The position numbers and the translations under genes were made by a program. Shown here piece by piece: positions 1 to 33,403 of a stretch of DNA of 33,403 bases. Where the stretch lies: positions 1 to 33,403 of the IMG/VR virus record IMGVR_UViG_3300031566_000216. The stretch is one strand, 5' to 3'. How positions within the stretch are numbered: the first letter of the stretch is position 1; the number at the start of each line of letters is the position of its first letter. A model generated the notes under the pieces. That model worked only from the letters and a program-made list of their open reading frames with translations. It was not told the DNA's origin and made no database searches. Source of the stretch: a virus.

Positions 1-169
1 CTGCATTATCATTTTCAAGGGTTGAGACTTTCATTTCTTCGGTGTATTTAACGCCGTTTGCAGCTCCTATGTCAACCGCCGCCGCCATGTTAGCTGATGC
101 TGATACTTCGACTTTTACCGCACCGTATAAGACCTGAGCGGGTGTTTCTGTAGTTTGTGGGTTTGCCAT
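1..169 (-). CDS. Major tail (tube) protein, N-terminal part only
   Basis: The gene runs off the left edge; only about the first 56 residues are visible, starting MANPQTTETPAQVLYGAVKV. The N-terminal style (short polar leader, then a beta-rich stretch with GAVKVEVSASANMAAAVDIG) and the position directly after the tail-completion genes fit the tail tube subunit of siphoviruses, which polymerises around the tape measure. This is inferred from gene order and sequence character; no diagnostic motif is visible. The start at 169 follows the stop of the preceding gene by one base. Confidence 0.5.
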   Translation of the reverse strand, partial: MANPQTTETPAQVLYGAVKVEVSASANMAAAVDIGAANGVKYTEEMKVSTLENDNA

Positions 170-170
170 T

Positions 171-590
171 TTATGTCTCCAGTGTTCTCATTTTTAATTT
201 GTAGTCTTGAATTATCATCCAACTATCTGAAACACTATCATAGAAAGGATCTTGATTAGAATCGTTTTCTATAAAGTGTATTTTTGTGCTACCAAATGTT
301 CCCCGCATATTATGGAGGGATGTTAAAAGCTGATTGCCGGCGGTTAAACATGAATTCTTTGGAGCTGTTCCTCCAGCCGGAAAACTTATCCAAAACCTCC
401 AGCGCTGATTTCTAAACTGACTCTCCGGTGTTCTCACATCACTTATCATAGTATAAGTAATCATCTTTTTAGTTACCGCAGTATCTGGCATTTGTCCCCA
501 ACCGATCCCGCCCGTATCAAGAAGAGCTGTTAAAGCGGTCTCAGCCGCTAAATATGTATATATATTATCTTTCAGCGATATATTAGCCAC
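171..590 (-). CDS. Tail terminator / tail completion protein
   Basis: About 139 residues. I chose the GTG at 590 rather than the in-frame ATG at 608, because GAGGAGG sits about 6 bases upstream of the GTG. The GTG start gives VANISLKDNIYTYLAAET, and an N-terminal helix plus 'LTALL' is usual for short tail-completion proteins that cap the tail tube and join it to the head. It overlaps the preceding gene by 8 bases. It lies between an HK97 gp10-like protein and the tail tube gene, the usual place for the terminator. The family assignment rests on order and size; no catalytic motif is expected. Confidence 0.5.
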   Translation of the reverse strand: MANISLKDNIYTYLAAETALTALLDTGGIGWGQMPDTAVTKKMITYTMISDVRTPESQFRNQRWRFWISFPAGGTAPKNSCLTAGNQLLTSLHNMRGTFGSTKIHFIENDSNQDPFYDSVSDSWMIIQDYKLKMRTLET

Positions 591-897
591 CGAAAACCTC
601 CTCTTCATACTTTGCCATATATGGAATTAAAATATCTCTCATTCTTACCATAATTCCAAATCGTCTTTCCAGGTAAACATCGTAATTAGTTCCCGCGTTT
701 ATTCTTATAGTTTCATCATTTATAAATTCAAAGTTTTTGCTGTTCGCGGAAAGTCCAATGTCCCAATGTTGTCTTCCATCTTCTCCTATCTGCGCGGCTG
801 CAATATTTACTCCTTGATGACCTGTCAATGTTAATAGCTTTTTACGTTTAGCTTTAAACATTTTCATAACTTCATCATGATTAAATTCTACGGTCAT
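583..897 (-). CDS. HK97 gp10-like head-tail/tail completion protein
   Basis: 104 residues. The sequence (residues about 20-80: LLTLTGHQGVNIAAAQIGED, then GTNYDVYLERRFG) has the pattern of gp10-like proteins: an N-terminal helix, a helix entering the capsid-tail interface and a 'Y-x-x-Y-L-E-x-R' stretch. Such proteins help complete the neck or tail tip. Its start overlaps the 41-residue small gene upstream by 17 bases and its end overlaps the next gene by 8 bases, so the three are probably translationally coupled. Its own ribosome binding site is weak (GGAT), which agrees with coupling. Confidence 0.5.
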   Translation of the reverse strand: MTVEFNHDEVMKMFKAKRKKLLTLTGHQGVNIAAAQIGEDGRQHWDIGLSANSKNFEFINDETIRINAGTNYDVYLERRFGIMVRMRDILIPYMAKYEEEVFGG

Positions 898-1006
898 TTA
901 ATTTTATCCAAAGCTTTAAATATTTTTTTTCAAACCATGACATTTTTAATAATAGTTTAAATCTACGCTGAATATTGGATACATCTTTAAATGCTATCTC
1001 TCTCAT
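881..1006 (-). CDS. Small basic protein of the neck operon (41 aa)
   Basis: A 41-residue ORF, MREIAFKDVSNIQRRFKLLL, followed by a Lys/Trp-rich tail. It starts with an ATGA overlap on the stop of the preceding gene (1003-1006), has GGAG just upstream, and overlaps the next gene by 17 bases. This spacing is what one expects of a translated gene in this operon. No family is recognised; it is strongly basic and could bind nucleic acid or a neck protein. The chain 1003-1464 / 881-1006 / 583-897 is continuous, so without it there would be an odd gap of about 105 bases. Confidence 0.55.
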   Translation of the reverse strand: MREIAFKDVSNIQRRFKLLLKMSWFEKKYLKLWIKLNDRRI

Positions 1007-1464
1007 TCTCCAACCTTTTCAAGTAGTAGCTCGATGTGCCTATCCATCATATTAGGGTTATGCTTTGAATATATAGAGTATTCTTTTCCGTCTGCTTTAC
1101 GGCCTGTTCCGGTGTTGGTGCTGGCCTGGTAAAATATGCAAGGTGTTCCCACTGCTGCTGAAGAGGTCAATGTCCATGATCCGCCCTCTGTTTTATGATA
1201 TCCCGCAACATCTGACATAGTTAACGTGTGTAAATCGATTGTTTTAACCCGGTCTTTTTCATTTACGGCTACATCGGAATTGCAATATAGTTTAGAATCA
1301 ATCTGTATTACAGATCCTTTTTCTGTCCATTGCCGGTTACTACTATTCCGGTCAATCAAGCAATACAATTCATCTTGCAAAGCGTAGGCGGGTTCCCAGT
1401 CAGGAGCTGTCCACTCACTGAACCTATTGACAGAGAATAAAGTGTTAAAATAATCTTGTATCAT
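1003..1464 (-). CDS. Putative head closure / minor structural protein
   Basis: 153 residues, starting MIQDYFNTLFSVNRFSEWTA. It lies between the gp6-like connector and the tail-completion genes, the usual place of the head-closure (stopper) protein that plugs the connector. The C-terminal part contains GRKADGKEYSIYSKHNPNMM, and the middle is beta-rich with many Ser/Thr. I do not recognise a specific family. Start and stop overlap both neighbours by four bases (ATGA), so it is coupled to both. Confidence 0.4.
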   Translation of the reverse strand: MIQDYFNTLFSVNRFSEWTAPDWEPAYALQDELYCLIDRNSSNRQWTEKGSVIQIDSKLYCNSDVAVNEKDRVKTIDLHTLTMSDVAGYHKTEGGSWTLTSSAAVGTPCIFYQASTNTGTGRKADGKEYSIYSKHNPNMMDRHIELLLEKVGE

Positions 1465-2018
1465 ATGTTTATAAACCTTTTAATCGATTTATAAATATCG
1501 TTAGGAACTCCAAAGGGGTTGCCGTCTCCCGATGCACTCCATGAGTAAGAACCGACACTTTCACCGGTTAAGCCTGACATTGAATTGCTGTTCATTAAAT
1601 ATTGGATCATCTTCGCAGCTGTAAGTTTCGCACCTTGTGGATATACTGTAAATATTACGTCTGTAGCGGTAGTTGTCGCCGCTGTGTCTATTTCAATCGT
1701 GTTATATGTTGTATCAATATCGGTTATATAATTATCAATTGAATTTGTAGAGTTAAATAGATATTCCATGCGGTTAAGGAATAAAGATGTTCTTCCCGTT
1801 CCGGTCATTAACTCAGGCTCAAACGTATATGGATATATTCTGAGATTAGTTACAGTTTTATCCGATGTTGTCAAATCGCCCTGGACTTGTAGAAAAGGGA
1901 TGTTCCTAATCTGAAGGTATTTAGATTCAACCTCTGGAATAAGTGCCGCTATCTGTGTATCGTTTGCGGTGCTTGTTATTCCGAGTAAAGACTTATATTG
2001 TGCAATTGTTAGGATCAT
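1461..2018 (-). CDS. Head-tail connector protein (gp6-like)
   Basis: 185 residues, MILTIAQYKSLLGITSTAND followed by 'TQIAALIPEVESKYLQIRNI'. This N-terminus ('Y-x-x-L-L-G-I-x-x-x-x-x-D-x-x-I-x-x-L-I-P') is typical of phage gp6-like / DNA-packaging connector proteins, which form a helical ring under the portal. The C-terminal part ('GLTGESVGSYSWSASG') matches the usual 'G-x-x-S-E-S-x-G-x-x-S' region before a C-terminal helix. CAGGAGAG precedes the ATG. It is the first gene after the decoration protein in the head-to-tail order. Confidence 0.65.
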   Translation of the reverse strand: MILTIAQYKSLLGITSTANDTQIAALIPEVESKYLQIRNIPFLQVQGDLTTSDKTVTNLRIYPYTFEPELMTGTGRTSLFLNRMEYLFNSTNSIDNYITDIDTTYNTIEIDTAATTTATDVIFTVYPQGAKLTAAKMIQYLMNSNSMSGLTGESVGSYSWSASGDGNPFGVPNDIYKSIKRFINI

Positions 2019-2041
2019 TTTCTCTCCTGTAATGCTTATTT

Positions 2042-2061
2042 ATCCCCTCCGTAAAGGGGAT
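2042..2061 (-). other. Short hairpin between decoration and connector genes
   Basis: ATCCCC and GGGGAT form a 6-bp stem with an 8-base loop. There is no U-run after it on the minus strand, so it is not a clear terminator; it may tune read-through or mRNA stability. Confidence 0.35.
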
Positions 2062-2070
2062 TTACAAAAA

Positions 2071-3054
2071 TTACATCCAGTATGGTTTTAGCCAGCAATC
2101 TACGGGCACGCCTGATACGGTAGTATCTTGGAGAGCGATTCCACAATAGGCTGATGCGTCTGTTGCTTCGTTTGATAATATTGTTACTGTCCGTGTACCT
2201 GCAACTGCTCCAAGTAGTATCTCTGTAACTGTTGCAAATGGTGTTGTGCCATGATCTTCTTCGGTCGTATCGTTAAGAGCGTCAACAATCTCTATTGCAA
2301 CGCCGTCAAGACCTGTACCTCTTAAGCATATTGCCGCTGTGGTTGTGTCACTCGCATCATGTCTGGGAATAAGACCATACGCATTCGATGCTGTTGCTGC
2401 TGCTATTCCAGCAGTAAGGGCAGCAGGGGCAATTGTTGTAATTGTTGCGTTTGCGCTTGCCTCTCTGATTGTTATAGTTCCAGTACACACTGCGGATAAT
2501 CTTGCGCCAAGTAGAACATCCCAGTCAAGATGAGCAGAGTCAAGTTGTGTTGTTCCTGTAAGCGTTAGCGTTTCTGTGACAAGTACCGTTGCGGCCCCGT
2601 TTAATGTCCCATATAGTGTTATCGTCTGGGTTAAATCTGTATTATCAGATGATACAATTTCTATACCGTCATTAGTAGGTTGGTTAGTAAATCCACCTCC
2701 TGCTGTTGCTGTTAGCAATGACGCCTGAGATGTTTGTGCTTTACCGATATATCCGGTTGCTCTTGGGGCTATCCTGTCACCAACTGCAACCGGAGATCCT
2801 GCCATTACCGGAACAAATCCAAATTCAACGTCTTGCTTTCCTGCTGATGCGCATGAATTTCTTATCGCACCCATGACCGCTGTATTTTGCTCAGTACCTA
2901 TTTTAATTTCACCCGCTGTATATTCAACAAGTCTTCCGGCTGGAATTATTACTGCTGTAGCGGTCATTTGTGGTACAGTTACTTGGCCGGCTACATACTG
3001 CCTCATATCCGGGTTTTTAATTGCTATTTTTGGGTTTTTACTTTTTACTGCCAT
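2071..3054 (-). CDS. Capsid decoration/cement protein with DUF2190-like N-terminal region
   Basis: 327 residues, encoded directly after the major capsid protein. Residues about 15-110 resemble capsid cement proteins of the DUF2190 type: a beta-rich stretch with 'PAGRLVEYTAGEIKIGTEQN' and later 'GSPVAVGDRIAPRATGYIGK'. The remaining 200 residues are Thr/Ala/Gly-rich and beta-rich with 'TLTLTGTTQLD' and 'TVTILSNEATD'; this looks like one or two extra Ig- or fibre-like domains projecting from the capsid. DUF2190 proteins are usually 100-120 residues, so this is an extended form. AGAGGTAATAAA precedes the ATG. The N-terminal assignment is fair; the C-terminal role is inference. Confidence 0.55.
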   Translation of the reverse strand: MAVKSKNPKIAIKNPDMRQYVAGQVTVPQMTATAVIIPAGRLVEYTAGEIKIGTEQNTAVMGAIRNSCASAGKQDVEFGFVPVMAGSPVAVGDRIAPRATGYIGKAQTSQASLLTATAGGGFTNQPTNDGIEIVSSDNTDLTQTITLYGTLNGAATVLVTETLTLTGTTQLDSAHLDWDVLLGARLSAVCTGTITIREASANATITTIAPAALTAGIAAATASNAYGLIPRHDASDTTTAAICLRGTGLDGVAIEIVDALNDTTEEDHGTTPFATVTEILLGAVAGTRTVTILSNEATDASAYCGIALQDTTVSGVPVDCWLKPYWM

Positions 3055-3079
3055 TTTATTACCTCTTTAATTTATCGTA

Positions 3080-3098
3080 GCCGGGTAATTACCCCGGC
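3080..3098 (-). other. Hairpin between major capsid and decoration genes
   Basis: GCCGGG and CCCGGC flank a GTAATTA core, so the RNA can fold into a tight GC-rich stem just downstream of the major capsid stop. There is no U-run on the minus strand. It may protect the capsid mRNA 3' end or act as a partial terminator that sets the ratio of capsid to downstream proteins. Confidence 0.4.
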
Positions 3099-3111
3099 AT
3101 TCGTTCCGATG

Positions 3112-4068
3112 TTATGCTAATCCGTAAACCTTGCCATGATAGCTTTCGTGGCCAAAATCACAACCGATATAACCCTGAATATATCCTTTTTGCGCTGCTG
3201 TTCCGTCTGAATATTCTTTCATCAATATATCTGCTCCGGTATAATGAGGCATTACAACCGGCTGAACATAAGCGAGATCGACAATGATGAGGTTATTATC
3301 AGTAACCGCATTTGACCATATTAGAGACACTGGGCCGAAAGTGGTGAAAATAGTATTGAGTTGAACACCGCCTACAAATCTATCCTGTGGCATGAATCCG
3401 TATAGCGCCTGAAGCTGATCGATGTATTTAGGCTGTGCAAGAATAGCCATGTTGTCCATCGGTGCGCCTGCTGCTGCCATCTTAACAAGTAGACTTGCGA
3501 TCATGCCAGAGTCAAGTGCTGCTGAAGATGCGTTTTCTGTGTTTGTTTGAATCCCGACCGTAGAATCAAGAAGACCTCCACAAGCCACTGAGGTTCCAAC
3601 TGCTGAACGTGCAACATATGATCCTTTAATACATACCGCTTCCCAGTCTGCTGCAAGTTGTGCCTGCATAAGTGCCGCTTGAACGTCAAACTCTGAAACT
3701 AGAGGGAGATTATCAGAAACAAATGTACTTGATACAATTTGCCTTTTTGCTGATTCTCTTAAATCTGAAACAATGATATCATATTTGTTTATTTGCACTT
3801 GATTGCTTACAGGTGTTTTAGCGTAAAACTTCGCCGAATTTGCGGTGAGTGATGCGGTTTCTGAAAGTAAATTAGTTGTTGCACTTGCAGTATCAAGTGA
3901 ATATGACGCCGACATATCATATGTCTGTGAATTTACTCTTCTTGCGCCATTGAGACCGCCTATTGCAGCCAGAAATTTACCTGTGTTTTTGGTTGCACCA
4001 ATTTGAAAAACCTGACCGATGACGTTTGTATCATTATACGATTGTGCTGTTGCTGTAGTTGCTGCCAT
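3112..4068 (-). CDS. Major capsid protein (SU10-like family)
   Basis: 318 residues, MAATTATAQSYNDTNVIGQV at the N-terminus. Features of the SU10/DUF5309-type HK97-fold capsid proteins are visible: 'NQVQINKYDIIVSDLRESAK' (loop before the spine helix), the Gln/Ala-rich spine helix 'EFDVQAALMQAQLAADWEAV', and the C-terminal 'YSDGTAAQKGYIQGYIGCDF'. It is preceded by a scaffold gene and followed by a decoration protein, the usual order. GAGGTATAAAC gives a good ribosome binding site. No cleavage site or protease is evident nearby, so maturation proteolysis is not predicted. Confidence 0.8.
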   Translation of the reverse strand: MAATTATAQSYNDTNVIGQVFQIGATKNTGKFLAAIGGLNGARRVNSQTYDMSASYSLDTASATTNLLSETASLTANSAKFYAKTPVSNQVQINKYDIIVSDLRESAKRQIVSSTFVSDNLPLVSEFDVQAALMQAQLAADWEAVCIKGSYVARSAVGTSVACGGLLDSTVGIQTNTENASSAALDSGMIASLLVKMAAAGAPMDNMAILAQPKYIDQLQALYGFMPQDRFVGGVQLNTIFTTFGPVSLIWSNAVTDNNLIIVDLAYVQPVVMPHYTGADILMKEYSDGTAAQKGYIQGYIGCDFGHESYHGKVYGLA

Positions 4069-4080
4069 GTTTATACCTCG

Positions 4081-4656
4081 TTAATTTAAGGTAACTCCTT
4101 GCTGTGCCGCTGCTCTGACTATTGCGTTTTGCTGTGCAATGTTACCCGTTTTTATTGCGTCTTGATAGGCACTCTGCAAAGTAGCCGGGGGTGTTGTATT
4201 TCCTGCCGCCGGTGCTTGCGTGTTAGCCTTTAAGACATTCAACTCTTCTGTAAGAGTCTTTATTTGCTTCTCATAATCTTTTGTTATAGAGTCCTTAAAA
4301 GATCTAATTAGTTCGGCCGACTCTTTCAATTCTTCTCTAGAATTTCCCTTAATAAGACTTGAAAACTTATCGTCAAGGCCTATGTTCTTTGCCGTAATAT
4401 CGGCCACTTCTTTCAGAAATTCTTTTCTCTCTTCGTCAATTTTAAACTTTGCCTGTTCTTCTGCTGTTTTAGTTGCAAGTAATTCCTTTTTCAAGTCTGT
4501 GTTAGCTTTATCCCTGCTTGATAGTAATTCCTTATATTTCTTTTCTGTTTCAAGTCTTGCCTGTTCTTTAACTTCGTCTATTGATAATTCTTTTGACTCT
4601 TGAATTTCTGGAGTTTGACCTTCTGTAAGTTCAACCTCTTTAATTTCGTCTGCCAT
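4081..4656 (-). CDS. Capsid scaffold protein
   Basis: 191 residues, very rich in Glu/Lys. Residues about 25-145 are predicted to be a long coiled coil ('EVKEQARLETEKKYKELLSS' and 'KDYEKQIKTLTEELNVLKAN'). The C-terminal 45 residues switch to Ala/Thr/Gln and 'AQQNAIVRAAAQQGVTLN', typical of the capsid-binding tail of GP20/DUF4355-type scaffolds. It lies immediately upstream of the capsid gene, 12 bases from it, the classical scaffold position. AAGGAG lies upstream of the ATG. The protein would line the prohead and be released during DNA packaging. Confidence 0.75.
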   Translation of the reverse strand: MADEIKEVELTEGQTPEIQESKELSIDEVKEQARLETEKKYKELLSSRDKANTDLKKELLATKTAEEQAKFKIDEERKEFLKEVADITAKNIGLDDKFSSLIKGNSREELKESAELIRSFKDSITKDYEKQIKTLTEELNVLKANTQAPAAGNTTPPATLQSAYQDAIKTGNIAQQNAIVRAAAQQGVTLN

Positions 4657-4704
4657 AATGTTATAAACTCCTTGTTTAGTTCTTTAGTATTTAATAATTT
4701 GACA

Positions 4705-4730
4705 ATTATAGTATTTAAGGAAAATGTCAA
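4705..4730 (-). promoter_or_regulatory. Possible promoter before scaffold-capsid genes
   Basis: A perfect TTGACA (4730-4725) and a perfect TATAAT (4710-4705) lie in the 86-base gap before the scaffold gene, but the spacer is only 14 bases. With a 17-base spacer the -10 would be AATTGT. The pair sits where an extra promoter for the highly expressed capsid genes would be useful; the short spacer keeps the confidence low. Confidence 0.35.
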
Positions 4731-4742
4731 GTACTTTTCGTT

Positions 4743-5702
4743 TCAATATCCTCTTTGGGTCATCCATCCTGAAATTGCAGATTCATAATCTATAACCGGA
4801 TCTCTGCTATTCGATACCGTCATTGTCGGGTATTCGTCAACATCGTCAAAATTACCGGGTATATTTACACGCCTACACCGGCAGTTAATGTTCTGCGCGG
4901 CTTGATCCGGCCCGCTTAAAAGCCTCGGCCCTATTCCTATACTTGCACCAACTCTAAATAATGGATCTCCATTAGGATAAAACTCTCTTGCCTTCTTGTT
5001 ATTCATTGCCCTATGAGAGTCTCGTTCCCTTGCGTCCGCTCTGCCTGTCCATACATAGACGAAATTTATACCCATTGCCCGGGCTTCACTAACTGCCTGC
5101 TCTTGCGCTAATGATAAAGCAGTCAAAAGCTCTGTTCGTGCAGTTGTTGCCACCCTTGAAATTGAGCTCCCGAAAATAGCGTCTAATCGTGCGGTTAACT
5201 GTGGAATGCTCTCACCTAATCCGGCAGATAATGCCACCTGTTCGCGGAGAGATTCTCTTAATGCAGTTTGTTGGTTTCTTACAATATCTCTAAAGCTATT
5301 TGCTCCGATCTGTTCATCCAATGATGCAATTATAGCGCGGTTATTCAGTGTTGAGAATGGCAAAACAGGGTATTCATTCCCGGTTGCATAATATCCAGAT
5401 AGGTCAAAAGCATAACTATAAAATGTTGATCTGAATTGCTGCAAATAAGCCCGTTCTATCTCTGTGGTGGTTAATCCGGTAAGCGCACTTAGTTTAATAT
5501 CGATTTGCTTGAAGAGTTCTGTTAACCGCTGCGCTTGATATTGCTGTGACCATGATGGATCGATTGATCTATAGAATTGTTTAAGCTTTTCAGAGATATC
5601 TTTTTGCATAAGAATATAAGCCCTAGCCAATGTTTTATTAGTCGCTTCCACATTTGCCAAAGCTCTGTTATATATGTCTATTTCTGATTGCGTCCAGCTC
5701 AT
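4743..5702 (-). CDS. Phage minor head protein, Mu F-like
   Basis: 319 residues. The C-terminal third holds the phage Mu protein F-like domain: 'ARTELLTALSLAQEQA', then 'YVWTGRADARERDSHRAMNN', then 'SGPDQAAQNINCRCRR'. These match the known R-T-E-x-x, W-x-x-x-D-x-R-x-R-x-x-H and N-C-R-C signatures. The N-terminal 180 residues are helical. Mu F/SPP1 gp7-type proteins bind the portal and are ejected or help prohead assembly. Here the gene is separated from the portal by about 4 kb of fibre and small genes instead of following it directly. Its start overlaps the preceding gene by four bases (ATGA). Confidence 0.75.
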   Translation of the reverse strand: MSWTQSEIDIYNRALANVEATNKTLARAYILMQKDISEKLKQFYRSIDPSWSQQYQAQRLTELFKQIDIKLSALTGLTTTEIERAYLQQFRSTFYSYAFDLSGYYATGNEYPVLPFSTLNNRAIIASLDEQIGANSFRDIVRNQQTALRESLREQVALSAGLGESIPQLTARLDAIFGSSISRVATTARTELLTALSLAQEQAVSEARAMGINFVYVWTGRADARERDSHRAMNNKKAREFYPNGDPLFRVGASIGIGPRLLSGPDQAAQNINCRCRRVNIPGNFDDVDEYPTMTVSNSRDPVIDYESAISGWMTQRGY

Positions 5703-5932
5703 TCAACCGGGAAAAGTAAATCCCTCTTCCCCTCTCCTGATTCAATAGCTTTGTGACAGTGGTTTGTTTGCCAGAAAAACAACTTATCGATAAATTTTCG
5801 CCATGTTGAATTCGGCCACACTCTGCCCGCTCTGCTTGAAATTGTTTCATCAGGGTCTCCCAACATTATCACGTTTGCAAGTTGATCTATGCCCAGAAGA
5901 ATGTTCATTATGTACATTTTTAATTTTTTCAT
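5699..5932 (-). CDS. Conserved small phage protein with GDPDETISSRAGR motif
   Basis: 77 residues starting MKKLKMYIMNILLGIDQLAN. I chose the ATG at 5932, which has GAGGTG four bases upstream, over the upstream in-frame ATG. The segment 'GIDQLANVIMLGDPDETISS' followed by 'RAGRVWPNSTWRKFIDKLFF' is a pattern I have seen in many small tailed-phage proteins of unknown role, often near lysis or head genes. A weak N-terminal amphipathic or membrane-associated helix is possible. It is coupled by ATGA to the minor head gene. Function unknown. Confidence 0.55.
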   Translation of the reverse strand: MKKLKMYIMNILLGIDQLANVIMLGDPDETISSRAGRVWPNSTWRKFIDKLFFWQTNHCHKAIESGEGKRDLLFPVE

Positions 5933-5939
5933 TTTCACC

Positions 5940-6173
5940 TCAATTATTGCAAGCCGTTTCAGTTTCAAATTTTACGGGCTTTTTATTCTTTTTTTTCTTT
6001 TCCGTCTGTACTATTTCTTTCTTTGCAGGTCGCTCTGATACATGAGATTCTTCCATGTATTGCACACTGGTGCTTGACAACTTGACTGCCTGCGGTAAAA
6101 ATAACGCCAAAGAGAAACAGCTGCACCCGACTAAGTAACATAAAGATATCAATATTTTGTACTTCCATTTCAT
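5940..6173 (-). CDS. Small membrane-anchored or lipoprotein with Lys-rich tail
   Basis: 77 residues. The start at 6173 (MKWKYKILISLCYLVGCSCF) has GAGGATTAAA upstream; the longer frame to 6260 lacks this. Residues 7-27 are hydrophobic and could be a membrane segment; 'LVGC' at 14-17 fits a lipobox, though the hydrophobic stretch continues after it. The rest is hydrophilic with a run of Lys (residues 58-67) and two late Cys-poor acidic segments. A spanin-like or anchoring role is possible but not shown. Confidence 0.5.
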   Translation of the reverse strand: MKWKYKILISLCYLVGCSCFSLALFLPQAVKLSSTSVQYMEESHVSERPAKKEIVQTEKKKKNKKPVKFETETACNN

Positions 6174-6201
6174 TTTAATCCTCAACACACGATATATTTT
6201 A

Positions 6202-6351
6202 TTATTCAACAGCTCTTGTATTGTCAATCTGCTCTTTTGCCTGTTCTTGTAGTTTGCCAATCAATACCATTGATAATTTGGCTGGCACTTCTCCAAGAGC
6301 CTGAAGAATTAAATTTGCCTCTTCCATCGTTACTTTAAATTCTAATTCCAT
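6202..6351 (-). CDS. Small conserved phage protein (49 aa)
   Basis: 49 residues: MELEFKVTMEEANLILQALG followed by 'EVPAKLSMVLIGKLQEQAKE'. The 'E-A-N-x-I-L-x-A-L-G-x-x-P-A-K' pattern is common in short phage proteins of unknown function near structural genes. AAGGGGATTGTA precedes the ATG at 6351, which is preferred to the upstream in-frame ATG at 6396. It looks like a small two-helix protein that would oligomerise. Confidence 0.55.
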   Translation of the reverse strand: MELEFKVTMEEANLILQALGEVPAKLSMVLIGKLQEQAKEQIDNTRAVE

Positions 6352-6365
6352 TACAATCCCCTTTT

Positions 6366-6530
6366 TTATATAGTAAATTCTTTTACAAAGTCCCAACCAA
6401 ACTTTTCATTGATTGCTTTCATCATAAGTTCCATGTCTATTCGTAAATGTTTCCCTGTGACTGTGTCCACAGAATCGTAAATCCAGTTATTAGTTCCCTT
6501 CATTCCTTCTTCATCAACTTTGATTATCAT
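6366..6530 (-). CDS. Small hypothetical protein (54 aa)
   Basis: 54 residues, MIIKVDEEGMKGTNNWIYDS at the N-terminus, ending in VKEFTI. AAGGAT lies five bases upstream of the ATG. It fills the otherwise empty gap between its neighbours and keeps the 8 to 15 base spacing usual in this operon. No family recognised; it mixes a short beta region with a C-terminal helix. Confidence 0.5.
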   Translation of the reverse strand: MIIKVDEEGMKGTNNWIYDSVDTVTGKHLRIDMELMMKAINEKFGWDFVKEFTI

Positions 6531-6538
6531 TTTTATCC

Positions 6539-6805
6539 TTAGTCAAATGTTATTTCGTCATAAATTAAAGTGTCTATAGCTTCTTGCCTTATGTTGCTGT
6601 TTACCATTAATTTAATGTAACCAAGAATATCCTTATTCATAAACTCTTTTTTAGTTTGTGGATTAGGGATTGACCCACATTCTCCATCATCAATGAGTTC
6701 TTGATAACCTCTTGCCTTGCAAAATCTATCTCCTAACTCTAATTTTTTAGCACTCGTCCAGCTTAATACTGGTTCCTGTGTTTCGATAAATCCTAATATG
6801 TCCAT
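6539..6805 (-). CDS. Hypothetical protein downstream of the fibre gene
   Basis: 88 residues, MDILGFIETQEPVLSWTSAK. It follows the large fibre gene by 12 bases with AGGATAACAAA as ribosome binding site, so it is probably co-expressed with it. Position suggests a fibre chaperone or assembly factor, but the sequence shows no known tail-fibre-assembly motif. Two Cys (residues about 29 and 43) are not in a metal-binding pattern. Confidence 0.45.
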   Translation of the reverse strand: MDILGFIETQEPVLSWTSAKKLELGDRFCKARGYQELIDDGECGSIPNPQTKKEFMNKDILGYIKLMVNSNIRQEAIDTLIYDEITFD

Positions 6806-6817
6806 TTTGTTATCCTA

Positions 6818-9178
6818 TTAATTTTTATACTCCAGAAATCCGCCTGTGCAAGTGAATATGTTTCCTGCTTTAGCATTATTCCATTCAGCTGTTATTATTA
6901 CATTTTCTGATGCAGTTGTATCAATTGTATCAATTCCACAAACATCATTAGAATTTCCTGCTGCGTCCATATCAATATGCCATGCCATACTACCTGATGC
7001 TCCAGCAGTTCTTAATATTGCAGAACCTTTAATATGCCAACATTTTGCTGTAACTCCTGAGGCTGGGCTTAATATAGTTGCCATAGTAGTTGTACCAATT
7101 TTAACTCTAATAGTTACTTCATCAGCTGCAGCTGCTTCATCAATAGTACCAAACATTTCAAGTTTTAAAATATTTCCTGCGACCATTGAATTTGCTGGAA
7201 CTAATCCTGTAAATACTGTTGTTTCTGTAGTTGTATCTGTTATAGTAGTTGTATCTATTTTTACATCACTTGTCCTATCTATAGCTTTTCTAGAACTTTT
7301 ATTTGTTATCCAAATTCTACTATCATGATATTCTATTGCTCCTGACTCTGGTGTTGTAAGAGCTGTCCCAGAAGTAAATTTCAAAGGGGATGTCCCTGCT
7401 GCTGCTGTTCCTGCTGGTAAATGTAATCTTGCAGTAGGTGTTGCTGTTCCTATCCCAACCCTACCACCTGTAGTGTTGATGTTTAAATACCCGCTACTAT
7501 TAACACCTAGTGTCCCCGTAACCCCAGAAGTATAAGCTAAAGTTAATTGAGTGGCTGTAGCTGCTATGTAGAGTTTAGTTGCTGGTGTTGCCGTTCCTAT
7601 TCCTATATAACCAGTACTCAAATCACCGTAAATAGTATTCCCTATGTTTAGTTGGTTGCTACCTGTGGCTACTGGAGCGTTTACATTATCTCCAATTATT
7701 ATATTTGAGCTTCCAGTTGTTATATTGTCGCCAGCTTGGTAGCCAAGTAGTATATTATTATTCCCTTCTGTAAGAACATAACCAGCCCTATAACCCGCTA
7801 CAACATTATAATTTCCTGTTGTAATTACCGTTGTAGATTGATGCCCTATTGAAACATTTCCAGTGTATGAATTACCACTTACACCTTCAAGGGCTTCTCT
7901 CCCGACTGAAACATTATAATTTCCTGTTTCATTCCATCTCCCCGCAAAATAACCTACTCCAACATTTGCGTCACCTGTTGTGTTTTGATACAAAGCTATT
8001 GGCCCAACAGCTACATTAAAATCACCTCCAATATTAAATCTTAATGCCGCAATGCCGAAAGCCATATTATAACTACCGTCCACATTAGCATATAAAGCAT
8101 TTGCTCCGATTGCTTGGTTTTGAATTCCTGTCGTATTTGAACGTAACGCGTTGTTTCCAACAGCTACGTTTTGTGATCCAGTAGTAACAGATACAAAAGC
8201 ATCAAGTCCAATAGCTACGTTATACCAACCCTCATTCCCTGTGCTATGTGCTAAGTTTCCGCTTCCAGCGACATTTACACCCAAAAATGTATTAGTATCA
8301 CTATTTAAATATTGATCAGTAGCAATGTCTAGGTAGAGGTTAGCTCTTCCGCCTGTACTAGTAAGGTTATAGTATCCGCTTGAGTCTGTAGTTTGCGAAG
8401 TATAAACCGCTGCACTATATGAAGCTCTGATTTGTTCTGTGGTGGATAGGACTTCTAGTTTAGCGTTTGGCGTTGCTGTTCCGGCTCCTGTGTAACTGTT
8501 TAATTCATTATGAAGCAAGCCGGTAGTCAGACTGCCTAGAGCAATCAGCCCTTTTGTTGCATGGCTGGTTGATTGCAATAATAAGTTTTCACCCGTCGCA
8601 GTCCCGCCGATGATAGTCTGGCCGCCTGCAATACCGGTTATCAAGTCGTTAGCTACGGCGTTGACTGTGCGGGTTAAACCATTTCCAAATGTTAAAGGGG
8701 CTTCATAACTTCCAGCAGGCTGTGCGCCTATATCGCTTAAAACTTCTGAATACGAACGCCCTTCTAATCCGGTTGCTGTGAACTTTGCATAATCATTATC
8801 AGCAACATCGGCGGCGTTTATTTGCACTTTGTTTGTATCTGCAATGCCAAAAGTCAATGGTGCTTGATAATCCGTCCCGGCACTTGCTACACTTACTGCC
8901 CCTGTAGTGCCTTTAAGTATTCCAGTTAATGTGCCGATTGTCAATGAGTCTGTCGTCAATGTCTCTATTCCTGATATATCCTCTACAACCGTCCATGTAG
9001 CACCGTCGGAGTAGTAAAAGCCTTTCTTCCTGTATGTGACAAACGGTACTCCAGTTGTGGCAAGTACTATATAGAGTTCCCCAGTGTGATCTGCAGCTGC
9101 TGGTAATGCTGCAAAGTTAGCGACCTTTGTATATCCTGTGAATGAACTCCCGCCGCCGCCTGTTCTTGACCAACCCAT
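6818..9178 (-). CDS. Large fibre/adhesin protein with YadA-like beta-roll repeats
   Basis: 786 residues. Residues about 15-70 form a capping module seen at the head of many phage fibres ('FAALPAAADHTGELYIVLAT' then 'KKGFYYSDGATW'). Residues about 310-520 carry at least ten repeats of the form 'T-G-x-x-N-x-A-x-G-x-x-A-L', for example 'TGSQNVAVGNNALRSNTTG'; these match the YadA-like left-handed beta-roll of trimeric autotransporter adhesins. Pairs of 'G-I-G-T-A-T-P-x-A-x-L' follow near 540 and 590. The C-terminal 150 residues are a beta-rich domain that probably trimerises. This would be a receptor-binding or capsid fibre. Unusually it sits inside the head module, between portal and minor head protein. 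Confidence 0.7.
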   Translation of the reverse strand: MGWSRTGGGGSSFTGYTKVANFAALPAAADHTGELYIVLATTGVPFVTYRKKGFYYSDGATWTVVEDISGIETLTTDSLTIGTLTGILKGTTGAVSVASAGTDYQAPLTFGIADTNKVQINAADVADNDYAKFTATGLEGRSYSEVLSDIGAQPAGSYEAPLTFGNGLTRTVNAVANDLITGIAGGQTIIGGTATGENLLLQSTSHATKGLIALGSLTTGLLHNELNSYTGAGTATPNAKLEVLSTTEQIRASYSAAVYTSQTTDSSGYYNLTSTGGRANLYLDIATDQYLNSDTNTFLGVNVAGSGNLAHSTGNEGWYNVAIGLDAFVSVTTGSQNVAVGNNALRSNTTGIQNQAIGANALYANVDGSYNMAFGIAALRFNIGGDFNVAVGPIALYQNTTGDANVGVGYFAGRWNETGNYNVSVGREALEGVSGNSYTGNVSIGHQSTTVITTGNYNVVAGYRAGYVLTEGNNNILLGYQAGDNITTGSSNIIIGDNVNAPVATGSNQLNIGNTIYGDLSTGYIGIGTATPATKLYIAATATQLTLAYTSGVTGTLGVNSSGYLNINTTGGRVGIGTATPTARLHLPAGTAAAGTSPLKFTSGTALTTPESGAIEYHDSRIWITNKSSRKAIDRTSDVKIDTTTITDTTTETTVFTGLVPANSMVAGNILKLEMFGTIDEAAAADEVTIRVKIGTTTMATILSPASGVTAKCWHIKGSAILRTAGASGSMAWHIDMDAAGNSNDVCGIDTIDTTASENVIITAEWNNAKAGNIFTCTGGFLEYKN

Positions 9179-9179
9179 G

Positions 9180-9443
9180 TTATGACCTCTTTAGAGCGAT
9201 ATCAAAGTCAGTGCCGCCTGCGTGCGTTACCGTTGTAAATCCGTTGAATATATCCTCGAATATCCCGCTTGCCGGGACAGGAATCGTGACCGCTGGAGAT
9301 GTGTTTAGTGTTACCGTCATTGCAGTAGTTGTATTGTTGTTAATTATTGCAATCCCGGTCATCTTACCGGAACACGTATAAGGGTAGACTGTAACTTCAT
9401 TTATAAACTCTTTGACGTATAGCTGTGGGTTGTTTATACTCAT
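9180..9443 (-). CDS. Small structural protein upstream of the fibre
   Basis: 87 residues, MSINNPQLYVKEFINEVTVY. The core 'TMTVTLNTSPAVTIPV' style region with 'PASGIFEDIFNGFTTVTHAG' and 'TDFDIALKR' is a beta-sandwich-like pattern seen in small phage proteins next to fibre genes. It probably helps attach or cap the fibre. Its ATG overlaps the stop of the homing-endonuclease remnant as TAATG, and its GAGGATAAAT ribosome binding site lies within that remnant. Confidence 0.5.
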   Translation of the reverse strand: MSINNPQLYVKEFINEVTVYPYTCSGKMTGIAIINNNTTTAMTVTLNTSPAVTIPVPASGIFEDIFNGFTTVTHAGGTDFDIALKRS

Positions 9444-9538
9444 TATTTATCCTCGATTATATTTAATCTTGCAAATTCACCATATATCTCGGTTGATGCT
9501 TTATTATATGCAATTGCAGCGTCTATTTCATTATTGTG
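9443..9538 (-). pseudogene. C-terminal stub of an AP2/HNH homing endonuclease
   Basis: A 31-codon open stretch between an in-frame TGA (9541-9539) and a TAA (9445-9443). It reads 'NNEIDAAIAYNKASTEIYGE' then 'FARLNIIEDK'. This aligns by eye with the last 30 residues of the three intact AP2/HNH endonucleases here, for example 'NIEDAAKAYNEAAIKYYGEF'. There is no start codon and no HNH part, so it is a decayed leftover. It ends in a TAATG junction with the next gene. Confidence 0.75.
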
Positions 9539-9549
9539 TCACTATATTT

Positions 9550-9663
9550 TTATTTGCTAACCTTGCCACATATTTCACATTTTAAACTTCTGTCATTCTG
9601 TTCTTTAAAGCTGCATCCTGATATTAACTTGTCATATTTAATATAATAGTATAGCTCTGTTAT
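9550..9663 (-). pseudogene. Start-less CxxC zinc-motif frame after the portal
   Basis: 37 open codons between two stops, ending 'CSFKEQNDRSLKCEICGKVS'. The C-x2-C-G-K knuckle resembles the many small Cys proteins in this phage, but there is no ATG, GTG or TTG start and no ribosome binding site in frame. It is probably a gene remnant, perhaps lost when the neighbouring endonuclease inserted or decayed. With the stub at 9443-9538 it fills the 232-base gap between portal and the next gene. Confidence 0.35.
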
Positions 9664-9676
9664 TCAGCAGATTGGC

Positions 9677-11404
9677 TTAAATAGAAACATCTGCTTTAAC
9701 CGTTTCCCCTTCTATAGCTTTTACTACTGCGCCCTGTTTAACTGCTCCGGTTTTTGTTCCTGATTCTCCGATAATTCTTTCAGCTTGTTCAGGTGTAATT
9801 CCAAACAATATTATCAACTGATTTATTCCAGAGTCTCTTGATATGTCGCCTCTTGCAACGCTCGCTACTATATCATTTATAGCCTGTACTTGCGCACCGT
9901 TAAAGGATTGACCTGTGGAATTTTCAGGAAGAGGAGTTAGGTTTTCATCTTCACCCATCCCAGATGTTTCGCTTAATCCACCCATCAATCTATTATTTTC
10001 TTTTTCCAGTTGATCTTCAAGCTCCTTCATTGCATTATCCGGATCTGACACAATATCTGGAAACATTTTTAAAAGATCACTGTTAGGGGCTAATCCCTTC
10101 AGCATCCCAGCTATCTGAGCGTTTTCAAGGACATTCTTCGGCAATATTCGATTACTGATTATATCAAGCTCATTCATACTTGACCTTACAGCGTCCCCAC
10201 CCGGGAGAATAGAAGCATAAGCGTTGATTAAGTCTATCTCTTGTCGCTTGCCCTCTGTCCATATGCGGAATGTTTGATTACATAGGAATAGAAATCCTAA
10301 TAGTCTATAACCCGCAGATACGCCCGATATTGTATTCCCCCAGGAATCACCATCGGAGAAATTAGGTATGTCTGTCAGTTCAAAGATCTGCTTAATCAGT
10401 CTGTCATAAGCACCGAAAATGAAGCTATCCTGAATATTTTTAGTCACCCATTCGAGGACATCGTCTTTCGTCTGGAACGGGACTATGCTGGTCTTTTTAA
10501 ACCTGTCAAGTGCGGTTTCTCCCTGCGCATCTCTGTGTATATCATCTGCTGACTCGGAGATTCTTAATAATGCTCCTCTAAATTCTGCTAACTCTTCAGC
10601 GATGTTCTTGCTTATAATTCTATCGGCTTCATCCATTATCCCCTGTGCATGAGCTACAAGAGGGCTTTTATCTCTGAATATGTTATATTCAATAATATGT
10701 ATTTTCTGCGGTAGTTTATTTGCAGCGTTGTATAATATGGCCGGTTTCTCTGGGTTCTCTCTTGCATCTGAGTAATCCGCTTGCGTTGCGATATAGAAGT
10801 CAATCCCTGTCTTTGTATAGACATCAGCGTAATAAATCTTTTCTTCTTTGCCGTTGGCATACTTACAGTCTGAATAATACCTGATAGCCTTTTCCATTAT
10901 AGGGTTAAGCGTATCTGTGTAAATAGGTTCTATCTGACAGGCCGGGATTGTATCACATCTTAACATCTGTTCAGCAAAATAATATATCTTATACGCGCGC
11001 CCCTGATTACCGCATTCAATGGCAGTTACAAGGTCAAGTATGTCGTTATCATTATAATCATTGATTGCTTCAAAGTATTTCATATACTCGGTTTTTTCGG
11101 TTGTTTCGATTGTTTTATTAGCTTCAGTCATAAGATTTTTAAAGCTGAATACATTTGTGAGGGAGTTGCCGGTTTCCTTGTATTGAATATCTGAAAATTG
11201 GAAGCCGCACCATGTGTTGATCAGCTTTCTTGATATCGGGAGAGGGATTCTTTTATCCTGATTAGATAATATCCCGTATTTATCAAGGTTCTTATCTGCC
11301 ATAATTACCGGGTTTTTCCCGGCGTAGTATAAAGCGTTTTTCTCGTAGTCTTTATTGCGGATGTCTAATGATTTTTTATATTGAGATATTTCTTTGCTGT
11401 CCAT
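9677..11404 (-). CDS. Portal protein (SPP1 gp6-like)
   Basis: 575 residues. The N-terminal part fits the SPP1 gp6 portal family: 'NKDYEKNALYYAGKNPVIMA', 'KRIPLPISRKLINTWCGFQF', and around 240-260 'PQKIHIIEYNIFRDKSPLVA'. The stem/wing part contains 'SGVSAGYRLLGFLFLCNQTF', equivalent to the usual 'S-G-x-A-L-x-x-x' helix. Portals form the dodecameric ring at one capsid vertex through which DNA is packed and ejected. The C-terminal 100 residues are Gln/Gly/acidic-rich. It follows the large terminase by 123 bases. CAGGAGTTTAC precedes the ATG. Confidence 0.85.
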   Translation of the reverse strand: MDSKEISQYKKSLDIRNKDYEKNALYYAGKNPVIMADKNLDKYGILSNQDKRIPLPISRKLINTWCGFQFSDIQYKETGNSLTNVFSFKNLMTEANKTIETTEKTEYMKYFEAINDYNDNDILDLVTAIECGNQGRAYKIYYFAEQMLRCDTIPACQIEPIYTDTLNPIMEKAIRYYSDCKYANGKEEKIYYADVYTKTGIDFYIATQADYSDARENPEKPAILYNAANKLPQKIHIIEYNIFRDKSPLVAHAQGIMDEADRIISKNIAEELAEFRGALLRISESADDIHRDAQGETALDRFKKTSIVPFQTKDDVLEWVTKNIQDSFIFGAYDRLIKQIFELTDIPNFSDGDSWGNTISGVSAGYRLLGFLFLCNQTFRIWTEGKRQEIDLINAYASILPGGDAVRSSMNELDIISNRILPKNVLENAQIAGMLKGLAPNSDLLKMFPDIVSDPDNAMKELEDQLEKENNRLMGGLSETSGMGEDENLTPLPENSTGQSFNGAQVQAINDIVASVARGDISRDSGINQLIILFGITPEQAERIIGESGTKTGAVKQGAVVKAIEGETVKADVSI

Positions 11405-11424
11405 GTAAACTCCTGAAGGGTTTA

Positions 11425-11489
11425 GCGGCGTTGTCTATTTGCAACCGCCGCACCTTATCACCCTGAGGTTATATATTGCCTTCGGAGGC
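11425..11489 (-). other. Two hairpins in the terminase-portal gap
   Basis: The 123-base gap between the large terminase and portal holds two stems: GCGGCGTTG with CAAcCGCCGC (11425-11451) and GCCT-TCGG-AGGC (11478-11489, a TTCG-type tetraloop region). Neither has a U-run on the minus strand. They may mark an RNA processing or stabilising site before the abundant portal and fibre messages. Confidence 0.35.
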
Positions 11490-11527
11490 GTTAATAAACG
11501 TATTTCAGGATTATAGTGGATTGTCAA

Positions 11528-12742
11528 CTACTTTTTTGGTTCTCTTGATATATTGGATCTATACCATACCGATGCTGGCCGTTCAAGAGCATATATAACA
11601 GCATCGACACAGTGGTCCTCTTTATCCCGGAGCTTTTCAAGTATCACTTCATTTTTATCTGTCTCGTAGGACCACCCGGTAAACTCTTTACAGGCATTCG
11701 GGCAATTATCAGCATGGATGTGTATTTTGTTGAATTGTTTTAGATACATACTCATAGCAAATTTAAAGGCATTTTCCTTAACTGGCTGTCCTATTGACTT
11801 TCTTGCGCTCGTTACTTGGAAGCGTCCTGATGCGTTTAACATCTTGCTTAATTCAGGTCTTGCGCTGTCTGCGATTATATGCTGATTTAAAGCCCATTCA
11901 AGGTCCGTTAATTCTTTCTTCATCTGCTCAGGGTCAAGTCCGGTTTTGTAATATTCCCGGCATATATAAAGCTCGTTGTCTGCAATATAGCATTGCATTA
12001 GGACCGTTGGGTCAATATGTCCATAATCAAGCCCGTAGTGCATTTGGCGGGCCATGTCTATATCGAATGAGTGAATGACAATATTTCTTAAGACATTTGA
12101 TTCTGTTAAGGCTCTTATTTCTCCATCATATATCCACTTGAAGAGGTCTGGGTCCGCTTTTCTCATTCTATCAATTTCTTTTCTGCTTGTATCTGATAGA
12201 AAAGGGTTTTCATCATAGTTTATCTTTATTACAAGCGCGTCCGGATGGACATTTGTAACGAACATTTTATATACTTCATCATTAAGGCTTTGTGGGTTAA
12301 ATGTAACAAAGAATTGACTGCCTTCCATCCTTAAAGTAGGAATAAGGACCCGCCATGCTTCAGGGCTGATTGTTGCCGATTCTTCGGTCCATGCGTACTT
12401 AACACCCTCAATAGATTTGATATTATCTAAATTCTGCCATAATCCCTGAAATATGAATTTAGATCCGTTTAGATTGCATCTTATTTCATTTTCAACAATA
12501 GTAAAATATTTATTGAGTTCATAGTCATTTATTATTTTAACCAGTAGGGAATAAGAAGAGGCTGCAATTGATTTCTGTATATGCCTTGTGCATAGTATTA
12601 AGCATTTTTCAGTCATGGCCCTGACAATTAAAAGTCTTGCGATAGAATGGGATTTAGAACTTGCCCGTCCCCCATATATAACAATGAATCTTTTATCTGA
12701 TGTAAAAATCGGGAGGAGTTTATCGGGTATGTCAATGTTCAC
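11528..12742 (-). CDS. terL: Terminase large subunit (Terminase_3 / PBSX type)
   Basis: 404 residues, the usual size. Walker A is GGRASSKS at residues 24-31; Walker B with the catalytic acid is 'KYAWTEESA' near 115-123 (Glu120/121); coupling motif 'FVTFNP' near 145-150. The C-terminal RNase H-like nuclease has its metal-binding Asp residues at D239 (GLDYG), D292 (IIADSA) and D380 (DHCVDAVIYAL). The enzyme cuts concatemeric DNA and drives it into the prohead by ATP hydrolysis. Its start overlaps the small subunit stop by four bases, a classical terS-terL coupling. Confidence 0.93.
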   Translation of the reverse strand: MNIDIPDKLLPIFTSDKRFIVIYGGRASSKSHSIARLLIVRAMTEKCLILCTRHIQKSIAASSYSLLVKIINDYELNKYFTIVENEIRCNLNGSKFIFQGLWQNLDNIKSIEGVKYAWTEESATISPEAWRVLIPTLRMEGSQFFVTFNPQSLNDEVYKMFVTNVHPDALVIKINYDENPFLSDTSRKEIDRMRKADPDLFKWIYDGEIRALTESNVLRNIVIHSFDIDMARQMHYGLDYGHIDPTVLMQCYIADNELYICREYYKTGLDPEQMKKELTDLEWALNQHIIADSARPELSKMLNASGRFQVTSARKSIGQPVKENAFKFAMSMYLKQFNKIHIHADNCPNACKEFTGWSYETDKNEVILEKLRDKEDHCVDAVIYALERPASVWYRSNISREPKK

Positions 12743-13167
12743 TTAACGCCATTTATAACAATATTGATAGGTGTGTTGTCTTTTATGTCTATCTCTGTTT
12801 TATCGGTAAAAAGTACAGTATATTTACCCAACAATTCAAGAGCTTTTAATTTATCTGTTTTGCGTGTGCTTATTGGATTGCCGTCTTTATCGGTTAAAAT
12901 CTCGCCTTCATCAAATGCAATGTTATTCAATTCACCTAATACTTTTGTTTTAAGCTCTGTTTTTCTATGCTGCATACCGATTTCAAGCTGACTATCTATA
13001 TATTCACGTATGTAAGGTTTTTTTAGGTTCTCTGATGCTATAACTCCTGCGGTGTCTTCGGAATATCCGGCTCTTATCGCTGCCTGTGTGCCGTTCAAAT
13101 CAATTAAATATTCAGCACAAAAGGCCTCTTGCTTTGCAGTCATCTTGATTTCTTTCTCTTCTTTCAT
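12739..13167 (-). CDS. terS: Terminase small subunit (Terminase_2)
   Basis: 142 residues. The N-terminal DNA-binding part reads 'MTAKQEAFCAEYLIDLNGTQ' then 'AAIRAGYSEDTAGVIASENL' and 'KKPYIREYI', the standard Terminase_2 signature with a helix-turn-helix. The C-terminal half contains an oligomerisation helix and 'TDKLKALELLGKYTVLFTDK'. The protein recognises the packaging site and regulates the large subunit, which follows with an ATGA overlap. An alternative start (MTAKQE) eight residues inside cannot be excluded because the ribosome binding site at 13167 is weak. Confidence 0.9.
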   Translation of the reverse strand: MKEEKEIKMTAKQEAFCAEYLIDLNGTQAAIRAGYSEDTAGVIASENLKKPYIREYIDSQLEIGMQHRKTELKTKVLGELNNIAFDEGEILTDKDGNPISTRKTDKLKALELLGKYTVLFTDKTEIDIKDNTPINIVINGVK

Positions 13168-13173
13168 GTCTCT

Positions 13174-13202
13174 ATCTATTCCATTATTTGCTTAATTGTC
13201 AA
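13174..13202 (-). promoter_or_regulatory. Weak candidate promoter before terS
   Basis: TTGACA (13202-13197) lies just upstream of terS, with ATAGAT 17 bases downstream as a poor -10. Such a promoter would drive the packaging and head genes, but the -10 match is weak. Confidence 0.25.
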
Positions 13203-13214
13203 TAACTTTTTATT

Positions 13215-13391
13215 TCACCACGCTTGATCTGTTGCATCTACTGTACAATAGCTTTCTATTCCGCAGTAATCGCATTTATATTGTTTTTTTGGTGCCCCAC
13301 AATATTTGCATGACTCATATTCCTTTATAATGGATATTGTAGCCATGGAGAGGATTTCTAAGTCGTTGTTAGTTAATTGTGGATTTGCCAT
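13215..13391 (-). CDS. Small zinc-ribbon protein (58 aa)
   Basis: 58 residues, start at 13391 (MANPQLTNNDLEILSMATIS) supported by GAGGGATAAA upstream; the longer frame to 13421 lacks such a site. The C-terminal half carries C-x2-C-G-A-P...C-x2-C-G ('CKYCGAPKKQYKCDYCGIES'), a typical zinc ribbon knuckle pair. It precedes the terminase genes. It may bind DNA, RNA or a protein partner; no specific function is known. Confidence 0.6.
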   Translation of the reverse strand: MANPQLTNNDLEILSMATISIIKEYESCKYCGAPKKQYKCDYCGIESYCTVDATDQAW

Positions 13392-13399
13392 TTTATCCC

Positions 13400-13561
13400 T
13401 CATTTTCCGTATATAATCCATAAATTGCTTCTTTGGTAATCATCTATTTTATCGTCTATTTTAATTATTGTTATACCACTTAATATTCCAAGTAATAAAG
13501 ATATTAGTACAATAATTAGTAAACATGATAATGATACGTTTCTGGCATAGTTATCTTTCAT
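13400..13561 (-). CDS. Small single-pass membrane protein (53 aa)
   Basis: 53 residues; ATG at 13561 with GGAG six bases upstream. Residues about 12-33 ('SCLLIIVLISLLLGILSGIT') form a strong membrane segment, followed by a charged tail 'KIDDKIDDYQRSN'. Together with the 33-residue membrane peptide that overlaps its start by 11 bases it may form a membrane pair. A holin-like or host-membrane role is possible but unproven. Confidence 0.55.
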   Translation of the reverse strand: MKDNYARNVSLSCLLIIVLISLLLGILSGITIIKIDDKIDDYQRSNLWIIYGK

Positions 13562-13652
13562 TGTCATCTCCATTATTTTTAGCATAATAATACATTTGGA
13601 CTATGTGGCATATAATTAGTGTTATGAATGATACAAATAATATTACTTTCAT
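13551..13652 (-). CDS. Very small membrane peptide (33 aa)
   Basis: 33 residues, MKVILFVSFITLIICHIVQM then 'YYYAKNNGDDNER'. The first 20 residues are a membrane helix. A strong AAGGAGAAAAAA ribosome binding site precedes the ATG, and the stop overlaps the next gene's start region by 11 bases. These two facts support translation despite the short length. Confidence 0.55.
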   Translation of the reverse strand: MKVILFVSFITLIICHIVQMYYYAKNNGDDNER

Positions 13653-13684
13653 TTTTTTCTCCTTACAATACCCTGTTTAAGTAA

Positions 13685-13855
13685 TTAATCTAACGATCTC
13701 CATTTTGGAGTATCAATTTTTAAAGGACATCCTGTTGGTTTTTCTTCTGTCGCCGGATTTACAAATAAGCAGGGTTCATCTTCTGAACCGCAAACCGTAC
13801 ATTGCCATGTATGTATTTCATCTTCTATTGGTTTGTCTGTTCGCTTGTCACTCAT
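13685..13855 (-). CDS. Small Cys-rich protein (56 aa)
   Basis: 56 residues, MSDKRTDKPIEDEIHTWQCT. Four Cys (C19-x2-C22, C29 and C43) may hold one zinc ion. The leader CCAAAGGAGGGCGAGAG just before the ATG is shared almost exactly with the gene at 14251-14355. No family recognised. Confidence 0.55.
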   Translation of the reverse strand: MSDKRTDKPIEDEIHTWQCTVCGSEDEPCLFVNPATEEKPTGCPLKIDTPKWRSLD

Positions 13856-13880
13856 CTCTCGCCCTCCTTTGGTTTAATCA

Positions 13881-14135
13881 TTATAGCAATCTTCTATCAC
13901 ATTGATTTTCTTCATCCCAAAATTGACCTGCTTGTTCTTTTGGTGTACATTGATTATTACATGTTACGAATTTTGATGCGTCAGAACATCTATGATTTAT
14001 TTCATATTGCACCTTTCTTAATGCCAAAATATAACCCTGTTGGAACAATTCCTCTTGTGCCCCATGCTCATAAATTCTTTTTTGTTCTGTGTCGCAAAAA
14101 TACCAAACACTTTGTAATTTTTCATATGAGCTCAT
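13881..14135 (-). CDS. Hypothetical protein (84 aa)
   Basis: 84 residues, MSSYEKLQSVWYFCDTEQKR. It is helical in the N-terminal half and has four later Cys/His candidates ('HRCSDASKFVTCNNQC') that might bind metal. The leader GGGAGAGTGAGAG resembles those of the neighbouring mini-genes. Function unknown. Confidence 0.5.
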   Translation of the reverse strand: MSSYEKLQSVWYFCDTEQKRIYEHGAQEELFQQGYILALRKVQYEINHRCSDASKFVTCNNQCTPKEQAGQFWDEENQCDRRLL

Positions 14136-14159
14136 CTCTCACTCTCCCTGTTTAATTAT

Positions 14160-14249
14160 TTAATCCATTACCATGAAAGCCAACATCAATAGAATAAATC
14201 CACCTAACGGGTAAATTACTCTTACAAATATGTCTAATGTTATTTCCAT
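14160..14249 (-). CDS. Very small membrane peptide (29 aa)
   Basis: 29 residues, MEITLDIFVRVIYPLGGFIL then 'LMLAFMVMD'. Residues 8-28 are one hydrophobic helix. AAGGAG lies 11 bases upstream and the stop of the preceding mini-gene ends two bases before the ATG. Length alone makes this uncertain, but spacing and the ribosome binding site are good. Confidence 0.45.
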   Translation of the reverse strand: MEITLDIFVRVIYPLGGFILLMLAFMVMD

Positions 14250-14250
14250 A

Positions 14251-14355
14251 TTACTTAATTCTCCTTGTATATTCATAGTACCCAAATTTGCAAATTCCGC
14301 AGCTATCTCTTTTATTTCTATGTGCTGAACAAATAGATATCCATTCTTTCTTCAT
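14251..14355 (-). CDS. Mini zinc-binding protein (34 aa)
   Basis: 34 residues, MKKEWISICSAHRNKRDSCG then 'ICKFGYYEYTRRIK'. The set C9, H12, C19, C22 is a plausible zinc site. The leader CCAAAGGAGGACGAGAG is a strong ribosome binding site and is repeated before two other genes nearby. Confidence 0.5.
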   Translation of the reverse strand: MKKEWISICSAHRNKRDSCGICKFGYYEYTRRIK

Positions 14356-14373
14356 CTCTCGTCCTCCTTTGGT

Positions 14374-14586
14374 TTAATTGTTTTTATAATTTCCATGCCA
14401 TTCAACTAATTCATTTTCATTGATTTCGTTTACTACTTCCATGATACCCCACTGCTCCTCTTTACTTCCTCTTTGCGGAAAAGCCGTACGATGTATTAAA
14501 TCTTGAATCTTTAAAAGGTAATCATATTTTTCTTTCGGAGTTTCACCTTTAAGCTGTTGCATTATCAATTTATCATATGGTTGCAT
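14374..14586 (-). CDS. Hypothetical protein (70 aa)
   Basis: 70 residues; I place the start at 14586 (MQPYDKLIMQQLKGETPKEK), which has AGGAGG eight bases upstream, instead of the ATG at 14676. The start overlaps the 55-residue Cys gene by 14 bases. It looks all-helical, with a C-terminal 'NEINENELVEWHGNYKNN'. No family recognised. Confidence 0.5.
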   Translation of the reverse strand: MQPYDKLIMQQLKGETPKEKYDYLLKIQDLIHRTAFPQRGSKEEQWGIMEVVNEINENELVEWHGNYKNN

Positions 14587-14740
14587 TATTTTTGACCTCC
14601 TGCTCTTTGTCGTATTTATGGATCTCACATGGGTGATCAAAAAAACAACATTCAGTTTGACCTCTTGGATTTTCAATATACTTTAAAAAACATTTTTCAT
14701 TAAAATGGTTTATTACTGATCCGTGTATAATCTTTTCCAT
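14573..14740 (-). CDS. Small Cys/His-rich protein (55 aa)
   Basis: 55 residues, MEKIIHGSVINHFNEKCFLK. Cys at 17, 31, 32, 38 and His at 36 and 41 ('TECCFFDHPCEIHKYD') suggest a compact metal site. AAGGAG lies upstream. It overlaps the next gene, suggesting coupled translation. Function unknown. Confidence 0.5.
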   Translation of the reverse strand: MEKIIHGSVINHFNEKCFLKYIENPRGQTECCFFDHPCEIHKYDKEQEVKNNATI

Positions 14741-14745
14741 CTTAC

Positions 14746-15261
14746 TTAATTCTCCTTTTGTAATTTGTAATTTGTTTTTGAATACTCTCCATGATATTTT
14801 TTAGATGCTACATCATACGCTTCTGATGCTTCTTTTTCTGTCATAAAATAACCAAGATGAATATATTTTCTGTTTTTCTTTATATAGGCCTTATATTTTT
14901 TAACATTTTTATCAAAAGAAACCCCTTTAAACTTTGATAATTTACCATTTGAATATTTTTTACAATTACAAGAATTTTCTCCAATTGTGCATACTCTTAA
15001 ATTTTCTTTGCGGTTGTCTAAAGTATTTCCGTTAATGTGATCTATAACCATGTTTTTTGGATAATTCATTATTAACCTATGTAATAATATTACAGTTCTC
15101 TTATTTATATCTAATCTTTTATTTGTCTTTATATAAAACGAATCCGCATTCTTATTATAGTTAACACCCCATGTATATTCCTTAATCTTATCAAAGTCCT
15201 CCCCGTCAATAAAAAATGATATATTTCCATATTTATTACTTTTAACAGGTACAACTATCAT
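14746..15261 (-). CDS. HNH homing endonuclease with AP2 DNA-binding domain
   Basis: 171 residues; start at 15261 (MIVVPVKSNKYGNISFFIDG) with GGAGGAGATGAG upstream. Order of domains: N-terminal NUMOD-like 45 residues ('DFDKIKEYTWGVNYN'), HNH_3 core near 62-95 ('HRLIMNYPKNMVIDHINGNT', catalytic His in 'IDHIN', then 'LDNRKENLRVC'), and C-terminal AP2 domain near 110-165 ('FKGVSFDKNVKKYKAYI'). These enzymes cut DNA at a recognition site so that their own gene is copied there. It sits between ordinary small genes without disrupting them. One of three intact relatives in the window. Confidence 0.85.
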   Translation of the reverse strand: MIVVPVKSNKYGNISFFIDGEDFDKIKEYTWGVNYNKNADSFYIKTNKRLDINKRTVILLHRLIMNYPKNMVIDHINGNTLDNRKENLRVCTIGENSCNCKKYSNGKLSKFKGVSFDKNVKKYKAYIKKNRKYIHLGYFMTEKEASEAYDVASKKYHGEYSKTNYKLQKEN

Positions 15262-15286
15262 CTCATCTCCTCCTCTATTATTTCTA

Positions 15287-15604
15287 TCAGGCAATAATTT
15301 CTCTTAAATCGTTATATATCTGTATAGGGTTAGTCTTTATTTGCCCTGTAGTGTATCTTAGAACCTTATATCCTAATATCTGAGCTGAGTTGTATTTCTC
15401 ACAGTCTTTAGAATAACCCTCTCCCCTTGTATGCCGTCCAGACTGATAAACGGCTCCCTCAATTTCTAAAAGTATCATCTTTGAAGGTATCGCATAATCA
15501 GCGCGCCATTTTCTTATAGGATGGAATCTGAATTCCTTTTCATACGGTACATTTAATTCCTTTAGAAATGACTCAACTATTATTTCAGGGCTATTTATTA
15601 TCAT
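15287..15604 (-). CDS. Endonuclease-like protein (VSR/DUF559-type nuclease fold)
   Basis: 105 residues from the ATG at 15604. The segment 'EKEFRFHPIRKWRADYAIPS' then 'KMILLEIEGAVYQSGRHTRG' has the restriction-endonuclease-like core: an Asp in 'WRADYAIP', then E-I-E ('LLEIEG'), then 'YSKDCEKYNSAQILGYKVLR' with 'RYTTGQI'. This is a known small phage nuclease type found among recombination and Holliday-junction genes. The longer frame starting at 15661 overlaps a separate Cys-rich gene read in another frame, so the shorter start is preferred. Confidence 0.65.
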   Translation of the reverse strand: MIINSPEIIVESFLKELNVPYEKEFRFHPIRKWRADYAIPSKMILLEIEGAVYQSGRHTRGEGYSKDCEKYNSAQILGYKVLRYTTGQIKTNPIQIYNDLREIIA

Positions 15605-15746
15605 CTTTACAATCCAGCTTTCTTCCTTTCGGGTTATATCCGCCGTAATGGTCGCAGTCATGACAATTTATCAATAGCGTTTCCTCTCCGGTCTTTTTGC
15701 AGAATACTTTATAAACTTCTGATTTCTTGCTTACTGTTCTTATCAT
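15591..15746 (-). CDS. Small zinc-binding protein (51 aa) overlapping nuclease start
   Basis: 51 residues, MIRTVSKKSEVYKVFCKKTG, later 'NCHDCDHYGGYNPKGRKLDC'. Cys at about 16, 28, 31 and 46 plus nearby His fit a zinc knuckle. GGAGGATTAAG precedes the ATG and the start forms an ATGA overlap with the stop of the YopX-like gene. Its 3' end overlaps the nuclease start by 14 bases. This leaves no room for the longer nuclease start. Confidence 0.6.
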   Translation of the reverse strand: MIRTVSKKSEVYKVFCKKTGEETLLINCHDCDHYGGYNPKGRKLDCKDDNK

Positions 15747-16117
15747 CTTAATCCTCCATGGCATAATTGTTCTTTTGTCTCTGTTTGTTTTTCGTATATG
15801 TTTCCGATGACTTCTAAATTATGAATATGGTGAATCCCAATATCATATACTTGTATTTTGTTAGGGAGAGTAGCTGATCTAAATGCTCCCATATAAAATA
15901 TTACTTCGTAGACATCGTCACTCTCTTCAGTTTTAACTATATCTCCTTCCCAAATCTTTACCCCATCTTTATCGCTTAGTCCTGTATATTGCATAATAAT
16001 ATAATTAGGATTGTTTGGTCTATTATGTAATTGACCTTTCCAGTTTATGAGAAAGCTATCGTAAATCATTAAATCTCTGGTTAAGTCATAACATCTGAAT
16101 TCAAGCTCTCTGTTCAT
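15743..16117 (-). CDS. YopX family protein
   Basis: 124 residues. The signature 'MQYTGLSDKDGVKIWEGDIV' is the hallmark of the YopX family, with the N-terminal 'NRELEFRCYD' and a C-terminal 'LEVIGNIYE'. The proteins are small beta-rich and very common in phages of Firmicutes and others; function is not known. CGGAGGATTAAG precedes the ATG. It overlaps the downstream Cys gene by four bases. Confidence 0.85.
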   Translation of the reverse strand: MNRELEFRCYDLTRDLMIYDSFLINWKGQLHNRPNNPNYIIMQYTGLSDKDGVKIWEGDIVKTEESDDVYEVIFYMGAFRSATLPNKIQVYDIGIHHIHNLEVIGNIYEKQTETKEQLCHGGLR

Positions 16118-16130
16118 CTTAATCCTCCGG

Positions 16131-16349
16131 TTATTCTGATAATTTTAATACGACAATACTTCTTGCAACATTAGAACTGTAATGGATATACCCTTTTTTG
16201 GCAAGTAGTTTCACATGACTTAACGCTGCCCCCTGGTTGACTCCTAGAAGATCTCCCAGTTCTCTTAAAGTTGGTGAATAGCCTTTTTCAGATTTATATT
16301 TTATTATCAATTCCAAACAATGCTTCTGCTTGTCGGTCATTTCTTTCAT
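16131..16349 (-). CDS. LexA-like winged-helix DNA-binding protein (72 aa)
   Basis: 72 residues, equal to the LexA N-terminal DNA-binding domain only: 'MTDKQKHCLELIIKYKSEKG', 'YSPTLRELGDLLGV', 'ALSHVKLLAKKGYI', then 'ARSIVVL'. The C-terminal Ser/Lys protease domain of LexA is missing, so it could bind DNA but could not cleave itself. It may compete with or redirect host SOS repression or regulate phage genes. It overlaps the preceding Cys-rich gene by four bases (ATGA). A promoter lies one gene upstream. Confidence 0.75.
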   Translation of the reverse strand: MKEMTDKQKHCLELIIKYKSEKGYSPTLRELGDLLGVNQGAALSHVKLLAKKGYIHYSSNVARSIVVLKLSE

Positions 16350-16978
16350 TTGTCTTTCCTTTTATTTAGTTCGGTTTTCAATTGTTGGATACAATCATTT
16401 TGTTTTGACATTACCCATGACCATTCATGCTGACGTCTATTATTAAATAGTTCTTCCGCTTCTTCAATCAATATTTCATGATCAGATTTGAGGATGTAAC
16501 CTTTTTCTCTCATATATTGTTTTACTGTTAGCACATTAGAAAACTGCATATCGACACAAAAGTCGTGCGCCTCTTCTTCTGTAAATTGTGGTTTCATTTT
16601 CACGCTCCATTTATCGGGGTTATTTATCTGTGAGTTTCCTAATATTATGTTGTCAATATCGCTCTGTTTCATTTTTGTCTCCTTTGGTGCAAAATATTCT
16701 TTTCTAATACAAGCGACTCGGCATCCATCTTCATCATCATTACTACAATTTCCGCATGATATACTTTCATCTTTTACTATTGGTTCTCCAATATATTCTT
16801 TTTCATAATCTGAAAACATTATACAGTCGTGATAACATATATCGGAAAATCTATCATTATCATACTTGCAACCATCACAACTTAATTTCCCCAAAAAACT
16901 TGAACATATATCCGATGTTCTAACAACATTACAAGTCAATCTGCACGTTCCATAGTTTATACAGTCTCCACATTTCAT
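16346..16978 (-). CDS. Cys-rich multi-knuckle protein
   Basis: 210 residues from the ATG at 16978 (MKCGDCINYGTCRLTCNVVR), with GGAGGACG just upstream. The N-terminal 85 residues carry about 16 Cys in repeated C-x2-C and C-x3-6-C patterns, including 'CDGCKYDNDRFSDICYHDC' and 'CGNCSNDDEDGC'. They look like three or four small metal sites. The C-terminal 110 residues are helical without Cys ('EEEAHDFCVDMQFSN', 'LIEEAEELFNNRRQ'). Function unknown; it could be a metal or redox protein. It heads a small unit behind its own promoter candidate. Confidence 0.55.
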   Translation of the reverse strand: MKCGDCINYGTCRLTCNVVRTSDICSSFLGKLSCDGCKYDNDRFSDICYHDCIMFSDYEKEYIGEPIVKDESISCGNCSNDDEDGCRVACIRKEYFAPKETKMKQSDIDNIILGNSQINNPDKWSVKMKPQFTEEEAHDFCVDMQFSNVLTVKQYMREKGYILKSDHEILIEEAEELFNNRRQHEWSWVMSKQNDCIQQLKTELNKRKDK

Positions 16979-16996
16979 AACGTCCTCCATATATTG

Positions 16997-17025
16997 ACAT
17001 TAACTATATACTAATCATATGTCAA
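16997..17025 (-). promoter_or_regulatory. Promoter candidate before the Cys-rich/LexA-like unit
   Basis: TTGACA (17025-17020), a 17-base spacer and TAATGT (17002-16997). TTGACAT and its inverse ATGTCAA bracket the promoter, 18 bases apart, which could be an operator. The -35 falls inside the 3' end of the upstream HNH gene. Confidence 0.5.
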
Positions 17026-17250
17026 CACTTTTTGACCTGATTTAGATTTTATTTCAATATTAAAAAATTCACAAAATTCTTTCTCTGTCCAATGCTCTAC
17101 CGGCTTTGTTAAATGGCAGTTTTCACAAATATCCATTAAATTATCCGGATGATGAATATGATTAGGATATAACTTTTTATATCGCTTATATTGCGGGAAT
17201 CTGTGGTGAAGCTGTGTCGCTTGCTTGCCGCATATATAACAGGAACTCAT
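17011..17250 (-). CDS. Small HNH-like protein
   Basis: 79 residues, MSSCYICGKQATQLHHRFPQ. Cys at 4 and 7 and a later pair in 'DICENCHLTKPVEHW' hold one zinc; the 'LHHRFPQ' His pair and 'HHPDNLMDICENCH' give the beta-beta-alpha-metal HNH pattern. Such short HNH proteins occur in phages as nicking enzymes or recombination accessories. GAGGTGAAATAAA precedes the ATG. It follows the antirepressor pair by one base. Confidence 0.65.
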   Translation of the reverse strand: MSSCYICGKQATQLHHRFPQYKRYKKLYPNHIHHPDNLMDICENCHLTKPVEHWTEKEFCEFFNIEIKSKSGQKVLTYD

Positions 17251-17251
17251 T

Positions 17252-17692
17252 TTATTTCACCTCTACTAATTTAAATCTTTTAGCAATATAAGATATACCG
17301 GATGGCTTAAATAGTGTAACCGGCTTATTATCTATAACGCCATTTATACTAACCGACTTATAAATCACTTTAAAATATTTTTTATAATCATTATATGGCA
17401 CGTTATTACTCATAAGTATTTTTTCTTTTCGTAGCATATTGAAAAATTTGTTCCTGCCGATATTAAAAGACTTTGCAACTATACCAACTTCTTGACAGTC
17501 TTTACCGGATAGAAATAAATCATATTCTAATGCTTTAGGTTTCATCTCTTTATTTTCTTCGGTCAATATTTTGTTCTTTTCAATAAGTTCAGCGTTATCA
17601 TCTTCAAGTATTTGTATGGCTTGCCTGATTATTAGATTCTTTTCAAGGTTTGTTTTAACTGAAACCGATTGGTTTATGTTTGATATTTCCAT
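17252..17692 (-). CDS. Antirepressor C-terminal part (KilAC domain)
   Basis: 146 residues. Residues 15-50 form a coiled coil, and from about 51 the KilAC/ANT domain is clear: 'KALEYDLFLSGKDCQEVGIV' and 'AKSFNIGRNKFFNMLRKEKI', continuing to 'YNDYKKYFKVI'. In related phages this domain is joined to an N-terminal DNA-binding or Bro/HTH domain in one protein. Here it starts right after the stop of the HTH gene and in the same frame. Both carry NINQSVSV at the joint from a 28-bp repeat. An AAGGAG site within the upstream frame would allow independent initiation. Confidence 0.8.
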   Translation of the reverse strand: MEISNINQSVSVKTNLEKNLIIRQAIQILEDDNAELIEKNKILTEENKEMKPKALEYDLFLSGKDCQEVGIVAKSFNIGRNKFFNMLRKEKILMSNNVPYNDYKKYFKVIYKSVSINGVIDNKPVTLFKPSGISYIAKRFKLVEVK

Positions 17693-17745
17693 TTATACTA
17701 ACTCCTTTATATGTTTATTAACTGAAACCGATTGGTTTATGTTTG
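17655..17745 (-). repeat. 28-bp direct repeat bridging the two antirepressor genes
   Basis: Identical 28-bp copies at 17655-17682 and 17718-17745, offset by 63 bp, an exact 21 codons. Each contains AAACC-GATT-GGTTT, a small palindrome that could also serve as an operator. Recombination between copies would remove 63 bp, delete the intervening TAA and fuse both genes in frame. Confidence 0.85.
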
Positions 17746-17977
17746 CATAACCCATAATTTTGTCTACTTCATTTTCATGGTTATATAAGTGTTGGTTTTT
17801 TTGCATATCTAATTTAATAACAGTAGTTTGATATTCGTTTAGATTTGTATATTTTCCATGTTCCATCAAATCTGGAAAGAATATTTTAACATACTTGCGG
17901 ACTGTTTTTGGCGTAACATTTAATATTTTAGCAACTTCTTTTACTGTCATTGTTTGTTCTAAAGTTAATTCGTTCAT
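17693..17977 (-). CDS. Antirepressor N-terminal part (helix-turn-helix)
   Basis: 94 residues. The N-terminus 'MTVKEVAKILNVTPKTVRKY' is a helix-turn-helix of the kind seen at the front of phage antirepressors, followed by 'TNLNEYQTTVIKLDMQKNQH', also typical. It ends with 'YANINQSVSVNKHIKELV' and TAA, immediately before the KilAC gene in the same frame. It may have been the front of a single protein of about 220 residues. AAAGGAGAGAAACAA precedes the ATG. Its start overlaps the upstream gene by four bases. Confidence 0.75.
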   Translation of the reverse strand: MNELTLEQTMTVKEVAKILNVTPKTVRKYVKIFFPDLMEHGKYTNLNEYQTTVIKLDMQKNQHLYNHENEVDKIMGYANINQSVSVNKHIKELV

Positions 17978-18234
17978 TTGTTTCTCTCCTTTATCATTGC
18001 ATCGGCGACAAGATAAGACGATTCGGCAATTCTTATTAAATCCTTATTTGTTAAATTGAATCCTAAAATGAAATTAGTCATTGCTTTGGCTGCAAAGTAA
18101 TCTCTTAATGTCATACCCGTATTAAGCTCATTATCGGTTCTGATTTCCGATCTGCCATGTTCATTTTGCCTCATTTCTGATTCTGTACATATTACCGATG
18201 GAAAAGCGCAAATGTCATTTGTTTTACTGTTCAT
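17974..18234 (-). CDS. Small phage protein with GMTLRDYFAAKAM motif
   Basis: 86 residues, start at 18234 (MNSKTNDICAFPSVICTESE) with TGGAG seven bases upstream; an alternative ATG at 18246 lies right after the U-run of the RNA element. Residues 40-52 GMTLRDYFAAKAM and the end 'IAESSYLVADAMIKERNK' form a pattern common in short phage proteins of unknown function. It is the first gene after the promoter and structured RNA at 18248-18397, so its level would depend on read-through of that terminator. Confidence 0.6.
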   Translation of the reverse strand: MNSKTNDICAFPSVICTESEMRQNEHGRSEIRTDNELNTGMTLRDYFAAKAMTNFILGFNLTNKDLIRIAESSYLVADAMIKERNK

Positions 18235-18247
18235 TTTAAACTCCATT

Positions 18248-18362
18248 AAAAAAGCCCCCATTATTATGTAGACGGTTTCCCGCTTCGACACACATAATAA
18301 CAGAGGCTTTCAGATTTTAAAAGTATAAGTGAAAGTGTCGATGTTTCAGTTATACTCTTTAT
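18248..18362 (-). ncRNA. Structured phage RNA, copy 1 (kissing-loop terminator RNA)
   Basis: From the promoter at 18397-18369 the transcript would begin near 18362. The 5' hairpin (18358-18321) has a stem with one C/C mismatch and a 9-nt loop containing UCGACAC. After the linker UUUAAAAUC comes a 19-bp terminator stem (18310-18292 with 18269-18250), a nested CGG-GAAA-CCG hairpin and a U-run (18253-18248). GUGUCGA (18291-18285) lies just inside the terminator stem and is complementary to the 5' loop. The same four helices occur in copy 2 with other sequences. It may be an attenuator, an antiterminator or a free sRNA. Confidence 0.8.
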
Positions 18363-18368
18363 TTTATT

Positions 18369-18397
18369 ACAATACATATTCACGTTTTAAAAGTCAA
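18369..18397 (-). promoter_or_regulatory. Promoter of structured RNA copy 1
   Basis: TTGACT (18397-18392), 17-base spacer, TATTGT (18374-18369). 'ATATGTAT' around the -10 edge is shared with the promoter of copy 2 at 23809-23836. It lies three bases after the U-run of the preceding terminator. Confidence 0.7.
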
Positions 18398-18399
18398 GT

Positions 18400-18426
18400 A
18401 AAAAAATACCGGGAATTGCTCCCGGT
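18400..18426 (-). terminator. Intrinsic terminator of the replication operon
   Basis: ACCGGGA and TCCCGGT form a GC-rich stem with a 5-base loop (18426-18408), followed by a run of U (18406-18400). It ends the transcript carrying the NinB-like gene, 52 bases after its stop, directly before the next promoter. Confidence 0.85.
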
Positions 18427-18478
18427 CAATAACTTAATTTCATTTTATTAGTTAACTATAGGCCTTTACCTCCATATT

Positions 18479-18982
18479 TTATTTTATTATTTTACTTCTT
18501 AAATTAGCATATTCTTGATTGTCCGCGGTGGGGATCTGCCCCCCTATTTCCATAAGCATGGTTTCACAGAATAGAAAATAGTCTTTTGTTTCTGCCTTGG
18601 TGAATGAAGCCATTGAAGGTATATAACCCACAAATGTTAATATAGTTGAAGTCTGATTATTTCGATCTAATATCTTTTCATTTCTGGTTATGAATCTTGC
18701 AGATGATTGATGCTTTATCGGTATATCATCAAAATCAGTTACTGGATAATAATAATCTCCAACCTGTCTATATATCCATTCCGGCTTTAAAATAAACTCA
18801 TGTACATATTGATTGTTAGTTTCTCCCATAGCTTCTGTCAATGCGGGGAGAAGTAACCCGCGATAAAAACGATGACTAGCAGATGAAATATTATCTGTTA
18901 TATAATTTAAACATCGACCATTTGAAATGTTTATATTTTTGCAATCTTTTGCCAGACATTCTGGACATTCATGTTTATACAT
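18479..18982 (-). CDS. NinB-like recombination-associated protein
   Basis: 167 residues. The middle 'SASHRFYRGLLLPALTEAMG', the segment 'YVHEFILKPEWI', and the C-terminal 'SMASFTKAETKDYFLFCETM' then 'LMEIGGQIPTAD' follow the pattern of NinB/lambda Orf-like phage proteins ('Q-N-x-x-Y-x-G-x-x-x-P ... S-T-x-x-L-x-x-x-E-F-x-x-Y ... E-x-G-x-x-I-P'). Such proteins act with annealases in recombination. The N-terminus has an extra Cys region 'CPECLAKDCKN'. It is the last gene before the terminator at 18426. GAGGTAGAAA precedes the ATG. Confidence 0.45.
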   Translation of the reverse strand: MYKHECPECLAKDCKNINISNGRCLNYITDNISSASHRFYRGLLLPALTEAMGETNNQYVHEFILKPEWIYRQVGDYYYPVTDFDDIPIKHQSSARFITRNEKILDRNNQTSTILTFVGYIPSMASFTKAETKDYFLFCETMLMEIGGQIPTADNQEYANLRSKIIK

Positions 18983-19466
18983 TTTCTACCTCATTTAAAC
19001 ATGCAAACTCTCCATAATATTTTATTGCCGCTTCATTATAGGCCTTGGCAGCATCTTCTATATTTTTATACGATCCTAAATATTTTCTATTTTTTTTGGT
19101 TCCAATAGTAACTTTATAATTATTCCATGTTTTGTTGAAGAAAACCCCCTTATATCCCGTTGTGTTATTTTTTTGTAATCTTGAATTTCTTAGATTTTCT
19201 GAATTAGTACATATTCGTAGATTTTCTTTTCTGTTATCCAATGTGTTATGGTTAATATGATCGACTATCATTCCTTTAGGACAATCCATAATTAGGCGGT
19301 GCATTATATATTTGTGTTTATTATCGGAGGAGTGAACAACATAGAATATATTTGAACTTCTATCTTTGTTGATATACCACTTGTAAGATTTTACTTTGTC
19401 ATAGTCTTCGTCATCAATTATGACTTCTTTAATCCCATATTTTTTTGATATGATTGTTAATATCAC
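18975..19466 (-). CDS. HNH homing endonuclease with AP2 domain (GTG start)
   Basis: 163 residues. The start codon is GTG at 19466 with GAGG seven bases upstream. N-terminal 'IDDEDYDKVKSYKWYINKDR', HNH core 'HRLIMDCPKGMIVDHINHNT' with 'LDNRKENLRICTNSENLRNS', and AP2 domain 'GYKGVFFNKTWNNYKVTIGT' to 'AAKAYNEAAIKYYGEFACLN'. The enzyme should cut an intact, endonuclease-free allele. It is wedged between a small Cys gene and the NinB-like gene, and overlaps the latter by eight bases. A long hairpin (19491-19550) lies just upstream. Confidence 0.85.
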   Translation of the reverse strand: MILTIISKKYGIKEVIIDDEDYDKVKSYKWYINKDRSSNIFYVVHSSDNKHKYIMHRLIMDCPKGMIVDHINHNTLDNRKENLRICTNSENLRNSRLQKNNTTGYKGVFFNKTWNNYKVTIGTKKNRKYLGSYKNIEDAAKAYNEAAIKYYGEFACLNEVENV

Positions 19467-19490
19467 GGCAGGCCTCTTTTAATTTTATTT

Positions 19491-19550
19491 CTTTTAACTT
19501 TAAATCAGGGGAGGGAGCTTGCAAACTCGCACTCCCCTTAAAATTAAAAG
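19491..19550 (-). other. Long hairpin upstream of homing endonuclease
   Basis: Arms CTTTTAAxTTTAA...GGGGAG and CTCCCC...TTTAAAxTTAAAAG pair over about 20 bases with a small bulge; the inner loop has a further GAG/CTC pairing. No U-run follows. With the gap 19467-19582 it is the only feature; it may stabilise the RNA, hide the GTG start, or belong to the mobile endonuclease unit. Confidence 0.55.
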
Positions 19551-19582
19551 ATTATTTACTTAATTATATTCTAGATATATTG

Positions 19583-19690
19583 TCAATATATATTATTTAA
19601 TCTGTATACATTTCCGTCTTTTATATCTATGTTTTTTATTGTGCATAGATTATCGATATATTTCATGCATGACGGACAGTTGACGGTCAT
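19583..19690 (-). CDS. Mini Cys protein (35 aa)
   Basis: 35 residues, MTVNCPSCMKYIDNLCTIKN. CPSC at 5-8 plus C16 could hold a metal. It begins in a TAATG overlap with the stop of the MazG-like gene and has GAGGTTGAATA upstream, inside that gene. Function unknown. Confidence 0.45.
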   Translation of the reverse strand: MTVNCPSCMKYIDNLCTIKNIDIKDGNVYRLNNIY

Positions 19691-19962
19691 TATTCAACCT
19701 CTTCATAGTAACCGGATTTTATTCTTTCCTGTGTTCGCGCGATCTTTTCCACAACTGCACGCTGGATTGATTTACTTTGTAGATAGTGCTGAAGCAATAG
19801 ACAATATACATCTGCTTTCTCGTTTACAATATCTTTTTGTATTCCGGAATCAATAGCCTCAAGAAGTTCGACAAGTTCCTCATATAACTTGTTCTCTGAT
19901 ATTTCCATTCCAAAATGTGAATTGATAGCTATTAAATCCCTGTTAATTTTTCTTTTCTCCAT
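19690..19962 (-). CDS. MazG-like nucleotide pyrophosphohydrolase
   Basis: 90 residues, a single four-helix domain. The metal-binding motif E-x2-E is at residues 29-32 ('KLYEELVELLEAI') and E-x2-D at 48-51 ('NEKADVYCLL'), the all-alpha NTP pyrophosphatase signature. Such enzymes remove unwanted NTPs such as dUTP or lower ppGpp during phage infection. The length is near the minimum for the family. AAGGAGGATTGAA precedes the ATG; it directly follows the ferredoxin gene. Confidence 0.65.
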   Translation of the reverse strand: MEKRKINRDLIAINSHFGMEISENKLYEELVELLEAIDSGIQKDIVNEKADVYCLLLQHYLQSKSIQRAVVEKIARTQERIKSGYYEEVE

Positions 19963-19974
19963 TTCAATCCTCCT

Positions 19975-20151
19975 TTAGTTTTCGTAAATACTTTCAGCCG
20001 GGCAGTTTGTCATACAATCCCCACACTGAATACAGTTATCGTTAAAAGTTATAACAAAGTTATCGTGTGAATAATTAACTGTTATACCTTTATGCGGGCA
20101 ATTATCCGCGCACATCCCGCACTTGATGCACTTCTCTTCTGCTATTCTCAT
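19975..20151 (-). CDS. 2[4Fe-4S] ferredoxin
   Basis: 58 residues, beginning MRIAEEKCIKCGMCADNCPH. It has two complete iron-sulfur motifs: C8-x2-C11-x2-C14-x3-C18-P and C40-x2-C43-x2-C46-x3-C50-P ('CIQCGDCMTNCP'). This is a full-length bacterial dicluster ferredoxin carrying electrons at low potential. AGGAGGTG lies eight bases before the ATG. It is embedded between a C5 methyltransferase and a MazG-like gene. In phages such proteins are rare; a donor for a radical-SAM, glycyl-radical activase or anaerobic reductase is the natural guess. Confidence 0.85.
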   Translation of the reverse strand: MRIAEEKCIKCGMCADNCPHKGITVNYSHDNFVITFNDNCIQCGDCMTNCPAESIYEN

Positions 20152-20164
20152 ATTGTCACACCTC

Positions 20165-20788
20165 CTAAAATAAATTTCCCTGTATTGTTATTGTATTGTC
20201 AATTGATTTCATCATACAATTAAGAATATGTCTCCCGATTTCTGGATTTACTAAATTTCTTAATATCTGCCTTTTATTATGTTTAACATCAACACCTTTT
20301 AAATTAAATCCATACCGCCCATTTGTTCCGGTTTGACTTGCAATAGATTTTTCTTTTTCGGTATATATATTATTTATATTAAAATTGCTCCAAAAATAAT
20401 GCCTATCAATTTCCACAGTTGGAGGAATTAAAGGTGTATAGTATGGAATTACATTTTCTATTACCCATTTACCCTTAAACCAGTTATTAGACAACATTAT
20501 TATTTCTTGGTACAATGATAGTTCTGGATAACGTGGAGGATGATTTCCGTCAGTATTTATTCGACTATGACTGGGGCACGGAGGAGAAGCCCATATAAAA
20601 TCCCACCCGTCAAGTACATGATCTATCAAATATTGATGAGCATCAGCGACTATAACATTGTCTCCTGGGTAATATTCTTTATATAATTTTGCAATTTCAT
20701 TATTGTATTCAATTGCTGTTATATCGTGATCGTCTCCCCATAGTTTACGGTTTCCTCCAATTCCTGCGTATAAATTAAGTATTCTCAT
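20165..20788 (-). CDS. DNA (cytosine-5) methyltransferase
   Basis: 207 residues, compact for the family. Motif I is LYAGIGGNR (6-14), motif II/III acids in 'TAIEYNN' and 'VADAHQY', motif IV ASPPCPS with catalytic C71, motif VI 'WVIENV' (E111), and the closing motif 'QILRNLVNPEIGRHILNCM'. The target recognition part is very short. The enzyme would methylate phage DNA at C5, probably to evade restriction. GGGGGACAAT precedes the ATG; the sequence around the start (GACAATATGAGAATA) is repeated at the ferredoxin start. Confidence 0.85.
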   Translation of the reverse strand: MRILNLYAGIGGNRKLWGDDHDITAIEYNNEIAKLYKEYYPGDNVIVADAHQYLIDHVLDGWDFIWASPPCPSHSRINTDGNHPPRYPELSLYQEIIMLSNNWFKGKWVIENVIPYYTPLIPPTVEIDRHYFWSNFNINNIYTEKEKSIASQTGTNGRYGFNLKGVDVKHNKRQILRNLVNPEIGRHILNCMMKSIDNTITIQGNLF

Positions 20789-20850
20789 ATTGTCCCCCTA
20801 TTCTATTCTTTTATTGATTCTATATGCTTCATTTGATTTCTTCGGTTATT

Positions 20851-20943
20851 TTATTTAATATATTTATCATTTCCTTGAGATATTCCCATTATCCCTTCGC
20901 ATACACAATGCTGATTTCCGCAATCTTTACAATATCCGCTCAT
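20851..20943 (-). CDS. Mini Cys protein (30 aa)
   Basis: 30 residues, MSGYCKDCGNQHCVCEGIMG then a short polar tail. C5-x2-C8 and C13-x-C15 could bind one zinc. It starts in an ATGA overlap with the 50-residue Cys gene and has AAAGGTGATAAA upstream. Between its stop and the methyltransferase only tiny frames exist. Confidence 0.45.
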   Translation of the reverse strand: MSGYCKDCGNQHCVCEGIMGISQGNDKYIK

Positions 20944-21092
20944 TTTATCACCTTTTTATTTTTGAACTCTTCGGAATTTCCTAATCGTTCGCTTTTACTT
21001 TGTTTATCACATTCTTTTTTGCACTGGCATGGTACATCAGGCGGTTTACAAGTTAGACATTTTGGAAATATTTTATTATTGTTAAGTTTCAT
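20940..21092 (-). CDS. Mini Cys protein (50 aa)
   Basis: 50 residues, MKLNNNKIFPKCLTCKPPDV then 'PCQCKKECDK'. Five Cys in C-x2-C...C-x-C-x3-C order suggest metal binding; the tail is Lys/Ser-rich. It has ATGA overlaps at both its start and its end, so three Cys genes (20851, 20940, 21089) are coupled. Function unknown. Confidence 0.5.
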   Translation of the reverse strand: MKLNNNKIFPKCLTCKPPDVPCQCKKECDKQSKSERLGNSEEFKNKKVIK

Positions 21093-21298
21093 CTTTTATA
21101 AATCTCCCTTTGTAATTTTATTGATTCATTTCTTAATAATATATCGTGGTCTATTAAATCAAATTCATAGTCTTTTGTTTCCATACAAGTAACACCCCCG
21201 CAGGATCTGCAATTAAACAACGTAATGTCTTTATCGGCCGAAGGAAAAAACCCTCCTAACATTATTTTCTTGCATTCTCCGCAATAGCTAAAAGTCAT
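21089..21298 (-). CDS. Zinc-ribbon-like protein (69 aa)
   Basis: 69 residues: MTFSYCGECKKIMLGGFFPS and 'CRSCGGVTCMETKDYEFDLI'. CGEC and CRSC are spaced about 21 residues apart, as in a zinc ribbon. GGGGAGTATAAAA precedes the ATG. It could be a small nucleic-acid or host-protein binder. Confidence 0.55.
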   Translation of the reverse strand: MTFSYCGECKKIMLGGFFPSADKDITLFNCRSCGGVTCMETKDYEFDLIDHDILLRNESIKLQREIYKR

Positions 21299-21330
21299 TT
21301 TTTATACTCCCCTATTCTATTCTTAACGAA

Positions 21331-21906
21331 TTATATTTCGTTAACATCAATCTTTTTGAATATGTCAGTATCAATATGTTTGAATGTTCCCTGGTTTATT
21401 ATTTCAAGACATTTTTCCTTATCCCCGATAATTAAAGCCGGTTTTTCATATTTCCGGGATGACTCGCCATAAATTAGTTTCGGCTGCTCCCCGGTGTTCT
21501 GTGCTTTCAAATAAGCGTCTACAAATTGCTTCCGGTGCAATCCTTCATATTCCGGGTTTCTCTGTGTGAATGCTATCCAGCCCCCCACCGATTCAAGTGC
21601 TAATTCTGCTCGCTTATTGCTGATAATAATATTGTCAAGGCTTGTACCTGTGCGGTTTATTTTATCATACCATTCATTTGCTTCGACTGTTAAATTCACC
21701 CGGGGGAAAAACTCTTCAAAGTCTGCAGGAGAGGGGGGAGTTTTAAATTTAGGATTGACCTTTATTATTATGACCTTGAATATACCTTCAAGCTCTGATT
21801 CTGGAAAGCGATCTTGTATATATTCGAATGTCATACGCTCGACAAGTTTAGATGAATACTCACCGTAATAACTTACTAATGCTTTTAAAAATTCTAAATG
21901 TTTCAT
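21331..21906 (-). CDS. Replication accessory protein (helicase-loader-like, DUF6475-type)
   Basis: 191 residues from the ATG at 21906 (MKHLEFLKALVSYYGEYSSK). An N-terminal helical domain includes 'RFPESELEGIFKVIII' and 'PPSPADFEEFFP'. The C-terminal 'LESVGGWIAFTQRNPEYEGL' with 'RKQFVDAYLKA' matches a pattern of phage replication proteins found after initiators and thought to load the helicase. No ATPase motif. Its position two genes after the replication initiator supports a role in origin remodelling. Start follows the preceding stop by one base. Confidence 0.5.
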   Translation of the reverse strand: MKHLEFLKALVSYYGEYSSKLVERMTFEYIQDRFPESELEGIFKVIIIKVNPKFKTPPSPADFEEFFPRVNLTVEANEWYDKINRTGTSLDNIIISNKRAELALESVGGWIAFTQRNPEYEGLHRKQFVDAYLKAQNTGEQPKLIYGESSRKYEKPALIIGDKEKCLEIINQGTFKHIDTDIFKKIDVNEI

Positions 21907-21907
21907 C

Positions 21908-22126
21908 TTAATAACCCACATCTTCAATTATAAATAATTTATTACATTCTGGGCACTCAAACTCTTCATTCCAATTTTCTTTTCCAAATCCATCGTCAGA
22001 AAGTAAACAGCTATAAATATAACCGTCATCCAATAAGCTCTGCTGTTCCATCAAATCTATTGTTGATTCACAATGTGGGCATTCAGCATATATTGATATT
22101 GTTATTTGTGCGTTAGACTTTTTCAT
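21908..22126 (-). CDS. Small zinc-ribbon protein (72 aa)
   Basis: 72 residues, MKKSNAQITISIYAECPHCE with a second pair 'EEFECPECNKLF'. CPHC and CPEC about 40 residues apart form a zinc ribbon. GGGAGTTTATAAG precedes the ATG, which overlaps the preceding gene stop by four bases. It lies between two replication genes, so a role as a DNA- or replisome-binding accessory is possible. Confidence 0.6.
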   Translation of the reverse strand: MKKSNAQITISIYAECPHCESTIDLMEQQSLLDDGYIYSCLLSDDGFGKENWNEEFECPECNKLFIIEDVGY

Positions 22127-22905
22127 CTTATAAACTCCCTTAATCTGTCTTCTATTCCCTGATGATCTACTTCTTTTTTATTATCCGTCTTCTTTTTAGA
22201 GTGTGATTCAAGAGTATTAAACTTTTCTCTAAATTTATCAGTCGATAAAATATTGACTTTCCAAAATTTGTCAGTTAAAGCATAATCCATAACATCTTTA
22301 ATCAAGTTATAATCAATCCCGTCAATTCTATTTAACTTTTCAATTGCATCGTACCATTTTGTTATATCAGGTGGTTTGTTTTTGTATCGTGTTGGTTTGT
22401 CCATTTTGTTATAAAAGTAATTTGTTAATTCTATCACGTCGAGATGAGTATTCTCTTGAATTAAATTAACTTTGCTTAAATTATCTTCACTTAACATAAC
22501 TTCTCTTACGCTGTCCGTGGACTGTCCATGCACTCTTCTGCTGTTATCGTTTACATCTGATCTTGGCTTTGGTGCAATATATGGAATTTCTGGACAATTA
22601 TTTTTAAGCAGGTTAATATATATGCTGTCAACTTTTCTATCTGCTCTTATGACATTATGTTCATGCCAATCTGTAATAACAACCACCTGATCTTCATTTA
22701 ATTGCTTTACAAATTCTTTAGCTAATAATACTTTTAAGTTATCCGGAGCTGTGCCGAGTAATCTGATTATCGGATACGCTTCGACAATTCCGTCATCATC
22801 TGCCCTGAGTATCATATGAAAATATAATAATTGACTTTCCATAGGCATTTGTAGAAACTTTGCTGAGTTTGCTATTCTATTACTAAACATTCTTCTTTGT
22901 CCCAT
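22123..22905 (-). CDS. Phage replication initiator (DnaD/replisome-organizer-like)
   Basis: 260 residues. The N-terminal winged-helix part starts MGQRRMFSNRIANSAKFLQM, 'PMESQLLYFHMILRADDDGI', 'VEAYPIIRLLG', as in phage replisome-organizer proteins that bind the origin. The C-terminal part 'VMDYALTDKFWKVNILSTDK' then 'FREKFNTLES' is the usual DnaD-like tail contacting the helicase loader. The central linker is polar. Origin iterons, if present, would often lie inside such a gene; I saw none obvious. It overlaps the downstream zinc-ribbon gene by four bases. Confidence 0.7.
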   Translation of the reverse strand: MGQRRMFSNRIANSAKFLQMPMESQLLYFHMILRADDDGIVEAYPIIRLLGTAPDNLKVLLAKEFVKQLNEDQVVVITDWHEHNVIRADRKVDSIYINLLKNNCPEIPYIAPKPRSDVNDNSRRVHGQSTDSVREVMLSEDNLSKVNLIQENTHLDVIELTNYFYNKMDKPTRYKNKPPDITKWYDAIEKLNRIDGIDYNLIKDVMDYALTDKFWKVNILSTDKFREKFNTLESHSKKKTDNKKEVDHQGIEDRLREFIR

Positions 22906-23334
22906 TTATATATCCTTTCTTTTAACATTATTTTTCCAATATCCATAAATTCCATCATTATAGAAATTATGGTTAAAAAAACATCTTTCAAGAAATTCAA
23001 TAGCTACATCGGGCGGAACATCTGGATATTCTTTTAAAGAATTGATAATACAAGCAACTGCCCTATAACTATCAGCGGGTAATCCCATCATTGTTTCATC
23101 TAATAATTTTTTATTTTCTTTTATATCTCTATGTTCTGATTCATGGCATGATTCACATAGAGTCATTAAATATTTATCTTCCACATCCCACGGTTCGCCA
23201 GAATATTTATAATGATGAACAACTAATGTTTCTTCCGTCTCTTGACAAAGTTGACATGTCCATTCATCTCTTTGCAATATCTCTAATCTCTTACGCTGCC
23301 ATCGCGGGTCTTTAAGTTTCTCTGAATATGTCAT
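22906..23334 (-). CDS. HNH endonuclease-like protein
   Basis: 142 residues from the ATG at 23334 (MTYSEKLKDPRWQRKRLEIL). Next come 'RDEWTCQLCQETEETLVVHH' and 'YLMTLCESCHESEH': the zinc Cys pairs CQLC and CESC and the catalytic HH give a full HNH fold near residues 20-75. The C-terminal 65 residues are helical. This family is frequent in phages and bacteria next to replication genes. It may nick DNA or act in recombination; a homing role is less likely because it lacks a DNA-binding add-on such as AP2. The ATG at 23346 is too close to its GGGAG. Confidence 0.7.
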   Translation of the reverse strand: MTYSEKLKDPRWQRKRLEILQRDEWTCQLCQETEETLVVHHYKYSGEPWDVEDKYLMTLCESCHESEHRDIKENKKLLDETMMGLPADSYRAVACIINSLKEYPDVPPDVAIEFLERCFFNHNFYNDGIYGYWKNNVKRKDI

Positions 23335-23335
23335 T

Positions 23336-23509
23336 TTATTTATCATCTCCCTTTACATAATCAAATATAAATTCAATAGCCTGTTTAATAGATATAGGCA
23401 ATCTGTTGTAATCGTTAGTCGATAATATTTGGCCTATAAATAATAAAATATTATCGACTCTCTCTTTTGCTTCCCACAATGTTAAATCTTCTCTATAATC
23501 TTTTCTCAT
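23336..23509 (-). CDS. Small helical protein (57 aa)
   Basis: 57 residues, MRKDYREDLTLWEAKERVDN then 'ILLFIGQILSTNDYNRLPIS'. It seems all-helical and acidic. It sits between two genes with TAA-ATG type junctions at both ends, which supports translation. GAGGTTAAATAA precedes the ATG. No family recognised. Confidence 0.5.
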   Translation of the reverse strand: MRKDYREDLTLWEAKERVDNILLFIGQILSTNDYNRLPISIKQAIEFIFDYVKGDDK

Positions 23510-23656
23510 TTATTTAACCTCTATTCTGTAATAAACTAAATGTATTTTTTCCTTTTCTAAAAATTGAATACTTATTATTTCAAGATTTGTACTTCCTAAT
23601 GACCATTCATTTAATTCTGTGATATTTCTAAAATATGTCATTTCTATTTTATTCAT
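23510..23656 (-). CDS. Small hypothetical protein (48 aa), first after RNA copy 2
   Basis: 48 residues, MNKIEMTYFRNITELNEWSL with a beta-rich C-terminal half. AAGGATGGTATAAG precedes the ATG. It is the first gene after the U-run of the structured RNA at 23685-23802, so its expression would depend on read-through. Confidence 0.5.
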   Translation of the reverse strand: MNKIEMTYFRNITELNEWSLGSTNLEIISIQFLEKEKIHLVYYRIEVK

Positions 23657-23684
23657 CTTATACCATCCTTAAAATTTAGTGCAT

Positions 23685-23802
23685 AAAAAAACCGCTCCCA
23701 ACATGTAGCCGGTGTTATCCGGTTTGCGCCCACATGTTAAGAAACGGTTTTATGATTTTAAAGACAAGTCAGAGGGCGCAGTTCTGATTTAGTCTTTAAC
23801 TG
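23685..23802 (-). ncRNA. Structured phage RNA, copy 2 (kissing-loop terminator RNA)
   Basis: The transcript would begin near 23802. The 5' hairpin (23797-23760: AAAGAC, UCAGA / UCUGA, GUCUUU) has a 9-nt loop with UGCGCCC. The linker AAAAUC is shared with copy 1. The terminator stem (23751-23732 with 23706-23688, one bulge) encloses a CCGG-AUAACA-CCGG hairpin and is followed by seven U. GGGCGCA (23731-23725) just inside the stem pairs with the 5' loop. Size, loop length, spacing and helix order equal copy 1 while pairing sequences differ, which is strong evidence of selection on structure. Confidence 0.8.
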
Positions 23803-23808
23803 TAGTAC

Positions 23809-23836
23809 ATCATACATATAGCTTTTAATGTGTCAA
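23809..23836 (-). promoter_or_regulatory. Promoter of structured RNA copy 2
   Basis: TTGACA (23836-23831), 16-base spacer, TATGAT (23814-23809). The -35 overlaps the TGA stop of the upstream gene. 'ATATGTAT' is shared with the promoter at 18369-18397. Confidence 0.75.
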
Positions 23837-23997
23837 TAATTATTTAATATATCTCTTATGTTTTTAATTGTATCGTCTGCAAATATTTTCTTTTGTTCAA
23901 ATTCTATTGTGACTTTTTTGTTTTTGTCTTTTATAATTACATCATCTTTATCAATTATTTGTATTCTTGCATTCCCATATAATTTATTTTTTTCCAT
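23833..23997 (-). CDS. Small Lys/Asp-rich protein (54 aa)
   Basis: 54 residues, MEKNKLYGNARIQIIDKDDV, later 'KKVTIEFEQKKIFADDTIKN'. The ATG at 23997 has GGAG seven bases upstream; the ATG at 24003 is too close to it. It is the last gene of the early operon; its TGA stop lies in the -35 of the next promoter. No family recognised. Confidence 0.5.
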   Translation of the reverse strand: MEKNKLYGNARIQIIDKDDVIIKDKNKKVTIEFEQKKIFADDTIKNIRDILNNY

Positions 23998-24008
23998 TTT
24001 CATACTCC

Positions 24009-24185
24009 TTAAATTTTATTCCCTTTTTCATCCAGGGTTAAATTATACGCTATCAGAGCTTTAAGGCATTCGTCACCGGAGAGATTCCCGGTCTTTGTTT
24101 TAATGTGTGCTATGAATGAGCGAAACATTTCTTTTTTCTCTTCGCTGCTGAATTTAACTGATGATCTTATTTCTTTATTTGTCAT
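24009..24185 (-). CDS. Small helical protein (58 aa)
   Basis: 58 residues from the ATG at 24185 (MTNKEIRSSVKFSSEEKKEM). The body 'RSFIAHIKTKTGNLSGDECL' and 'KALIAYNLTLDEKG' is helical, perhaps a ribbon-helix-helix-like DNA binder ('T-x-K-x-I-R-x-x-V-K-F-S'). GAGG lies seven bases upstream. The gene overlaps the preceding one by 11 bases. Confidence 0.45.
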   Translation of the reverse strand: MTNKEIRSSVKFSSEEKKEMFRSFIAHIKTKTGNLSGDECLKALIAYNLTLDEKGNKI

Positions 24186-24357
24186 CCGGAAACCTCTCGT
24201 TATACATTTCAAGCAATCCATGATAAGCACCATAACAAGGGCTTAACTTTTTAGATATCCGCTTTATAGACTCAGGATCGTGATCCGGTAATTCCTGACA
24301 TCTGATTTCAAACATCTTTTCGACTTTTTCATGATCTGTAAATTTATCTAAGCTCAT
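24175..24357 (-). CDS. Hypothetical protein (60 aa)
   Basis: 60 residues from the ATG at 24357 (MSLDKFTDHEKVEKMFEIRC) with AGGGAAAATAAAT upstream; longer frames lack a ribosome binding site. It overlaps both neighbours slightly. Helical, no metal pattern apart from two Cys. Function unknown. Confidence 0.45.
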   Translation of the reverse strand: MSLDKFTDHEKVEKMFEIRCQELPDHDPESIKRISKKLSPCYGAYHGLLEMYNERFPDDK

Positions 24358-24562
24358 ATTTATTTTCCCTGTTTGCACATTCCGGGCATATATTATAAAG
24401 CCTTGTAGACTCGCCACGATATTTATATTTAATTGTATCGGGCTTGTACTGTTTGCATATATTGCAGCGTAGAAGCTCTTTGTCTTTAACTCCCCGCCGA
24501 AGTGAAAACATTTTATAATGTGATGTTAATTGTGCTCTGATTTCCGGGTTAATATCATCCAT
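24344..24562 (-). CDS. Zinc-ribbon protein (72 aa)
   Basis: 72 residues. 'LLRCNICKQYKPDTIKYKYR' and 'LYNICPECANRENKYEL' give CNIC and CPEC pairs 26 residues apart, a treble-clef or zinc-ribbon pattern often seen in small phage proteins. The N-terminal 30 residues are basic and helical. AAAAGGAGATTCGA precedes the ATG. Confidence 0.6.
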   Translation of the reverse strand: MDDINPEIRAQLTSHYKMFSLRRGVKDKELLRCNICKQYKPDTIKYKYRGESTRLYNICPECANRENKYELR

Positions 24563-24579
24563 TCGAATCTCCTTTTATT

Positions 24580-24819
24580 TTATTTTGTGCTTAACTCTGA
24601 ATATTCTTCTTCTGTTAAAACGCCGTCTTTCATCATTCCCGCCAACTGTTTAAGATAATCAGCTTTTAAAATATCCGCTTTTTTCCCTGTGTTGATTTTA
24701 AGTTCATTTTCAAGCTCTTCTATTTTCTTGTTTAAACTTCTGATTATATTATACCGCGAGTATATCCCTAGAAAATAATAAACCAGTGCAACTACTAATA
24801 GAATAATAAATGTTTTCAT
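24580..24819 (-). CDS. Membrane protein with SHOCT-like C-terminal motif
   Basis: 79 residues from the ATG at 24819 (MKTFIILLVVALVYYFLGIY), with GGAGGACG upstream. Residues 3-22 are a membrane helix, 25-45 a short coiled coil, and 'YLKQLAGMMKDGVLTEEEYS' near the end is the SHOCT oligomerisation motif ('L-x-x-L-x-x-M-x-x-x-G-x-L-T-E-E-E-Y'). It would anchor at the inner membrane with the coil in the cytoplasm. The role in infection is unknown; superinfection control is one option. Confidence 0.6.
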   Translation of the reverse strand: MKTFIILLVVALVYYFLGIYSRYNIIRSLNKKIEELENELKINTGKKADILKADYLKQLAGMMKDGVLTEEEYSELSTK

Positions 24820-24831
24820 ATCGTCCTCCAT

Positions 24832-25008
24832 TTAATTTAGAAGAAAAGGCTTTTGTTTCTTTTCATAATGGCAATCAAAACAAAGTTTCCCATCAAACAT
24901 TGACCGCCATAAACTTAAAGTGTTCGACTGCATATTGGCCCTTATTTCAAGTATTGTTTCAGAGCCACATTTTAAGCATGGATATTTTAACAAATTGCAA
25001 ATTACCAT
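24832..25008 (-). CDS. Small zinc-binding protein (58 aa)
   Basis: 58 residues, MVICNLLKYPCLKCGSETIL with a second pair in 'DGKLCFDCHYEKKQKP'. CLKC...CFDC spaced about 29 residues apart fits a zinc ribbon; C4 is extra. GGAGGACTAA precedes the ATG. It follows the pentapeptide-repeat gene directly. Confidence 0.6.
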   Translation of the reverse strand: MVICNLLKYPCLKCGSETILEIRANMQSNTLSLWRSMFDGKLCFDCHYEKKQKPFLLN

Positions 25009-25665
25009 TTAGTCCTCCTTTTTAATTAAATTTGCAATCATATCTATATATGTTTTATATTCTTTGATTTGCTCATCAGTATAACCGTTATTTGTACCGA
25101 TAGCCACGTAATTAGACAGCCATTTTTCAACACTATAATTTTCACATCCGATTTTAATAACACCATCCATATATAATAATGAATGAGTACTCCCTGTAAT
25201 ATTTATTATTGGTAATTTAATAATTGTTTCTGACAGGTCGGCTCCGGACAGGTTGGCTTCGGACAGGTCGGCTCTGGACAGGTTGGCTCCGAACAGGTCG
25301 GCTCCGGACAGGTTGGCTCCGTACAGGTCGGCTCCGGACAGGTTGGCTCCGGACAGGTCGGCTCTGGACAGGTTGGCTCCGGACAGGTCGGCTCCGGACA
25401 GGTTGGCTCCGAACAGGTCGGCTCCGGACAGGTTGGCTCTGGACAGGTTGGCTCCGTACAGGTCGGCTCCGGACAGGTTGGCTCTGGACAGGTCGGCTCT
25501 GGACAGGTCGGCTCCGAACAGGTTGGCTCTGGACAGGTCGGCTCTGGACAGGTCGGCTCTGGACAGGTCGGCTCCGGGGTTTTTTACTATTGCATCTTTT
25601 ATATTAGCATATTCTCCAACTATAATAATGTTACCGTTAAATCTGTTTTTAATTTCTATTTTCAT
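25009..25665 (-). CDS. Pentapeptide-repeat protein
   Basis: 218 residues. Residues about 30-148 are 23 or so consecutive A(D/N)LxX pentads (mainly ADLSR, ANLSG, ADLYG, ANLFG), which fold as a right-handed quadrilateral beta-helix. Some relatives (Qnr, MfpA) mimic DNA and protect gyrase; others are structural. The N-terminal 28 residues ('IEIKNRFNGNIIIVGEYANI') are a small beta element, and the C-terminal 68 residues hold 'MDGVIKIGCENYSVEKWLSN', seen in phage pentapeptide proteins. GGAGGACGTT precedes the ATG. It sits in the early operon, so a host-directed or DNA-mimic role is possible. Confidence 0.85.
   Translation of the reverse strand: MKIEIKNRFNGNIIIVGEYANIKDAIVKNPGADLSRADLSRADLSRANLFGADLSRADLSRANLSGADLYGANLSRANLSGADLFGANLSGADLSGANLSRADLSGANLSGADLYGANLSGADLFGANLSRADLSEANLSGADLSETIIKLPIINITGSTHSLLYMDGVIKIGCENYSVEKWLSNYVAIGTNNGYTDEQIKEYKTYIDMIANLIKKED
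25230..25577 (-). repeat. 15-bp tandem repeats encoding the pentapeptides
   Basis: About 23 tandem units close to GGCTCCGGACAGGTT or GGCTCCGGACAGGTC (plus-strand sense) with only a few changing positions. The unit is in phase with the codons. The block is far more GC-rich than its surroundings and nearly uniform in codon use, which suggests recent slippage or unequal-exchange expansion. Confidence 0.9.
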
Positions 25666-25682
25666 AACGTCCTCCTTTTTAT

Positions 25683-25853
25683 CTAAAATCTTCTACATTT
25701 GATTATTGCTCTAACCGGATCTATTTTGACAAAGTTTGAACAACTGCCACATCTGTCGGCAAGTTCATATTCTCCGGTAACACTGCATTGAATCTTTATC
25801 CCGTTATCAGTAGAGATTAAATCAATCTCTTTTATGTGCTTTGCTCTTGACAC
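25683..25853 (-). CDS. Small Cys protein (56 aa, GTG start)
   Basis: 56 residues. The start is GTG at 25853, eight bases after GGAG. The body is 'DLISTDNGIKIQCSVTGEYE' and 'CGSCSNFVKIDPVRAIIKC', with Cys pairs at C24, C36, C39 and C54 fitting a zinc ribbon. It lies between the SSB-like and pentapeptide-repeat genes. Function unknown. Confidence 0.5.
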   Translation of the reverse strand: MSRAKHIKEIDLISTDNGIKIQCSVTGEYELADRCGSCSNFVKIDPVRAIIKCRRF

Positions 25854-25878
25854 TCTGTTCTCTCCTTTAGTTTATACG

Positions 25879-25904
25879 GGGCTTCCAGACTGCATAGGAA
25901 GCCC
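25879..25904 (-). other. Hairpin after the SSB-like gene
   Basis: GGGCTTCC and GGAAGCCC pair over eight bases with a 10-base loop in the gap 25854-25921. No U-run follows on the minus strand, so it is not a simple terminator. It may protect the upstream mRNA end. Confidence 0.45.
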
Positions 25905-25921
25905 TGTATTGAGTTTTATTG

Positions 25922-26188
25922 TTAGAAGGCTGGTATTGCATCTTCCCAGTCAGGAATGTCGCTTTTTTGACTATTCCCGGTCTTTTCTTTTGGTGCGAAC
26001 ATTGAAATAATTACTGATTCTGATCCCTCTTTAAAATCAACTCCGGCCGGGTTAAAAGATCTCTTCAGAAACATAAATTGACCGTTTTCAGATTCCATAA
26101 TCGCACCGACATTTTCATAACGGTTTTTGGTTTCGCCGTCTTTTTGATAACTGCCAACTTTAACTACAAGATCAAATATTTTTTTCAT
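25922..26188 (-). CDS. SSB-like small phage protein
   Basis: 88 residues, MKKIFDLVVKVGSYQKDGET, then 'NRYENVGAIMESENGQFMFL' and 'KRSFNPAGV'. The beta-strand pattern and an acidic C-terminal tail 'DIPDWEDAIPAF' resemble small single-strand-binding proteins of phages encoded near Erf or RecT annealases; SSB tails likewise end in acidic residues and Phe. It lies in the same operon as Erf. Assignment is by context and character; no strict motif is available. Confidence 0.5.
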   Translation of the reverse strand: MKKIFDLVVKVGSYQKDGETKNRYENVGAIMESENGQFMFLKRSFNPAGVDFKEGSESVIISMFAPKEKTGNSQKSDIPDWEDAIPAF

Positions 26189-26189
26189 T

Positions 26190-26696
26190 TTATACCTCTA
26201 TTTTATTTAATTTAGCAAACTCACCATGATATATTTTAGCAGCTTTATTATATGCTTCTGCCGCATCCTCTTGATTTTTATAAAGTCCTAAATGTTTGGA
26301 CACTTTATTAAATTTTATTGATGCGAGATATTTATTTGTAACTTTATGAAAATAAACGCCTTTATATTTTGATGATTTACTTTTAATACTTTTTTTCCTA
26401 TTTCTTGAATTTTCCATTTGTGTACATATTCTTAAATTATCCCTACAATTATTTAAAGTATTTCCGTCAATATGATCGACCTCTAATCCTTCTGGGCAAT
26501 TTAAAATAAATCTATGTAATTTTATTGATTTTATTTTTCTATCTATCGGGTTATATTTACCTCTTGTTACATACAAATTATTATCCCTATTTCTCACAAA
26601 ACTCCATTTATAATCTTTAATCAAATCAAAATCATTTCCGTCAATAAAGAATAAATGTTCTCCAAATGTTTTGCTTTTTATGGGTATAGCTATCAT
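26190..26696 (-). CDS. HNH homing endonuclease with AP2 domain
   Basis: 168 residues from the ATG at 26696 (MIAIPIKSKTFGEHLFFIDG) with AAGGAGCAACAA upstream. 'HRFILNCPEGLEVDHIDGNT' and 'LNNCRDNLRICTQMENSRNR' form the HNH core; 'KYKGVYFHKVTNKYLASIKF' to 'AAEAYNKAAKIYHGEFAKLN' is the AP2 domain. It is closer to the enzyme at 14746-15261 at the N-terminus (FFIDGxDFD) and shares the AP2 tail with the other two. It lies one base from the next gene and may have split an older junction between the small Cys gene and the SSB-like gene. Confidence 0.85.
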   Translation of the reverse strand: MIAIPIKSKTFGEHLFFIDGNDFDLIKDYKWSFVRNRDNNLYVTRGKYNPIDRKIKSIKLHRFILNCPEGLEVDHIDGNTLNNCRDNLRICTQMENSRNRKKSIKSKSSKYKGVYFHKVTNKYLASIKFNKVSKHLGLYKNQEDAAEAYNKAAKIYHGEFAKLNKIEV

Positions 26697-26706
26697 TTGT
26701 TGCTCC

Positions 26707-26910
26707 TTAAATTTTCTTTTGTAAAGCTGATTTGCGCCATACATATTCAATACAACTTTTATTTTTTATAGTTTGACAATTTAGTTTTTCGCATATGTTA
26801 AAATTTACAACATCACAGGCATCACAGCTTGGCAGATTAACATATAATATTCCATCAATTTCAACGTGACAATCGTCTATAATGTTTAATGATGAGAATT
26901 TTGTGTTCAT
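26707..26910 (-). CDS. Small Cys-rich protein (67 aa)
   Basis: 67 residues. 'LPSCDACDVVNFNICEKLNC' holds C-x2-C and C-x4-C spacing, with one more Cys near residue 53; a metal or disulfide role is possible. The N-terminal part 'DDCHVEIDGILYVNL' is beta-like. AAAGGAGAAACAA precedes the ATG. Function unknown. Confidence 0.5.
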   Translation of the reverse strand: MNTKFSSLNIIDDCHVEIDGILYVNLPSCDACDVVNFNICEKLNCQTIKNKSCIEYVWRKSALQKKI

Positions 26911-26949
26911 TTGTTTCTCCTTTTCATTTGTTCTGAGATTTTTTTAAGC

Positions 26950-27384
26950 TCACTTTATTTCTATTGATTGTTGACCTTCAACATATAAATGGTCAATCAC
27001 TTCTTGAATCTTGCTTCCCTGTTTTCTAATCTCTTTTGCACTGCTCCAAGATATAGGAACTATTTTTGTTTCCAGTAAATTGGGAAAGCCATTTGTAATA
27101 AGATAATCCTCATAATTTTTTATCGCAGGATTAAGTTTCTTTGGTGCCGATTTTAAAGTCAAAGTCTTTTCAGATCCGTCTACGCTTAAAAAAAGAATCT
27201 TGCTTGCGTTATCGGTTTTCATCTCTTCAATAACATTTCCAGATATAGCAATTTCCATTTCTCTCAATTGTTGCTTAATCTTTTTAACAACTTCAAGAGA
27301 TACCGCTTTCACCTCTGCCGGAAACGCTCCTGGATTATTTGCAACATCGGCAAGGGTTAAGTTATCCTTTACGATAATATCCAT
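26950..27384 (-). CDS. Hypothetical protein in the recombination operon (144 aa)
   Basis: 144 residues, MDIIVKDNLTLADVANNPGA. Its start is in a TAATG overlap with the Erf stop, with AAGGAGGCTCAA upstream. An N-terminal helical region ('LEVVKKIKQQLREMEIAISG') precedes a mixed region 'LKSAPKKLNPAIKNYEDYL'. No motif recognised. Genes at this place after Erf/RecT often encode partners of the annealase, which is only inference. Confidence 0.5.
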   Translation of the reverse strand: MDIIVKDNLTLADVANNPGAFPAEVKAVSLEVVKKIKQQLREMEIAISGNVIEEMKTDNASKILFLSVDGSEKTLTLKSAPKKLNPAIKNYEDYLITNGFPNLLETKIVPISWSSAKEIRKQGSKIQEVIDHLYVEGQQSIEIK

Positions 27385-27989
27385 TATTGAGCCTCCTTAA
27401 TAAAATTTCTTACTTTTTCCATAGCTTCATTCTGTTCTTTAAGTTCTGATTCTGTCCATGTTTTAATTGTTCTCTGCTGTACAAGTGAATCAAGTTCTTT
27501 GATAGTTTTAGTTTTGTTGATTATTTCTAGGATTGCTTTCTGGTTTCCATGTTCTTTCTTTGTATCCGATTTCCCGTCATTGTGAAAATCTGCATCTTTG
27601 GAAACATGGTTTGCGTCATCGTCATCTTCAGAGCTGATATTTAAAAAAGCTGATAGTTGATATCTTCTCCCGTAAGTAATCGCCGAGCCTTGCCCCTGTG
27701 CGGTTGCTTTCTCTGCTGACATCTGCAACTTATCGGAAATAATAAACTGCCCTGATGTGTGGTAAATTCCGGTTTCTATTGAAACAAATCTGTCATCTGT
27801 TGAAACATTCTGAATGATAACAAGACCATGTTTAGTGAGTATCGGCCTAACCTGTGACACTATACTATCTAATGGTGCATATTTCTTTTTAAAAAACGGG
27901 TTAACCGCAGTGTTCTTTGGATTGATTATCTCTGCGTTTGCTTCTGATAAAGCCTTGATAATTAAGTTTAACTCTCCCGATTGTTTCAT
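27384..27989 (-). CDS. erf: ERF-family single-strand annealing protein
   Basis: 201 residues. Diagnostic stretches are 'KKYAPLDSIVSQVRPILTKH' and 'TAQGQGSAITYGRRYQLSAF' followed by 'LNISSEDDDDAN', the core of the ERF superfamily (typical P22 Erf region). It anneals complementary single strands during phage recombination and circularisation. The C-terminal 65 residues are polar and variable. GGAGGGATTCAA precedes the ATG, which overlaps the preceding gene by four bases. Confidence 0.88.
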   Translation of the reverse strand: MKQSGELNLIIKALSEANAEIINPKNTAVNPFFKKKYAPLDSIVSQVRPILTKHGLVIIQNVSTDDRFVSIETGIYHTSGQFIISDKLQMSAEKATAQGQGSAITYGRRYQLSAFLNISSEDDDDANHVSKDADFHNDGKSDTKKEHGNQKAILEIINKTKTIKELDSLVQQRTIKTWTESELKEQNEAMEKVRNFIKEAQ

Positions 27990-28252
27990 TTGAATCCCTC
28001 CATTTTCATTTGAATTCTATCCTCATGCTGTGTGATTAATTTCTCCCCGTTCATGTCGTCTATGTAAGCGTCAATCTTTTGCTTAATTCTTATCTCCAGA
28101 GCGTCATATACAAGTTGTGCTGTTGCGTCATCAAGTTCAATCTCTTTTCCGTTTACCGTTAGTATAACTTTATCAACTGTTAATTCCGGGCTGATAGTTA
28201 TGTTACAATCTATAACGGCGTTAAGGTCATCATATGCATTGTACTCAAACAT
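27986..28252 (-). CDS. Hypothetical protein before Erf (88 aa)
   Basis: 88 residues, MFEYNAYDDLNAVIDCNITI then 'VDKVILTVNGKEIELDDATA'. A mixed beta-alpha pattern with a helical C-terminus; no family recognised. It couples to Erf through ATGA and to the preceding mini-gene through TAATG. Probably a recombination or DNA-binding accessory. Confidence 0.5.
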   Translation of the reverse strand: MFEYNAYDDLNAVIDCNITISPELTVDKVILTVNGKEIELDDATAQLVYDALEIRIKQKIDAYIDDMNGEKLITQHEDRIQMKMEGFK

Positions 28253-28401
28253 TAGTCATCCTCTCTTTTTGCAGTAAATAATTTTAACATATCGTGGAAT
28301 AAATTATTTACTTGCTTCCCTTTTTTTTTGTACTCGATTTGAAGATTTTTGAAAGTTTCTTCATCTTCATCGCTTACTGATGTAATCGTTATTCTTGTCA
28401 T
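28252..28401 (-). CDS. Small ribbon-helix-helix-like protein (49 aa)
   Basis: 49 residues, MTRITITSVSDEDEETFKNL then 'QIEYKKKGKQVNNLFHDMLK'. A short N-terminal beta strand followed by two helices resembles Arc/MetJ-type (ribbon-helix-helix) DNA binders; this is by shape only. GGGGGTTAGA lies upstream, and the stop overlaps the next start as TAATG. Confidence 0.4.
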   Translation of the reverse strand: MTRITITSVSDEDEETFKNLQIEYKKKGKQVNNLFHDMLKLFTAKREDD

Positions 28402-28417
28402 TCTAACCCCCTTTTTT

Positions 28418-28437
28418 GCCGGTATATTTCAACCGGC
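28418..28437 (-). other. Hairpin before the 49-residue gene
   Basis: GCCGGT and ACCGGC form a 6-bp stem in the 45-base gap after the first gene of the operon, just upstream of the ribosome binding site. No U-run on the minus strand; possible translation or stability control. Confidence 0.4.
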
Positions 28438-28446
28438 GTTATTATT

Positions 28447-28695
28447 TTATTTTAAATCGTCTATAAGTTCTTGTGCTTGCATAATTCGTCTTTTTATTTG
28501 AGATATTTCATATCTGACTTTTTTTATATCGTCAAATTTTTCGTGAAATCCAGGCATTCCATTTTCTTTTTCATATTTTTCTGGCTTCCCGTCTAATAAT
28601 GTTTCTATTTCGCTTTCCATTTTTGCTATCGCAGTGTTATAAATTACAATGTCGTTTTCTTTTTTTTCTATAAATAATTTGTCATTTGCGTTCAT
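28447..28695 (-). CDS. Coiled-coil protein (82 aa), first gene of the early operon
   Basis: 82 residues, MNANDKLFIEKKENDIVIYN. Two long helices, rich in Lys/Glu/Ile, with a short break at 'GKPEKYEKENGMPG', suggest a helical hairpin. It is the first gene after the promoter at 28731-28758 and has AAAAGGAGATTACAA upstream, so it is likely made early. Function unknown. Confidence 0.5.
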   Translation of the reverse strand: MNANDKLFIEKKENDIVIYNTAIAKMESEIETLLDGKPEKYEKENGMPGFHEKFDDIKKVRYEISQIKRRIMQAQELIDDLK

Positions 28696-28730
28696 TTTGT
28701 AATCTCCTTTTGTTTTCTCTATCTATTAAC

Positions 28731-28758
28731 AATGTAATACATAGGAATTAAATGTCAA
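28731..28758 (-). promoter_or_regulatory. Early promoter of the recombination operon
   Basis: TTGACA (28758-28753), 16-base spacer, TACATT (28736-28731), about 35 bases before the first gene. It lies after the terminator at 28821-28854, so the operon has its own start. Confidence 0.6.
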
Positions 28759-28819
28759 GTTTTATTTAACTTTTTTTATATTTTTATTGACTTTTATTGA
28801 AAAAGTGAAGAAATAAGTG

Positions 28820-28889
28820 TAAAAAAAGCCGGATAGTGTTTAGTTATCCGGCTTCCAAAAGGAGGAGTATGAAGGTTGTCGTGGAGGAC
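28820..28889 (-). ncRNA. Putative sRNA with two anti-Shine-Dalgarno motifs
   Basis: Between a promoter (28924-28895) and a strong terminator the RNA would be about 70 nt and contains no minus-strand ORF. Its single-stranded part carries AGUCCUCC near the 5' end and CUCCUCCUUUUGG before the terminator stem. Both are complementary to ribosome binding sites of the GGAGGAC type used by this phage. It could pair with many mRNAs or sequester ribosomes. It occupies most of the 230-base gap between the lipoprotein and the early operon. Confidence 0.6.
28821..28854 (-). terminator. Strong intrinsic terminator of the sRNA
   Basis: AAGCCGGATA and TATCCGGCTT form a perfect 10-bp stem (28854-28826) with a 9-base loop, followed by seven U (28827-28821) that pair with the flanking A run. 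Confidence 0.9.
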
Positions 28890-28894
28890 TTTTT

Positions 28895-28924
28895 TATATA
28901 AAGTTATACATTGTATAATGTCAA
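28895..28924 (-). promoter_or_regulatory. Promoter of the anti-SD sRNA
   Basis: TTGACA (28924-28919), 18-base spacer, TATATA (28900-28895). It overlaps the end of the lipoprotein gene only by a few bases before its stop at 28926. Confidence 0.6.
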
Positions 28925-28925
28925 G

Positions 28926-29210
28926 TTATTTTCTCATTAGAAGCAAGCAATCCTTGAAATCCATTTTATTTTCTTTTAACACTGGATTAAGACAGGCCTT
29001 GAAATCATTTGCAGACTTGCACCCATCCGCAAGGCTTAAACACACGCTTTTGTCTGGATTGTTTTGGTTAAGGTAAAGGCACTTTATAAAGACCTGACAA
29101 GATGGTTCAAATCCGGTTGTATCCTGTTCTTTTAGATCACATCCGCAAAGCATAACTATAAAAGCAACGGCAAAAAGCATTGATAATAGCGCTATTTGTT
29201 TTTTATCCAT
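28926..29210 (-). CDS. Cys-rich lipoprotein
   Basis: 94 residues. The N-terminus MDKKQIALLSMLFAVAFIVM then LCGC is a signal peptide with a lipobox; Cys24 would be lipidated. The mature part has six more Cys (in 'PSCQVF', 'IKCLYL', 'SVCLSL', 'DGCKSA', 'KACLNP', 'KDCLLL'), probably in disulfides, so it should sit outside the cytoplasm. Superinfection exclusion or an outer spanin are options; the Cys pattern is unusual for spanins. GGAGAATCTAA precedes the ATG, which overlaps the NrdD-like gene. Confidence 0.6.
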   Translation of the reverse strand: MDKKQIALLSMLFAVAFIVMLCGCDLKEQDTTGFEPSCQVFIKCLYLNQNNPDKSVCLSLADGCKSANDFKACLNPVLKENKMDFKDCLLLMRK

Positions 29211-29370
29211 TTAGATTCTCCGGTACTTTGTAATAAACTCTTTCATCTCTTTCAGCTTTTTTTCCTTTATTGAGGTTATCGTAGCTGCCGAAATAACCGC
29301 TAGTTCTGCTATATCGCTCACAAGGTATAGAAATGGGTTTGTTCTCAACTTTTGGATCAACATGATTCAT
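29203..29370 (-). CDS. Stand-alone NrdD glycyl-radical-like domain (55 aa)
   Basis: 55 residues. Residues 17-46 read 'CERYSRTSGYFGSYDNLNKG' then 'KKAERDERVYY'. This matches the C-terminal end of anaerobic ribonucleotide reductase NrdD, where a 'C-E-x-Y-S-R...G-Y ... N-x-G-K' stretch carries the radical glycine (here G25) and the zinc site. The rest of NrdD is absent. Small free domains of this kind can act as spare parts that restore oxygen-damaged glycyl-radical enzymes (as YfiD does for pyruvate formate-lyase). GGAGGCCGT precedes the ATG. Confidence 0.6.
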   Translation of the reverse strand: MNHVDPKVENKPISIPCERYSRTSGYFGSYDNLNKGKKAERDERVYYKVPENLNG

Positions 29371-29381
29371 ACGGCCTCCAT

Positions 29382-29567
29382 TTATTTCTTTACGCTCACA
29401 CTAGCGTCAAAAGGCTTCCAGTACAAGCCTTTTTCTTTACTATATCCGATATTAAAAAATAAATTAAGACCTATACCAACAATTACAACTAACAACAAAA
29501 ATCTATTGAATCTCTGTTTTTTTGTATTTCCTAGTCCTTCGTAAAATGCTTTAAAAAACTTAACCAT
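29382..29567 (-). CDS. Small single-pass membrane protein (61 aa), possible lysis protein
   Basis: 61 residues from the ATG at 29567 (MVKFFKAFYEGLGNTKKQRF), with GGGGGGATAAT upstream. Residues about 23-43 ('FLLLVVIVGIGLNLFFNIGY') form one membrane helix; the N-terminus is basic and cytoplasmic by the positive-inside rule. A holin-like or i-spanin-like role is possible because the gene follows a peptidase-like protein and precedes a lipoprotein, but a spanin would usually have a longer outer part. Confidence 0.45.
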   Translation of the reverse strand: MVKFFKAFYEGLGNTKKQRFNRFLLLVVIVGIGLNLFFNIGYSKEKGLYWKPFDASVSVKK

Positions 29568-29577
29568 ATTATCCCCC

Positions 29578-30105
29578 CTAAATTTCAAGCAGCCAAGCAA
29601 AATCATCTTTATTAACTCGTGAAGCCCGCGCCGCAATTACCCCGATACCGCGTTTAGATGTATCTGACAACATCAATATTCCATCTTGAATATAACACGA
29701 CATAAAATGAGATCCGTTAAGTATACGCATTTGATACAGTTTATCAGGGTTAAGCCGGACAGGATTTAATACATCTTCGAACTCTTTAAACTGAATTATT
29801 TCAAAATCGTATTTAAAGATCTTTTTGCAAAGTTCCGTTTTTTGGACTATTATGTTTCCGGTCTCATCACACTGTTTTTTCTTCAGGCAAGTTCTTAAGA
29901 ACTCTTCAAATGTCATTTCGGTTTTACCAGATGCTACATTTAATGCCCAGAATGATATTAAATTGCAATATTTCAATCCGATATCATAAGCCTTTACGTT
30001 CCCGCACTTCAGAACATTATCAATATCAATCTGCAATTGTGATTCCTTATATTGATTATATTCAGAGATTATAGAATTAATCTTTTCTATCTTATCATGC
30101 ATCAT
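29578..30105 (-). CDS. Putative papain/C39-like peptidase (DUF261-type)
   Basis: 175 residues from the ATG at 30105 (MMHDKIEKINSIISEYNQYK). The layout is compatible with a papain-like enzyme: Cys in 'AYDIGLKYCNLISFWALN' on a helix, then 'MTFEEFLRTC', and 'LNGSHFMSCYIQDGILMLSD' with the His before a beta strand and a later Asp ('SDTSKRGIG'). This resembles DUF261-type phage proteins seen close to holins. It could cut peptidoglycan cross-links and act as endolysin; no other endolysin candidate is in the window. The active site is inferred, not proven. Confidence 0.35.
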   Translation of the reverse strand: MMHDKIEKINSIISEYNQYKESQLQIDIDNVLKCGNVKAYDIGLKYCNLISFWALNVASGKTEMTFEEFLRTCLKKKQCDETGNIIVQKTELCKKIFKYDFEIIQFKEFEDVLNPVRLNPDKLYQMRILNGSHFMSCYIQDGILMLSDTSKRGIGVIAARASRVNKDDFAWLLEI

Positions 30106-30820
30106 CGGAGATATCCTCACATCCCCTTATCTTAGTGTTGGCTCCCCCCCACGTTGATGTAGTTGATGCTGATCCCTTACGACATCCAAACGCATAATTA
30201 CAAGCGTTAAAGGCATAACCAGCAGTACCACCTGTACCTGTACCGGTGCAATTAACTAAATTATTACAGGAATAATATCCGCTACCTGTGCCGGATGTCC
30301 CCGTTGCAGTTGAGATACATTCGTTCAGATTATTACTCCCATAGAACCCGATTGCATTAGTACTTCCTGTAACAGTTGCAGAACAATTTCTTATATTTGC
30401 ACATCTATAGAAACTATATACCTCTCCCGTTCCACTCGCCACAACATTAAGACCAATAATTTCAAACTTGGGATCTGTCGGAAGACTGGAGTAACCTATC
30501 CCAAAATGTCCATTAGGTAATGATGTAGCTGTTAATGTTGCACCGTTTATAGCATGTATTTTTTCCACTGTGGCAGGTATTATGGTTAGTGCCGCTCTTG
30601 TAACACTTGCTGTAAATAAAACATTCTTTGCATCTAACCAAGTACCGGAGGCTACAAGTGTATCGAAAGCTGTTTGTGAATCTACTACATAATCGTAGTT
30701 TAAATTTATGTTTCCTATTGTTATTCTTCTCGTTGTTCCGCCGACCTCTTGCACTACCGTGCTGTCCGTACTTTCGGGCTTCGATTTTAGCGTGAAATCG
30801 TTTATTTCTTTGTTTGCCAT
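30095..30820 (-). CDS. Tail fibre-like beta-helix protein with Cys ladder
   Basis: 241 residues. After an N-terminal adaptor (MANKEINDFTLKSKPESTDS ... 'TRRITIGNINLNYDYVVDSQ') residues about 135-230 hold repeats 'YRCANIRNCSATVTGSTNAI', 'SCNNLVNCTGTGTG', 'NACNYAFGCRKGS': each turn of a parallel beta-helix has C-x(n)-C at the same place. The 'A-x-x-A-F-x-x-C' style is common in phage fibre solenoids. It probably forms a distal fibre or tail tip. GGGGAATATC precedes the ATG. Confidence 0.55.
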   Translation of the reverse strand: MANKEINDFTLKSKPESTDSTVVQEVGGTTRRITIGNINLNYDYVVDSQTAFDTLVASGTWLDAKNVLFTASVTRAALTIIPATVEKIHAINGATLTATSLPNGHFGIGYSSLPTDPKFEIIGLNVVASGTGEVYSFYRCANIRNCSATVTGSTNAIGFYGSNNLNECISTATGTSGTGSGYYSCNNLVNCTGTGTGGTAGYAFNACNYAFGCRKGSASTTSTWGGANTKIRGCEDISDDA

Positions 30821-30829
30821 GATATTCCC

Positions 30830-32572
30830 CTATGTTGGTATTTCGCTTATATATTTTAACGTCAATGTAATCGTCCATGTATCAAGATTTTTGTCAATTC
30901 CTATTATCTCCCATATTGACCGGGAATATGTTGCAGTATTTCTACATTTCGGATCTGCGTAAATAAAATCCATAATCTCTAAATCGTAATGTTGGAATTT
31001 TACTTGTCTTGTAACAATATCAGTTGGTGCTTTAGAGCTTAACATTATTGTTTCTGATTTAAGGGCCGCTGATGCTGCGTCTGTCAAACCTGTCTGAAAA
31101 GTCTTAGACTGTTTAGAATTGTAAATACCATAAACAGCATCTTCATAATCCGTATTTACATAATCAGAATATTCGTTTTTCTTTTGATCTTTTTTGTACT
31201 GTACTATGCATGAGCTCAAAAACTCTGATGTGTTATTTTTAATTGTTGGCTCTCCGAACCAATCGTCTTTATAAATTGTCTTAACAGGTGTTCTTGTATC
31301 GTCAAATATTCTTATTGTTAACAGTCCGCTATCTTTTGGAAAAAATAGTCCGTCAATATCATTGCATAGGTCTTCTATTGCTTTGTTTAGCTTTGTTTGT
31401 TTGTTTATGTAGAGCGAGTCTTTTCTTGCGCTCACCGCGGTTGATGCAGCGTCCACCTCGGTTGTATCATAACTATATTGATCGTACGGAGTGTCACCAT
31501 AGTTTTCCAAAAGATCTTTTATTATTTCAACACCGTTTCCCTCTAACGCTCCGCCGATTGAGCATCCCTGAAAGTCTGCTGTTACTCCGGTATATTTACC
31601 GCCAACCAACGCTTTTGTTATTGTAAATGTCCCCGCCGTTAAATCTACGTTCGCACTCGCTACCGCCACCCCGTCAACGTATGCTTGGGTAAATGCAATC
31701 GCATCATGATATTCTGTATCCATAAAATGAAAGGAGACAGGATCTGTAACCGCTTCAGATAGACACATACAAGGCGCATTGTAAATCTTTCCGTATGCAA
31801 TCGGTTTTAACTTTCCTTCATTTGTAGTTTTTAGGTTTCCGTATTCTGCAACTGTATACGCATTATACGGAATCGGATTAGTCATCCCGGATCTAACATC
31901 GTCATTGTCGATTGTGATATCGTGCCAAGACTGAGAATAGTTTCCAATCAATCCGCTATATATTTTTTTATATGCAGAATATTCGTCTCCATATTCTCCT
32001 ATAAGTATTCTTGATGGTTTTCGGAATGTTTTCCTGTCGTTCCAATTGTCATATTTTCCATCTTCGTTTATTAGTTTAACTGTTCCCTGCGAGAATTTCA
32101 GCATTCCGAAAAAAAGCGGATCTTTTGATTTCTTAACTCCGAAGACTGAAGAGATCCTATTTTCGTAATACATATCGTTAATATATAGGATATCAAGATT
32201 CTTGCAGAATCCGTATATAACTCCAAATTGTATTTCTTTGTCAAATGGTTCATCCCAATTTTCGAAGCAGATATATAAAGTAGTTGTTACACTGTCGTAA
32301 TACCACCGCTTTTGATTTATTACTAAAGCAGCGACACTGTCAACCTCGGTATAATATACGTTATTAACCGATAGTGAAATTGTAGTATAAACAACTGTAT
32401 TCTGATTACTGTAATATCCGGTATTCCCGTTGTCATCTGTAACGACTACAACTCCCGGCGTAAGAATAAGTTTCCAAACGCCCGGAACATGATTTAAAAA
32501 CTTACTCAAAACAGCCGGATCTCCGGTCTCATAGAGTACAATTTTTCTTTTTAGTGGGTTGTTAAATCTCAT
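30830..32572 (-). CDS. Large tail/baseplate structural protein (tail hub-like)
   Basis: 580 residues. It has beta-rich segments with 'MYYENRISSVFGVKKSKDPL', 'FGMLKFSQGTVKLINEDGKY', 'KIYSGLIGNYSQSWHDITID'. The repeated 'G-x-x-x-L-x-x-x-D-G-x-Y-D' and 'Y-S-G-x-I' style is seen in phage tail hub or distal tail proteins. The C-terminal half 'AIEDLCNDIDGLFFPKDSGL', 'LTIRIFDDTRTPVKTI' resembles baseplate components that contact the tape measure. Exact family not recognised. The gene is in the late operon with its neighbours spaced only 4-10 bases. Confidence 0.5.
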   Translation of the reverse strand: MRFNNPLKRKIVLYETGDPAVLSKFLNHVPGVWKLILTPGVVVVTDDNGNTGYYSNQNTVVYTTISLSVNNVYYTEVDSVAALVINQKRWYYDSVTTTLYICFENWDEPFDKEIQFGVIYGFCKNLDILYINDMYYENRISSVFGVKKSKDPLFFGMLKFSQGTVKLINEDGKYDNWNDRKTFRKPSRILIGEYGDEYSAYKKIYSGLIGNYSQSWHDITIDNDDVRSGMTNPIPYNAYTVAEYGNLKTTNEGKLKPIAYGKIYNAPCMCLSEAVTDPVSFHFMDTEYHDAIAFTQAYVDGVAVASANVDLTAGTFTITKALVGGKYTGVTADFQGCSIGGALEGNGVEIIKDLLENYGDTPYDQYSYDTTEVDAASTAVSARKDSLYINKQTKLNKAIEDLCNDIDGLFFPKDSGLLTIRIFDDTRTPVKTIYKDDWFGEPTIKNNTSEFLSSCIVQYKKDQKKNEYSDYVNTDYEDAVYGIYNSKQSKTFQTGLTDAASAALKSETIMLSSKAPTDIVTRQVKFQHYDLEIMDFIYADPKCRNTATYSRSIWEIIGIDKNLDTWTITLTLKYISEIPT

Positions 32573-32575
32573 TGT

Positions 32576-33388
32576 TTACCATGATAATGACGCAATTAAT
32601 GTAGTAGCTGATCCAGAATTTATTGCCAATGTTGTTCGAACCCCCCCAGTTGTCATCACATAAATATCAATGTAAGACGCATTTGAACGCCTTGCAATTG
32701 CTACAATATATGTCGTGCCCCCTTGATAAACCGCTCCGCTTATTGACATTATATCACCCACATTTGGTAATAATGGACTCCACACGGTAAATAATGAAGC
32801 TTCAGTAACCGCAGTTCCAAAAAAAGATGAGTTATATTTTTGTCTTGCATCTATTTTGTTAGTCAAATTTAATGTTGTTATGTTTCCGGTTGCTATGTTC
32901 GCGGTTGTTATGTTTCCTGTTGTTATGGTTGCAGTTGTTATTGTAGCCCCTGTTGTTGCAATAACTACTGATGTTAATGTTATACATCCTAGAGTCGTTG
33001 CATTTAATTTAGCAAGACTAATAGTATCTTCGTGCATTATTACTTGCTTTGTAGTCCATACTCCTGCGGATTTAGCAAATCTATAGTTTAGATATTTCTT
33101 CGATGCGTCAGCACCAGTCCCGTAATACCCTTGTTTTGTATCCGACCAAGTCGGTGCAGTGGTGGTATATTCCGCCGTAAAGCTTGACGCTCCACCAGTA
33201 CACATAACATAATAATATGCGTCAGCTCCGGCGCTATTGCTTATGGCCTCTTCTGCGGTAACTTCGTAGAATGATCCATTTATTTCTATACATGATCCGA
33301 TTGCAATTGCAGACAAAGATGTATTTTCAAAGTTAGTCAAAGAAACGGTATGATTTCCTTTATAATCTTTATCTAGTGTTAACTGCAT
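32576..33388 (-). CDS. Tail tip/baseplate protein with Thr-rich beta-solenoid
   Basis: 270 residues, MQLTLDKDYKGNHTVSLTNF. Residues about 135-180 are a ladder of 'T-I-T-T-x-x-I' units ('TITTATITTGNITTANIATG' then 'NITTLNLTNK'), a short beta-solenoid typical of fibre attachment or knob linkers. The last 85 residues form a beta-rich domain. It lies upstream of the large hub-like protein. Function in host binding is inference. The upstream gene is not visible (33389-33403 shows no clear ribosome binding site). Confidence 0.5.
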   Translation of the reverse strand: MQLTLDKDYKGNHTVSLTNFENTSLSAIAIGSCIEINGSFYEVTAEEAISNSAGADAYYYVMCTGGASSFTAEYTTTAPTWSDTKQGYYGTGADASKKYLNYRFAKSAGVWTTKQVIMHEDTISLAKLNATTLGCITLTSVVIATTGATITTATITTGNITTANIATGNITTLNLTNKIDARQKYNSSFFGTAVTEASLFTVWSPLLPNVGDIMSISGAVYQGGTTYIVAIARRSNASYIDIYVMTTGGVRTTLAINSGSATTLIASLSW

Positions 33389-33403
33389 CTCAGTGATATT
33401 ATT

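Follow-up and report, generated by a model that had tools for sequence, protein, structure and literature searches.

Two structured phage RNAs that keep a loop-terminator pairing while their sequences change

The C4 RNA of phage P1 silences an antirepressor operon, and immunity RNAs of the C4/CI kind carry two target sites, seqA and seqC, and act in trans in the lysogen. The rep genes of plasmids pT181 and pIP501 are governed by antisense-controlled attenuators, while purine and guanidine-II riboswitches are known as kissing-loop riboswitches. The CI RNA of satellite phage P4 silences the P4 replication genes via premature termination (PMC4825925), and the put RNA of phage HK022 contacts RNA polymerase directly and thereby suppresses termination (PMC9378689). 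Here we use folding, covariance models and searches by architecture to study two RNA elements in the record of an uncultured tailed phage. The whole stretch of DNA analysed (the window) comprises 33,403 bases at 36% G+C, with almost all genes on the minus strand. Both elements lie on that strand, copy 2 at 23685-23836 and copy 1 at 18248-18397, and searches of the 33-kb window by loop complement and by a covariance model (R1, below) give no third copy. We found no description of this architecture in open-access papers.

Anatomy and covariation of the two elements

Copy 2 opens with the promoter TTGACA-16-TATGAT (23809-23836; this and all features of the two elements and of the genes behind them are on the minus strand), which matches the consensus at 11 of 12 positions, and its transcription probably starts near 23802. 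There follow a 5' hairpin (23758-23799, from folding and model R1) with the 9-nt loop ACUGCGCCC (23782-23774), the linker AAAAUC, and a predicted intrinsic terminator (23688-23751, from folding) that encloses a nested CCGG hairpin (23722-23709) and ends in a U-run reaching down to 23685. Copy 1 is built the same way, with a 5' hairpin (18319-18360, seen by folding and found by R1) and its 9-nt loop CAUCGACAC (18343-18335), the same AAAAUC linker, and a predicted intrinsic terminator with a nested CGG/CCG hairpin (18250-18311, from folding) whose U-run extends to 18248. An earlier, sequence-only reading of this DNA had described these parts, and the folds place all of them where it had put them. 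It had also claimed a shared promoter, which is good for copy 2 and weak for copy 1, where TTGACT-17-TATTGT (18369-18397) matches the consensus at only 9 of 12 positions.

The feature that ties the two hairpins together is a 7-nt bulge inside the long terminator stem, which in both copies is the exact complement of loop positions 3-9. In copy 2 the loop segment (X) is UGCGCCC (23774-23780) and the bulge segment (X') is GGGCGCA (23725-23731); in copy 1 they are UCGACAC (18335-18341) and GUGUCGA (18285-18291), so that both pairs are perfectly complementary, as had been proposed. When the loops are shuffled by letter, the 91 nt that follow contain a 7-nt complement with p = 0.023 and 0.012 for the two copies. 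The folds themselves have MFE z-scores of -5.9 (copy 2) and -8.0 (copy 1), and none of the 200 shuffles of each is as good.

How far have the letters changed while the pairs were kept? MAFFT misaligned the two copies, and we therefore used a single-sequence covariance model, R1, which takes copy 2 as its sole input and treats the loop-bulge helix as unpaired. With filters off, R1 recovers copy 1 in the window at 45.5 bits (E = 1.7e-9), and the runner-up place scores 13.1 bits. In the alignment fitted by the model, 98.7% of cells are paired across both copies. Changes on both sides are found in 11 of its 38 stem pairs, a level matched in 1 of 500 shuffles for an alignment that holds two sequences only and is partly fitted to structure. 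The 7-bp loop-bulge helix was not used by the model, and direct reading shows 4 of its 7 pairs to be double-changed between the copies. The helices are thus kept while the bases change, as the sequence-only reading had claimed, and the window pair is confirmed as a structured RNA in which architecture rather than sequence is conserved, with true covariation.

What the earlier description had missed is the gene that begins shortly after each U-run, with a Shine-Dalgarno (SD) motif and a start codon less than 30 nt behind it. Behind copy 2, the SD AAGGA (23671-23667) serves a 48-aa ORF (23510-23656), which is followed by a 57-aa ORF, an HNH gene and, at the end of the operon, a DnaD-like helicase loader (22123-22905). 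Behind copy 1, the SD GGAG (18244-18241) is followed by a small gene of phrog_2201, function unknown (17974-18234), an HTH gene (17693-17977) and a KilAC antirepressor (17252-17692). The operon before copy 1 closes at a terminator-like site (18426-18408), and the antirepressor operon thus shows no promoter other than the one upstream of copy 1.

Some other features of the window deserve mention. An inverted repeat, TCGATAATATT..AATATTATCGA (23392-23460, plus strand), lies within the 57-aa ORF after copy 2, and the early region holds a pentapeptide-repeat protein of 218 aa (25009-25665). The stretches at 26205-26696 and about 14770-15261 are 67% identical, and since the first falls in an HNH gene they are probably copies of a mobile HNH gene. 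Positions 1531-17593 match a contig of a different metagenome record (L133) at 99.94% identity, and model R2, which is built from both copies, finds no RNA element in the whole of that record.

The same plan in other phages

Searches by sequence stay within the window. At the gathering threshold no Rfam covariance model matches in the window, and a permissive Rfam search returns nothing relevant, either in the window or at four other loci, in line with the earlier statement that no known family fits. DNA patterns drawn from both copies give chance matches only in IMG/VR and a genome collection, and blastn of the two copies against phages gives nothing of note. The two-copy model (R2), which the sequence-only reading had put forward as the way to find relatives in phage DNA, does recover the window pair; everything else it returns is noise, both in 45 records behind terminase relatives and in twelve further records or genomes plus 44 DnaD loci. 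A 13.6-bit match to R2 in Dulem virus 30 was dismissed for its many broken pairs. The element is absent from those named phages with related DnaD genes that we examined, and no named or cultured phage among those examined bears it.

We therefore turn to architecture. Relatives of the DnaD gene from IMG/VR were scanned by architecture alone, namely for a 5' hairpin followed by a terminator whose interior contains a 6-9-nt complement to the hairpin loop, and the same plan appears, in unrelated sequences, at such loci of other uncultured phages. At a score of at least 40, a first scanner gives 18 matches in phage loci, 3 in shuffled DNA and none in 0.88 Mb of bacterial chromosome loci. A refined scan of 3.2 Mb of phage loci gives 14 matches at a score of at least 46 against none in two dinucleotide-shuffled sets, and 22 real against 1 shuffled at a score of at least 44, counts that include redundant contigs and come from a scanner tuned after the first examples had been seen. 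Low-scoring matches are equally common in shuffled DNA. Scanner matches in L310 (tandem terminators), in L234 and in coding regions were rejected. Among 299 Bacillota genomes, a related DnaD occurs in 5, and none of these shows a leader scoring at least 36.

The score takes in structure only, leaving promoter and SD aside, and these nonetheless go with it: a promoter before and an SD with start codon after are found for 8 of the 26 high-scoring matches versus 1 of the 94 lower-scoring ones (Fisher p = 1.4e-5). In most members the RNA is preceded by a sigma-70-like promoter and followed by a gene's ribosome-binding site, and the promoters directly before the RNAs match the consensus at 9-12 of 12 positions. 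Among the 11 promoter-bearing members, the distance from the -10 box to the start of X is 14-28 nt and that from X to the U-run 72-112 nt; X is complementary to its own terminator in 11 of 11 cases, by selection, and the terminator of another member in 1 of 110. The partner X' sits in a 5' bulge in the window copies, L266, L390 and L385, in the apical loop in the L406 group, the second copy of L385, L330 and L350, and in a 3' bulge in L329 and L375. A strong 5' hairpin is not evident in L330, L325 and L350, yet in these too the interior of the terminator is paired with a 5' segment.

The genes downstream are in part a matter of sampling, which is biased since loci were picked via DnaD or terminase relatives, so that DnaD is over-represented by design: a DnaD-like loader follows in L385, L390, L375, L330, L350 and L379/L399 and, less certainly, in L325 and L397. 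Within these DnaD contigs the element lies within 200 nt before the DnaD start. Elsewhere the gene behind encodes an O-like/Lin1244_N replication protein (L276), a DNA primase (L266), an endonuclease VII-like protein (second copy of L385), a GIY-YIG/T5orf172 protein (L281), or members of phrog_4652 (L329/L331) and phrog_15333 (L406 group), both of unknown function. L329 and the near-identical L331 carry three loop-terminator leaders per phage with differing loops (in L329 at about 9299 on the plus strand and about 16614 and 18253 on the minus strand, numbered on their own strands). Strongly structured leaders that have no U-run or terminator stand just before the DnaD start in L321, L333, L352 and L378, and these are possibly a translational version. 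No sequence is conserved across the members of different phages that we compared, which leaves nothing for a common regulator to read, and models R1 and R2 recover none of the other members; these could therefore either share one origin with the window RNAs or be a product of convergence.

One set of leaders has enough orthologues to follow the contact itself. We fetched 43 orthologues (L406-L448) of the 174-aa gene behind the L181/L231 leader and aligned 13 distinct leaders, with L420 left out. In these 13 leaders the X-X' cells are 100% paired; sliding the partner by 1-3 columns, as a control, leaves only 17-54% paired. Double changes are seen in 3 of the 7 pairs, and the covariation score is reached by none of 500 shuffles, with few change events and few sequences behind it. 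As X/X', L421 has CTGCTAC/GTAGCAG, L436 has CTGGAAC/GTTCCAG and the other aligned leaders have CTGGAAG/CTTCCAG; L420 has TGTGCG/CGCACA. Covariation in other phages, on which the sequence-only reading had staked its case beforehand, is thus found, in analogous leaders rather than in direct homologues. L436 (2893-2986) and L420 (1469-1566) are diverged orthologues in which the loop complementarity is kept and the U-run lost, with the hairpin about 10 nt ahead of the start codon. Because they keep the contact without a U-run, termination cannot be the whole story, and they suggest that the contact may also act in translation or folding. The only named-phage relative of the 174-aa protein is a hypothetical protein of TM7 phage DolZOral124_53_65, encoded beside an exonuclease, and the 174-aa protein is perhaps a recombination annealing protein.

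How the elements may act

The sequence-only reading had taken the element as a free-standing RNA of about 115 nt. Both copies and most other members come after a promoter and before the next gene's ribosome-binding site, and for this reason we read them as leaders instead. In the interpretation that we favour, and in which we place about even confidence, the window RNAs and the other members would be cis-acting leaders, attenuators locked by a loop, that gate the gene behind; the matches give the order of such a leader, with promoter, then intrinsic terminator, then ribosome-binding site. Transcription from the promoter would produce the 5' hairpin first, and its loop would form 6-9 bp with the hairpin that comes next, at a bulge or in the apical loop; in most members this second hairpin would be an intrinsic terminator just ahead of the ribosome-binding site. 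The contact could form before the 3' arm of the terminator is made and would be compatible with the finished stem, and so the whole would be one compact kissing-loop or pseudoknot fold rather than an either/or switch. No antiterminator or switch structure is visible in the leaders, because X' lies outside the terminator stem. Most transcripts would stop as a stable RNA of about 100-120 nt, the terminated leader product. With the promoter on the near side of the terminator and the ribosome-binding site directly beyond it, expression of the gene or operon behind would depend on read-through or on some factor that opens the structure (replication genes for copy 2, the antirepressor operon for copy 1). 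From the sequence we infer termination in vivo and the need for read-through; the loop contact may strengthen, weaken or time termination, or it may protect the RNA.

The same parts could be put together differently. The RNA might be a free-standing sRNA of about 115 nt, stable, with its 5' end docked on its own terminator and acting in trans by binding protein or RNA or as a decoy, the gene behind being merely a low-expressed neighbour. Strong promoter matches directly before the RNA, a compact and very stable fold and a terminator of its own would all suit such a molecule, but an SD and start codon nearly always stand right behind the U-run, often those of replication genes, and with the sequence unconserved a common trans target is not visible; we consider this rather unlikely. 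Improbable, in our view, is an RNA immunity like that of P4 or P1, in which a terminated prophage RNA would silence incoming copies of the same operon via the nascent leader while loops diversify between immunity groups. It draws on the same kinds of operon, P4 CI RNA silencing replication genes by premature termination (PMC4825925), on the antirepressor operon behind copy 1 and on the privacy of the loops (self 11/11, cross 1/110). However, each leader has a single complementary site with no second target from -100 to +420, pairing in cis would always compete, Rfam C4 gives no match, and the idea presupposes lysogeny, which for these phages is an assumption.

A translational gate, in which kissing hairpins would occupy the ribosome-binding region, opening would admit ribosomes and termination would be secondary, takes its case from members with a hairpin directly ahead of SD and AUG and from the loop pairing retained without a U-run in L436 and L420; it is quite improbable, as the SD lies outside the hairpin and behind a good U-run in the window, L385, L390 and others. 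That these are ordinary terminators with chance loop complementarity would agree with the low-scoring matches and their frequency in shuffled DNA, but it is highly improbable, being already contradicted by the compensatory changes in the window pair and orthologues and opposed by the 14 versus 0 matches at high score.

A pairing that is kept while its letters change suggests that phage genes are gated in a way not described before. More tentatively, the loop-locked leaders could possibly belong to a widespread phage RNA class that is free of conserved sequence and recognisable by architecture only, with a private loop-terminator lock on each early operon that would control replication genes and might also mark out RNA-based immunity groups. 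Such a class would escape homology searches that rely on similar sequence or on a covariance model; to find it, one would look between promoter and ribosome-binding site for a loop that can pair with the interior of the next terminator. If real, this would be a common phage leader device for gating replication genes that annotation has overlooked, its geometry being the only thing conserved. Phages would then have one more level of regulation, between control by repressors and antitermination, and the leaders would offer ready-made orthogonal attenuators to test.

Comparison with known systems

From general knowledge, type III antitoxin RNAs share the order of promoter, pseudoknotted RNA, terminator and gene; the elements here differ in being single units free of tandem repeats, and the genes behind them are replication, recombination/nuclease or unknown genes, not toxins. 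Like the kissing-loop riboswitches, they are leaders with two hairpins whose loops pair, but the members have no conserved core or ligand pocket and the sequence differs from phage to phage. HK022 put, too, is a structured RNA that opens phage early transcripts and affects termination (PMC9378689), whereas these elements end in a terminator and share no sequence, and put works the opposite way.

The attenuators of pT181 and pIP501 come closer, with a replication-gene leader, an early loop complementary to the attenuator region and a terminator before the gene. Here, by contrast, X' is part of a bulge or loop, so that there is no competition with the terminator stem, and opposite copy 1 or copy 2 there is no antisense promoter site of at least 10/12. 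The nearest functional parallel of the window leaders is the group of P4 CI, P1 C4 and IsrK-type RNAs (Rfam C4). It differs in that the sole complementary site here is inside an intrinsic terminator, no processing is seen and Rfam gives no match; a second complement, as seqA and seqC would require, is absent in the listed members from -100 to +420. Every listed member does have one complementary site in its own leader, X', and in both cases a phage RNA lies in the leader of replication or antirepressor operons, is complementary to that same leader and is linked to premature termination (PMC4825925).
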